Assembly (NCBI RefSeq): GCF_024323335.1
Contig: NC_066583.1
Coordinates: 417,768,031-417,832,030 of the forward strand
Direction of reading: 5' to 3'
Source of the DNA: Lathyrus oleraceus
Lineage: Eukaryota; Streptophyta; Magnoliopsida; Fabales; Fabaceae
Length of the DNA stretch: 64,000 nt
Shown here one piece after another: positions 1-64,000 of this stretch. Under the pieces are notes generated by a model, which ran no database searches, had not been told where the DNA came from, and saw only the letters and a program-made list of their open reading frames with translations. Made by a program: the position numbers and the translations under genes. Position 1 is the stretch's first letter. Each line of letters begins with the position of its first letter.

Positions 1-2
1 CC

Positions 3-455
3 TTGATGGAGAATCGTCGGTTGAAAGAAAAGGAACAAGATACCCAAATGGAGCTTTACAAAGCCAAAGCTGACAAGTTGAACTTGGCTCATCAACTCAA
101 AGGCGTGCAAGGTGAAGATGCTAGCAGATTGAGAAGCAAGAAGAGGTCTTATGAGGAGATAGAAGCAATGTTGGATGGAGAACACCGTGAGCGTCTAAGG
201 TTGCAAAGAGCGGAAGCCAATTATCAGAAGAAGATAAGAGACCTGGAAAAGCAGCTTAAAGATAAAGACATCCAATTGAAGAAGGAAGTAGACCTGAGGA
301 ATGCATCAGAGAACCAGCTTGGAGGAGAAGTTGTAGAGCTCAGAAGACAACTGAAGGAGAAGATCACTCGTCTGCCTGAGTGTTCAGAATGCAACCTGTT
401 GATAGACCAGTGCCAGTATCTGAAGACTCTCATTCTTGGAGGACATCTTTCTTAG
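3..455 (+). CDS. Ogre ORF1 protein, C-terminal part (E1)
   Basis: The last 150 codons of the extra ORF that precedes gag in Ogre elements; the frame is open to the left edge, so this is a 5'-partial gene. It aligns closely with the end of ORF1 in E2 (15774-16226). The segment is rich in Lys, Glu, Arg, Gln and Leu with heptad-like spacing, which suggests a long coiled coil, and ends in a conserved tail with a CSEC motif and a DQCQYLKTL motif. The function of Ogre ORF1 is not known. No stop interrupts the visible part. Confidence 0.8.
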   Translation: MMENRRLKEKEQDTQMELYKAKADKLNLAHQLKGVQGEDASRLRSKKRSYEEIEAMLDGEHRERLRLQRAEANYQKKIRDLEKQLKDKDIQLKKEVDLRNASENQLGGEVVELRRQLKEKITRLPECSECNLLIDQCQYLKTLILGGHLS

Positions 456-856
456 CTTGTATCTGTTGTTTATATTGAGAATCACCTCCAGGGTTGTTGG
501 ATGGGATTCCTTGTACTCTTATCATTTGGATCTATGCTTGATTTGTTGTATGATCCTTGTGCTCACATCTATAGATGAGGTTGTTGATGTTTCATCTTGT
601 GCTTATTATCCAGTGTAGTCTGCTTCTGTGTTGTTCGTTGTTACAGGTTGCCATCTTTTGAAAGATGAATTAGGCTTTTGAATGCCTGAGGAATGAACAT
701 ATCATGTGCATCATACGCATCATTAGCATCATACACATATCATTCTTGCATTACAGGTGTTCTTGAACAAGACTTCTCATTCTGGTTCCTGTTTCAGGCA
801 GGATTGTTGATCAACGTCCGCACCGCTACTCTACGAGGTTGAATCAACAGAGGAGT
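456..856 (+). other. ORF1-gag spacer of E1
   Basis: Non-coding spacer between ORF1 and gag. It contains a run of catcat/gcatcat motifs (about 695-745) and a pyrimidine-rich tract ending in AG at 796-797. The CACTA transposon of E2 inserted at the position equivalent to about 676-678 (ttt), so this stretch shows the empty site. From 798 to 856 the sequence looks coding when compared with E2 (mostly third-position changes), although it precedes the first conserved gag ATG. Confidence 0.7.
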
Positions 857-3800
857 ATGGATCAAGTGCAAGCTGAGTTAGCAGAGATGAGGGCTAACAT
901 GGCCCAGTTCATGCATATGATGCAAGGGGTTGCGCAAGGTCAAGAAGAACTTCGAGCCCTAGTCCAGAGATAAGAAGCTGCAATTCCACCGGTCAACCAT
1001 GCTTTTCAAGAGGGAGGCCCAATCAATGACCCTGCTACTGCTGCTGTTCCCATCAACAACTATGTTGTGGGTGATGAGTTGAGGGGTATCAGAATCAACG
1101 GTCAACCTATTGCTCCAGAGACAGTTAATGCCAGAGTGACTCGTGCTCCAGTCCGTAATCCTGCTCCATTGGTTGATAGGCAGGAGGATATGTTTACTCT
1201 CCTCAGTGAGGATGATGAAGTTGTGGGAAGAACTGACGAAAGGGATAGGAGGGTTGATGCCCTAGCTGAGAAGATCAGAGCCATGGAGTGTCAGAACTCT
1301 TTGGGGTTTGATGTTACAAATATGGGTTTGGTGGATGGACTGAGGATTCCCTATAAGTTCAAGGCGCCATCTTTTGATAAATATAATGACACTTCTTGTC
1401 CTCGCACCCATGTGCGGGCTTACTACAAAAAGATCTCTGCCTACACAAATGATGAGAAGATGTGGATGTACTTTTTCTAGGACAGCTTATCTGGAGCTTC
1501 CTTGGATTGGTACATGGAGTTGAAGAGGGAGTCCATCAGAAGTTAGAGGGATTTGGGTGAAGCCTTTTTGAGGAAATACAAGCACAATATGGACATGGCT
1601 CCGAGCCGAACTCAGTTACAGAGCTTATGTCAGAAGTCTGGAGAGAGTTTCAAAGAGTACGCCCAGAGATGGCGTGAATTAGCTGCAAGGGTGCAACCTC
1701 CGATGCTGGAGAAGGAGTTGACCGATATGTTCATTGGGACTTTACAAGGTGTGTTCATGGACCAGATGGAGAGTTGCCCGTTCAGTAGTTTCTCTGATGT
1801 GGTGATTTGTGGAGAAAGGACAGAGAGTCTCATTAAAGCTGGAAAGATTCAGGATGCTGGTTCTTCATCTTCAAAGAAGCCGTTTGCTGGGGCACCTCGC
1901 AGGAGAAAGGGTTTAACTAACGCTGTACAACACAGAAGAAATGTGAACAGAGGCCAGTATAGCCTGGTTGCTGCTGTAACTATCCCAGCACCTCAACCAC
2001 GACAACAACAACAACAAAGAGCACCACAACAACAACAGCAACAGCAACGTCCGTTTCAGCCGAGACAGAGAATGTCGGATCGTCGCTTCGACCCGTTACC
2101 TATGACATACGCTGAGTTGCTGCCCGAATTGCTCAGATTGGGGTTTGTTGAGTTACGCAATATGGGTCTGGTGACGAAGATACCTGCTGGGTATGATGTC
2201 AACGTTCGTTGTGACTTCCATTCTGGTGCACCGGGGCACCATATTGAGAACTGTCGGGCTTTTCATCACAAGGTCCAGGACTTGATTGACGCCAAAACAA
2301 TCAATTTTGCTCCTGTTCCGAACATTGTGAACAATCCTATGCCTCAACATGGTGCGCATAGGGTGAATAATGTGGAAGATGGGGAAGTTGAAGACTTGGT
2401 AGTTGATGTTGAAGATGTTCAGACTTCGCTGTTTATGGTGAAAGAGCGTCTGTTGAATGGGGGAGTGTTCCCGGGCTGTTATGAGGGCTGTTCAGACTGT
2501 GCTGATTCAGAGAATGGTTGTATGCAGTTGAAGAATGGTATCCAGGGTTTGATGGATGGGGGTTGTTTGCAGTTTGCTAGGGCTGTGAAAGATCGTGGGG
2601 TGGTGTCAACTGTCACCATTTATTTCAAACCGTCAGAGGGACGTGGCCAGAGAACTTTCAATGCACCCACAACCGTTAGTGCTCCAGTAATCATATCTGC
2701 TCCCGTAACTGTCAGTGCTCCCACTACTATTGTTGCTTCTGGTAGAAGGGCTGTTGAGGATAGTAGGGTTGTGCCATGGAAGTATGATAATGCTTATCGC
2801 AATAACAGAAGGGCAGAAAGTCAGATCAGGTCAGTGAATCAAGCTCCCGTAACTATTGGTTTGCCGAGTAGAGCCCCTGTGATTGTTGGTCCAGTTGTGG
2901 ACAATGTAGGGGGACCAGGAGGTTTCACTAGAAGCGGTCGTCTGTTTGCACCACAGCCTTTGAGAGACAACAATGCTGAGGCTCTTGCCAAAGCAAAGGG
3001 TAAGCAGGCTGTGGTTGAAGAAGAACCTGTACAGAAAGAAGCGCCTGGGGGGGCGTTTGAGAAGGATGTGGAGGAGTTTATGAAGATTATTAAGAAGAGT
3101 GACTACAAGATTGTAGACCAGCTGAATCAAACTCCGTCCAAAATCTCTATTTTGTCCCTGTTGTTGTGCTCTGAGGCACACCGTAATGCCTTGCTGAAAA
3201 TGTTGAATTTGGCTTACGTGCCTCAGGAGATCTCTGTCAATCAGTTGGAGGGTGTTATTGCTAATGTGAGCACAAGGCACAGTTTGGGGTTCACAGACTT
3301 GGATCTGACGCCGGAAGGTCGCAACCATAACAAAGCCCTGCATATCACCATGGAGTGCAAAGGCGCAGTATTGTCACATGTGTTGGTGGATACTGGCTCG
3401 TCTTTGAATGTGTTGCCCAAGAAGACTTTGAGCAAGATAGATGTTGAAGGGGTTGTCCTCACTCCAAGCGATCTTATTGTTCGTGCTTTTGATGGATCAA
3501 AACGGTCTGTTTTTGGTGAAGTCACGTTGCCTGTGAAGATTGGCCCGGAGGTGTTCAGTATTGTCTTCTATGTGATGGATATCCAACCAGCATATAGTTG
3601 TCTTTTGGGGCGTCCCTGGATACATGGGGTTGGGGCAGTTTCGTCAACTCTCCATCAGAAGCTGAAGTATGTTTGGAACGGTCAGATTGTAACTGTGTGC
3701 GGCGAGGAGGAAATTCTGGTGAGTCATTTATCCTCTTTCAAATATGTGGAGGTGGATGGCGAGATCCATGAAACTCTATGCCAGGCGTTTGAGACCGTTG

Positions 3801-4170
3801 CTCTTGAGAAGGTGGCTTTCGTTGAGCAGAAGAAGCCAAGTGCCTCGATTGCATCCTACAAACAAGCTGTGGAGGTTGTCAACTCAGGCAATGCATAAGG
3901 CTGGGGCAAGATGGTTGATTTGCCCGTCAAAGAAGACAAGTTCGGTATTGGTTATCAACCTCTGCAGGCGGAGCAGGGTGTTCAAGATCAGAAAGGGCCG
4001 AGTACCTTCACCAGCGTTGGGCTGATGAATCATGGTGACGTCTTTGCAGCCAGTAGTGAAGACGGGGACAGTGATTGTGATTTGAACAACTGGGTTCGCC
4101 CGTGCGCTCCAGGGGAGTCGATCAACAATTGGACAGCAGAAGAAATAGTCCAAGTTACTCTTCAGACAGA
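857..4170 (+). pseudogene. gag-protease of Ogre E1, interrupted by four stops
   Basis: Structural Gag followed by aspartic protease, first exon of the Ogre gag-pol gene. The start ATG at 857 is chosen by alignment with E2. Visible parts: Gag capsid-like region (about 1300-1850), a Gln-rich stretch (2005-2050), a zinc knuckle of the C-x2-H...H-x4-C type near 2210-2255, and a protease with the canonical DTGS motif near 3390 followed by a conserved LLGRPWIHG motif near 3600. In-frame stops are TAA 971-973, TAG 1478-1480, TAG 1544-1546 and TAA 3896-3898; in E2 the same codons read Gln, Gln, Trp and Glu. The frame otherwise stays open to the intron donor at 4171. No functional product is expected. 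Confidence 0.88.
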
Positions 4171-4416
4171 GTAATTTTATTTTGTTTTTCATTTTGCACA
4201 AAACCCTACGTTCTGCCCAAGGCGTATTGGTTCATTGTAGGGCCTCATCATGTTTTTCAATGATATCATTAATAAAGGATGTTTTGCAAACAAATTTTGT
4301 GATCCATGTCTTTCTGTTTTTGTTTTTCATTTTTCAAAACAATAAAAATGGCAATGTTTTTTATTTTTGTGACTTTCTTGAACTCTTTTTTCTAAAAAAA
4401 AGCATTAAACATGCAG
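4171..4416 (+). other. Ogre intron between protease and RT (E1)
   Basis: A 246-bp intron. The donor GTAATT at 4171 overlaps the apparent TAA stop of gag-pro, and the acceptor TGCAG ends at 4416 after a T-rich, A-rich stretch. Removing it joins protease to RT in frame with no stop. An intron at this place is a known hallmark of Ogre elements. E2 has the same intron at 28880-29131. If unspliced, translation ends just after protease, giving a Gag-Pro product. Confidence 0.82.
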
Positions 4417-7400
4417 AATTGATCTTACGGACTCCACTATAAACAGTTCTATTATGGCTCAGTATGATTTCAATAATCCCATCTACCAAGCTGAAGAGGA
4501 GAGTGAGGAAGATTGTGAACTCCCTAAAGAACTGGTCAGATTATTGAAGCAGGAGGAAAGGGTCATCCAACCTCATCAGGAAGAGTTGGAGATTATTAAC
4601 CTGGGTACTGAGGACGCTAGAAGAGAGATCAAGATTGGGGCTGCTTTGAAGGAAGACGTCAAGAGAAGGTTGATTGAGATGCTGAGAGAATATGTGGAGA
4701 TATTCGCCTGGTCGTATCAAGATATGCCTGGGTTGGATACAGATATTGTGGTGCATAGGCTACCTCTCAGAGAAGATTGTCCTTCAGTCAAGCAGAAGCT
4801 GTGCAGAACTAGTCCCGATATGGCGGTCAAGATCAAGGAAGAGGTTCAGAAGTAGTTGGATGCGGGTTTCCTGTCAGTTACCAATTATCCCCCGTGGGTG
4901 GCCAACATCGTTCCCGTGCCGAAGAAGGATGGAAAAGTCAGCATGTGTGTCGATTACCGGGATTTAAACAGAGCTAGTCCGAAAGATGACTTCCCATTAC
5001 CTCACATTGATGTATTGGTTGATAATACTGCTCAATCCTCGGTTTTCTCTTTTATGGATGGTTTCTCTGGTTATAATCAGATTAAGATGGCGCCAGAGGA
5101 CATGGAAAAGACGACATTCATCACACCTTGGGGCACGTTCTGCTATAAGGTGATGCCATTTGGGCTGAAGAATACCGGTGCTACCTATCAGAGGGCTATG
5201 ACGACTCTCTTTCATGACATGATGCACAAAGAGATTGAAGTGTACGTGGATGATATGATTGCGAAGTCTCAGACAGAAGAGGAGCACCTGGTGAACCTGC
5301 AGAAGTTGTTTGAAAGGTTGAGAAAGTTCAAACTGAGGCTGAATCCAAACAAGTGTACGTTTGCAGTGAGATCTGGAAAGCTGTTGGGTTTCATTGTCAG
5401 TGAGAAAGGGATTGAGGTTGATCCAGCAAAAGTAAAAGCTATACAAGAGATGCCTGAACCGAAAACAGAAAAGCAGGTTCGTGGGTTTTTAGGGAGATTG
5501 AACTACATTGCACGGTTTGTATCTCACCTAACTGCCACGTGTGAACCGATATTCAAATTGCTAAGGAAAAATCAAGCAATCAGATGGAATGATGACTGTC
5601 AGAAAGCTTTTGATAAGATAAAAGAGTATTTACAGAAACCTCCAATCTTTATACCTCCAGTTCCTGGGAGGCCTCTGATAATGTACCTGTCAGTGACTGA
5701 GAACTCGATGGGGTGTCTATTGGGACAGCATGACGAGTCTGGTCGAAAAGAGCATGCCATATACTACCTTAGAAAAAAGTTTACCGACTGTGAAATAAAA
5801 TATTCGCAGCTCGAGAAAACTTGTTGTGCTTTGGCCTGGGCTGCTCGCCGACTGAGACAATATATGTTGAACCATACTACCTTGTTGATTTCTAAGATGG
5901 ATCCAGTGAAATACATCTTTGAGAAGCCGGCTCTCACCGGACGTGTTACTCGTTGGCAAATGATCTTAACAGAGTATGATATCCAGTACACGTCACAGAA
6001 GGCCATCAAAGGTAGTATTCTGTCAGACTACCTTGCCGAGCAACCTATTGATGATTATCAGCCGATGATATTTGAATTCCCTGATGAAGACATCATGTAT
6101 CTTAAGATGAAAGATTGTGAAGAGCCTCTTGTCGAAGAAGGACCGGATCCTGATGACAAGTGGACATTGATGTTTGATGGCAACGGTGTTGGGGCAGTAC
6201 TGATTAATCCAAAAGGGGCTCATATACCTTTTTCTGCCAGATTGACTTTTGATGTAACCAACAACGAGGCTGAGTATGAGGCTTGTATCATGGGGATAGA
6301 AGAAGCCATCGATCTGAGGATCAAAACTCTGGACATATATGGAGATTCTGCTCTAGTGATTAACCAGGTCAATGGAGATTGGAATACTCACCAGCCGCAT
6401 TTGATTCCTTACAGAGATTACACCCGAAGGATCCTGACTTTCTTCAAGACAGTGAAGTTGTATCATGTTCCCCGAGATGAGAATCAGATGGCTGATGCCT
6501 TGGCTACTTTGTCTTCTATGATCAAAGTTCATTGGTGGAATCATGTGCCACATGTTGCGGTGAATCGACTCGAGAGGCCTGCGTATGTGTTTGCAGCCGA
6601 GTCTGTTGTGGATGAGAAGCCATGGTACTTTGACATTAAGAATTTCCTCAAGAGTCAGGAGTATCCTGAAGGTGCGTCAAAGAATGATAAGAAGACCCTG
6701 AGAAGGCTAGCTGGAAGCTTTTATTTGAATCAGGATGACGTGTTGTACAAGAGGAACTTTGACATGGTTCTGCTCAGATGCGTGGATAGACACGAAGCAG
6801 ACATGTTGATGCAGGAAGTGCATGAAGGATCTTTTGGTACCCATGTTGGTGGTCATGCAATGTCCAAGAAATTGTTGAGAGCCGGTTATTACTGGATGAC
6901 TATGGAACCCGATTGTTTCAAGTACGTTCGGAAGTGCCATAAATGTCAGATCTATGCTGATAAGGTGCATGTACCACCAAGCCCTCTGAATGTCATGAAT
7001 TCGCCTTGGCCATTCGCGATGTGGGGCATCGATATGATTGGGAAGATTGAACCTACTGCTTCTAATGGACATCGCTTCATCCTGGTTGCGATTGATTACT
7101 TCACCAAATGGGTGGAAGCAGCTTCTTATGCCAATGTTACAAACCAAGTGGTGGCCCGATTCATCAAGAAGGAAATTATCTGTCGTTATGGGGTTCCTGA
7201 GAGAGTCATTATTGATAATGGTTCGAATATCAATAACAAGATGATGAAGGATCTTTGCAGAGATTTTAAGATCGAGCATCACAATTCTTCTCCTTACAGA
7301 CCAAAGATGAATGGTGCTGTAGAGGCGGCAAACAAGAATATCAAGAAGATTGTGCAGAAGATGGTCGTGACATACAAGGATTGGCATGAGATGCTGCCTT

Positions 7401-7873
7401 TCGCTTTGCATGGGTACCGTACCTCAGTACGTACGTCGACCGGGGCAACCCCTTACTCCCTTGTGTATGGTATGGAAGCAGTCCTACCTGTTGAAGTGGA
7501 GATTCCTTCTCTGAGGGTCTTGTTGGATGTCAAGCTTGACGAAGCTGAATGGATTCGAACAAGGTTTAATGAGTTGAGCCTTATCGAAGAGAGACGGTTA
7601 GCAGCTGTGTGCCATGGGCAGTTGTATCAGAGAAGGATGAAGAAAGCCTTTGATCAGAAAGTGCGTCCTCGAAGCTATCAGACTGGTGATTCAGTTTTGA
7701 AGAGGATCCTTCCTCCCGGTACAGATAACAGGGGCAAGTGGACTCCGAATTATGAAGGTCCATATGTTGTTAAGAAGGTCTTCTCCGGTGGAGCCTTGAT
7801 GCTTACAACTATGGATGGTGAAGATTTTATGTCCCCTGTTAACTCAGATGTAGTCAAAAAATACTTCGCATAA
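4417..7873 (+). pseudogene. pol (RT, RNase H x2, integrase) of Ogre E1
   Basis: Second exon of the gag-pol gene. In order: reverse transcriptase (VDYRDLN near 4950, YVDD near 5242-5253), RNase H of the gypsy type (about 5650-6020), a second archaeal-type RNase H (about 6160-6520), and integrase with an HHCC zinc finger (about 6790-6960) and DDE core (Asp near 7030, Asp near 7215, Glu near 7322). Dual RNase H is typical of the Tat lineage. One TAG at 4853-4855 (CAG in E2) breaks the frame upstream of the RT core. Compared with E2, 18 nt are missing right after the FDG motif of the second RNase H (near 6180). Ends at TAA 7871-7873. Confidence 0.88.
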
Positions 7874-8090
7874 ATTGACCCGCTGGACAAAAAGAATAAA
7901 ATAGTCCAGGCAAAAAAGGGCATCCCGGCGAACCAAAAAAAAAGAGAAAAAGGTTCGGGCAAAAGTTAGGGATAAAAGAATAAAAAATATGTACACCTGG
8001 TAAGTCGAAAACCCGCAAGGGCGGCTTAGGCAAAAATGGGTATCTCGGTGGATTGAAAACCCGAAAGGGTGATCCAGGCAAAAGAGGGAT
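7874..8090 (+). other. Four stem-loop modules after pol (E1)
   Basis: Directly after the pol stop come four consecutive potential RNA stem-loops, each followed by (G)GCAAAA: a CTGGAC/GTCCAG stem (about 7883-7910); a GAACC/GGTTC stem with an A-rich loop (about 7928-7960); a TAAGTCG/CGGCTTA stem enclosing CCC-GCAA-GGG (8012-8021); and a TGGAT/ATCCA stem enclosing ACCC-GAAA-GGGT (8059-8070). The GCAA and GAAA loops fit the GNRA rule. The same four modules occur in E2. Function unknown; a role in export or packaging of genomic RNA is a guess. Confidence 0.6.
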
Positions 8091-9021
8091 TAAAGCGAAG
8101 ACTACAGTCTGAGTTATCTGTACTTCATCGCGCTTCAGTGTCTACCATCTCGAAGGATATGATCGGTCCAGTCATTCGTCTCGGAAAGCAAGGAATTTGA
8201 GGAGAAATTGATGATCTGTGAGTCATAACAGAATTGGGAAATAGTGGATGCCGTGTTCACATTGCCAATAGGATAGTTTATTTCCTTTTGCGTGCAATTA
8301 CCTCTTCCTAGGAATTGCTTCCTGATGTATTTGCCTTTATAGGCTCATTTTCAATCAATAAAAGTTGTTATTCAGATAAATTGCTCTCTCGTTTTTATTT
8401 TACTGTTTTGTTTGCAAAAAACGTCCGAATTTTTGATAAACATTGCATATAAAAACATGAAGGCTAGACAATAACGTGCAGAAAGATAAACATTTGAAAA
8501 TCATTTTGAATGTTGATTACACTTGGGTGTATTTTGGCTATACAATCCCCTGGGGCATGTATGTCTTGTTGTTTTGCAGATCACTATCTTTTGATTGTTG
8601 GCTAAAGCAGGTGACCCACAGTTTGTTCAAAAGGAATTTCAGCACTGTCCAGTAGTGAGAGAGGTTAGGTTGTCGCAGGCAGGCCTGAAGTTGATTGCAA
8701 ATACCCGGTAGGGTCGTGAAGAGTATTTCCCCAGCAGGTGTGAGGACTAGTAGTTCCCCAGCGAGCCGGAAGATTATTGTTCCCCAACGGAGGTCTCCAT
8801 GGTTAGTTCCTCAGCAGCCAGGTTTGAAGTGATGTAATCCCCATCAGGGTTGAGTTGACAGTTTCCCCAGCAGAAGTCTGCAGTGTTATTTCCTCAGCGG
8901 ATCTGGTTCAGTAGAGGTCATCCCCAGCGAGGAGCATCTATTCCACAGCAGCAGTGTTGTTCCCCACTAAGAGGCGGTGTTTTCCAATGGATGACTCCCC
9001 AGTTGGTTTAGTTTCTCTGTC
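8091..9021 (+). other. 3' untranslated region of E1, upstream half
   Basis: No gene. The second half (about 8700-9000) is a loose array of tccccagc-like motifs, for example at 8728-8737, 8755-8765, 8864-8878 and 8923-8933. They match the complement of the Ogre primer-binding site. E2 is inserted at 9022-9026 inside this region, and the 3' UTR continues after 39922. Confidence 0.6.
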
Positions 9022-10053
9022 GTTCCTGTAGCACCTCAAATTTGCACCTACCTTTTGTACATACATTCTCATATTAGGTCATTAACATAACATAGTCCAT
9101 ATCATAGCATTGCATTGTCCTTTGCCCAAGTGCAAGTCCTCTGACAAATTAGGTCAAACCAGTCAATCAAGCAAGCAAGTGCAATTTCCATTGAGACAAG
9201 GCCCTAGGGTTGGTCCAACATGTTCACATGACCTAGGGGTCCTTTTGAAGTGATTTGGTCAAGGATTGGGTGCTCAGAAGTCATCAGTCATTGTTCAGTC
9301 CATCAGAAGCCCTAGAAAGTCAACTATGGTCAACTATGGTCAACTGTGCTTGATTTTATGGATTTGAAGGTGGGAGATGGTTTGAAAGGGTTCATTCATG
9401 TCCATACAAGTCTCATTTGTCATTTCAAAGATCAAGATTGGAGAAAATAAAGTCAGACAAGAAGTTTCCTAAAATGGTAAGTTGACCTGTAATTGGGAAT
9501 TGCCAAAAATAGAAAGTTTTTCTCCTCAAATTTACATCATCATACAAGCTTCAAATTAAATTTTGTCCAACATGAAAGTTGAAGATCTTGCTCTCACCTT
9601 TCCAAAAAGTCCAAGAACACTCATTTATCATTTATGGTTGGAAAGTTATGATCAAATCATTCTCAAACGTTTTTGAACTTCAAAGTGGCATATCTTCCAA
9701 ACCATTTGGCCAAATTGAGTGAGGTTTTTTGCTACAAGTCACATTTGATATGCTCTATCCAAATCCTTCATCACAATTTACCAAAAATCATCCAAGCAAA
9801 ATGGCCTTTTTCAAGTGGCATGAATTAAAAAGAGAGAGGTGAAAAAATGAGCTTTCAAATTAAACATTTCCAATGCTTTTTACCATTTGCAATTGTTCAG
9901 AAATCATATTTGGGGTATGCCTAAGCCCATTTTCGTGCATTAACATGCACCCCATGCATTTTTGGTTGGGTTTTAGCAAATTGGCAAAATACTTCATTTA
10001 AGCTAAAACCAATTACCATTACACTAACCACACTTAAGCATTACTAATCAGAG

Positions 10054-10060
10054 TATATAG
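10054..10060 (+). promoter_or_regulatory. Putative TATA box of the E2 LTR promoter
   Basis: TATATAG in a context (agtatatagtgcac) about 1 kb into the LTR, repeated at 36205 in the 3' LTR. A similar box occurs at the equivalent place in the E1 LTR (42430). Transcription would start roughly 30 bp downstream, marking the U3/R border. This is inference from sequence alone. Confidence 0.45.
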
Positions 10061-10821
10061 TGCACATTTTCAGTCTGAAAACCCTAGCCACAACACACAA
10101 ACCAGATCAAAATTCATTTTCTCTCAAGAACACTATATTCTTCACTTGGTTTTTTTTTTCTGAAAATCTTCAAAGAACCCTTGCTATTGTCCATCGTGCC
10201 ATCATTCACCAACATTTGTGAAGCCATTGCCATCAAATCACGACTGTAAGGCCAAGATCATTACTGTTCCATTAAGCTTTCTCTCATGGCAGTTCAAATT
10301 TTGAGCTAAATCAAGGCAGCTGAGCTCCAAATCCATTGTCCATTCATCAATACCAACCTCCATGCGCATCTGTTTTAGCTTTCCACGGCCACAAAACCAC
10401 AAATCATCACTGTTCTTCAAGCAAGGTAAAAATTCGAATCACATCTTTGTCCAAATCGTGCTATGCTTCTTGTAGATCTTTGTGCCATGAATGTATTGAG
10501 CTTTGAATCGAGGGAAACGGTTGAGTATTAAGGAAGAAACATGGAATTTAAGTTTGTTGGCCAAATGTGTTATTGCTTATTTCTTTGTTGTTAGTTCGAA
10601 TTAATAAAAACTAAGGTTGGATTTGTGATGTACGTGCTTAGATGGTTCGAATGCTATACTCACTCCCAAGATCTGGGAAATTTGTTCATCACGATGATGA
10701 ACATGTCACTGTAGCTCGAAACCCTAAAATGTCTTAAACAGGTCGTGTTTTGGCTGCTGAGATTTTCTGTTTTGCATGTTTGCACTATTTCTTTTCCATG
10801 AAGCGTATCAGAGGACGCCAC

Positions 10822-10856
10822 CTCACTAAGTGAAACGCAGTGTTTCACTTAGTGAG
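10822..10856. repeat. Perfect 15-bp inverted repeat in the E2 LTR
   Basis: Two perfect 15-bp arms (CTCACTAAGTGAAAC and its complement) separated by gcagt. It is repeated in the 3' LTR at 36972-37006. The E1 LTR keeps a shorter version at the same relative place (about 43210-43235, AGTGAAACG/CGTTTCACT). Confidence 0.8.
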
Positions 10857-11255
10857 TCACAATATTACAATTATGCCATTCCCGGTTTTTTATTTTAATT
10901 AATTCAATTGCTTTTTCATTATTTATTTCATTTTGGCATGGCAACTTAGAAAAATCATAAGTTATTCAATTTTAATCCAATCTTGGTGGGATTTTTTGTG
11001 GATTGCTTCCCTTGATCTCTAGTTTTTTATGATGATTTTTCCAGATTTTTTGCACGTGTGGATTTTAAAATGTGCTAGGGTTTGTTCATGTTGTCCATTT
11101 TGTGTATGCCTTGCCAAATTGCTTGTGAAATGATGATACATTATCCAATGATTCTCAAATTTTTTGTGCTTAAACTAGACATGTTCATGGTGATTATGGT
11201 GTAGAGTTTGTAATTTTATCATTGCTGGTTGTGGAGATATGATTTTTTGAATAGG

Positions 11256-11278
11256 GGTGTGACAATTTGTGTCACACC
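11256..11278. repeat. 9-bp inverted repeat conserved in Ogre LTRs
   Basis: GGTGTGACA, spacer atttg, TGTCACACC. The same hairpin with the same spacer occurs in the 3' LTR of E2 (about 37406) and in the much more diverged E1 LTR (about 43676), where surrounding sequence has drifted. Confidence 0.75.
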
Positions 11279-13038
11279 ATGCATGTCCAACTTCATGATT
11301 TTAATTACCATGCTTAATGAACTCAAAATGGTCTGGATTTTTGCATGAAGACACTTGTGCATGTTGAGAATGTGTATGAATTTTTCTGGAATTGTTGAAT
11401 GCATTTCCTATTTTATTGACAATTTCTCCCCTATTTGACATAATTGTTGACTTTTGTGACACATGATGCCATATGATTTGTGAAATTCTAATGCTTAATT
11501 GGATGGACTTGAAATTTGACATGTGGATTGTAGACATCTTAAAGTTTTTCATGGTTTTAGTCCCATTCATTTATCATGTGTTGTTTCTGTTTTATGATTA
11601 ATTGAAGTTGGTGTATGTTTTGATGCTTTGTATGAGTATGCTTGAACTTGCTTTGACTTTCTGATTTTCATTGACCTACTTCCTTTGATCCAAATGAGCT
11701 GAAATTTGGTATGCCTATCATGTTGTGGATGATATTTAATCATGATTTATTTGAGGATTTATTGAAATGTTTGTAATTGAATTTGAGTTGAGACATTCTG
11801 TTGACTTCTTTGAGGTTCTATATGCCATGCTTTGACCTAATTTGCTTGTGAAATGATAATGATGAATGATGTGAATGTGAAACCACTTGGGTTTGTTTAT
11901 TGATTGATTTATCTTGACTTTGGACACTTGTCACTTGCTGTTTTAAATTTGTTATCTCCTTTTGACCCTAGGCTGGTCCTAGTGGTCTTGTTACTCATGT
12001 TTAAGCTTGGTTTTTCAGGTTAAGCAACAAAGGCTTCAAAGAGATCAATACAAGTTGAATGAATTTGATTGTTTATCATGAACTAACTTGTTTGTTTTGT
12101 AGGTTGCTTAGCTCACTTGTTATGAGCTTGTGCTTTGCACATATGCTTGACTGTATTGTCTGTTGGCTTATGCTGTTTGTTTTAACTTTGTGTCTGGTAT
12201 ACTAATTGTGCTTGACTGATTTCAGGTACTTTATTTGCTATTAGTTCTTTGAGAACTTTGCTTTGCTTTGCTTGATAGCAATTTGCATTGAGGTATAACT
12301 TCCTTACTTCATGTAGTCTGGAAGACCTGGCCTGTTACTTGGCCAGGCACCTGTCTGAAGTCCTCCTTAAGAGGCAATGTTTGTGACTGTTTACTTTTGT
12401 CCTTGCACATATTCAAAGACCTCCTAAGTGAAGAGGCATTGGCAGATACAAGGGATGTGCAATCCATCCCCTGCTATTCTGTGTGTCATCTGCTTTGCTC
12501 ACACCACTGTGTTGATGCATTGCAGATACTAACCCAAGATCTTGTACAGTTGTACAGTTGAGTCAGTGTCAAATGTGTAGAAGGGTTCCCACTTTCTGAA
12601 CCCACACATTCTTGTCTTAAGCTCTCCCAGGCCAGGGATAAGAGCTGTGAAGTCTCATCTTCACTCACCTTTCATCAGCTTCACCCTAACTCTCAATGTT
12701 AGGGTTAAGAGCTAACACTACCCAGTTACAGTGGTTTGTTTGTTGAGGTTGATATGACCCCTCGACTAAAACCTAACCTTGATTGAGCCCATTGATTACA
12801 TATAGTGCGTGCTATTTGTGCTTGTGTGTTTGCTTTAGCTTGCTTCCTGTGCAAGATAGGTTTTGTTTGGCTTGCTTCCTGTGCAAGTCATGTTTAGGAT
12901 AGGCTTGCTTCCTGTGCAAGTTAGCTAGAAACCATAACTTAGGGATGAATTTGCATGATAACATCTAGGCTCGAGTCGTAGTCTCCCTAGTTGTGTCTCC
13001 CTCTGTTATCTGGTTAAGCTAGTCCTGTATCCCTGCGT

Positions 13039-13131
13039 AGGGGAACTACGTCGCCCTGATCCTCATACCAGATGAGGTACGTAGGCAGGAGATGAGCTGA
13101 TCTCTCCGGGCGCCCTTTTTCTTTTTCAACC
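13039..13131 (+). other. 93-bp block conserved between Ogre LTRs
   Basis: This stretch is identical by eye to 45043-45135 in the E1 LTR, although the flanks differ strongly. The E2 3' LTR copy (39187 onward) has two differences. A recognisable relative (gaactacg ... tcctcat ... atacgtaggca) occurs in the E4 LTR near 56070-56130. It lies in the likely R/U5 part of the LTR; function unknown. Confidence 0.7.
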
Positions 13132-13159
13132 TTTGTGTTTCAACCCCCTTGTGTGTGTT

Positions 13160-13291
13160 TTGGTTCGGATGTTGATGTAAGTCCAGTGATTGGCATTCGG
13201 GCTCCACGTTTGCCTTTTTGTATGTGTTTTGGTTCGGATGCTGATGTAAGTCCAGTGATTGGCATTCGGGCTCCACGTTTGCCTTTGCCTG
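13160..13291 (+). repeat. Two-copy 69-bp tandem repeat in the E2 LTR
   Basis: Two consecutive copies of a unit containing ggttcggatg...gtaagtccagtgattgg, starting at about 13162 and 13231. A related unit (gtaagtccagcgattgg) occurs about five times in the E1 LTR (45150-45425), so copy number differs between elements. Confidence 0.75.
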
Positions 13292-13771
13292 TGTTTGTTT
13301 GTGTGCGTGTCAGCCGAGCTATGAATGCTCTGATTCTTCTTCGTCCAAGAAGATACGTATGCATAGGATGCGATATCCTAGCGAGCATGTGTCGTTTCCC
13401 CAGTCCGAACTACTTAGACTCTGATGTCTATGCTAGATAGACTAAGTAGGCCCAGGATGCGATATCCTGCCGAGTTAGTCTTGTTTGTTTCCTTGTGTCT
13501 CTTTCAGCCTGTGTAGATGTTTGTGAGCAGTGTTTTAGCAACCATTTTCCCTTCCTTTTGTGCGTGGATCCCGTCGAGTACGACGGATGCGTAGGGGTGC
13601 TAATACCTTCCCTTCACATAACCGACTCCCGATCCCATTCTCTTTGGTCGCGAGACCATGCTTTTTCCAGGTTTACTCTGAGCGTTTCCTTTCCCTCTTT
13701 TGGGATAAATAACGCACGGTGGCGGCTCTGTTGTTCTTGTTTCCCGCCGGTTTTTCGCGTAATGCGACAAC

Positions 13772-13789
13772 TGGCGACTCTGCTGGGGA
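13772..13789 (+). other. Primer-binding site of E2 (tRNA-Arg type)
   Basis: TGGCGACTCTGCTGGGGA, two bases after the LTR end. It is complementary to an 18-nt tRNA 3' end; Ogre elements are known to use tRNA-Arg. E4 has TGGCGACTCTGGTGGGGA at its equivalent place. Confidence 0.85.
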
Positions 13790-14585
13790 AATAGAGAAGT
13801 TGACCTGTGTTGGTCCGTCTTCCCTAAGCGAGTCTCTCCTAGAGCTCTCTAGGTTAGGGTTTTGGTTGCTGTTTGCTGTTATTTATTGCATTCCTTATTT
13901 ATTGTTTGCATTCATTTTTTGTTGTTTGCATTTATGTTTGCACTTATGTTTGCATTCATTCACATTCATTGTTTATCTGGCTGGCTGGTTGTCTGTTTCT
14001 CTCTGTTGGGGTGGGAGTTACTTGAGGTAAAAGGCCCAATACCCAGGCCATGAGTGAAATCTAGGATGCTTAGGAATAGAGTGATTCATGGGAAGCGGGT
14101 GGTATTGCGCCACTTAGCGGAACATTGACATCACGAGCAGTTCAGACCCTGGTGGGATATTGTCGTTGCATACTTCAGGTGTGTATATGATAATATTCTG
14201 CGAAAGGTTATTTATGCTGCGTTTCTCTCGACCTTACCCTGGCCTAGACGACACCCGTGAGTGGGGAAGGGTTTGATCATTATTACAGGTACCGTTGGTG
14301 ACTTGTGGTCCTGTTGGTGACTTTGGGTTCAGATGACAGTGTCTCAGTTGACTTTGGGTTTCAAGTGGATTCGGGGTTCTGAGTTAAACCGAAGCTTCGA
14401 CCTTGTGTTCAGAGATGCACGGCCAGCCAGTTGTGTCTGCATCATTTGCATCATAGCATGTTTATTTTCAAAAAATACGCAATAAAAAAAAAAGAGAAAA
14501 GAGAAAGAAAAAAAAAGAAAAAAAAACTAATCTCTGCATGCATATCATTTCTCAGGTACATTCCAGAGCTTGTTCACCGATAGAG
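13790..14585 (+). other. 5' leader of E2
   Basis: About 800 bp between primer site and ORF1 with no convincing gene. It holds T-rich, low-complexity stretches (13900-13960), a gcatcat motif run (about 14440) and an A-rich tract (14480-14527) just before an ag/gt junction and the ORF1 start. Packaging signals would be expected here but none can be recognised. Confidence 0.6.
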
Positions 14586-16226
14586 ATGGCAACAGTCCCA
14601 GAGCCGAAGCGGAAGACCTGTTCCTACAGCTTTCATCGTGAGCCGTTGACTTCATTGATCGAGTTGAGTAGCCTGATAACCAGTGGTAACCAGAAGGGGT
14701 TTATTGACCAGTTTGGGGATATTCTGACGCTGTTGAAGATGGTAGTCGATCCGGTGCCGTTGCAGACTCTTCTTCAGTTCTATGACCCAGAGCTTCATTG
14801 TTTCACCTTTCAAGATTATCAGTTGGCGCCTACTCTCGAGGAGTATTCCATTGTGCTGAGTGTCCCGATTCAGCATTAGGTTCCTTTCTTGGACGTACCG
14901 AAGGAAGTTGATTTCAGAGCTGTTGCCAGAGCTCTCCAGTTGAGTGTCAAAGAAGTCTGTGATAACTGGAAGCCCAGTGGGGATGTCGTGGGTTTGCCGT
15001 TGAAGTTTCTGCTGAGAGTTGCCAGAGGAGAAGCAGAGAAGGGGAATTGGGAAGCTTTTCATGCCCAGCTTGCTGTTATGATCTATGGGATCGTCCTATT
15101 CCCAAGCATGCCCAATTTTATCGACTATGTTGCGGTCTGTATCTTCATTGGAAGGAATCCAGTTCCTACTCTTTTAGCTGACACTTACTATGCTATTCAC
15201 AGTAGGCATGGTAAGGGTGGAGCTATCAGATGCTGTCTACCTCTCCTACTCAGATGGTTCATGTCTCTTCTGCCAGCCAGTGGACCCTTTGTGGATGCTC
15301 AGAGTACTCATAAGTGGACTCAGAGGGTCATGTCGCTTACCGCTTATGACATCAGATGGCAGTCATACCGGATGGATGTGCGGGATGTTGTTATGAGTTG
15401 TGGAGAATTTCGGAACGTGCCACTCGTGGGGACCAGAGGTTGCATAAATTATAATCCAGTTCTTTCTCTTCGTCAGTTAGGGTTTGTAATGAAGGGAAGA
15501 CCACTTGATGCTGAGGTAGCTGAAAGTGTGTATTTTGAGAAGCAGAGTGACCCGGCTAGATTGGAACAGATAGGAAGAGCTTGGAGGTCTATTGGAGTTA
15601 AAGATGGAGCTGTCTTAGGGAAGAAGTTTGCCATTGCTATGCCTGATTACACTAATTGGGTAAAGAAGAGAGTGGAAACTTTGTTGCTACCCTACGACAG
15701 GATAGAGCCGTTGCAGGAGCAACCCCCCTTGGTCCTTGCTGAGAGTGTGCCTGCTGAGCACTATAAGCAAGCCCTGATGGAGAATCGCTGGTTGAGAGAG
15801 AAGGAGCAAGATACCCAGATGGAGCTCTACAAAGCCAAAGCTGATAGGTTGCACTTGGCCCATCAACTCAGGGAAGTGCAAGGAGAGGATGCTAGTAGAG
15901 TGAGAAGCAAGAAGAGATCCTACGAAGAAATGGAATCCATGTTAGATGCAGAACACCGGGAGTGTTTGAGGCTGCAGAGAGCTGAAGCCAGCTACCAGAA
16001 AAAGATCAGAGACTTGGAGAAGCAACTCAGAGACAAAGACGTCCAGTTGAAGAAAGAGGTAGATTTGAGGCGGACATCAGAGGAATACCTTGGAGGAGAA
16101 GTTTTGGAGCTTAGAAGACAATTGAAGGAGAAGATCACCCCTCTTCCAGAATGTTCAGAGTGCACACTGGTGATAGACCAGTGCCAGTACCTGAAGACTC
16201 TCATTCCGGAAGACCGTTTGTCTTAG
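14586..16226 (+). pseudogene. Ogre ORF1 (E2), one premature stop
   Basis: The extra ORF upstream of gag that is typical of Ogre elements, 546 codons if the stop is ignored. The ATG at 14586 is the first in a frame that stays coding. TAG at 14877-14879 interrupts it after 97 codons; the same frame resumes immediately and runs to TAG at 16224-16226. The N-terminal ~300 residues are globular and resemble the plant DUF7745-type domain seen in Ogre ORF1 proteins (family assignment from memory, moderate confidence). The last ~150 residues are a charged coiled-coil region and match the E1 copy at 3-455 closely. Function unknown. Confidence 0.8.
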
Positions 16227-16443
16227 CGTGTACCTTTGATGTTTATGTTGAGGATCACCTCCAGGCTTGTTGGATGGGATTCATCGTACTCTGTGTATTC
16301 GAATATTTGTTGACTTGGTTGTATGATCTTTTTACTCTTATGGATAAGGTTGTTGGTGTTTCCTGTTGTTCTCATTTACCTTGTATGTTGTTGTTCTCCT
16401 GTTGCTGCAGGTTGCCATCTTTTGAGGATGAATCGGGCTCTTT
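16227..16443 (+). other. ORF1-gag spacer of E2, left part
   Basis: Spacer equivalent to 456-675 in E1, including the gcaggttgccatctttt segment. It is cut at 16443 by the CACTA insertion (3-bp duplication ttt at 16441-16443 and 25370-25372) and resumes at 25373. Confidence 0.75.
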
Positions 16444-16815
16444 CACTATGGCAAAAATGACTTTTAACAGCGCATCTTAGACAGCGCTTTTAAAAGAAAG
16501 CGCTGTCTAAGGTTAAAATTAAAATAAAGCGCTGAAAATGTTCCAAGAAAATACTAAAAGCGCTGTCTAAGGGGGGGTCTTAGACAGCGCTTTTTAAAAG
16601 CGTTGTCTAAGACCCCCCCTTAGACAGCGCTTTTAGTAAGCGCTTTTAAATATAGACCTTAGACAGCGCTTTTGATAAAGCGCTGTCTAAAGTCTTTAAA
16701 TAAAAAAAAAATTAAAACCAAAAGCGCTGTCTAAGGGGGGGTTTAGAAAGCGCTTTTAGAAAGCGCTGTCTAAGGCATACCTTAGAAAGCGCTTTCCACA
16801 AAAGCGTTGTCTAAG
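16444..16815. repeat. Left terminal and subterminal repeats of CACTA
   Basis: After the terminal repeat come about a dozen copies of the 13-16 bp motif gcgctgtctaagg or its complement cttagacagcgc, in mixed orientation and often paired head to head around T- or A-rich loops. Runs of seven C or G occur between some pairs. Confidence 0.85.
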
Positions 16816-17953
16816 GTCTAATTAAAATAAAATTTTTTGCATTTTCGTTCTCAGTACGTATTTTTGTTTTCCCTCTTCTTCACTCACCTCTCAGACACCC
16901 AAAACACGTTTTTTCCTTCAACGTTCGAAAACCCTATTTTTTCCTCCGCCGTCACCCAAACAAGCGACCGCCGCCGTTTCCGCCACCGTTTCCGCCACCG
17001 CACGCACTCCTCATCTCAACAATCTCAACAATCTCAACAATCTCAACCCTATTTCAACGTTCGAACTGGTATGTTTCAAGATACTTCTTTTTCTTTTTTA
17101 TTGTTTTTCCTGTGTTTGTGTGTTTTTTCTGAGCATATATATAAAGTTAAGAGTGGATTTTGGGAATGAGGGAATTTGTGTATAAGGTTAAGAGTGATGA
17201 TGGGAATGAGGGAATTTTTCTGAGCATATATATAAGTATGTTTCAAGATACTTCTTTTTCTTTTTTCACAGCAGTGATGATGTGGATTACAAATACATAA
17301 GGTTAAGAGTGGAATTTGGGAATGAGGGAATTTGTGTATGTATGTATACTGAACATATAAAATGCAATGTTAATGATAGTTGGTGATTTGGGAATGAGGG
17401 AATTTGTGTATGTATGTATATTGAGTTGTGTATGTATATGTGTATGCAATTTGATTTTCTTTATACTTGCTTGGTATGCATGATGAATTTTGAAATGCAT
17501 TGCATGTTGGGGCTGTCATGACTAGGCTTGGATTTAGATGTTCAATATTGTTCAAACTTCATGTTTCCTTAGTGATTATACTTGAAGATTGAATAGGTAG
17601 TTTTTTTTCTTTTTAACTGTGAAAGTGTTATTCATCTCACTTTCATGCTAAAGGAACAAGATTTCTCCCATAAAATGATTGAACGAACTCTAATATAGTT
17701 ATAGGTATAGTTATAGGTATATTGTAATAGAAAAAGTTTGATTCTTGTAATATAAAAAATGAAAGTGATGAGGTAATTAAAGTTGGTATATTGGCGTATC
17801 GGATACGTTATTGAAGTTTATATTAACATTGGTTATGTATAGGTTTTTGAAGTTTAAAATGAATTAAAGCTTATAATTGTTAGGATATTCAAAGATACTA
17901 CCTTAGCTTATAATTGTATGGATTAATTGTTTACTTTAATAAGTAGGAAAACC
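16816..17953 (+). other. 5' region of the CACTA transposase gene
   Basis: No conserved ORF. A CT-rich and CCG-rich stretch (16850-17060) looks like a 5' untranslated exon. A possible donor (ctg/gtatgt, 17069) and acceptor (tag at 17944-17946), just before the transposase ATG, would define an 878-bp 5' UTR intron. This is inference and needs transcripts. Confidence 0.35.
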
Positions 17954-20900
17954 ATGGATAAAACATGGATCTGTGCCGATCGAATGACCAAAGAGTACGA
18001 GAGTGGGGTTTTGGAATTCGTTAAGTATGTTGTTCAACACGCTGAAAACCCCAGACGAATGCATTGTCCTTGCTTGCGTTGTTGTTATATTGGTAAGGTT
18101 GACGCACATGGATTGAAATCGCATTTGCTGAGGCATGGAATTGATCAAAGTTATCAGTGCTGGATATTTCATGGTGAGAAAATTAACGAGAATGTTGAAT
18201 CGAGTGGAAAAAGTAATACGACCTATGCTTCATACGACAAAGACACGGAAACATACGATTGTGATCGAGTTGAAGAGATTGTAGAAGCACTGGAAGAAGA
18301 TCTTCATGATTGTCCTGAAATGTTTGAGAGGATGGTAAGCGATGCAGAGAAACCGTTGTACAACGGTTGCACTAAATTCTCAAGACTTTCTGCGGTATTA
18401 AAGTTGTACAACTTAAAGGCGGGCAATGGATGGTCGGATAAAAGTTTCACAGAGTTGTTGGCCCTTATGAGAGAAATGCTACCGGATGATAATGTTCTTC
18501 CTAATCGAACCTATGAGGCAAAAAAAATGTTGTGCTCTATTGGCATGAGCTATGATAAGATACATGCTTGTCCTAACGATTGCATTTTGTTTCGTAACGA
18601 ATATGCAATGTTAACTGAGTGCCCTAAATGCGGTTTGTCTCGATATAAGAAAAGATTATCTCCCGCAAAAGTCTTATGGTATTTTCCGATAATTCCGAGA
18701 TTTAGGCGCATGTTTCGTAGTGAAACCGATGCAAGACATCTTACTTGGCATGCAGATGAAAGAATTATTGATGGAATGTATCGGCATCCGGCTGATTCAC
18801 CACAGTGGTCGAAGATTGATAATGATTATCCTGAGTTTGGATCAGAAGCAAGAAACCTTCGATTGGCATTATCTACTGATGGAATGAACCCACATGGTCT
18901 TCAAAGTATCTCACATACCACATGGCCTGTGATTCTTATGATTTATAACCTACCTCCGTGGCTATGTATGAAGCGTAAGTACATGATGTTATCTATGTTA
19001 ATCTCTGGGCCTAAACAACCAGGGAATGACATAGACGTATACTTGACACCTCTGATCGAAGATTTAAAGATTTTGTGGGAGAACGGTGTGGAGGTTTATG
19101 ATGGATATAGGAAAGAAAGTTTCAATTTAAGGGCGATGTTGTTTGGCACAATTAATGATTTTCCAGCATACGGGAATCTATCTGGGTATAGCATTAAAGG
19201 TCAACGTGCGTGTCCTGTTTGTGAAGACGGAACCGATACGATTCGATTGGAACTTTGCCAGAAGAATGTGTTTCTCGGTCATCATAGATTCTTACATTCT
19301 AAACATCACTACCGTGGGTGGAGAAAAGCATTCAATGGAGACACCGAACATCGTAGAGCTCCACCCGCATTGTCAGGTGAACAAGTTTTTGAAAAGGTGA
19401 AAGATGTGCGTACTGAGTTTGGCAAGCCTGTTGCACATAAGATTGTGAAAGGTGGGTGGAAGAAAAGGTCGATATTTTTTGAATTGCCATATTGGAAGTC
19501 TTTGTACGTGAGACATTTTCTCGATGTTATGCATATTGAAAAAAACGTATTTGAAAGTGTTATCGGTACATTACTCAATATAAAAGGCAAGTCTAAGGAT
19601 GGCCTTAAAGCAAGGGAGGACATGTTAAAAATGGGAATGAGAACTGAATTAGCACCCGTGAAGAAAGGAACACGAACATATCTACCACCTGCTGCTTTTA
19701 CTTTATCTAGAAAGGAGAAAAAAAATTTGTGTAAGTCTCTGAGTGAAGTTAAGGTTCCAGAAGGATACTCATCTGATATCAGAAGACTTGTTTCTATGAA
19801 AGACCTCAAGTTGAAGAATTTGAAGACACATGATTGCCATGTTATAATGGAACATTTTCTACCGATAGGTATACGTTCTATTTTGCCAGAAAAAGTAAGA
19901 AGTGCCATAACTAAATTGTGTTTTTTCTTTAGGTCAATTTGTAGTAAGGTGATCGATCCCGAGATCTTACCAACACTACAAAAAGAGATTGTAATTACCT
20001 TGTGTGAGCTTGAAATGTATTTTCCTCCGTCTTTTTTTGACATAATGGTTCATTTAGTTGTTCATCTTGTGAAAGAGACACAGTTGTGTGGACCAGCTTA
20101 TATGAGATGGATGTACCCTGCTGAACGGTATATGAAAATATTAAAAGGGTACGTGAAATCCCGAAGTCGACCAGAGGGTTGTATTGTTGAACGATACATT
20201 GTTGAAGAAGCTGTTGAGTTTTGTACTGAATATTTGTCTAACGTTCAATCGATTGGACTCCCCAGAGCTCAGATTTTCGACAAAATGGAAGGTAAAAAAT
20301 TAATTGGGAATAAAATTGTGACAATATCAAGGGATGAACGGGATCAAGTTCATTTGTATGTTCTGCACAATAATAATGAGGTTGAGCCATATGTTGAAAT
20401 GCACAAGGATGTACTCCGAAGGTTAAATCCGAACAGAAATGAAAATTGGATAGTTATAGAGCACAATCAAAGTTTCATACAATGGTTGAAGGATCATATT
20501 TATTTGAAGCGCTCTTTAGATCCTTCTTCGGTAACAGAAAGGTTGAGATGTTTGGCATATGGTCCAAGTTTGCATGTGTTTTCTCATAGCGCATATTCAA
20601 TTAATGGATACACATTTTATACCAAAGAACAAGATGATAAGAGTACTATGCAAAATAGTGGTGTCACCGTGCTAGCTGAAGCAATGCATATATCAAGTAT
20701 GAAGGACTTAAACCCCAAATATGCAAATTTGTCCTATTTTGGAGTTATTGAGCACATTTGGGTGTTTGATTACGAGAAGTTTCAGATTCCCATCTTTGGT
20801 TGCAAGTGGGTGAATAGTAGTGGCATACGAATGGATAAGTCTGGATTTTTGCAAGTTGATCTTACTAGGGTGGGGTACAAAGATGAACCTTTTATTCTAG

Positions 20901-21127
20901 CATCTCAAGCTAAACAAGTGTTCTATGTGAATGACCCGAAGAGTACAAAATGGTCTATAGTGCTTTTCTCTAACAAAGTGACTGATGATAGCGGTGTCGA
21001 TCAATGTGATATTGATGTTGAGAATGAGTCACGCATTAGACGGAATGAGTTGAATAGAAATGATGAAGTTGAGGATCTTATACCGGATGAGTCATATATA
21101 AGAAACGATCATAATGAGGGAATTTGA
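17954..21127 (+). CDS. CACTA transposase, TNP2 type
   Basis: A 1057-residue protein in one uninterrupted frame. The ATG at 17954 starts with MDKTWI, like other TNP2 proteins; the frame is open slightly further upstream. Domains in order: transposase-associated zinc-binding domain (about 1-75, with CPCLRC and a HLLRHG motif), CHC/CPKC zinc motif near residue 220-235, the tnp2 catalytic domain (about 265-480, with the STDGMNPHG motif at Asp309 and a CPVC motif), a DUF4218-like domain (about 650-780) and a DUF4216-like domain (about 930-1010). It would cut and paste the CACTA element in the nucleus. The frame continues past the TGA at 21125-21127 for 23 more codons ending in a basic KKRKRC tail at 21197-21199, so the TGA may be a late nonsense change removing a nuclear localisation signal. 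Confidence 0.92.
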   Translation: MDKTWICADRMTKEYESGVLEFVKYVVQHAENPRRMHCPCLRCCYIGKVDAHGLKSHLLRHGIDQSYQCWIFHGEKINENVESSGKSNTTYASYDKDTETYDCDRVEEIVEALEEDLHDCPEMFERMVSDAEKPLYNGCTKFSRLSAVLKLYNLKAGNGWSDKSFTELLALMREMLPDDNVLPNRTYEAKKMLCSIGMSYDKIHACPNDCILFRNEYAMLTECPKCGLSRYKKRLSPAKVLWYFPIIPRFRRMFRSETDARHLTWHADERIIDGMYRHPADSPQWSKIDNDYPEFGSEARNLRLALSTDGMNPHGLQSISHTTWPVILMIYNLPPWLCMKRKYMMLSMLISGPKQPGNDIDVYLTPLIEDLKILWENGVEVYDGYRKESFNLRAMLFGTINDFPAYGNLSGYSIKGQRACPVCEDGTDTIRLELCQKNVFLGHHRFLHSKHHYRGWRKAFNGDTEHRRAPPALSGEQVFEKVKDVRTEFGKPVAHKIVKGGWKKRSIFFELPYWKSLYVRHFLDVMHIEKNVFESVIGTLLNIKGKSKDGLKAREDMLKMGMRTELAPVKKGTRTYLPPAAFTLSRKEKKNLCKSLSEVKVPEGYSSDIRRLVSMKDLKLKNLKTHDCHVIMEHFLPIGIRSILPEKVRSAITKLCFFFRSICSKVIDPEILPTLQKEIVITLCELEMYFPPSFFDIMVHLVVHLVKETQLCGPAYMRWMYPAERYMKILKGYVKSRSRPEGCIVERYIVEEAVEFCTEYLSNVQSIGLPRAQIFDKMEGKKLIGNKIVTISRDERDQVHLYVLHNNNEVEPYVEMHKDVLRRLNPNRNENWIVIEHNQSFIQWLKDHIYLKRSLDPSSVTERLRCLAYGPSLHVFSHSAYSINGYTFYTKEQDDKSTMQNSGVTVLAEAMHISSMKDLNPKYANLSYFGVIEHIWVFDYEKFQIPIFGCKWVNSSGIRMDKSGFLQVDLTRVGYKDEPFILASQAKQVFYVNDPKSTKWSIVLFSNKVTDDSGVDQCDIDVENESRIRRNELNRNDEVEDLIPDESYIRNDHNEGI

Positions 21128-21423
21128 ATCAATTCATCCGTACGCATTGCTAAGAAACAAGTGATTAATATTCCAACAAAGAAAAGAAAGAGATGTTAGT
21201 GACTTAGGTAAATTATCCATGGTTTCTTTATTTTTTGTTTTCATTTGTTTTGATTATAAGTTATATGTGGTAATGCATGATTTCATTATATTTTTGTATT
21301 CAATTGCTTTGATTATAAGTTATATCTGATAATGCATGATTTCTTTATTTTTTGTTTTCAATTGTTTTGATTATAAGTTATATTTGATATTTGATGGTTT
21401 CCTTGGTTTATTACAGGTTAGAC
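21128..21423 (+). other. Intergenic region of the CACTA element
   Basis: The first 72 bp continue the transposase frame (see that entry). The rest has three imperfect copies of a ~60-bp AT-rich unit (ttgattataagttatat... at about 21250, 21310 and 21367), then the start of the second gene. No other gene is visible. Confidence 0.55.
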
Positions 21424-24400
21424 ATGGCTGATGACCAACATGAGGAAGTTAGTAAAGTATCCGCGGAAGAAGAAATTCGAAGAGGCATCACAGTAATGCG
21501 AAGGGTGGTCCAAGGAAGATCTCGAGGCATCATACTAGATGTCTCTTGGAACAACCAGGGACAACTTATAGAACCTAATGGGCATACCTTAACTAGTTTC
21601 ATCGGTGCACTAGTAAGGAATGAAATTCCCATTACATGTGATGATTGGAGAAATAAAGAGTTGAAAGAGTCCAAAGAAAAAATTTGGAGTGAGATAAAGG
21701 TAAAATCATTTGGCCCTTAATTATACGGTATCAATTATGTTTTTTCAATTACCGATACTAACTATCAATCTGTATGTTTTTCTTAGCGATGTTTTAACAT
21801 CGAAGAAGAAAGAAGAGGGTTTTGTATGAAATTGGCCGGAAAGCTTCTTAGAGGGTTTCGGACATTTTTATCATCCAAGTTCCTTAAGGATGCGGATGGT
21901 AATTTTGTGGATGCGGAGCTTCCTAGAAAATATGAAAGTTTGATATCGGCTGAAGAATGGGAAGCTTTCAAATCCAAAAGACAAGACCCGACTTTTCAAA
22001 GAATAAGTGCTACAAATCAGGAAAGAGCATCAAGTCCCGCATATCCGTACCGAAAAGGACGTGTCGGATATGGACGCTTAGAACAATCCATGGTAAGTAT
22101 TTATAAATTGCGAAAACAAATTTGTTCATCATATATTAGTTTTATCTGATCAAATTGTATGACTTAATGTGTAGCTGCAGAAGGAGGAAAGTTCAGAAAC
22201 ATCTCTTCCTGCACATGTTTTGTGGAAGGAAGCCCGTGTGGGCAAATCTGGAGTTCCTCAAGAAGACATTTTAAACGTATACCAGAAATGTGTAAGTATA
22301 ACATTTTTTCATTAATTGAATAACATTTTTATACACAAATATTTGACAAGTATACGGTATTCATCTGATTTTTCAGGAGGAGCTATCTCAGACTCTATCT
22401 CCCGATGATACTAAGAACATACTTAGTCGGGCATTAGATGTCCCTGAGTATTCTGGTCGGGTGAGGGGTAAGGGATTTGGAGTCACTCCGACCTCCCTCA
22501 GTGTTAAAAAAGGAAAGGCTCCTAGTAATCGGGAGCTTCATGCAAGATTGGAAGCCATGCAAGCTGAGCTTGATGCATTGAGGAGAGAAAGAGATGCTAG
22601 CGCCTCAACGGTATACAGAGATGCTTCGGACAAAAACAGTATCAACTGTACCTTTCAACCGAACATTCCAGAGGTAATTACATATAATTGTCTTAAATTG
22701 AACTATTTGCTTAATTTTGGTATTTGACATATATACACATTAACGATTTCTTGTTATTATTGGTTTTAGGGCATTTCCCATTGTCAGCTGTATTTGTCGT
22801 CACCATACTATCGGATGGTTGGCAAGGGAAAAGTGCATAACGTTAGCGGAGTATTACTCCACACTAGAGAGCTCCCTGCTGGATGTTTGAAGGTATCAGT
22901 TGATATTGCAGTTGACCCGAATGCAGCATTACCATATCCTAGCGATGATTCGGATGCAACAACGGTGCACGAAGCAGTAGGTTCGTTTGTTGCATGGCCG
23001 ACAAACCTCATATGCGTAGGATATGAGGTATGCTTAAAACTTATGTTAACTTTAATGTGTATATTCAAAGTTTAAAATTTATGCTTAAAATTTTACTTAC
23101 ATATTTTCCTTGATTATGTTAAATAGACTCCCACAAAATCCAAATCAAGAAAAGAGGTAATATACAATTATATGACATATATTCATGGAAGTTGTTACAT
23201 TCTTAATTTGATCTAACTATTTATATGACATGTAGGTTCAAGAAAATGAGGTTAGCAATGCCTCCGCACAACAAATAAAGGAGGTTAGGAACGCCTCCGC
23301 ACGGGTAAAAAGTTCTGGTGCTAAGAAGACCGTAGCTAGGAAAAAACCTACCACCAAGTATAGGTCGTGCCTCAGGACATTTATAGAGATGACCGATATA
23401 CCGACCGGAGGTGTTCGGACTATACATATGGAGGAAGGGATTTTCGGCTTTGCTCACGACCAAATGATTGGTAATGAAGACTTCATGCAAGTTTTTGGTC
23501 ATGAAGAAATCGGCGTCAACATTGTCAATACATATATTAGGTAAATCCGGTCTACTTTGTTTTATTAATTAAACAACTTATGTTAATGATGTTTACTTTA
23601 TGTTAATCCGGTTTACTTTATGTTTCAAAAGAGGTGTTAATGATGTTTTTATATTAGGTTTTTGTATGACAAAATGATGCGCCCCAATGATTTGGACGAG
23701 TCATTCGGATTCTTAGCACCCGCGAGCATCAACTTAGGTTTAATCTTAAATAGACCGGATACCGTGACGGAGTACGTTCTTCGGATCCTCAATGACAATA
23801 AAGATGCGGAGAAGTTGTTTTTTATACCGTTTAATACCGGGTATGCATTTCATTCTAAATTCATCTATTATAATTATTTTCCAAGTTACCATCTAACATT
23901 TGCCTAATCATTACAGTGGACATTGGTTGTTGCTCGCAATCAATCCTATCCGAGAGATTGTGTATTATCTTGACTCGTTAGGAAATGATTGGGCAACATA
24001 CCCGGATATGAAGTTCCTAATTGACACGTAAGTGAGAATGTTCAAAAATTTTCTTAGTTTATGTGAATTGTTCTAATTGCTTCATTTTTATTTTATTAGC
24101 ATCCTACAAGCTTTTCGGGCCCAACGAGATATCCAAACCTCAAGGAGGGGCGCCAACCGCATTACATGGATTAAAGTGGCGGTATAATTTTAATTACCAC
24201 ATTTTTTATTATATTAGTGATGATACTTGATAAAACTTAGGATTTATAATCCATATTTTTTTTTCATGTAGTGTCCTCAACAACGTAATCAAATAGATTG
24301 CGGGTATTTCGTGTTGAGGTTTATGCGGGATACTCTTGCTTTGGGCCGATTAGTGATTCCCACCGATGTATGTATTTCTAACTTATGACTTATTTTTATA

Positions 24401-24567
24401 TTTACACATATCTCATTTAATTAAATAGTTGGAATTAATTCAAAATATGTTATATTATTATGTAGTACTTTGAGGAATTCAAGTGTGCATTTTATACAAA
24501 GGATCAAGTGGACGAAATCAAAGAGGAGTGGTGTCAATTCATGATAGAGCTCAAAGTTTTTTCATAA
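21424..24567 (+). CDS. CACTA second gene with C48 (Ulp1-like) protease domain
   Basis: Twelve exons joined by eye with GT-AG borders: 21424-21699, 21787-22092, 22175-22291, 22377-22673, 22770-23027, 23127-23156, 23236-23540, 23658-23840, 23917-24027, 24100-24181, 24272-24367, 24466-24567. They total 2163 nt, a 720-residue protein with no stop. The N-terminal half resembles the En/Spm-associated plant transposase family (conserved HVLWKEAR and GFGVTP motifs), with a short coiled coil and a DUF8039-like segment in exon 5. Exons 8-12 form a cysteine protease of the C48/Ulp1 (SUMO protease) type with GHW (His), YYLDSLG (Asp) and QIDCGYF (Gln, Cys). Whether it removes SUMO or acts in transposition is unknown. 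No key residue is missing. Confidence 0.85.
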
Positions 24568-24879
24568 ATTTGTGTAATTAATGTGTACATTTGTAGTATA
24601 TGTAATGACTTGTAAATGTGTACATTTGTAGTATATGTAATGACTTGTAAATGTGTACATAAATTTGTATATATTTTGATACATTTAAGTCAAAATTGGT
24701 TTGAATTGGTATATATATATATTTGTTAGCCAAAAATTGGTAGAAAAAAGGCCAAAATGGCATGTATAAAATGTGATAACTGTCTGTCAAAATCTGGTTG
24801 AAAACAGGTAGAAATTCTGGTTTATAAACCTGGAAAAAATATGGTTTAAAACAAAAGCTACAAAAATTTTCGTATACAT
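24568..24879 (+). other. 3' flank of the CACTA second gene
   Basis: AT-rich sequence with a tandem duplication of about 42 bp (gtgtacatttgtagtatatgtaatgacttgtaaat, from about 24580) and a short TA run at 24712-24722. It probably holds the 3' UTR and polyadenylation signals. No gene. Confidence 0.55.
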
Positions 24880-25369
24880 TAGACAGCGCTTTTGGAAAAA
24901 GCGCTGTCTAAGGGGGGTCTTAGAAAGCGCTTTAGGCAAAAGCGCTGTCTAAGGGGGGGGGGGCTTAGACAGCGCTTTATGAAAAGCGCTGTCTAAGCCC
25001 CCCCTTAGACAGCGCTTTTGCCTAAAGCGCTGTCTAAGGTATACCTAAAAAAATTAAAATAGGGGGGGCTTAGACAGCGCTTTTTGAAAAGCGCTGTCTA
25101 AGCCCCCCCTATTTTAATTTTTTTAGGTATACCTTAGACAGCGCTTTTGCCAAAAGCGCTGTCTAAGGTATACCTAAAAAAATTAAAATAGGAGGGTCTT
25201 AGAAAGCGCTTTAGGCCAAAGCGCTGTCTAAGGGGGGGGGGGCTTAGACAGCGCTTTTAAGATTTCAAAAAGCGCTGTCTAAACCTTTAGCAGCGGAGGT
25301 TTAGACAGCGCTTTAAAGCGCTGTCTAAGGCTAAAAAAAGCGCTGTCTAAGGTCTTGTTTGGCGTAGTG
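24880..25369. repeat. Right subterminal and terminal repeats of CACTA
   Basis: About 18-20 copies of the gcgctgtctaagg motif in both orientations, many arranged as back-to-back inverted pairs separated by poly-G/poly-C runs, ending in the terminal repeat and TAGTG. It includes the 61-bp perfect palindrome listed separately. Confidence 0.85.
25024..25147. repeat. 61-bp perfect inverted repeat with 2-nt spacer
   Basis: Arms 25024-25084 and 25087-25147 are exact reverse complements (checked base by base), with only tg between them. Each arm contains two subterminal motifs around an AT-rich centre and a run of seven G or C. It could form a cruciform or, if transcribed, a dsRNA hairpin. Confidence 0.9.
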
Positions 25370-25372
25370 TTT

Positions 25373-25547
25373 GAATGCTTGAGAAATGAGGATATCATGT
25401 GCATCATACACATCATCAACATCATACTCATCTCATTTGCATAACAGGTGTTCTTGTGCCGACTTCTCACTTTGGTTCCTGTGTTTAGGCAGGATAGCTG
25501 ATCAGAGACCGCATCGCTACTCAACGAGACTCAACCATCAAAGGAAC
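25373..25547 (+). other. ORF1-gag spacer of E2, right part
   Basis: Continuation of the spacer after the CACTA insertion, aligning with 679-856 of E1. It contains a catcat-rich run, a pyrimidine-rich tract ending in AG at 25487-25488, and 59 bp before the gag ATG that differ from E1 mostly at third codon positions. Confidence 0.7.
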
Positions 25548-28500
25548 ATGGATCAGGTGCAAGCTGAGTTAGCAGAGATGAGGGCTAACATGGCCCAGTT
25601 CATGCACATGATGCAAGGGGTTGCACAAGGACAAGAAGAACTCCGAGCTCTAGTTCAGAGGCAAGAAGCTGTAATTCCACCGCCCAACCAAGCCCTGCCA
25701 GAGGGAGGCCCGATCAATGACAACCCTACTGCTGCTGTTCCCATCAACAACTATGCTGTAGGGGATGAATTAAGAGGTATTCGAGTCAACGGTCAACCGA
25801 TTGCTCCAGAGACCGCCAATGCCAGAGTAGTCCGTGCTCCGGCCCGTAATCAGGCTCCGATGGTGGACAGGCAAGAGGATATCTTTACTATGCTCAGTGA
25901 AGACGAAGACGTTCTGAGAAGGGTTGATGAGAGAGATCGTAAAGTTGATGCCCTCGCTGAGAAGATCCGGGCTATGGAATGTCAAAACTCTCTCGGTTTT
26001 GATGTTACTAATATGGGGTTAGTGGAAGGCTTGAGAATCCCGTATAAGTTCAAAGCACCCATTTTTGACAAATACAACGGCACTTCTTGCCCTCGCACTC
26101 ATGTGCAGGCATACTATCGAAAGATCTCGGCGTATACTGACGACGAGAAGATGTGGATGTACTTTCTCCAAGATAGCCTATCTGGGGCGTCTTTGGACTG
26201 GTTTATGGAGTTAAAAAGAGATTTGATCAGATGCTGGAGGGATTTGGGAGAAGCGTTCCTCAGACTGTACAAACATAACATGGATATGGCACCTAGCCGG
26301 ACTCAGCTGCAGAGTCTGTGCCAGAAAAACAACGAGAGCTTTAAAGAGTATGCCCAGAGATGGCGTGAGCTTGCTGCGAGAGTTCAACCCCCTATGCTGG
26401 AAAGGGAGTTGACAGACATATTCATCGGCACTCTTCAAGGTGTATTTATGGACCAGATGGGAAGCTGCCCGTTCGGTAGTTTTTCTGATGTCGTCATCTG
26501 TGGCGAGAGAACTGAAAGTCTGATCAAGGCTGGCAAAATTCAAGATGTGGGTTCTTCTTCTTCGTCATCAAAGAAACCTTTCTCTGGGGCACCTCGCCGT
26601 AGAGAAGGTGAAACCAATGCTGTACAACACCGAGGGAATGTATACAGAGGAGGTGTGAATAGAGATCAGTATCGTCCGGTTGCTGCAGTGACCATTCCTG
26701 CACCTCAACCGCGTCAACAACAACAAAGAGTTCAACAACCGCAACAACAACAACAACAGCAACAACGTCCGTATCAGCCCAGACAAAGAATGCCTGATCG
26801 ACGTTTTGATCCTCTACCAATGTCGTACGCCGAACTGCTGTCCGAACTACTCAGGTTAGGGTTTGTTGAGTTACGTACAATGGCTCCACCAACAATATTG
26901 CCTCCTGGATACGATGCCAACGTCCGTTGTGACTTTCACTCCGGGGCACCAGGGCACCATACTGAAAAATGCCGGGCTTTCCAGCACAAAGTCCAAGATT
27001 TGATCGATTCCAAAGCGATCAACTTCTCTCCGGTACCCAACGTTGTGAACAATCCTATGCCTCAGCATGGGGGGCATAGGGTAAACAATATTGAGGGGGA
27101 AGAAGCTGAAGATCTAGTTGCTAGTGTGGATGATGTTCAGACTTCTTTGTCAGTCGTGAAGGGTCGTCTGCTGAATGGGGGTGTCTACCCGGGTTGTGAT
27201 GAGGGCTGTTTTGGTTGTGCTAAAGCTGATAATGGTTGTGACCAGTTGAGGGCTGGTATTCAAAAGCTGATTGACGAGGGTTGTGTTCAGTTCAGTCGGG
27301 TTGTTAGAGATAATGGGTCAGTGTCAACTGTCACCATCTACTTTAAACCGTCTGAAGGACGAGGCCAAAGGGTTGTTAGTGCGCCTGCAAATGGTGGTAC
27401 CCCAGTTACCATTTCTGCTCCGGTAACCATCAATGCTCCAACTACTATCGTGGCATCTGGAAGAAGACCAGTTGAGAATAGTAGGGATGTGCCATGGAGG
27501 TATGACAACGCCTACCGCAGCAACAGAAGGGCTGATAATCAGACGAGGCCAGCAAGTCAAGCTCCGGTAACTATTGTGGCACCTAGTAGAACTCCGGCCG
27601 TTGTAAGTCCAGTTGTGGACAATGTTGGTGGTCCGGGTGGTTTTACTAGAAGCGGACGACTGTTTGCGCCTCAGCCATTGAGAGATGCCAATGCTGAGGC
27701 ATCTGCTAGGGCGAAGGGCAAACAGGTTGTCGTTGACGAGGAACCGGCTCAGAAGGAGGCTGAGGGTTCATTTGAAAAGGACGTGGAGGAATTTATGAAG
27801 ATCATAAAGAAGAGTGACTACAAGATCGTAGATCAGCTCAACCAGACTCCGTCCAAAATTTCAATTCTCTCTTTGCTGTTATGCTCTGAGGCACATCGTG
27901 ATGCCTTGTTGAAGATGCTGAACATGGCTTACGTACCTCAAGAGATTTCCGTCAACCAACTAGAGGGAGTGTTGGCCAACGTGAGCACCAGGCATGGTGT
28001 AGGTTTCACTGACCTAGACTTAACACCTGAGGGTCGCAATCATAACAAAGCCTTGCATATCACTATGGAATGTAAGGGGGCAATTTTGTCTCACGTGTTG
28101 GTAGACACCGGGTCGTCGTTGAATGTCTTACCAAAGCAGATTCTGAAGAAGATTGATGTTGAAGGAGTCGTGCTCACTCCCAGTGACCTTATTGTGCGTG
28201 CATTTGATGGATCCAAATGTTCTGTGTTTGGTGAAGTTACCTTGCCGGTGAAGATAGGTCCAGAGGTTTTCGACATCATTTTTTATGTTATGGACATTCA
28301 ACCCGCCTACAGCTGTCTGTTGGGGCGTCCTTGGATTCACGCAGCAGGAGCAGTCTCGTCAACTCTCCACCAAAAACTCAAATATGTCTGGAACGGCCAA
28401 ATTGTGACCGTGTGTGGCGAAGAAGAGATTCTGGTGAGTCACCTATCCTCGTTCAAGTATGTCGAGGTAGATGGTGAGATCCACGAAACATTATGCCAGG

Positions 28501-28879
28501 CATTTGAGACTGTGGCTCTTGAGAAGGTGGCATACGCTGATCAGAGGAAGCCGGGTGCTTCGATTGCTTCGTACAAGCAAGCCAAGGAGGTCGTTGATTC
28601 CGGCAAAGCTGAGGGCTGGGGCAAGATGGTAGACTTGCCTGTCAAGGAAGACAAATTCGGCATTGGTTATGAGCCTCTCCAAGCAGAGCAGAGTGTGCAG
28701 ACAGGTCCGAGTACCTTCACCAGCGCCGGGCTGATGAATCATGGCGACGTCTTTGCAACCGGTGGTGAAGACTGTGACAGTAACTGTGATCTGGACATCT
28801 GGGTTCGCCCGTGTGCCCCAGGGGAGTCTATCAACAACTGGACGGCTGAAGAGGTGGTCCAAGTTACTCTTCAGACAGA
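25548..28879 (+). CDS. gag-protease of Ogre E2 (open)
   Basis: First exon of the Ogre polyprotein gene, about 1110 codons with no stop. The ATG at 25548 is conserved in E1; the frame is open upstream to 25386. In order: N-terminal helical region; Gag capsid-like domain (about residues 130-330); a Gln-rich linker; zinc knuckle with Cys461, C-x2-H...H-x4-C; a Pro/Val/Thr-rich linker; aspartic protease with DTGS (Asp853) and LLGRPWIH. If unspliced, translation ends at TAA 28881-28883, inside the intron donor, to give Gag-Pro; splicing would fuse it to pol. Gag would form virus-like particles, and protease would mature them. E2 pol is broken, so this copy could at most supply Gag-Pro. Confidence 0.9.
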
Positions 28880-29131
28880 GTAATTTTCCTTTGTTTTTTC
28901 ATTTTGCATGAAAACCCTACGTTCTGCCCAAGGCGTAGTGGTTCATTGTAGGGCCTCATCATGTTTTAATGATTATCATAAATAAAGGACGTTTTGCAAT
29001 CAAATTTTGTGATCCCTGTCTTTCTATTTTTTGTTTTCACTTTTTCTAAAAAAACAATAAAAATGGCAATGTTTTTGTTTTTTGTGACATTGTTGAACTC
29101 TTTTTCTAAAACAAAACATTAAAACATGCAG
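28880..29131 (+). other. Ogre intron between protease and RT (E2)
   Basis: A 252-bp intron with donor GTAATT (28880) and acceptor TGCAG (ends 29131). Joining at these points keeps the frame from protease into RT. Its sequence is AT-rich, and it contains the same ccctacgttctgcccaaggcgta block as the E1 intron. Confidence 0.82.
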
Positions 29132-32100
29132 AAGTGACCTTATGGCATCCACTATGAACAATCCTGTTATGGCTCAGTATGATTTTGATAATCCCATCTA
29201 CCAAGCCGAAGAGGAGAGTGAGGAAGACTGTGAACTCCCCGTAGAATAGGTCAGATTGCTGAAGCAGGAGGAAAGGGTCATCCAACCTCATCAGGAGGAG
29301 TTGGAAATTGTTAATCTGGGTACTGAGGACGCCAGAAGAGAAATCAAGATTGGGGCTGCTTTAGAGGACTCTGTCAAGAGGAGGCTGATTGAGATGCTGA
29401 GAGAATATGTGGAAATATTCGCCTGGTCATATCAAGACATGCCTGGGTTGAATACAGACATTGTAGTGCATCGATTACCCCTCAAAGAAGAGTGTCCGTC
29501 GGTCAAGCAGAAGCTTCGCAGAACTAGTCCTGATATGGCTGTCAAGATCAAGGAAGAGGTTCAGAAGCAGTGGGATGCAGGTTTTCTGGCTGTTACCAGT
29601 TATCCACCGTGGGTAGCCAACATCGTCCCTGTGCCGAAGAAGGATGGCAAAGTCAGAATGTGTGTCGACTACCGGGATTTGAACAGAGCGAGTCCGAAAG
29701 ATGATTTCCCATTACCTCACATCGATGTATTGGTGGATAATACGGCTCAATCCTCGGTATTCTCTTTCATGGACGGTTTCTCAGGCTATAATCAGATCAA
29801 GATGGCGCCAGAGGACATGGAAAAGACGACATTCATTACACCTTGGGGCACATTCTGCTATAAGGTGATGCCATTTGGGCTGAAGAATGCCGGTGCTACC
29901 TATCAGAGGGCAATGACGACTCTCTTTCATGACATGATGCACAAAGAGATTGAAGTGTAAGTGGATGATATGATTGCGAAGTCGCAGACAGAAGAGGAGC
30001 ACCTGGTAAATTTGCAGAAGTTGTTTGACAGATTGGTCAAGTTCAAACTGAGGCTGAATCCAAACAAGTGTACGTTTGGTGTGCGATCCGGGAAGCTGTT
30101 AGGCTTCATTGTCAGTGAGAAAGGGATTGAGGTTGATCCAACTAAAGTCAAAGCTATTCAAGAGATGCCTGAACCGAAAACGGAAAAGCAAGTCCGTGGG
30201 TTTTTAGGGAGGTTGAACTACATTGCAAGGTTCATATCTCACCTTACTGCCACGTGCGAACCAATTTTCAAATTGCTCAGAAAGAATCAGGCAATCAAGT
30301 GGAATGATGACTGTCAGAAGGCTTTTGACAAGATAAAAGAGTATTTACAGAAACCTCCAATCCTGATTCCTCCAGTTCCAGGGAGACCACTGATAATGTA
30401 CCTGTCAGTAACCGAGAACTCGATGGGGTGTGTATTGGGACAGCATGACGAGTCTGGTCGAAAAGAGCATGCCATATACTACCTTAGCAAAAAGTTTACC
30501 GACTGTGAAACAAGATATTCACTGCTCGAGAAAACTTGCTGTGCTTTGGCCTGGGCTGCTCGCCAACTGAGGCAGTATATGTTGAACCATACTACCTTAT
30601 TGATTTCTAAGATGGATCCAGTAAAGTACATCTTTGAGAAGCCGGCTCTCACAGGACGTGTTGCCCGTTGGCAGATGATTTTAACAGAATATGACATTCA
30701 GTACACGTCACAGAAGGCCATTAAAGGTAGTATTCTGTCAGACTACCTTGCCGAGCAACCAATTGTTGATTATCAGCCGATGATGTTTGAATTCCCTGAT
30801 GAGGACATCATGTATCTCAAGACGAAAGATTGCGAAGAACCGCTTGTCGAGGAAGGACCGGATCCTGATGACAAGTGGACACTGATGTTTGATGGGGCTG
30901 TGAATATGAACGGTAATGGTGTTGGGGCAGTGCTCATTAATCCTAAAGGGGCTCATATACCTTTCTCTGCCAGATTGACTTTCGATGTCACCAACAATGA
31001 AGCTGAGTATGAGGCCTGTATCATGGGGATAGAAGAAGCCATCGACCTTAGAATCAAGACGCTTGACATTTATGGAGATTCCGCTCTAGTGATCAATCAG
31101 GTCAACGGAGATTAGAATACAAACCAGCCGCATCTGATTCCGTATAGAGATTACACCAGAAGAATACTGACGTTTTTCAAGAAGGTGAAGTTGTATCATG
31201 TCCCCCGGGATGAGAATCAGATGGCTGATGCCTTGGCTACTTTATCGTCCATGATCAAAGTTCATTGGTGGAATCATGTGCCACACGTTGCGGTGAATCG
31301 ACTCGAGAGGCCTGCGTATGTGTTTGCAGCCGAGTCTGTTGCGATTAATGAGAAGCCGTGGTACTATGACATCAAGAACTTCCTCAAGACTCAGGAGTAT
31401 CCTGAAGGCGCGTCGAAGAATGATAAGAAGACCCTGAGAAGGCTAGCTGGAAGCTTTTACTTGAATCAGGATGATGTGTTGTATAAGAGGAACTTTGACA
31501 TGGTCTTGCTCAGATGCGTGGATAGACACGAAGCAGACATGTTGATGCAAGAAGTGCACGAAGGTTCGTTTGGTACGCATGCTGGTGGTCATGCAATGTC
31601 GAAGAAACTGTTGAGAGCCGGTTATTACTGGATGACTATGGAATCCGATTGCTTCAAGTATGCTCGGAAGTGCCATAAATGCCAGATCTATGCTGATAAG
31701 GTGCATGTACCACCAAGCCCGTTGAATGTCACGAACTCGCCTTGGCCGTTTGCCATGTGGGGCATTGATATGATTGGGAAGATCGAGCCTACTGATTCGA
31801 ATGGACATCGCTTCATCCTGGTTGCGATTGACTACTTCACCAAATGGGTAGAAGCAGCTTCTTATGCTAGTGTCACCAAACAAGTGGTTGCCCGGTTCAT
31901 CAAGAAAGAAATCATCTGTCGTTATGGAGTTCCCGAGAGAATCATCACTGATAATGGTTCGAATCTCAACAACAAGATGATGAAAGAGCTTTGCAGAGAT
32001 TTCAAGATCGAACATCACAATTCTTCTCCTTACAGACCAAAGATGAATGGTGCTGTAGAGGCGGCTAATAAGAATATCAAGAAGATTGTGCAAAAGATGG

Positions 32101-32609
32101 TCGTTACGTACAAGGATTGGCATGAGATGCTGCCTTTCGCTTTGCATGGGTACCGTACTTCAGTGCGTACGTCGACCGGGGCAACCCCGTACTCCCTTGT
32201 GTATGGTATGGAAGCGGTCCTACCAGTTGAAGTGGAGATCCCTTCTCTGAGGGTATTGTTGGATGTCAAGCTGGACGAAGCCGAGTGGATTCGGACAAGG
32301 TTTAACGAGTTGAGCCTTAGCGAAGAGAGACGGCTAGCAGCTGTGTGCCATGGGCAGTTGTATCAGAGAAGGATGAAAAGAGCCTTTGATCAGAAAGTGT
32401 GTCCTCGGAGCTATCAAACTAGTGATCTAGTTTTGAAGAGGATCCTTCCTCCCGGTACAGATAACAGGGACAAGTGGACTCCTAATTATGAAGGTCCATA
32501 TGTTGTGAAGAAGGTCTTCTCCGGTGGAGCCTTGATGCTTACAACTATGGATGGTGAAGATTTTCCGTCCCCTGTTAACTCAGATGTAGTCAAAAAATAC
32601 TTTGCATAA
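29132..32609 (+). pseudogene. pol (RT, RNase H x2, integrase) of Ogre E2
   Basis: Second exon with the same domains as E1: RT (VDYRDLN near 29670), gypsy-type RNase H, archaeal-type RNase H (full length here, FDG near 30890 followed by six residues missing in E1), integrase HHCC (about 31520-31685) and DDE core (Asp near 31765, Asp near 31950, Glu near 32060). Three in-frame stops: TAG 29247-29249, TAA 29958-29960 and TAG 31113-31115 (Trp in E1). The second replaces the Tyr codon of the catalytic YxDD motif of RT. The rest of the frame is unbroken to TAA 32607-32609. Not functional as sequenced. Confidence 0.9.
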
Positions 32610-32822
32610 ATTGACCCGCTGGACAAAAAGAATAAAAGAGTCCAGGCAAAAAAGGGCATCCCGGCGAACCAAAAAAAAAAGAGAAAGAAAAGGTTCGGGC
32701 AAAAATTAGGGATAAAATGAAAAGAATTTGTACACCCGGTAAGTCGAACACCCGCAAGGGCGGCTTAGGCAAAAATGGGTATCCCGGTGGATTGAAAACC
32801 CGAAAGGGCGATCCAGCCAAAA
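32610..32822 (+). other. Four stem-loop modules after pol (E2)
   Basis: Same arrangement as 7874-8090 in E1: CTGGAC/GTCCAG, GAACC/GGTTC, a TAAGTCG/CGGCTTA stem around CCC-GCAA-GGG (32751-32760), and a TGGAT/ATCCA stem around CCC-GAAA-GGG (32799-32808). The first three are followed by GGCAAAA and the fourth by gccaaaa. Loop A-tracts differ in length between E1 and E2, while the paired arms are kept. Confidence 0.6.
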
Positions 32823-33854
32823 GAGGGATTAAAGCGAAGACTACAGTCTGAGTTATCTGTACTTCATCGCGCTTCATTATCTGCCATCTCGAAAGATGTG
32901 ATCGGTCCAGTCAGTCTTCTCAGAATGCAAGGAAAAATGAAAAAAAAAATTGATGATCTATGAGTTATAACAGAGTTGGGAAACAGTGGATGCCGTGTTC
33001 ACATTGCCATTAGGATAGTTTATTTTCCTTTTTTGTGCAATTACCTCTTCCTAGGAATTGCTTCCCAATGTATTTGCCTTTTCAGGCACATTTTCAATCA
33101 ATAAAAGTCGTTATTCAGATAAATAGCTCTTTGTTTTTATTTTTACTGTTTTGTTTGCAAAAACGTCCGAATTTTTGATAAACATTGCATATAAAAACAT
33201 GAAGGCTGAGCAATCACTTGCATAAAGATAAAACATTTGAAAATCATTTTGAATGTTGAGGACACTTGAGCGTATCTTGTCCATGTATCCCCTGGGGGCA
33301 TTGGTTGTTCTGTTTTGCAGGTCGTCATTTGTGAGCGTTCCCCAGCAGTTATTTCCCAGAGCAGAGTTTATCCTACTTGTGGATTGGTTGGGCTCTCCCT
33401 AGTGAAGTCGCCTGTTTGTCCCTAGCGAGTCACTTTATTAATCCCCGGCGAGTTGCTTTGTTGTCCCCCAGTGGATTTGTATTGATGGTGTCTCGGCGCA
33501 GTCGTCCTGCGTGTTCCCCGGCGGGTTGTTCATCCTTTGCATTTTGCATATAGTGATCATTGCATCATCAAACTGCGTAGCATTCCCATTCCATATGGAG
33601 CATTACGCCATAGAAAAATTCAAACATATGCATTCATGTGTTAACCTATCAGACTGAATCCCCAGCAGAGGCGGATCATTTTGTTCAACATCGGTACAGC
33701 ACGTTTGCTACAGTTGCTCCTGACAACATTCAGGATTGATATCCCCACAGAGGTTTATTTCCTCACCCGTCCGCGAATGGAAAGCTTGCTTCTCCCCAGT
33801 AAGATCCTCAGCAAGTGGTCAGCCTTGCCTTGACGTACTTAAGATGTCATTCTT
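32823..33854 (+). other. 3' UTR of E2 with primer-site-complement motifs
   Basis: No gene. From 33330 to 33680 there are many variants of the complement of the element's primer site: TCCCCAGCAG (33339-33348), TCCCTAGTGAAGTCGCC (33396-33412), TCCCTAGCGAGTCAC (33419-33433), TCCCCGGCGAGTTGC (33442-33456) and the exact 12-mer TCCCCAGCAGAG (33659-33670). The segment 33540-33680 aligns with 40035-40190 of E1. Confidence 0.65.
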
Positions 33855-35025
33855 GTGATACCGGTAGGTGTCATTTCAGCACCCGCGTGTGTTCTTTGTT
33901 TGGTGTCGGTAAACACCATTGTTTCGGTGTCGGTAAACATCGAGTCCCACCCCAGTCATCGGTAAATGTCTGGTCATTTTTTGGATGTCGGTAAACATCA
34001 TCTTTCGATGTCGGTAAACATCGAGTCCCACCCCAGTCATCGGTAAATGTCTGGTCATTTTTTGGATGTCGGTAAACATCATCTTTCGATGTCGGTAAAC
34101 ATCGAGTCCCACCCCAGTCATCGGTAAATGTCTGGTCATTTTTCGGATGTCGGTAAACATCATCTTTCGATGTCGGTAAACATCGAGTCTCATTCCAGTC
34201 ATCGGTAAATGTCTGGTCACCTTTGTTTGATGTCGGTAAACATCATCTTTCGATGTCGGTCAACGTCGAGTTTTTCCAGTCATCGGTAAATGCCTGATAA
34301 TCCCCAGCTATAGATCCCCAGTAGAGTCGTCGGTAAACGTCCTGTCTGGTTTCTGGTGGCAGTTTTGTTTTTCCTTCCCCAGTGAAGTGTTCACCTCTCC
34401 GTTGGTGTCGATAAACGTCGAGCCTCTCCCGTTCGTCCGTTGACGTCTGGTCGAGTATTTCCCCAGTCATCGGTAAATGTCTGGTCGTTTTTTTGGATGT
34501 CGGTAAACATCATCTTTCGATGTCGGTAAACATCGAGTCTCATCTCAGTCATCGGTAAATGTCTGGTCGTGCGTTATTTTCTTGTTGATAAAACCAAGAT
34601 CCCCAAGAGTCGTCAGTAAACGTCTTGTCTGATTCCATTACAAATATATCTTTTCCCCCCAAGTAGACACCATCGGTAAATGGTCCCGTTTGCTTCGATA
34701 TCGGTAAATATCGAGTTCCCAGTTTTATCCGCCATCGGTAAATGGCCCTGTTTTCTTCGATATCGGTAAATATCGAGTTCCATGTAGAGCAGCCATCGGT
34801 AAATGGTTTTGTTGAAGTTGATATCGGTAAATGTCAAGTTTCTTTGAAAGCCACCATCGGTAAATGGTCTTGCTTCCTTTTAATATCAAGATGTTTCCCA
34901 GCAGCCATCGGTAAATGGTCTCGCTGAAATTGATATCGGTAAATATCAAGTTTCCAGTATCTAGCCATCGGTAAATGGTTTTGCTTGCCTGAAGTTGTCG
35001 TGCAGCCGTCATTAGTAAATGACTT
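33855..35025 (+). repeat. Hairpin array with CGGTAA loops in the E2 3' UTR
   Basis: About 30-33 short inverted repeats sharing a loop CGGTAA. The left half has units of 81 bp (for example gatgt at 33984, 34065 and 34146) with stems such as TGGTGT/ACACCA (33901-33918), TCGATGT/ACATCGA (34005-34024) and CCAGTCAT/ATGTCTGG (33952-33973, one T-T mismatch). The right half alternates nCCAT/ATGGn (ACCAT 34669, GCCAT 34731) with TyGATAT/ATATCrA (34695-34714, 34930-34949). Stem changes are compensatory. The unit length is a multiple of 3, which explains the spurious ORFs on the other strand. Confidence 0.85.
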
Positions 35026-35146
35026 GGTTTTTCTTGTATCATATCCAGCAGAGTGCAAATTTCTACGGTTCTTTGGTATTCAATCCCTGTGTACCCTGAA
35101 AGTCTGACAGCCGTTGCTCTCATCCGTTCGGGTTCCCAGTTGATTG

Positions 35147-35158
35147 AATAGGGGCAGC
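35147..35158 (+). other. Polypurine tract region of E2
   Basis: aataggggcagc directly before the 3' LTR; E1 has the same sequence at 41433-41444. It is the expected plus-strand primer site, although the terminal cagc makes the exact purine tract short. Confidence 0.6.
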
Positions 35159-38100
35159 TGTAGCACCTGAAATTTGCACCTACCTTTTGTACATACATTC
35201 TCATATTAGGTCATTAACATAACATAGTCCATAGCATAGCATTGCATTGTCCTTTGCCCAAGTGCAAGTCCTTTGCCCAAGTGCAAGTCCTCTGACAAAT
35301 TAGGTCAAACCAGTCAATCAAGCAAGCAAGTGCAATTTCCATTGAGACAAGGACCTAGGGTTGGTCCAACATGTTCACATGACCTAGGGGTCCTTTTGAA
35401 GTGATTTGGTCAAGGATTGGGTGCTCAGAAGTCATCAGTCATTGTTCAGTCCATCAGAAGCCCTAGAAAGTCAACTATGGTCAACTATGGTCAACTGTGC
35501 TTGATTTTATGGATTTGAAGGTGGGAGATGGTTTGAAAGGGTTCATTCATGTCCATACAAGTCTCATTTGTCATTTCAAAGATCAAGATTGGAGAAAATA
35601 AAGTCAGACAAGAAGTTTCCTAAAATGGTAAGTTGACCTGTAATTGGGAATTGCCAAAAATAGAAAGTTTTTCTCCTCAAATTTACATCATCATACAAGC
35701 TTCAAATTAAATTTTGTCCAACATGAAAGTTGAAGATCTTGCTCTCACCTTTCCAAAAAGTCCAAGAACACTCATTTATCATTTATGGTTGGAAAGTTAT
35801 GATCAAATCATTCTCAAAAGTTTTTGAACTTCAAAGTGGCATATCTTCCAAACCATTTGGCCAAATTGAGTGAGGTTTTTTGCTACAAGTCACATTTGAT
35901 ATGCTCTATCCAAATCCTTCATCACAATTTACCAAAAATCATCCAAGCAAAATGGCCTTTTTCAAGTGGCATGAATTAAAAAGAGAGAGGTGAAAAAATG
36001 AGCTTTCAAATTAAACATTTCCAATGCTTTTTACCATTTGCAATTGTTCAGAAATCATATTTGGGGTATGCCTAAGCCCATTTTCGTGCATTAACATGCA
36101 CCCCATGCATTTTTGGTTGGTTTTTAGCAAATTGGCAAAATACTTCATTTAAGCTAAAACCAATTACCATTACACTAACCACACTTAAGCATTACTAATC
36201 AGAGTATATAGTGCACATTTTCAGTCTGAAAACCCTAGCCACAACACACAAACCAGATCAAAATTCATTTTCTCTCAAGAACACTATATTCTTCACTTGG
36301 TTTTTTTTTCTGAAAATCTTCAAAGAACCCTTGCTATTGTCCATCGTGCCATCATTCACCAACATTTGTGAAGCCATTGCCATCAAATCACGACTGTAAG
36401 GCCAAGATCATTACTGTTCCATTAAGCTTTCTCTCATGGCAGTTCAAATTTTGAGCTAAATCAAGGCAGCTGAGCTCCAAATCCATTGTCCATTCATCAA
36501 TACCAACCTCCATGCGCATCTGTTTTAGCTTTCCACGGCCACAAAACCACAAATCATCACTGTTCTTCAAGCAAGGTAAAAATTCGAATCACATCTTTGT
36601 CCAAATCGTGCTATGCTTCTTGTAGATCTTTGTGCCATGAATGTATTGAGCTTTGAATCGAGGGAAACGGTTGAGTATTAAGGAAGAAACATGGAATTTA
36701 AGTTTGTTGGCCAAATGTGTTATTGCTTATTTCTTTGTTGTTAGTTCGAATTAATAAAAACTAAGGTTGGATTTGTGATGTGCGTGCTTAGATGGTTCGA
36801 ATGCTATACTCACTCCCAAGATCTGGGAAATTTGTTCATCACGATGATGAACATGTCACTGTAGCTCGAAACCCTAAAATGTCTTAAACAGGTCGTGTTT
36901 TGGCTGCTGAGATTTTCTGTTTTGCATGTTTGCACTATTTCATTGCCATGAAGCGTATCAGAGGACGCCACCTCACTAAGTGAAACGCAGTGTTTCACTT
37001 AGTGAGTCACAATATTACAATTATGCCATTCCCGGTTTTTTATTTTAATTAATTCAATTGCTTTTTCATTATTTATTTCATTTTGGCATGGCAACTTAGA
37101 AAAATCATAAGTTCTTCAATTTTAATCCAATCTTGGTGGGATTTTTTGTGGATTGCTTCCCTTGATCTCTAGTTTTTTATGATGATTTTTCCAGATTTTT
37201 TGCACGTGTGGATTTTAAAATGTGCTAGGGTTTGTTCATGTTGTCCATTTTGTGTATGCCTTGCCAAATTGCTTGTGAAATGATGATACATTATCCAATG
37301 ATTCTCAAATTTTTTGTGCTTAAACTAGACATGTTCATGGTGATTATGGTGTAGAGTTTGTAATTTTATCATTGCTGGTTGTGGAGATATGATTTTTTGA
37401 ATAGGGGTGTGACAATTTGTGTCACACCATGCATGTCCAACTTCATGATTTTAATTACCATGCTTAATGAACTCAAAATGGTCTGGATTTTTGCATGAAG
37501 ACACTTGTGCATGTTGAGAATGTGTATGAATTTTTCTGGAATTGTTGAATGCATTTCCTATTTTATTGACAATTTCTCCCCTATTTGACATAATTGTTGA
37601 CTTTTGTGACACATGATGCCATATGATTTGTGAAATTCTAATGCTTAATTGGATGGACTTGAAATTTGACATGTGGATTGTAGACATCTTAAAGTTTATC
37701 ATGGTTTTAGTCCCATTCATTTATCATGTGTTGTTTCTGTTTTATGATTAATTGAAGTTGGTGTATGTTTTGATGCTTTGTATGAGTATGCTTGAACTTG
37801 CTTTGAATTTCTGATTTTCATTGACCTACTTCCTTTGATCCAAATGAGCTGAAATTTGGTATGCCTATCATGTTGTGGATGATATTTAATCATGATTTAT
37901 TTGAGGATTTATTGAAATGTTTGTAATTGAAGTTGAGTTGAGACATTCTGTTGACTTCTTTGAGGTTCTATATGCCATGCTTTGACCTAATTTGCTTGTG
38001 AAATGATAATGATGAATGATGTGAATGTGAAACCACTTGGGTTTGTTTCTTGATTGATTTATCTTGACTTTGGACACTTGTCACTTGCTGTTTTAAATTT

Positions 38101-39917
38101 GTTATCTCCTTTTGACCCTAGGCTGGTCCTAGTGGTCTTGTTACTCATGTTTAAGCTTGGTTTTTCAGGTTAAGCAACAAAGGCTTCAAAGAGATCAATA
38201 CAAGTTGAATGAATTTGATTGTTTATCATGAACTAACTTGTTTGTTTTGTAGGTTGCTTAGCTCACTTGTTATGAGCTTGTGCTTTGCACATATGCTTGA
38301 CTGTATTGTCTGTTGGCTTATGCTGTTTGTTTTAACTGTGTCTGGTATACTAATTGTGCTTGACTGATTTCAGGTACTTTAGTTGCTATTAGTTCTTTGA
38401 GAACTTTGCTTTGCTTTGCTTGATAGCAATTTGCATTGAGGTATAACTTCCTTACTTCATGTAGTCTGGAAGACCTGGCCTGTTACTTGGCCAGGCACCT
38501 GTCTGAAGTCCTCCTTAAGAGGCAATGTTTGTGACTGTTTACTTTTGTCCTTGCACATATTCAAAGACCTCCTAAGTGAAGAGGCATTGGCAGATACAAG
38601 GGATGTGCAATCCATCCCCTGCTATTCTGTGTGTCATCTGCTTTGCTCACACCACTGTGTTGATGCATTGCAGATACTAACCCAAGATCTTGTACAGTTG
38701 TACAGTTGAGTCAGTGTCAAATGTGTAGAAGGGTTCCCACTTTCTGAACCCACACATTCTTGTCTTAAGCTCTCCCAGGCCAGGGATAAGAGCTGTGAAG
38801 TCTCATCTTCACTCACCTTTCATCAGCTTCACCCTAACTCTCAATGTTAGGGTTAAGAGCTAACACTACCCAGTTACAGTGGTTTGTTTGTTGAGGTTGA
38901 TATGACCCCTCGACTAAAACCTAACCTTGATTGAGCCCATTGATTGCATATAGTGCATGTTATTTGTGCTTGTGTGTTTGCTTTAGCTTGCTTCCTGTGC
39001 AAGATAGGTTTTGTTTGGCTTGCTTCTTGTGCAAGTCATGTTTAGGATAGGCTTGCTTCCTGTGCAAGTTAGCTAGAAACCATAACTTAGGGATGAATTT
39101 GCATGATAACATCTAGGCTCGAGTCGTAGTCTCCCTAGTTGTGTCTCCCTCTGTTATCTGGTTAAGCTAGTCCTGTATCCCTGCGTAGGGGAACTACGTC
39201 GCCCTGATCCTCATACCAGATGAGGTACGTAGGCAGGAGATGAGTTGATCTCTCTGGGCGCCCTTTTTCTTTTTCAACCTTTGTGTTTCAACCCCCTTGT
39301 GTGTGTTTTGGTTCGGATGCTGATATAAGTCCAGTGATTGGCATTCGGGCTCCACGTTTGCCTTTTTGTGTGTGTTTTGGTTCGGATGTTGATGTAAGTC
39401 CAGTGATTGGCATTCGGGCTCCACGTTTGCCTTTGCCTGTGTTTGTTTGTGTGTGTGTCAGCCGAGCTACGAATGCTCTGATTCTTCTTCGTCCAAGAAG
39501 ATACGTATGCATAGGATGCGATATCCTAGCGAGCATGTGTCGTTTCCCCAGTCCGAACTACTTAGACTTTGACGTCTATGCTAGATAGACTAAGTAGGCC
39601 CAGGATGCGATATCCTGCCGAGTCAGTCTTGTTTGTTTCCTTGTGTCTCTTTCAGCCTGTGTAGATGTTTGTGAGCAATGTTTTAGCAACCTATTTCCCT
39701 TCCTTTTGTGCGTGGATCCCGTCGAGTACGACGGATGCGTAGGGGTGCTAATACCTTCCCTTCGCATAACCGACTCCCGATCCCATTCTCTTTGGTCGCG
39801 AGACAATGCTTTTTCCAGGTTTACTCTGAGCGTTTCCTTTCCCTCTTTTGGGATAAATAACGCACGGTGGCGGCTCTGTTGTTCTTGTTTCCCGCCGGTT
39901 TTTCGCGTAATGCGACA
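35159..39917 (+). repeat. 3' LTR of E2
   Basis: 4759-bp copy of the 5' LTR (9027-13769). Differences noticed include a 20-bp tandem duplication (cctttgcccaagtgcaagt, about 35262-35290), a C/G change near the start and scattered single-base changes, roughly under 1% by eye. It ends GCGACA followed by gttcc. Confidence 0.93.
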
Positions 39918-40364
39918 GTTCCCAGAGTGTCAGATCAGCAAAGCACTCCCAGCAGTGCGTCTCCCCACAGAGTTGGAGGATCAAATCAGAGTTGTTCGCT
40001 CGGAAGCGATCGTGTGCTTTCCCAGCAGGAGTTCTCCTCCATTTGCATTTTGCATGTAGTAATCATCATTTGCATCTTCAAATTGCGTAGCATTTCCATT
40101 TAATATGGAGCATTACGCCATAAAAACTCAAACATATGCATGCATATGTTACACCAGATTGGATCGAATCCCCAGCAGAGGCGGATCATATTTCAACATC
40201 TGTATGAAACATTTGCAACAGTTGTTCCTGACAGCATTCAGGACTAATAATCCCCAGAGAGGTTTATCTCCTCACTTGTCCGTGAAAGGAAAGTTTGATT
40301 GACTCCCCCAGCGTAGTCCCTGGCAGGTGTCTGCCCTGTCTTGACAAATGAAGATGTCATCATT
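39918..40364 (+). other. 3' UTR of E1 after the E2 insertion
   Basis: No gene. It contains cccagcag motifs and the exact 12-base primer-site complement TCCCCAGCAGAG (40169-40180), aligned with 33659-33670 of E2, in a segment that also keeps the atatggagcattacgcca block (about 40104). Confidence 0.6.
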
Positions 40365-41325
40365 GTGATACCGGTAAGTGTCGCATCAACACCCGTGTGT
40401 GTTCTTTTTTCGGTATCGGTAAACATCATCTTTCGATGTCGGTAAACATCGAGTCTCATCCCAGTCATCGGTAAATGTCTGGTCTTGTTTCATTTCTAAA
40501 CATCATCTTTCGATGTCGGTAAACATCGAGTCTCATCCCAGTCATCGGTAAATGTCTGGTCTTGTTTCATTTCTAAACATCATCTTTCGATGTCGGTAAA
40601 CATCGAGTCTCATCCCAGTCATCGGTAAATGTCTGGTTGTATATATTTTTTCCAGTCATCGGTAAATGTCTGGTCATCCCTTTTTTGGTGTCGGTAAACA
40701 TCATCTTTCGATGTCGGTAAACATTGAGTTTTTCCCAGTCATCGGTAAATGCCGGGTTGTGAAGTATTTCTCTATCAAATCCCCAGTAGAGTCGTTGGTA
40801 AGCGTTTTGTCTGTTTCCAGTTGAAAATATCTTTTTCCTCCCCAGTTGGAGTTTGCCATCGGTAAATGGTACCGTTTTCCTTAATATCAGTTGCATATCA
40901 AGTCGACTATTCCCAAGCCGCCATCGGTAAATGGCCTCGCTTTCTTCGATATCGGTAAATATCGAATGCCCAGTTCAGCCGCCATCGGTAAATGGCCTAG
41001 CTTTATGTGACATTTGTTTTCCAGCCGCCATCGGTAAATGGTCTTGCTGACTTCGATATCGGTAAATATCAAAGGTTGTTTTGAAGCCACCATCGGTAAA
41101 TGGTCTTGCTTCCTTTTAGTATCAGATCCCAGTTGAAGCCACCATCGGTAAATGGTCCCGCTTCCTTTGGATGTTGTTTCCCAGCCGCCATCGGTAAATG
41201 GCCTCGCTGACGTTGATATCGGTAAATATCAAGTTTCTAATAAAGCCGCCATCGGTAAATGACCTGACTTTCCAAAGGTTTTATTGAGCATCCGCCATCG
41301 GTAAATGGCCTTGCTTTTATTTACT
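40365..41325 (+). repeat. Hairpin array with CGGTAA loops in the E1 3' UTR
   Basis: About 25 hairpins of the same type as in E2. The left part has a 77-bp unit in about three copies (gatgt at 40435, 40512, 40589); the right part alternates nCCAT/ATGGn and TyGATAT/ATATCrA stems. Examples: GATAC/GTGTC (40367-40382) and TTCGATAT/ATATCGAA (40945-40966). Copy number and unit length differ from E2, but loop and stem logic are the same. A primer-site-complement variant lies inside it (TCCCCAGTAGAGTCG, 40780-40794). Confidence 0.85.
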
Positions 41326-41432
41326 TTATCCCCCACAGATTGCAAATTTTCCGGTTCTTTGGTATTCAATCCCTGTGTACCTTGAAGGTCTGACAGCCGT
41401 TGCTCTCATCCGTTCAGGTTCCCAGTTAATTG

Positions 41433-41444
41433 AATAGGGGCAGC
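41433..41444 (+). other. Polypurine tract region of E1
   Basis: aataggggcagc before the 3' LTR, identical to the E2 site at 35147-35158. Confidence 0.6.
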
Positions 41445-42429
41445 TGTAGCACCTCAAATTTGCACCTCCCATTTGTACATACATTTCATTTTTAGGTCAT
41501 TAGCATTGCATAGCATGTTGCATTTCATTAGTCAAAACTGGTCAGGAGATTCAACTGTGCAAGAGAGCAAGAGCATTTTCCATGAGATGAAAGCCCTATG
41601 GTGGTTCCAATGAGCTTACATGACCCAAGGATCATTTTGAAGCAACTTGGCCAAGTGTTGAAGGTTCAAAGTCCACAAGTGCATGACCAAGTCATCTGAG
41701 GCCCATAAAAGTCAACTGCAAGTCAACTGAGGGCTAGGAGATGGAGAAATGGATTGAGACACTTCATTCATGTCCCAAAAGAGGGTTATTCAACATGTCA
41801 AACATCTACCTTGAAGATTTTGAAGCCAAATCAAAAGTTTCCAAAAATGGAAAATGACCTGTAATTTGAAAGTTTCCGAAAATAGCAAGTTTTTGGACCA
41901 ACTTCAACTCAACTTTCCAACATCAAAGAAGCTTCAAATGAAATTTTGTCCAACATGAAAGTTGAAGATCTTTCTCTCCCATTTCCAAAAAGTTCAAGAT
42001 CATGGATTTATGGTGAATGGTTAAGGAGTTATGATCAAATCATTGCAAAGTGTGCTTAAAAATTCAAATGGCCATATCTTTTGAACCAAGGCTCCAATTT
42101 TGGTGGTTCTTTTTGCATTTTTGTTCCTCATGACATGCACTTTCCAAATATCGCATTACATGGCATGAAATTCCTTTGCATGATCATATGCTCATTCATG
42201 AAGTTTTTTGAAGGAAAATTAATAAAATCAATTTGGGTGATCATATGCATGAAATACCAATTCCAAAGTGTGCATGGGCCTTTTTTAAGTGGATTTGGGT
42301 CAGCATAATGCACTGTTCACGCATGCATTTCATGCATGAGGGGAAAACACAATTTGTGCACACACCTTGTAACTTGCTAATCCCATTTAGTTTTGGCTTA
42401 AGCTTGCTTTCAGGATGATTAACCAAGCA

Positions 42430-42436
42430 TATATAA
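42430..42436 (+). promoter_or_regulatory. Putative TATA box of the E1 LTR
   Basis: TATATAA about 985 bp into the LTR, at the position equivalent to 10054 in the E2 LTR. Prediction only. Confidence 0.4.
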
Positions 42437-45149
42437 TGATAATCACAACTGCATTTGGGATTAACATACATTTTCAGATCTGAATCTTGAATTGATCAAA
42501 TTTTTCTCTCAAAAGTATTTTCCAAATTCTTCACATAAACTTCCATTTCCTTGCACAATTCTGGTTTCTTGTAAGGTTTTGAGTGAATTTGAACGTGAAT
42601 TTAGAGGAATTCGTGCCAGTTTTGACCACACTTGAAGCTTGAAGGTTCAATGGAGTTTGCAAATTCAACTGGATTCAAACGTGTTTGAGCTTCAATCTCA
42701 CCATCAATCATCTCAACAAGCATTGTAGAAGAGATTTGGACCATTGTTGAGCCTTGTAGCACACGTTTCCAGCTTGCTGTTCTTCAAGAGGTCAATTTTC
42801 GATCTCACTAATTCTTAAATTCATTGTTATATTTGTGTAGATCTTGTGTTGGTGATGATTCTGAGCAAAAAATCAAGTGAAATGGTGCATTATTCATGAA
42901 GTTATGTGTGTTTGAAGTTTTGATGTCAATTTTTATTTTCTTCGATTCAAGCTTGTTATGATGTTTTAGCATGATTTGTTGCTTGATCTTTGATGTGCAT
43001 GAGACAAGGATTCGAATGGTATAAATATTGTTGGATTCTGAGAGTTTTCTGGAAATCTGGAAATTTGTTCTTGAAGTTCATCGTCTTCAAGAGGAAGAAG
43101 ATGAAGATCTTGAGTTTTTCCAGATTAGCTACGAAATCTGGGGAATTAGCTACGGACGTTCATCATTAGCTACGAATTCTGGAAATGTTTGCCAGGCTTA
43201 GGGTTTTCAGTGAAACGACACCGTTTCACTTAGGCGCGCATTTTCAAATTCGGACCAGGTTCGAGTCCCAGCGCGTGCAAATATTCAAATTGCCTTATCA
43301 TTTTCACATTTTCCCTCCTTTTGCCATGCTTGTTCATGTTTTAACTTCAAATTTTTTCCAAACTTCATAAAATCATAACAAATTGAAAAATCATCCAATT
43401 CAATCCCAATTTTTTGCAAAATGCTCCTTGTTATGTCTAGTTTTTTATGATCATGAATTGGAAAATTGTGCATGGCTGGATTTTATTTGGTGCTAGGTCA
43501 TGTGATCATGTATCCATTTGTGACCTTGCCTTACTCTTTCCTTTTGTGAAATGCTTGATTTTAATCCAATGAACTTGAAATTTTACATGCTGATTCTAGA
43601 CACATTGATGGACATTTTGGCTTTAGTTTGACATTTTTCCCATGCTCCATTTATGTTTTATGCTTGTGTTTGCATGGTGTGACAATTTGTGTCACACCTT
43701 TCGTTGTTCAACTTGTGCAATTTGATTTCTATGTCAAATGACCTCTAATGCTTCTGATTTTTTGTATGATGGATGTTTTGGGTGTGTTGAATGATCATGA
43801 TTTTTTCCAGAATTATTTGAACCATTTCTGATTTGATTTGGAATTTTGAATCTCATTGTCCATTTGTATGCCTTGAATTGGTCATTAACTTCACATGCCT
43901 ATTACATGAACTTGCATGATGATTTTGCTTTGGTCCTTTTTTGGACTTGCTCTTGATGGATTAAATATGATCCATGTTGAGTTTGAAGTTCTATTTTGGA
44001 TTTTTGATCCTCTTTTGACCCTAGGCTTTGACCTAGTGGTTTGGACTTACCATTTGGGTTGTGAATTTCAGGTTCAAGTCTACATTTCCATGATTGGAGT
44101 GGCTCCTTCATTTAAGCTTGGTCATTTGTTGTTATTTGCTAACCTTTGTGTGTTTTGTAGGTTGAGGATAATTCATTTGTGTTTGCCTTGTGGATTACTC
44201 ATTGTTGTCTGATGATGACTTGTTGTCTGTTTGATATTGACTGTTGACTGTTGGTCTGAATTGTGTACTGATTGGTTTAGCTGTTTCCACAGGTACCTAA
44301 GTTGCTTTAAGTTCATTTGAACTGGCTTGGCATTGCTTGTGGTTTGCATACCACTGAGGTATAATTCCTTGATCTTCATGTAGTCTGGAAGACCTACTGT
44401 TATTGGTAGGCACCTGTCTGAAGCCCTCCTTAAGAGGCAATGCTTGTGGATGTTTAATTTTGTGCCAAGCAGGTAAAGTCCTCTTAGGAGGCAATTGGCA
44501 GATAAAAGGGATGTGTAATCCATCCCCTGCTACTTAGTGTGTCATTCACTTTGCTCACACACCATGTGTTGATGCATTGTGAATAAGAACCCAAGATCTT
44601 GTTGTGTCAGTCATGTGGAGAAGAGTCCCACATTCTGGACTCCCACACTTTCTATTTGATTCAAGCTCTCCTAGGCCAGGGATAAGAGTTGTGAGGTCTT
44701 ATCCTCACTTCCCATTTCATCTGCTTCACCCTAACTCTCAATGTTAGGTTTAAGAGCTAACCACACCCCATTCCAGTTAGCTTGTTTGTCGAGGTTGACA
44801 TGACCCCTTGACTAAAGCCTAGCCTTGTGTGAGCCAATTGTTTGCATATAGTGTGTGTGCTTGCTCTTGTGATTATGTTTGATGATGTGTTGTTTAGGAT
44901 AGCTTGCTTCCTGTGAAAGTTAGGATAGAAACCTCAACATAGGGATCGTATGCATGACAACTTCTAGGCTCGAGTCGTAGTCTCCCTAGTAGCTTGTTAT
45001 CTTCCCTTGTCTCTGGGTAGGTTAGGAATTCTTTCCCTGTTAAGGGGAACTACGTCGCCCTGATCCTCATACCAGATGAGGTACGTAGGCAGGAGATGAG
45101 CTGATCTCTCCGGGCGCCCTTTTTCTTTTTCAACCCCCTTTGTGTGTGT

Positions 45150-45425
45150 TTGGAGTCTGACGTAAGTCCAACGATTGGCAGTTGGTTTCCTGTGTCTTGT
45201 TTGCTTGTTGGAGTCTGACGTAAGTCCAGCGATTGGCAGTTGGTTTCCTGTGTCTTGTTTGCTTGTTGGAGTCTTACGTAAGTCCAGCGATTGGCAGTTG
45301 GTTTCCTGTGTGTGTTTGTTGGTTCGGAGTCTGATGTAAGTCCAGCGATTGGCCTTCAGTTTCCATGTTTGCCTGTTTGTGTGGAGTCTGACGTAAGTCC
45401 AGCGATTGGCAGTCGGTTTCCTGTT
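45150..45425 (+). repeat. Five-copy ~58-bp tandem repeat in the E1 LTR
   Basis: Units of about 52-60 bp containing ggagtctgacgtaagtccag and cgattggcagttgg, starting near 45152, 45209, 45267, 45327 and 45379. Homologous to the two-copy 69-bp repeat in the E2 LTR. Confidence 0.8.
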
Positions 45426-45902
45426 TGCGTTCTGTTTGGCGTGCGTTAGCCGAGCTACGAGTGCTCTGATTCTTCTCTGGTCAGAGAAGATACGTATGCA
45501 TAGGATGTGACATCCTAGCGAGCACGTTTCCCCTGTCCCGAACTACGTCGACTCTGATGTCTGTGTCTGACAGACTACGTAGGCCCAGGATGCGATATCC
45601 TTCCGAGTTCTCTTCTTCCGTCCTTTCTGTGTTTCCTTCCAGCCTTGCGCAGTGTTTGAGCAATTTTAGCAACCTTCTTTCTATTCTTTTCGAGCGTGGA
45701 TCCCGTCGAGTACGACGGATGCGTAGGGGTGCTAATACCTTCCCTTCGCATAACCGACTCCCGATCCCATCTTTCTCTGGTCGCGAGACCATGTCTTTTC
45801 CATGTTTACATCGAGCGTTTCCTTTCCCTCCTTTGGGATAAATAACGCACGGTGGCGGCTCTGTTGTTTCGTTTTCCCGCCGGTTTTTCGCGTAATGCGA
45901 CA

Positions 45903-48900
45903 CTAGGTTTTTTCCCTACATGCTTCTTGATCAAATTTATCACTACCTTGTTGGCTGCTTCAACCTGCCCATTGGCTTGAGCATAGTAAGGTGTCGAAGT
46001 AAGGAGTTTAAGACCTATTTCTTGTGCAAATTTCTGCATGTTTTTACCAGTGAGCACAGATCCTTGATCTGTTGTTATTGTTTCAGGTATCCCAAATTTG
46101 TAAATTATGTATTTTTGGATGAAGTCTATGACTGCTTCTTGATCCATATTTACCAAATGGTATAGCTTCAATCCATTTAGTGAAATAGTCTATCCCAACC
46201 AAAATGTACCTTTTTCCTTTTGAAGAGGCTGGTCGAATTTTCCCAATCAAGTCTAAAGCCCATCCTCTAAATCGCCGGGGCTTTATGATTGAATGCAGCT
46301 CACTTGCAGGAACATGAGGTATGCCCGCATATACTTGACACTCCTGACATCCTTTTGCAAATTCGACACAGTCCTTCAGCATTGTTGGCCAATACATTCT
46401 TTGTCGAAATAATAACCACTTCATTTTGTGACCTGCTTGGTGTGCGCCACACGCTCCACTGTGTACATTTGACAAGGCTATGTAGGCTTCGTCTTCACCT
46501 AAGCATTTCAACAAGACTCCTTCTGCAGTCTTTTTGAACAATTCATTTCCCAAAAGTACATAACTCAAAGCTCTGTATTTTATCTTTCTTTCTGCTTTCT
46601 GATTTGGGTCTTGTAGATAATTCTTGATAGGCTTTCTCCAGTCTGAAATTCCGGAATCATCTATGTTGAATATCTCAAAGTTTTCTTCGTCACCGTATCC
46701 TAATCTTATTGACTCTAGATCTGATGGAGACAACTTGGTGGATACGACTCTTCCTCTGACTTCAATGGCTTCGTCTAACTTTTCCTTCGATACTTTATAT
46801 CCAGATGCTAGTTGAGCAAGATCGTTCGCTTCTTGATTCTCCAACCTGGGAATGTGTCTGAATACCACACTGTCGAACTCCTTGAGAAGTCTATTGGCTA
46901 TTACAAAGTACATGATTAAATTTTCTTTCACGCATTTATACTCTTTAGTCAACTGCTTTATCACCAGTTCGGAGTCGCCCATTATTTCGACTCTTGTTGC
47001 CCCCAAGTTCAACAAGTTTTCAAGTCCAGCGATCAAAGCTTCATATTCTGCTTCATTATTTGAACACAGACTTTCAACTTTGTACTTGAATTTTGTTGGA
47101 ATTCTGTCAGAAGAAATAATCAACATCCCAACGCCAATTCCATTTTTATGACTGGAACCGTCGAAATACAGTTTCCAAGGTTCTAATTCGACATATTCCA
47201 CATCTTCGTTTATAGAGTGGTCGGCTATGAAATCAGCGACCACTTGTCCTTTCACAGCTTTTAAAGGCAGATATTTCAAGGAGTATTCTGTTAATGCTAA
47301 AGCCCATTTTCCAATTCGACTATGTAAAATAGATTTAGATAACATATACTTTATTACGTCGAAATGGGAGGAAATATATACATCAACAGGTTTTATATAA
47401 TGCTTCAATTTCAAACAAGAGAAGTATACACACAGACATAGCTTTTCTATAATACTATATCTAGTTTCAGCATCGTTCAGGACTCTACTGAGATAATAAA
47501 TGGCTCTTTCGACGCCATTCTCGTCTTCTTGACACAACATACTTCCTAATGTTTTGTCTAATGCCGAAATGTACAATCTCATACTTATTTTTCTGCAAGG
47601 AGACATCAGGATTGGGGGACTAGCCAGGTATTCCTTGATTTTGTCGAAGGCCGCTTGCTGTTCTTGCTCCCATGCGAAGTCTTCCTTCTTTAGTCGAAGT
47701 AGAGGAGAGAAAGCTTGTGTCTTCCCACTGAGATTGGAGATGAATCTTCTGAGAAAGTTGATTTTCCCTAGCAGAGACTGCAACCCCTTTTTGGTTGATG
47801 GCGCTTTCGCCTCCATTATGGCTTTGGCTTTGTTTTCATTTATTTCGATCCCCTTCTTGTGGACCACAAAACCTAAGAAATCACCCGCCTGCACACCAAA
47901 AGCACATTTTAGTGGGTTCATTTTCAAACCAAACTTCCTCATCCTTTCAAAGGATTGTCGAAGATGATCTATATGACTTTTCCCTGAAACAGACTTAATC
48001 ACAATATCGTCAGTATACACTTGCATGAAAGTCTCAATAAAGTCGTGAAAACTGGAATTCATAGCACGTTGGTAAGTTGCTCCAGCGTTCTTTAAACCAA
48101 AAGGCATTACTACCCATTCTTACGTTCCTATTGCTCCAGGACAATGGAAAGCCGTTTTAGGAACATCTTCTTCAGCGATAAAAATTTGGTTATAGCCAGA
48201 GTATCCGTCTAACATACTTAAGTACTCATGGCCGACTGCAGAATCTATGAGCATTTCTGCCACTGGCATATGATATTCATCCTTTGGGGTAGCCGAGTTT
48301 AAGTCTCGAAAATCAATGCATACCCTAAGTTTGCCATTTTTCTTAATTACTGGAACAATATTTGCAATCCATTCGACATACCTGGTTGTGCGGATAAACT
48401 TGCATTTTAGAAGTCTTTCGACCTCTTCTTTTATTTTCGACAGGATTTCTGGTGCGAAGCGTCTCGGAGTCTGCTTTACTGGCTTCTTTTCTTCCATTAT
48501 CGGCAACTGCATTTCGACCAAACTTCTGTCAAGACCAGGCATCTCGTCATAATCCCATGCGAAACAGTCTTTGAACTCTTTCAGCAACTTGACTATTTCG
48601 ACCTTGAACTGGGGGTCCATTTTTGCGCTTATGTAGGTTGGTCTATTCTATGCCCCCACTCCTAAATTTATTTCTTCTAATGGATCCTGCGCCACCATCT
48701 TCTCGTTAGTTGACACTGGGTCTTTTTCGAACCCTAGAGGTTCGTCGTCATAAATGGCGTCAAGCTTTTGGTGTTGCCATTCGCCCATTTGGTTGTTATC
48801 ATGATCTTCTACAACGTCTTTTTGGGGACATTGTTGGTTGGAGTTTTCTTTGCTGGCTTCGACAGCCATGTATTTTACTTCAGCCTCTTTGAGTGTGTTT

Positions 48901-48956
48901 TCGGCTATGTAAGCCGTAATCTTTTCGAGCGCTGATTGTTTACTCGTCATCGTCAA
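45903..48956 (-). pseudogene. RT, RNase H and integrase of E3, broken and truncated
   Basis: Read right to left: N-terminal linker (48956-48651), TAG at 48648-48650, RT with CIDFRDLN (about 48310), TAA at 48120-48122 replacing a Tyr codon, RT catalytic YTDD (about 48005-48016, intact), gypsy RNase H, archaeal-type RNase H (YFDGSS near 47160), integrase HHCC (about 46310-46460) and first catalytic Asp (about 46255). A one-base frameshift lies in a run near 46154. The frame then shows the TTDQGS motif and the Glu of the DDE core before it ends at the E1 junction (45903). The start of this frame overlaps the protease frame by 17 nt in another phase. Confidence 0.85.
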
Positions 48957-51048
48957 ATTCGCTTCCCCATCCCGTTGGCGCTATATGAGTAGTTCCCCAC
49001 ATGTAAGTTTCGCCAATTACTTCTTTATCCCACTGGAAACCATGTGTAGGATGAAGGTACATGGAGCAGTAGGCATTGTCTGTCGCCTTTAAGTCGAATT
49101 CGGCTGGACTGCATGGAGGTATGTGAGCTAGGTTCTTGTCGAAGCTTTGACTGTTGACATTGTTTATCTCTGTCATGAAGTAGCTTTGATCAGCCTCAAT
49201 GTTTTCGACGATCCCGTCTGGCCTCCATATGGCTATTCGCTGATGCATTGAAGAGGGTACGGCTCCTACGCCATGAATCCACTCCCTTCCAAGCAGTAGG
49301 TTGTAGTTCTCCCTTGAAGCAATGACCATAAACATCGTTGGCCTTGTTATGGTTCCAACGGTCAGATTCACCTGGATAACGCCCATGGTGGTTCCTACTT
49401 TTCCTTCATAATTCGACAGCACCATGTTGTGGAGTTTCGCGTCTGAGTCGTCTTTCCCTATCTTCTTCAGCATGAAATGGGGCATCAAATTCACTGTTGC
49501 TCTCCCATCCACCAGTATCTTATTCACACCAACATTCTCCACCTTTCCTTTTATGAACAAAGGCTTCAAATGCGCTTTCATGGAGTCATCTGGTCTTTCG
49601 AAGAAAGCGTTCTGCTCTTCAACGCATCCATTATTCATAACGTAGTAGCAAACGGGCCTGTGTTCCATTGTTTCCTCTTCCATCTCGTCTTCTTCGTCTT
49701 CGACCTCCATAACTCTATCATAGTCTCTAGGGAGAACAGAGACCATGTTGCAGATCACATTGAAGGATGATTCTGAGTCAGATTCGAAGTTGTCAGTTAT
49801 TTCGTCATCTTCCTGCATCTTCTCTTTCGACGTCACGGGTTCGACAATGCTGCCAGGATTGATCTGGAGGGAGGTCTCTTTTCTGCTCCTTATCTGACGA
49901 CTGTTACTAGACTCCACTTTATCTTTGCTGTCAGTGTCTTTTTCATTCACGCTCGTTTCTGCAGCCTCTTTTTCTGCCCTCTTCTGTCTCTGGAATCTCC
50001 TCCATTGGGATCTGGACATGGGGTTTTTGCCTTTGTAATTCTCTGAAGGATATGGTCTTGGCTTGTGCTTTTCCATTTCCTTCTTGCCTTCCGTCGAAGC
50101 GCCTCTCTGAACCTCAAACTTTCCCCATTTTTTCTGCCCCTGGGCTTCTCTAATGGGTTGAACCCATTTGTCATCCGTTGCTTTGCCAGATGGTTTATAG
50201 GTGTTCTGGCGTCTTTCTCCATGCCTCCACTGGTGGTGATCACTTCTCCTTGGGTCATATCTTACTGTTCCCCAATTCTCTTTCCTCTTGGCTTTATCCA
50301 CTGCCTCTAGGTTGGTTGCTGCCTTCCTGTCGAAAATCGCACTGCAGCGTGGGCACATCATTACTTCGGTTTTCATCCTTTGACACCTCTTGATGAATTC
50401 TATTAGATTTTCCTCCTCTTTAGGATACACCAGCATCTGGTGCTCCTTTCTATGATGATCTTCGCCCACTTCGGCCTGGTCCTTCTGAAATATTTCCACC
50501 ATGTTTACCCCAACATTTCGTTCGTCAGCGATGCTTAATTCGTTCATATTTCTAATGAGTCTCTCCTCTTCGCCTTCGACGCCTTCTGGTGTTTGGTCGA
50601 ACTCTTTCTCTGGGCGGCAGCACCAAGATATGTTCTTGGGACCATGTTTGCAACAGCATTTGTTCCAATTCCTTTTGGGGTCTTCCATCACCCTCCGCAG
50701 AATTCCATTGACCACGGGCTTCAAAGGACCATTAACGGATTCCGCTTTGATTTTTGTGACTTCTTCACTGAAAGGCCCCATAGTGTTGACGCAGTTTGCG
50801 ACATCACCTGTCCTTGTTTGATCAAGATCAAGGCCTTCAGTAGCCTTGTTTTCAATAATGAGGTCTTCAGTAACCTTCTTTTTCGTATTAGGGGAATGCT
50901 CAATTGCCTCAACTGTTTCTTCATTGTTGTCTGAAGAAACATCTCCCCAACCGCTTGGTTGGATTGTGTTGATGTCGATCTGAGAGCTTGTCGGCGCATT
51001 GTACTTCACAAGATAATCATACTTTCCACTTGGATGTCCCAAGCGGTC
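48940..51048 (-). pseudogene. gag C-terminus/protease region of E3
   Basis: About 700 codons downstream of the gag zinc knuckle: an acidic and Lys-rich low-complexity linker (about 49800-50950) followed by a retropepsin-like domain with LVDGRATVNLMP (about 49510-49545) and LLGREWIHG (about 49280). The catalytic Asp is kept, but the residue after the glycine is Arg, where relatives have a small residue, so activity is doubtful. The frame is continuous with gag apart from TAG at 51049-51051. It ends at TAA 48940-48942, and the RT frame follows in another phase. Confidence 0.75.
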
Positions 51049-52967
51049 CTAATTTCCCTCTTGTCGAAACATCGCATCTTCGACGGTATCGTCACCGTCC
51101 CTTTTGTCGAAACCTTCAGTAGTTTCCATCCTTTTCTGGTTGTCGAAGCCTTCAGTAACTTCAACTTCGTTCTGGCTTGTGAGATCATCAGCAATCTCAA
51201 CCATGTTGATGTTTGTGTCGAAACTTCCAGGAGCCTCCACCCTTTCCAAATTGCCATCAGGAGCAACTTCGATCTCCACCATGTTCATGATGGATGGTTC
51301 AGCGTAGTGGGCTTCGACTGGCTGCATGGGATTCGAATCGATCCTCATCTGTTGTTTCGGTTTGTCACCAAACTTTAGCCTTCCGTCACGGATAGCATTT
51401 TGAACGAGATCCTTGAAAAGGAAACAACGAGACGTTTTATGGCCTAGAAAATTATGGTATTTACAAAAACCTCTCTTTTTCTGTTGTTCCATAGGCGGTT
51501 CTTTAGCGCCTGGAGGTTTTATTAATTGACCATCTTTAACCAATAGATCAAAAATTTCGTCGCATTTGGTGATGTCGAACGTATAAGTCCTTTTGGGGAA
51601 CTTATCGTTGGTTTCGACTGGGTTTCCGTTCGACGGAGTTAGCACTTTGCACGAATAAGGTGGGCCTTGCTTTAGTTTTGCTAGGTCAATCTCTTGTTCG
51701 TGAAGTTACTTGGTTCGTTTTCGTCGTACTCATCATCTTGGCGAACCCCTACGTAGGCCACCCTTTCTTTTTTATTCTTATTTGCTCTGAATTTTTCGTC
51801 CCTTAACCTTTCGACCTGTCTCACTCTATCTGCTAATTGTGCCATATCCCTCAGGTACTGGGTATCTAGTTTCTTCCTTATAGAATAATCTAGTCCCCCT
51901 GCGGCCATTTGGACCAACTCATGTTCTGGCACCAGGGTGAAACATCTAGCCTTTAGCAATCTGAACCTATTTAAATAATCATCTATTGGTTCTGAGTGTT
52001 TTCTCTTAACACTGGCTAATTCTTTCAGACTTATTTTTGTTTGTCCCATGTAGAATTGTTCATGGAACAGTCTTTCTAATTGGGTCCACGTATATACTGA
52101 GTTTGCAGGCAAATATGTAAACCAAGTAAACGCGTTTTTTGTTAAGGAACTAGGGAAATATTTTATTTTCAAATTTTCATTACGGGCTATTTCCCCTGCT
52201 TCGATCAGATAACGTGCTACGTGTTCTATGGTGGACTCGCTAGTATCCCCTGAGAACTTTGTGAACTTGGGAACTTTCCACCTTGGGGGCAGTTCTTCTT
52301 GCAGAATGTATTCTGACAGTGGGGAAGCATAACTAGGCCTTTGTAATCCCATGTTCATCCCATTCTGTGCCATTATCGTTTCGACCATGGCCGCTAAATT
52401 ATTTTCGACAGGAGGATTATTCTCGTCCATTTGTTGTCTAATTACCTGCGCAGAATTATTTGTTATCGGCGACACGTAAAGTGGTTGTTGATTTAGTCTA
52501 CTCATGTTTCCGCCATATCCTGATCCTTGTAAGGGTGAAGACATATTGGCCATAGAATCAGAATATACTACCGGGGAATTGTGTAGATTTGCCATTACTG
52601 AAGTTGGCATTCCAAATGGTTGTTCCCTACCAGGCAGAGGCATGGTGAAATTTGTCACAAAAGGCCTAGAAGTGTTTCCCACAGGAGGGGGTGTCCCAAC
52701 GGGCATTTGTTGTGCCCTGAAGGACGAACTAGGCGCATTCTGCGATATTGAAACCGCTGGCATTGACCCTGTTGACGAAGGTACAGCCTCTGACACAGGG
52801 ATTGATCCTACATTGCCTCCTGTCGAAGGGACAGGGTTGGATACTGGGATGGCTTCATTTGGATTAGAATTATTTGGATTATTTGGCTGATTCGCCATTT
52901 TCCTTACTCTTGTTCTTTTTTGTATTTCTACGTCGGATACGGCTAATTTACCGCTTCTCAGTCTCAT
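51049..52967 (-). pseudogene. gag of E3, frameshifted
   Basis: Starts at 52967 (MRLRSGK). An Asn/Pro/Ser-rich N-terminus is followed by a Gag capsid-like domain (about 52330-51780) and, after a frameshift near 51690-51710, by a zinc knuckle CKYHNFLGHKTSRC (about 51430-51475). Two copies of a short NMVEI-type repeat and a run of TEGFD-like repeats follow (51060-51290). It ends at TAG 51049-51051, after which the same frame continues into the protease region. Confidence 0.8.
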
Positions 52968-53022
52968 ACAACGAAGAACAAACTTTGACTAACGATTATC
53001 TAAGTTTCTAGATTTCTGCACT

Positions 53023-53040
53023 GTCCCACTGGGCGTGCCA
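53023..53040 (-). other. Primer-binding site of E3
   Basis: On the minus strand TGGCACGCCCAGTGGGAC, three bases inside the LTR end. The tRNA was not identified. The site differs from the Ogre sites, supporting a separate family. Confidence 0.55.
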
Positions 53041-53043
53041 ATT

Positions 53044-53890
53044 TGTTCGCTGTGAATTTTGGCGAACAACCTCTGGTTTACCAAAACTTGTAGAATTGGG
53101 TTACTTGCAGGATCAACCACACAAATCCTAGGACATGTGCAGATCTAAATAACTTTGAAGAGATCTAGAACAACTTTCATATCTTTCATTTTTTGTTCTC
53201 CAAATATTTTATGTCGAAAGATGTTGATTAAAACGTTTAAACAGACGTAAATTTGACAAGATAAGATGAATGGCAGAAAATAACTAACGAAATATAAAGT
53301 GTCGAAAAGAAAGTGCAGAAAGATAATTGACTGGAAAACATAAAAGGAATTTGTAAAGAACTTTAAATTTTATAAAATAAACTTTGAAGGAGTTGGTGTT
53401 TGTTTACACATACATGTTCCAAATATGACTCTTTTCTCTCACACGGGTACTTTGAGTATTTTCAGGAATTTTGTACAAGTAAATTTTTCACACCTCTTTC
53501 GATAACAACTACCCTATTTATATACAAATAACATAACTGTTACTAACGACCAAATCCTAAAACTGTGACAAATGACTTTCTTCTTTTCGCCAGATGCTTC
53601 CACGCGTCTTCTGCCAAACGTCACAACTCCTCTGAATTTGAATATTTACACTTTACGTCGAAATGACGTCTCTCTCCAGACTTTGTCGAATTGTCGAACT
53701 ACTACAACATACTCCATGTCTGTCAAAGGTGCCTTTCCATCTGCAGATATCTTGTCGAAATGTCGAAGCTTCAATTTTGTCGAAGTGTCGAACAACACTT
53801 ATCAACCAAAACCGTTTATCCCATGTCGTCATTTGTCGAAAGAACCATTCTGCATACCAAATCTCATGGCGTCGGAAACGCATGTATACA
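53044..53890 (-). repeat. 5' LTR of E3
   Basis: Proposed 847-bp LTR; on the minus strand it starts TGTATACATG (53890) and ends GCGAACA (53044), next to the primer site. It carries many ttcgac/gtcgaa motifs, a feature of the whole element, and a TATA box. The outer border rests on the TG...CA rule only, since the other LTR is outside the window; ataag (53891-53895) would be the target duplication. Confidence 0.6.
53514..53524 (-). promoter_or_regulatory. TATA box of the E3 LTR
   Basis: TATATAAATAG on the minus strand, about 370 bp into the LTR, a good match to a plant TATA box upstream of the predicted start of E3 RNA. Confidence 0.5.
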
Positions 53891-54830
53891 ATAAGAAAGT
53901 AAAGAAATAAGAAAAGAAAACCTAGGAAATAAAAGAAACCAACACAGGATGTAACATCGACTCTGAACCAAAAGCCCCTTATTTTCCCTTTTTTGAATCC
54001 ATACCCTAAACCAAGTCAAACTACAACCCAAAAGCCCCAAAAGTGTGTGTGTTATGTGTAAGTGATGAGAAAAGAGAGACTATTCAAACTTGTGAGTGAT
54101 ATTGCATACTTTGAATTATGAGTGTAAACAGCTTACCCCGAGAGAATTGGTGAGAATGTGGAATAAGCTGACAGGTGAAACGGTGCTTTGGAGTGGAAGT
54201 GTGAATGATGACTTACGAGGATAGGCAAGACTTGTGAAAGAAAAAGGGAAGACGTTTGCGAATGATCTCAGCAGTGGTGGAAAGCATAAAGAATTCTGGG
54301 GAGTGATAATGGAACATTACTTGGGACAAGCAATGAGCTAAGTTTGAGGTTGTGATCAGTCACCATTTATATTGAGTTTTCATTACTGATCCGACAAAAA
54401 CCAGAGACATTTGACACACTATGCAAGCATTTATGGTACATTTTGAGTTAATTTTACTTCCGTTATTTTATTTACGCATTTTTAATCTTTGTTATGTTTT
54501 ACCTTTTTTATCTTGATTTTATGCGTGGGATAGCTGTGTTTATGTCCGACAGATCCAGGTAGAAGAACCGGAGAACTCAGAACAAGACAGTGCGAGATTC
54601 CGGCATGCAAAGGAGCCAGAAAACCCCAGTACAGGAGGCCTGACACGGGCCGTGTCAGGGCAATGGAAGAAAAGGAAGGAAAACAGTAGCCTGACACGGC
54701 CACCCATGTCAGCTGACATGGGCCGTGTCAGGTAGAAGCTCCAACCGTGTTAGCCTTGCCATGGGCGTGTTAGGAGAAACAGTAGGCTGACACGGCCATA
54801 TAAGTGTCAAGCCATATATTCACTTATTCC
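53891..54830. other. Unresolved retroelement-like sequence
   Basis: No gene. The left part (53940-54470) has repeated aaaagcccc tracts and resembles the 3' untranslated part of Athila-type elements; the right part (54630-54800) is rich in ctgacacgg palindromes and has a TATA-like ccatataag (about 54796). The right part may belong to the U3 of the E4 LTR. I could not fix a border. Confidence 0.35.
54639..54732. repeat. Palindromes with ctgacacgg cores
   Basis: Two perfect structures: CCTGACACGG-g-CCGTGTCAGG (54639-54659), and a nested one at 54690-54732 with outer arms CCTGACACGG/CCGTGTCAGG around a perfect 20-bp palindrome CCCATGTCAG/CTGACATGGG. Further half-copies follow to 54800. Confidence 0.85.
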
Positions 54831-56420
54831 ACCTTGGCTAACTTTTTATGTGAGTTTCAAATGAAAAAGAATCCTTCCTCAAAGTTCTATCTCTCTCAAA
54901 TTCCTTCAAAATGGTCACAAATTTGACCTCATTTGGATTTAATATGATGGAGTTATGCATTTTTGAAGTTGGGGAAATCACTTGTTCAATGGCATTGGTC
55001 CAAAATAACCTATAATATATCCTCATATAACATGCATATAAAAGTTGAATTTGCTCTTCCTACAAACATCCAAGTTGAAGTAGACACCTTTAATTTGATT
55101 GTGTAACTTGGAAATTGTTCATATCATAAAAATTGAGAAAGTTATGGCCTTGGGAAGTTGACCTCCAGATTAGGGTTTAGACAAAATGACCTATAATATT
55201 TCACCAAAAAAATGAATTTCCAAGCAAAACTATCTCTATACCTAAACATGAAACTTGTTTCTAATGTCATTTAGAGTAACTTTTCTCTTGTAATCATTTT
55301 CATATGACAAAAATTGTAGGAGATAGGATCTAGGGAACCCCAATTTTGATCAGATGAATTCCTCTGGTCAACCACCATGAACCAACTTGTTAGCTTGATC
55401 TTCTATTGACTTTTGGAACTCATGGAGGATCATATATGCATAAGATGATTAAATTTGAAGTATCCCTTGAAATATTTGATCAATTGGTGAAGAAGCTTGT
55501 TGGCGAAGTTACACAAGATACCCAAATAAATTAGGGTTTCCAAGGCAAACCAATTTCCAAACTCTTGATGATTTCTCGATCAAAATAACATGTGAAGACC
55601 ATGGGGATTCATATATGATGCTTAGATCCATATTAAACCAATCTTGATTGAGCTCCTTGCATTGAGGGTCTTAAACCCTAGATATGAGCTTGATGAATCA
55701 AAGGTGAGCATGTGCACTACCTACAAAAGAGTTAGACAAATACAAAGACATATTTTTGGTATTTTGGTTAGTAAAGATGATAAAATACGAAGTATGATAC
55801 AATCAAATATGCTTGGTGATCTCTTCCAATGCAAACCCAATGAATGAGGGGGTAAGGAGGATGCTAAGATGTGATCCCAATGCTAATGCATATGATGAGA
55901 TAACATGAGGGATCTTAGGGTCAAAATAAAGGTCTTACACCCACGTACTAGTAAGAGCAACCTTACTCTTGGGTTCATGTTTTCACCCTTGTTGGAGTTC
56001 AAAACACAATCCTTTGGTTTAGACCATACTTTGATCACAATTGTTTTCACCTCCCGCCACTAGTTCTTTGAACTACGGAGCTATGAAATCCTCATTGCAC
56101 TATGAGGATACGTAGGCATGAGGGCCCCAATCCTCACCGAGCACTTTATCTATTTCTTTTCCTTTCTCTATTATTTTGTGAGTAATCTTTTGATAACACT
56201 TATTCGAGCGAGAACAATCAAAACGGTTCCCATGGAGTACCATGGATGTTTGGGGTGCTAATACCTTGCCCTTGCATAACCGACTTCCTTACCCAACATA
56301 TCTATTTCCCTAGGATTTTATTGATGTTTTCCCTTTCCTTAGAGAATAAATAAAGTTTTATGGTGACTCTATTGTATGTTCGAGTGTGCGATACGTTCGA
56401 GTATATTTCCACTAGCTTCA
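54831..56420 (+). repeat. 5' LTR of E4, left border uncertain
   Basis: The right end is clear: LTR end cttca, two bases, then a primer site. Near the end it keeps landmarks of the Ogre LTRs: tacgtaggca (about 56112), ggtgctaataccttgccc (about 56255), cataaccgact and gaataaataaagt. The LTR may begin as far left as about 54500, since a TATA-like box lies near 54796. Confidence 0.55.
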
Positions 56421-56422
56421 GC

Positions 56423-56440
56423 TGGCGACTCTGGTGGGGA
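56423..56440 (+). other. Primer-binding site of E4
   Basis: TGGCGACTCTGGTGGGGA, one base different from the E2 site at 13772-13789, two bases after the LTR end. Confidence 0.8.
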
Positions 56441-57115
56441 AGCTTCGTTGCTTGGAGTACTTCTTATTCGCTAAAAGGAGTTGAGCCTAGTTTTGATTGC
56501 TTTCTTAGCTTGCTTAGGCTGTTTATCTTTGTGCTTTACTCGCTTTATCTTTATATTCATTTGCTTTATATTATGGATATTATACGTTATACTCCTTGTA
56601 GGGTTGGGATATATTACATGAGAGAAAAGTTATATACCCGAGTTTGAGTACATACACATGATAGCAATATGACTAGAGTCGTGTTTGACCTCCGTGGAGT
56701 TATTCCGTGATTATGGTTGACACTAGACGTCACACCTAGAGTAGATCCTTTTGGGAGCATCATTGTCTAACGAGTCATTCGTCTAAGGTAATGGTATCTC
56801 GAACTGGGTAATTAACTCTAGCAACCTTTCTAGGCTTCCTTTGAAGACTAGAACCTACCTGTGAGGGGGATATGGTATTTTTCTACAGGAAACCATAACC
56901 TCTACATACCTTTGCTCTCATGGACGTCGGACCTTTGATTCAGCATCAGGCGTTACGTGCAGATTATCCGGATTATTTTGTGTTGTTAACATACATTATT
57001 GCATATCAGTTTTGTATTGCTGTATATATGGATGAGTTTTGATCCTGAATTATTATACCATCAATGCTTTGAATCTATGGATGCTGCATAATCATTTGCG
57101 TTCCATCCCCAAAAT
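56441..57115 (+). other. Leader of E4
   Basis: No gene. The layout resembles the E2 leader, but no ORF1 follows: the leader runs directly into gag-like sequence, so ORF1 and the gag N-terminus are deleted or were never present. Confidence 0.5.
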
Positions 57116-57641
57116 ATGCATTCATTCATTTGCGTTTCATGCATGTTAACTAGAAAACTCACCCAATTCATTCCTCCTTCAGAAAGACAACGATTCGCCG
57201 AAACCAATAATCCAGGGATCATGGAAGAGACTAAGAGCATTGACAAAGCTGACATGGTTTTGGGGTTATTCTTGGATAACCTGAAAACGGACTTCACAAG
57301 TCAAGTTGTGATTGGTGAGAAAACTGAAGACAGTTTGAAGAAAGATAACAAATAGAAGGTGGCTGCAAGCATCCTGCCACTTCTTCCTCAAGAACAGCGT
57401 TTACTTCCACAATAGAGGCCTGCTCAAAGCTTCCAAAATTTGAAGCAGAAGCAAATCAGCAAAGGAAGCAAAGATCAGGAAGGGAGACGTCCTCGCAATG
57501 ATTCAATTCCTATGAGTTACGCACAACTGCTACCTATACTAGTTAACACTGGGGCAATTGTGCCTAAACAAATCGAGCCTGCTAGATTTCCCTACAGTCG
57601 TAAGCATGGCCCTCATGCCATATGTGGATATCATGTCGGAC
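57116..57641 (+). pseudogene. gag remnant of E4, left part
   Basis: A single frame with TAG stops at 57353-57355 and 57413-57415. The part from about 57240 aligns with the Ogre gag region around 1730-1840 (GEKTED corresponding to GERTES), and IPMSYAQLLP near 57510 matches the conserved segment before the zinc knuckle. The knuckle begins with CGYH (about 57622) and is interrupted by element N at 57641; its other half is at 63563. Much of gag between these blocks is missing relative to E2. Confidence 0.75.
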
Positions 57642-58714
57642 TGATCGCGACTTAATGAGTCGAATTTGGGGTACAAACTGCAAGTGCACAGTTCTATCGC
57701 GTAGTTTTAAAAGATATCGATCCCACAGGGACTTATGAATCGATATACCGTTTTCTAAGGTTACTTCGTAAAGCTAAGGCGGATAATACTTTGATTGTTT
57801 GGGGGAAAAGTTAAAACTAAAATAAGATCTAAATTAAATATTAATTAAGCGGATATCGGTATGTAGTTCGTCGTAATTAGGGAAACAAATCTTCGTTGGT
57901 TTCTTGGTTTTAAAATAAATCTTTTCAGTAGATACTATTGATTAAAAATCTTTTCTCAAACTCTCGCTCTGTTGAATAGACTATGACTTTATATTAACGT
58001 AGCTGTCACTTATTAGTTAAGTCCAAAATCACTTTTTGAAAACAATAGAATCCATAGAAACTCTTTTTAAGAAAACACTAAACGTTTAAACATCCTTGTC
58101 TCAAACTCTCGCTCTGTTGACTTAGATTATATAATTAAATTCAAATGCTTAACTCTCGTCCTCACATTCAACCTTTAAAAATACTTTTTGAAAAAGATTA
58201 GAATTTAATTAACTCTAAAAATTGCTTTCGCCCTGATCTAGAATTAATGTCCAATTTACACTGTCCAGTTAAAAACTCAAACTCTCGTTCTATTGATTTT
58301 AACTTCTTTATGTCTTTTACTTTCGTACAAAAACCTTGTTATTAAACCTGTAAGTTGAGACCGTAAAAAGAGTGATTTTAATTTTAAACTTAATTAAACC
58401 AACTTAGTTGTGATTCCTTCATTCCGCTTACTCTACATACCGATACCTAAATAAATTAGCCAGACATCCTAAACAGATCTAAATAATTATCATGCATAAA
58501 CAGATTCATCTCAGGCAAATAATATAAATCAACAATAAAGCAAGGCATATATAAATTCAAACAATAATTAAAGAACTTGAGTAATTAATAGCAGTCTTGA
58601 ACATCCACCACAGACCGGTTGGATTTGTTCTTGAATTCTTCAATCAGACAGAAAAATAAAAGTGAAGGAATAAAAATCTAGGGTCTAACGTAAGGTTAGA
58701 TCTAGTGAAAGGTA

Positions 58715-58745
58715 CACAATAGTTTCTGGTGTTGAAACTATTGTG
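58715..58745. repeat. 12-bp inverted repeat in the LTR of N
   Basis: CACAATAGTTTC and its complement around a 7-nt loop. In the other LTR (62895-62925) the arms are identical, while the loop differs at two positions (tggtgtt versus cggtgta). Confidence 0.8.
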
Positions 58746-59063
58746 CGAAAAATTAATTAATTGCTGGAAAAGAAAATAGAAATTGCAAAGGGAAAAAAAT
58801 AAAGACTGTAAAAATAATGCTGTAAAATATGCTTGCACTGCTGGAAGAGAAAAAGCGCGGAAAAGAGAAACGGCTGAAGAAGAAGATTGAACGAAGCGGA
58901 GAGTCCCGCAGGGTTTGCCAAAAGCTACTATTTATATTGGTCACTTGTTGTAACTGTTTCCAAAGGTCTTCCGTGTAAAGAGTCTTCACGTTGCAAATTG
59001 TCAAGCGTAACAATAGGCCTCAACGTCTTTGTTGCGCTTCTGAAGCCAAAAATATAGGGGAAT

Positions 59064-59152
59064 GGTGTGACGTCCGTCACACCATGTGTTACGCTCGTAA
59101 CACAAGTAGGTAGGGCGTGACGCTCGTCACAGCCTGTGTGACGCTCGTCACA
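59064..59152. repeat. Cluster of four hairpins in the LTR of N
   Basis: GGTGTGACG-tc-CGTCACACC (59064-59083), TGTGTTACG-ct-CGTAACACA (59085-59104), GTGACG-ct-CGTCAC (59117-59130) and TGTGACG-ct-CGTCACA (59137-59152). The central ACG-yy-CGT is constant, while outer pairs vary in a compensatory way. Same cluster in the other LTR at about 63244-63332. Confidence 0.85.
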
Positions 59153-59382
59153 GGCGCAACGCCTGTGCTTTTTGGGCTGGGCTTTGGCTTTTGATATTTG
59201 CTTCTTTTCATTCCTTTTTCACCTCCTTTTCTTCCTTTTTCACTTCCTTTTCAAATAAGCTACCTGAGACAAATAGAAAGAAAATACCGAGTAATATCGC
59301 GTAAAATGAAATAAACTGAAGTAAATAATAATATAATTTAATTAAATCGAGTCCTAGAATGTGATATTATTTCATGTTATCA

Positions 59383-59397
59383 AACTCCCCCATACTT
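59383..59397 (-). other. Polypurine tract of element N
   Basis: On the minus strand aagtatgggggagtt directly precedes the LTR, a classic plant Ty3/gypsy polypurine tract. A second, similar tract (taagtatgggggaggg) occurs at about 60546-60561. Confidence 0.75.
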
Positions 59398-60461
<1,064 letters not shown>

Positions 60462-60631
60462 GAAAGGGAAATAACAATGAAGGGAAAATAACATTCTTGA
60501 AAAAGAAACATTGAAGGAGGAATAATAATAACTGCAACAAAGTTTTCCCTCCCCCATACTTAGATGAAACATTGTCCCTAATGGTTCAAAAGAAAAACAA
60601 AAGAAAATGAATAGAAAAAGAAAAGAAAAAG

Positions 60632-61372
60632 TCAATGCTGCCTCCCGCCTCGTGTTCTGGGACCTGCTGATCGTTGACGTACTCCTAAGTCGTCAAACCT
60701 GCTAAGCAACTCAGTGAACCGCTGGTCGGTTATTGCATTCCTTGCTTCCTAATGTTGTTGCATCTGGCGCATCAGTTGCATCACTTCAACATTCTGCGCC
60801 TGCATGGTATCAATGGCGTCCATGATATCCTCATTAGCTGCTGGCCTCCTTCTGCGACGACGTCGGGAGGATGGAGGTGGATCAATAGGGTTTTCATCTA
60901 AGTCATAAAGTCAGCTATTGTGGTTGTGAACACTAGTTCTCTCATGGTTAGGCAAGGTAAATAGTCGGGTCACTAAGGTGTTATTCTCTTCCTTACCAAA
61001 TAAGGTGTGGGCTAGTATTTTATGAAAATATCGGATAGCAGGGCTATGGATCTTTTGTGAGTGCATCTCATTCGGGTTTGGGTTGGACTCTCCGGATATG
61101 CAACCCCAGAAGTCATCGAGATCTATGTCATCAATAAGGTCCTCCTAGCGGGTATTAAAGACGAAAGGGCCGCTAGGGAATCCTAAGAGGTCAGCAAGGT
61201 CTCGACGGGTGTAGGTGAAGTCCATGCTAAATAACCTAAAGGATATTAACCCTTTGTTAAGTCCGTAACCATGTTCAGGGATGTATACAAGGGAAATCAG
61301 GAATTCTAAGGTTAGCTCACGGTACGTGACAAACTGTCTCTTAATGGCTGCGTTCTCCTACCCAAGCTGGTT
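60632..61372 (-). pseudogene. Athila-type ORF1/gag remnant in N
   Basis: Read on the minus strand, one frame runs from about 61372 to a TGA at 60632-60634 with about four internal stops. It keeps motifs familiar from Athila-type ORF1 proteins: an ISFRLF motif, RRDLADLLGFP, and an IRYFHKILAHTLFG segment, then an Arg-rich stretch (RRRRRRP) and a Gln/Met-rich helix. Family assignment is from memory. It is far too short and broken to work. Confidence 0.6.
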
Positions 61373-61846
61373 AAACATAAACAGGAATGATATCTCAGAT
61401 GCCTAATTTATCCATGGTCGGTCCATAATATATGGTCAGTGCCATATCCTTCTGGGCTAGATAATCATACCGCCTTCTCTAAACACTGCCTCTGAAAATG
61501 GTATCTACTGGTTGCATGATGAAAGTCAGTAGCTCGATGAATTCAAGTAGATACTGGCATTAAGTTAGTAATGGTTATTAAAGAAAAATACGGATTGACT
61601 TTATGAAGGGGAAGGAAAAAAAATAAAAATGGATAGAGAGAAAAATTAATAGAACTGGAAATATTCGCTATGTTTTACGTCGATAGCGCGGCGACTCAGG
61701 AGTGTAAGTACTCATGGTGGTTCTTTCGAGGATGAATCCTCGGTCAAACTTTTAATTATCCTTGATTTCCATGGCCACTTATCAATCCATCTCTCATATC
61801 CGTCACTTTTTATAATTATGTTTGTTGCACTATTAATCTGTTTATG
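61373..61846 (-). other. 5' internal region of N next to its 5' LTR
   Basis: No gene; short coding-like fragments may extend the Athila-like remnant. Beside the LTR end (61847) I see no convincing primer-binding site starting with TGG on the minus strand. Confidence 0.4.
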
Positions 61847-63562
61847 TGATCGCAACTTAATGAGTCGAATTTGGGGTACAAACTACAAGTACACAGTTCT
61901 ATCGTGTAGTTTTAAAAGATATCGATCCCACAGGGACTTATGAATCGATATACCGTTTTCTAAGGTTACTTCGTAAAGCTAAGGCGGATAATACTTTGAT
62001 TGTTTGGGGGAAAAGTTAAAACTAAAATAAGATCTAAATTAAATATTAATTAAGCGGATATCGGTATGTAGTTCGTCGTAATTAGGGAAACAAATCTTCG
62101 TTGGTTTCTTGGTTTTAAAATAAATCTTTTCAGTAGATACTATTGATTAAAAATCTTTTCTCAAACTCTCGCTCTGTTGAATAGACTATGACTTTATATT
62201 AACGTAGCTATCACTTATTAGTTAAGTCCAAAATCACTTTTTGAAAACAATAGAATCCATAGAAACTCTTTTTAAGAAGTCTCAAACTCTCGCTCTGTTG
62301 ACTTAGATTATATAATTAAATTCAAATGCTTAACTCTCGTCCTCACATTCAACCTTTAAAAATACTTTTTGAAAAAGATTAGAATTTAATTAACTCTAAA
62401 AATTGCTTTCGCCCTGATCTAGAATTAATGTCCAATTTACACTGTCCAGTTAAAAACTCAAACTCTCGTTCTATTGATTTTAACTTCTTTATGTCTTTTA
62501 CTTTCGTACAAAAACCTTGTTATTAAACCTGTAAGTTGAGACCGTAAAAAGAGTGATTTTACTTTAAACTTATTTAAACCAACTTAGTTGTGATTCCTTC
62601 ATTCCGCTTACTCTACATACCGATACCTAAATAAATTAGCCAGACATGCTAAACAGATCTAAATAATTATCATGCATAAACAGATTCATCTCAGGCAAAT
62701 AATATAAATCAACAATAAAGCAGGGCATATATAAATTCAAACAATAATTGAAGAACCTGAGTAATTAATAGCAGTCTTGAACATCTACCACAGACCGGTT
62801 GGATTTGTTCTTGAATTCTTCAATCAGACAGAAAAATAAAAGTGAAGGAATAAAAATCTAGGGTCTAACGTAAGGTTAGATCTAGTGAAAGGTACACAAT
62901 AGTTTCCGGTGTAGAAACTATTGTGCGAAAAATTAATTAATTGCTGGAAAAGAAAATAGAAATTGCAAAGGGAAAAAAATAAAGACTGTAAAAATAATGC
63001 TGTAAAATATGCTTGCACTGCTGGAAGAGAAAAAGCGCGGAAAAGAGAAACGGCTGAAGAAGAAGATTGAACGAAGCGGAGAGTCTCGCAGGGTTTGCCA
63101 AAAGCTACTATTTATATTGGTCACTTGTTGTAACTGTTTCCAAAGGTCTTCCGTGTAAAGAGTCTTCACGTTGCAAATGGTCAAGCGTAACAATAGGCCT
63201 CAACGTCTTTGTTGCGCTTCTGAAGCCAAAAATATAGGGGAATGGTGTGACGTCCGTCACACCATGTGTTACGCTCGTAACACAAGTAGGTAGGGCGTGA
63301 CGCTCGTCACAGCTTGTGTGACGCTCGTCACAGGCGCAACGCCTGTGCTTTTTGGGCTGGGCTTTGGCTTTTGATATTTGCTTCTTTTCATTCCTTTTTC
63401 ACCTCCTTTTCTTCCTTTTTCACTTCCTTTTCAAATAAGCTACCTGAGACAAATAGAAAGAAAATACCGAGTAATATCGCGTAAAATGAAATAAACTGAA
63501 GTAAATAATAATATAATTTAATTAAATCGAGTCCTAGAATGTGATATTATTTCATGTTATCA
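61847..63562 (-). repeat. 5' LTR of element N
   Basis: 1716-bp copy of 57642-59382, lacking the segment around aacactaaacgtttaaacat present at 58073-58100. It ends at 63562 before the cggac duplication. Confidence 0.92.
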
Positions 63563-64000
63563 CGGACATGTAGGGCATTCTATAGAGAATTGTTACCCTT
63601 TCAAGGCCAAAGTTCAAGAGCTCATTAATCAGAAGTTGATGTGTATCATGCCTGTCACTGCTGAAGCGCCTGTGAAGAAGAGGTTTGAATACAAGGGTCC
63701 TCCGATTCATGTGTAAGTTGATCCACCGGTGGTCTAGCATTATTACCCAGTATCCGAATCAAGGATACCACCCTGGAATGTTGTTTTCCTATCCTGGGGC
63801 ATCGTCTTCTACTGTTGTTGTAGCTCAGTACACATATACTGGGGCACCCTACACCCCATTTGGAGTTCATTATGGTCATACTTCTCATCAAACAGTCAAT
63901 CCTGGCTTGGTGCTTTCTGCTCGAACGTTCCAACCAATGGCTATTCCTCAGATTCATCCTCTGTTGCAAGTACCTTTGATGCCTATGTCATGCTGCTCAT
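63563..64000 (+). pseudogene. gag remnant of E4, right part
   Basis: Continues the E4 gag zinc knuckle after element N (SIENC near 63575-63590) and the following KVQELI segment, which matches KVQDLI in E2. TAA near 63714 and a one-base frame change before 63748 follow, after which a Tyr/Pro-rich frame stays open to the window edge. Splice-like removal of N and one cggac copy would rejoin the knuckle in frame with the same spacing as in E2. Confidence 0.75.

Follow-up and report, generated by a model that had tools for sequence, protein, structure and literature searches.

Ogre/Tat elements are reported, in a 2009 paper by Macas in Gene, to carry hypervariable 3' UTR repeats that are a source of satellites, for example PisTR-A, which likewise comes from pea (Pisum sativum, of which Lathyrus oleraceus is a synonym). 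Ogre elements make up more than 20% of the pea genome according to the available part of PMC2206039, and only a subset of pea Ogre transcripts is spliced according to that of PMC6317226. The same portion of PMC6317226 gives an additional RNase H, located between RNase H and integrase, as a trait common to Ogre and Retand and, together with excerpts of PMC7004042, a 3' UTR made of tandem repeats and LTRs that reach about 5 kb as features of Ogre/Tat. The tandem repeats of the Ogre 3' UTR and the origin of satellites from them are known (PMC7004042 and PMC9659126, in the sections available). In the accessible parts of this literature these repeats have so far been treated as hypervariable DNA that seeds satellites, and an RNA role would give them a function.

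Two nested elements and their hairpin arrays

The window, the whole 64-kb stretch of pea DNA analysed here, contains an Ogre-type LTR retrotransposon, E2 (9027-39917, + strand), recognised by an LTR pair, a GTTCC duplication on both sides (9022-9026 and 39918-39922) and its protein domains. The E2 5' LTR (9027-13769) is 98.8% identical to the 3' LTR (35159-39917, + strand), with the LTR starts shifted by one base, to TGTAGCACC. A domain search of the ORFs gives Gag, RT/RNase H, a second RNase H, integrase and DUF7745. The Pfam order is PF03732, PF17917 followed by PF13456 (310-383 of the RT ORF), and PF00665 in the next ORF, which places the additional RNase H between RNase H and integrase as in Ogre/Tat. 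An extra ORF with DUF7745, which we take to be related to the plant mobile domain, is found at 14889-16226 between the E2 5' LTR and gag, and the location of an extra ORF ahead of gag is an Ogre/Tat trait. The tandem-repeat 3' UTR and the LTRs of about 4.8 kb are likewise Ogre/Tat-like. The domains and the extra ORF are consistent with the Ogre/Tat lineage, and the name Ogre seems appropriate for E2 in view of its domain order, extra ORF, 3' UTR repeats and LTR length, together with the call made in the preliminary description of this sequence.

A CACTA-type transposon lies within E2 between ORF1 and gag (16555-25233, ends approximate), with a tnp2 transposase ORF at 17927-21127 and repeated TTAGACAGCGCTTTT-like blocks flanking both sides. 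Elsewhere in the window, the two copies of a direct repeat (57642-58676 and 61847-62856), 97-99% alike and about 4.2 kb apart, enclose an 84-copy TA run at 60290-60458.

E2 is inserted in the 3' UTR of an outer element, E1. The E1 coding region is represented by the E2-like stretches at 0.8-8.2 kb of the window, and behind E2 come the remaining E1 3' UTR and then the E1 3' LTR, from about 41445. Since E2 is nested in the E1 3' UTR, the window holds two arrays, from two elements. The E2 array occupies 33854-35023 of the 3' UTR (+ strand) and lies in the last part of the RNA ahead of the 3' LTR, which begins about 135 bases past the array end. The E1 array (40364-41312, + strand), in the outer element's 3' UTR, has been severed by E2 from the coding region to which it belongs.

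Hairpins were called by a CGGTAA loop with at most one mismatch and a stem in which four or more of the 6 pairs are canonical. E2 has 33 of them and E1 has 26 rows, among which 40411 is an overlapping pseudo-hit. The last E2 hairpin (35008-35023, + strand) comes in addition to these and has the stem GTCAT/ATGAC around TAGTAA. CGGTAA is found at 65 sites in the window, 58 on the + strand and 7 on the - strand, and the exact + strand copies within the arrays number 29 at 33907-34969 (E2) and 24 at 40372-41299 (E1). The array of hairpins around CGGTAA that the preliminary description reported is therefore real, with 29 exact sites in E2. Its wording of an "invariant" loop is slightly too strong, since 29 of the 33 E2 loops are exact (29 of 34 counting the TAGTAA hairpin) and four are not. 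Six of the seven stems it named do occur around CGGTAA; the seventh, GTCAT/ATGAC, is present in E2 only around TAGTAA, and its counterpart there around CGGTAA is CCAGTCAT/ATGTCTGG, in which pair 4 is a U.U mismatch. Both of the wobble stem forms it listed are present, one of them (34257) with the loop CGGTCA.

The hairpins have stems of 5-8 pairs and a CGGUAA hexaloop closed by U-A, and follow one another at a median spacing of 31 bases. Tandem duplication is evident as 81-, 77- and 61-bp units. The first half of the E2 array (33895-34570, + strand) contains an 81-bp higher-order unit at 33899-34296, partly recurring after 34460, with the hairpins GATGT/ACATC, TCGATGT/ACATCGA and CCAGTCAT/ATGTCTGG. 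The second half (34659-34985, + strand) has a unit of about 61 bp in which (A/G)CCAT/ATGG(T/C) alternates with T(C/T)GATAT/ATATC(G/A)A. Sense frames that overlap the E2 array stay open for 67 codons at most, so coding does not account for the pattern.

Several further features of the arrays were observed. The first hairpin of both (33862 and 40372) has a C-G closing pair, and that of E1 reads CGGTAAGTGT, which we take to be a strong 5' splice-site look-alike. The unit at 34004-34025 and similar ones, in only some of the stem families, contain ATGTCGGTA, whose reverse complement TACCGACAT has the sequence of a drought-response promoter element. Short motifs of the CCCCAG/CCCCGG type in the 3' UTR ahead of the E2 array (33250-33850) recur, by eye, in the hairpin spacers. 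The exact complement of the loop plus its closing pair, TTTACCGA, was considered as a loop kissing partner; on the + strand of the window it occurs only at 5780 and 30495, which are corresponding places in E1 and E2.

Loop constancy and pairing across pea copies

All array tests were made in pea. The first set consists of 40 loci on contig C1 (L138-L177), chosen for containing a perfect GATGTCGGTAAACATC unit among the first 100 of 22,466 places. With L170 excluded, as it has no cluster of three sites, 39 C1 loci together with E1 and E2 provide 723 units; L142/L143 and L158/L159 have near-identical units and are possible local duplicates. A blind set of 20 elements was chosen via the 201 bases behind the array, without regard to the array itself, from 39 relatives among the matches listed (40 with E2; 1,792 candidates). 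These relatives are close, at 96-98% over the 201 bases. All 20 elements contain the array, with 6-32 units each (median 22, 445 in total). The combined sample comprises 1,168 units from 61 loci (65,998 bases). Across the 41 loci with clusters, the number of units per locus ranges from 3 to 41, with some copies having 3 only.

Integrase pieces 89-98% identical to E2 are found in 29 of the 40 C1 loci, so nearly all of the evidence comes from one subfamily. Five loci have none and six, most with short pieces of 44-128 residues, match otherwise: L143, where the piece is behind the array, L156, L158, L159, L162 and L177. L156 and L162, whose integrase pieces are less E2-like, have simplified arrays with the same loop. 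In that of L156 (2680-3691) the units recur about every 39 bp and use mainly two stems; in that of L162 (2815-3121) they recur about every 61 bp, mostly with the single stem TGGTGT/ACACCA. To cover other Ogre subfamilies, two integrase proteins, P0086 and P0012, were used that share 66% and 75% identity with that of E2, and searches with them list at least 73 and at least 71 copies (213,301 and 227,557 candidates), which are 79-84% identical to the query apart from P0086's own locus. Two pattern scans of viral contigs gave 102 and 27 stretches, with a single match per locus in the 80 and 27 listed, which we take as chance, and none of the pattern matches to integrase relatives (30 in viral contigs, 212 in genome contigs) was confirmed.

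In the blind set, 97% of the 445 CGGTAA units reach a Watson-Crick count of 4 or more out of 6 pairs, versus 4.4% of 27,237 other positions. The Watson-Crick paired fraction at pairs 1-6 is 0.95, 0.98, 0.90, 0.68, 0.81 and 0.61, compared to an expectation from column composition of 0.91, 0.50, 0.49, 0.36, 0.72 and 0.25, and pairing fades at pairs 7-9. An arm fits its own partner better than the arms of other units in all 54 loci with at least 4 distinct units, with a score of 5.32 versus 4.15 of 6. The same hairpins are recovered by a structure-first scan of the 65,998 bases of the 61 loci, in which perfect 6-pair stems with loops of 4 to 9 bases number 23, 3, 437, 23, 224 and 5, versus 13-14 each in 20 home-made shuffles preserving neighbouring bases. 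The loop is CGGTAA in 372 of the 437 members of the hexaloop class (shuffle mean 14), and 188 of the 224 8-base loops are TCGGTAAA, which is what the same hairpins give when the stem is counted from one pair further out. Over the 3.795-Gb genome, GATGTCGGTAAACATC has 22,466 exact copies versus 1 for its reversed control, and three successive CGGTAA with 14-44 bases between them are found 80,057 times versus 3,560 for the reversed control. The best fold of 1,001 array bases leaves some units not formed as drawn, and when 8 units were folded singly, 2 had no greater stability than shuffles.

Covariation, wobble pairs and strand preference

The preliminary description read the stem differences as covariation left by selection on the structure of RNA or single-stranded DNA. 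The covariation test used 39 of the 59 window rows, after 18 exact duplicates, the near-duplicate 34151 and the pseudo-hit 40411 were dropped. In these 39 units 89.5% of cells are paired, compared with a shuffled value of 70.6%. The covariation score reaches 0.642 versus 0.321 shuffled, with 0 of 500 shuffles as high and slid structures reaching at most 0.174. Changes on both sides are found at all 6 pairs, a number that is not outstanding (32 of 500 shuffles reach it), and neither is that of further pair types (13 versus 13.6, reached by 421 of 500). Over the five measures, covariation thus exceeds all 500 shuffles on three.

Since the units are related, a tree null was built in which the observed number of changes in each column is placed randomly on a tree of 432 distinct units. 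Mean pairing, G.U included, is 0.870 versus 0.596 (null maximum 0.784, 0 of 500) and summed G is 1,846 versus 559 (null maximum 1,334, 0 of 500), with the reservation that this null is rough because the tree rests on the same short sequences. The result is also 0 of 500 for the 132 units found in at least 2 loci and for the 388 units without the picking unit. Taken individually, pairs 2, 3, 4 and 6 pass (p 0.005-0.015), while pairs 1 and 5 are below the tree-null threshold. Changes from one Watson-Crick pair to another on a single branch number 1, 2, 0, 1, 1 and 2 at pairs 1-6, which is above the null mean at 5 of the 6 pairs and never above the null maximum. With so few same-branch double changes, the case for selection rests on pairing and wobble and not on many independent compensations. 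The stems fall into 17 clusters at no more than 3 differences, 16 of which are paired, giving about 16 families with 27 units outside clusters. Recent duplication of two or three hairpin types, which the preliminary description set out as a competing account, is therefore no explanation, and pairing stands above the rough tree-matched null as it does above shuffles.

The scarcity of same-branch double changes over the tree null would also fit a mutational origin, in which, at the reverse transcription step, template switching or quasipalindrome correction rewrites one arm to match the other, and the outcome is then multiplied by tandem duplication. The plain tandem duplication of the array agrees with such a process, and abnormal strand transfers have been proposed as the maker of Ogre 3' UTR repeats (PMC7004042, in the part available). 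Correction of this kind should, however, erase G.U and A.C alike, whereas G.U is kept and A.C is not; a U.U at pair 4 stands uncorrected in two families (52 of 61 and 40 of 61 loci); and the nearly fixed loop between changing stems is left unexplained. We consider a purely mutational origin quite unlikely.

The wobble pairs bear on the strand. The arms of a palindrome offer the same context to C to T on one side and to G to A on the opposite side, from which we infer that G.U and A.C should arise in roughly equal numbers under neutral change. The 52 haplotypes found in at least 3 loci have G.U:A.C ratios of 16:0 at pairs 3-5 and 17:2 at pairs 1-5. Presumed post-insertion changes are those of singleton haplotypes one step off a shared one (99 of 131), and here the new mismatches are 11:15 at pairs 3-5 and 17:21 at pairs 1-5, with 19 G.U, 24 A.C and 28 other mismatches over pairs 1-6. 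The difference between shared and singleton wobble has a Fisher p of 0.00013 (pairs 3-5) and 0.0014 (pairs 1-5), values that are rough as states are inherited. All 131 singletons, inherited states included, have 52 G.U and 20 A.C at pairs 3-5. Counted by family, G.U versus A.C is 14:3, 11:3 and 10:1 at thresholds of 2, 3 and 5 loci, so that the independent wobble events are few. Genome-wide, in exact counts with both strands summed, pair 4 is A-U in 22,466 copies, G.U in 11,661, A.C in 160 and G-C in 14,438, and pair 3 of a second stem is U.G in 1,367 and C.A in 86, giving wobble ratios of 73 to 1 and 16 to 1 in which the counts are not independent events because copies inherit their states.

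Strand bias in the spacers (C to T at 21 of 75 sites versus G to A at 11 of 63; A to G at 8 of 58 versus T to C at 17 of 123) is too small to account for the wobble asymmetry. No G.U excess is seen at pairs 1 and 2, with 3:3 and 0:7 in the 723-unit set and 10:9 and 3:3 in the blind set. Pair 6 is reversed in the blind set, with 4 G.U and 61 A.C, mainly, as read from the families, in those with pair 6 outside the stem. The retention of G.U over A.C, with no such bias in the presumed post-insertion changes, points to selection on the sense RNA, and the selected strand may also be plus-strand single-stranded DNA. The earlier interpretation of selection on structure is thus supported, and the preference for G.U over A.C favours the sense strand.

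By folding energy the array shows no preference for the sense strand (-252.4 versus -261.6 kcal/mol for the complementary strand). That the complementary strand folds about equally well would be expected if the inverted repeats functioned as DNA, whether double-stranded, cruciform or as a minus-strand cDNA hairpin, serving for example as a protein site or recombination signal, and Ogre 3' UTR repeats are known to give rise to expanding satellites (PMC7004042, from the text available). Selection at the DNA level should be strand-symmetric, in contrast to the 73 to 1 and 16 to 1 counts, and minus-strand cDNA should favour A.C in + strand reading, the opposite of what is counted. The variable arms also argue against sequence-specific contact with the arms, and a role of this kind appears very unlikely to us.

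A candidate RNA signal and its known counterparts

The conservation pattern suggests that evolution kept the array as a landing strip for an RNA-binding partner. Each unit of the sense transcript would fold into a short hairpin displaying CGGUAA, and since the loop is nearly fixed, with stems that change provided pairing stays, the loop would be the recognised part and the stem a mere holder. One partner could bind many loops at once; it is probably element-encoded (Gag or the ORF1 protein), or else a host RNA-binding protein. Bound loops may tag the full-length RNA to be packaged into particles, or help the incompletely spliced RNA to be exported. The number of units varies, and the signal is therefore likely to be additive; such redundancy would tolerate the copy-number changes from which the known hypervariable tandem repeats arise. 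The fixed loop and free stem, the variable number and the position ahead of the 3' LTR all argue for a multivalent tag for a binding protein. On balance we favour, with some confidence, the array as a multivalent cis-acting RNA signal with loops read by protein for packaging or export, which would be its two leading uses.

A simple motif scan found no CCHC zinc knuckle in the E2 gag ORF. The usual nucleocapsid contact is thus not in sight, and the remaining candidate readers are ORF1, other regions of Gag and host proteins. A more specific version, in which the array would be a dedicated tag read in multivalent fashion by the element's own ORF1 or Gag, like Rev-RRE or a coat protein and its packaging signal, with hypervariable repeats and satellites as by-products, is conceivable but doubtful.

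The loop might instead be a decoy for a host factor, either U1 snRNA on GGUAA or another RNA-binding protein, whose presence would protect the long RNA against decay or premature polyadenylation. The loop does include GGUAA, which presumably resembles a 5' splice site, and the array is located upstream of a 4.8-kb 3' LTR. A strong 5' splice site carries G at the base following GGUAA, whereas the closing pair is U-A in 700 of the 723 units of the C1 set, E1 and E2, so that the base after the loop is A and not G. The binding would itself be hypothetical, and we regard a decoy as unlikely.

If the repeats are selected RNA hairpins as we favour, their function becomes testable. They would offer a handle on RNA export or packaging in giant plant retrotransposons, and a loop-binding protein could serve as an RNA-tagging tool.

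Retroviral constitutive transport elements such as the MPMV CTE are similar to the array in being cis-acting RNA structures near the 3' end of an LTR element, and possibly in helping incompletely spliced RNA to leave the nucleus. The size and architecture of the MPMV CTE differ from those of the pea array. Rfam 15 gives 0 matches at the gathering score within the window.

The described Ogre/Tat 3' UTR repeats belong to the same kind of element, lie at the same site between the coding region and the 3' LTR, and have variable monomers. Unlike the array here, they are described in the available parts of PMC7004042 and PMC9659126 as tandem DNA and a source of satellites. Palindromes, inverted repeats, secondary structure and stem-loops are not mentioned in the accessible text of PMC7004042, nor hairpins and palindromes in that of PMC2206039 and PMC9659126, nor hairpins in that of PMC6317226. 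Among the listed matches in the open-licence literature on Ogre and plant LTR retrotransposons, as represented by titles and the starts of abstracts, the hairpin array is undescribed. With no description found, the hairpin nature of the Ogre 3' UTR repeats appears to be new, while the tandem repeats themselves are known. For Ty1 and Ty3, the available part of PMC4974528 states that neither the sites bound by Gag nor the packaging sequences have been clearly defined.

The array shares with the dispersed packaging signals of single-stranded RNA viruses (PMC6281560) and of HBV (PMC7612645), as far as the excerpts of these sources go, the presence on one RNA of many stem-loops with a short motif in common, and as in arrays of packaging signals the stems are free. 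The viral signals are spread over the genome and bound by coat protein, in contrast to the pea hairpins, which form a tandem array in the 3' UTR of a plant retrotransposon. By analogy, and on the portion of PMC6281560 available, multiple packaging signals would be the closest known system in working principle.
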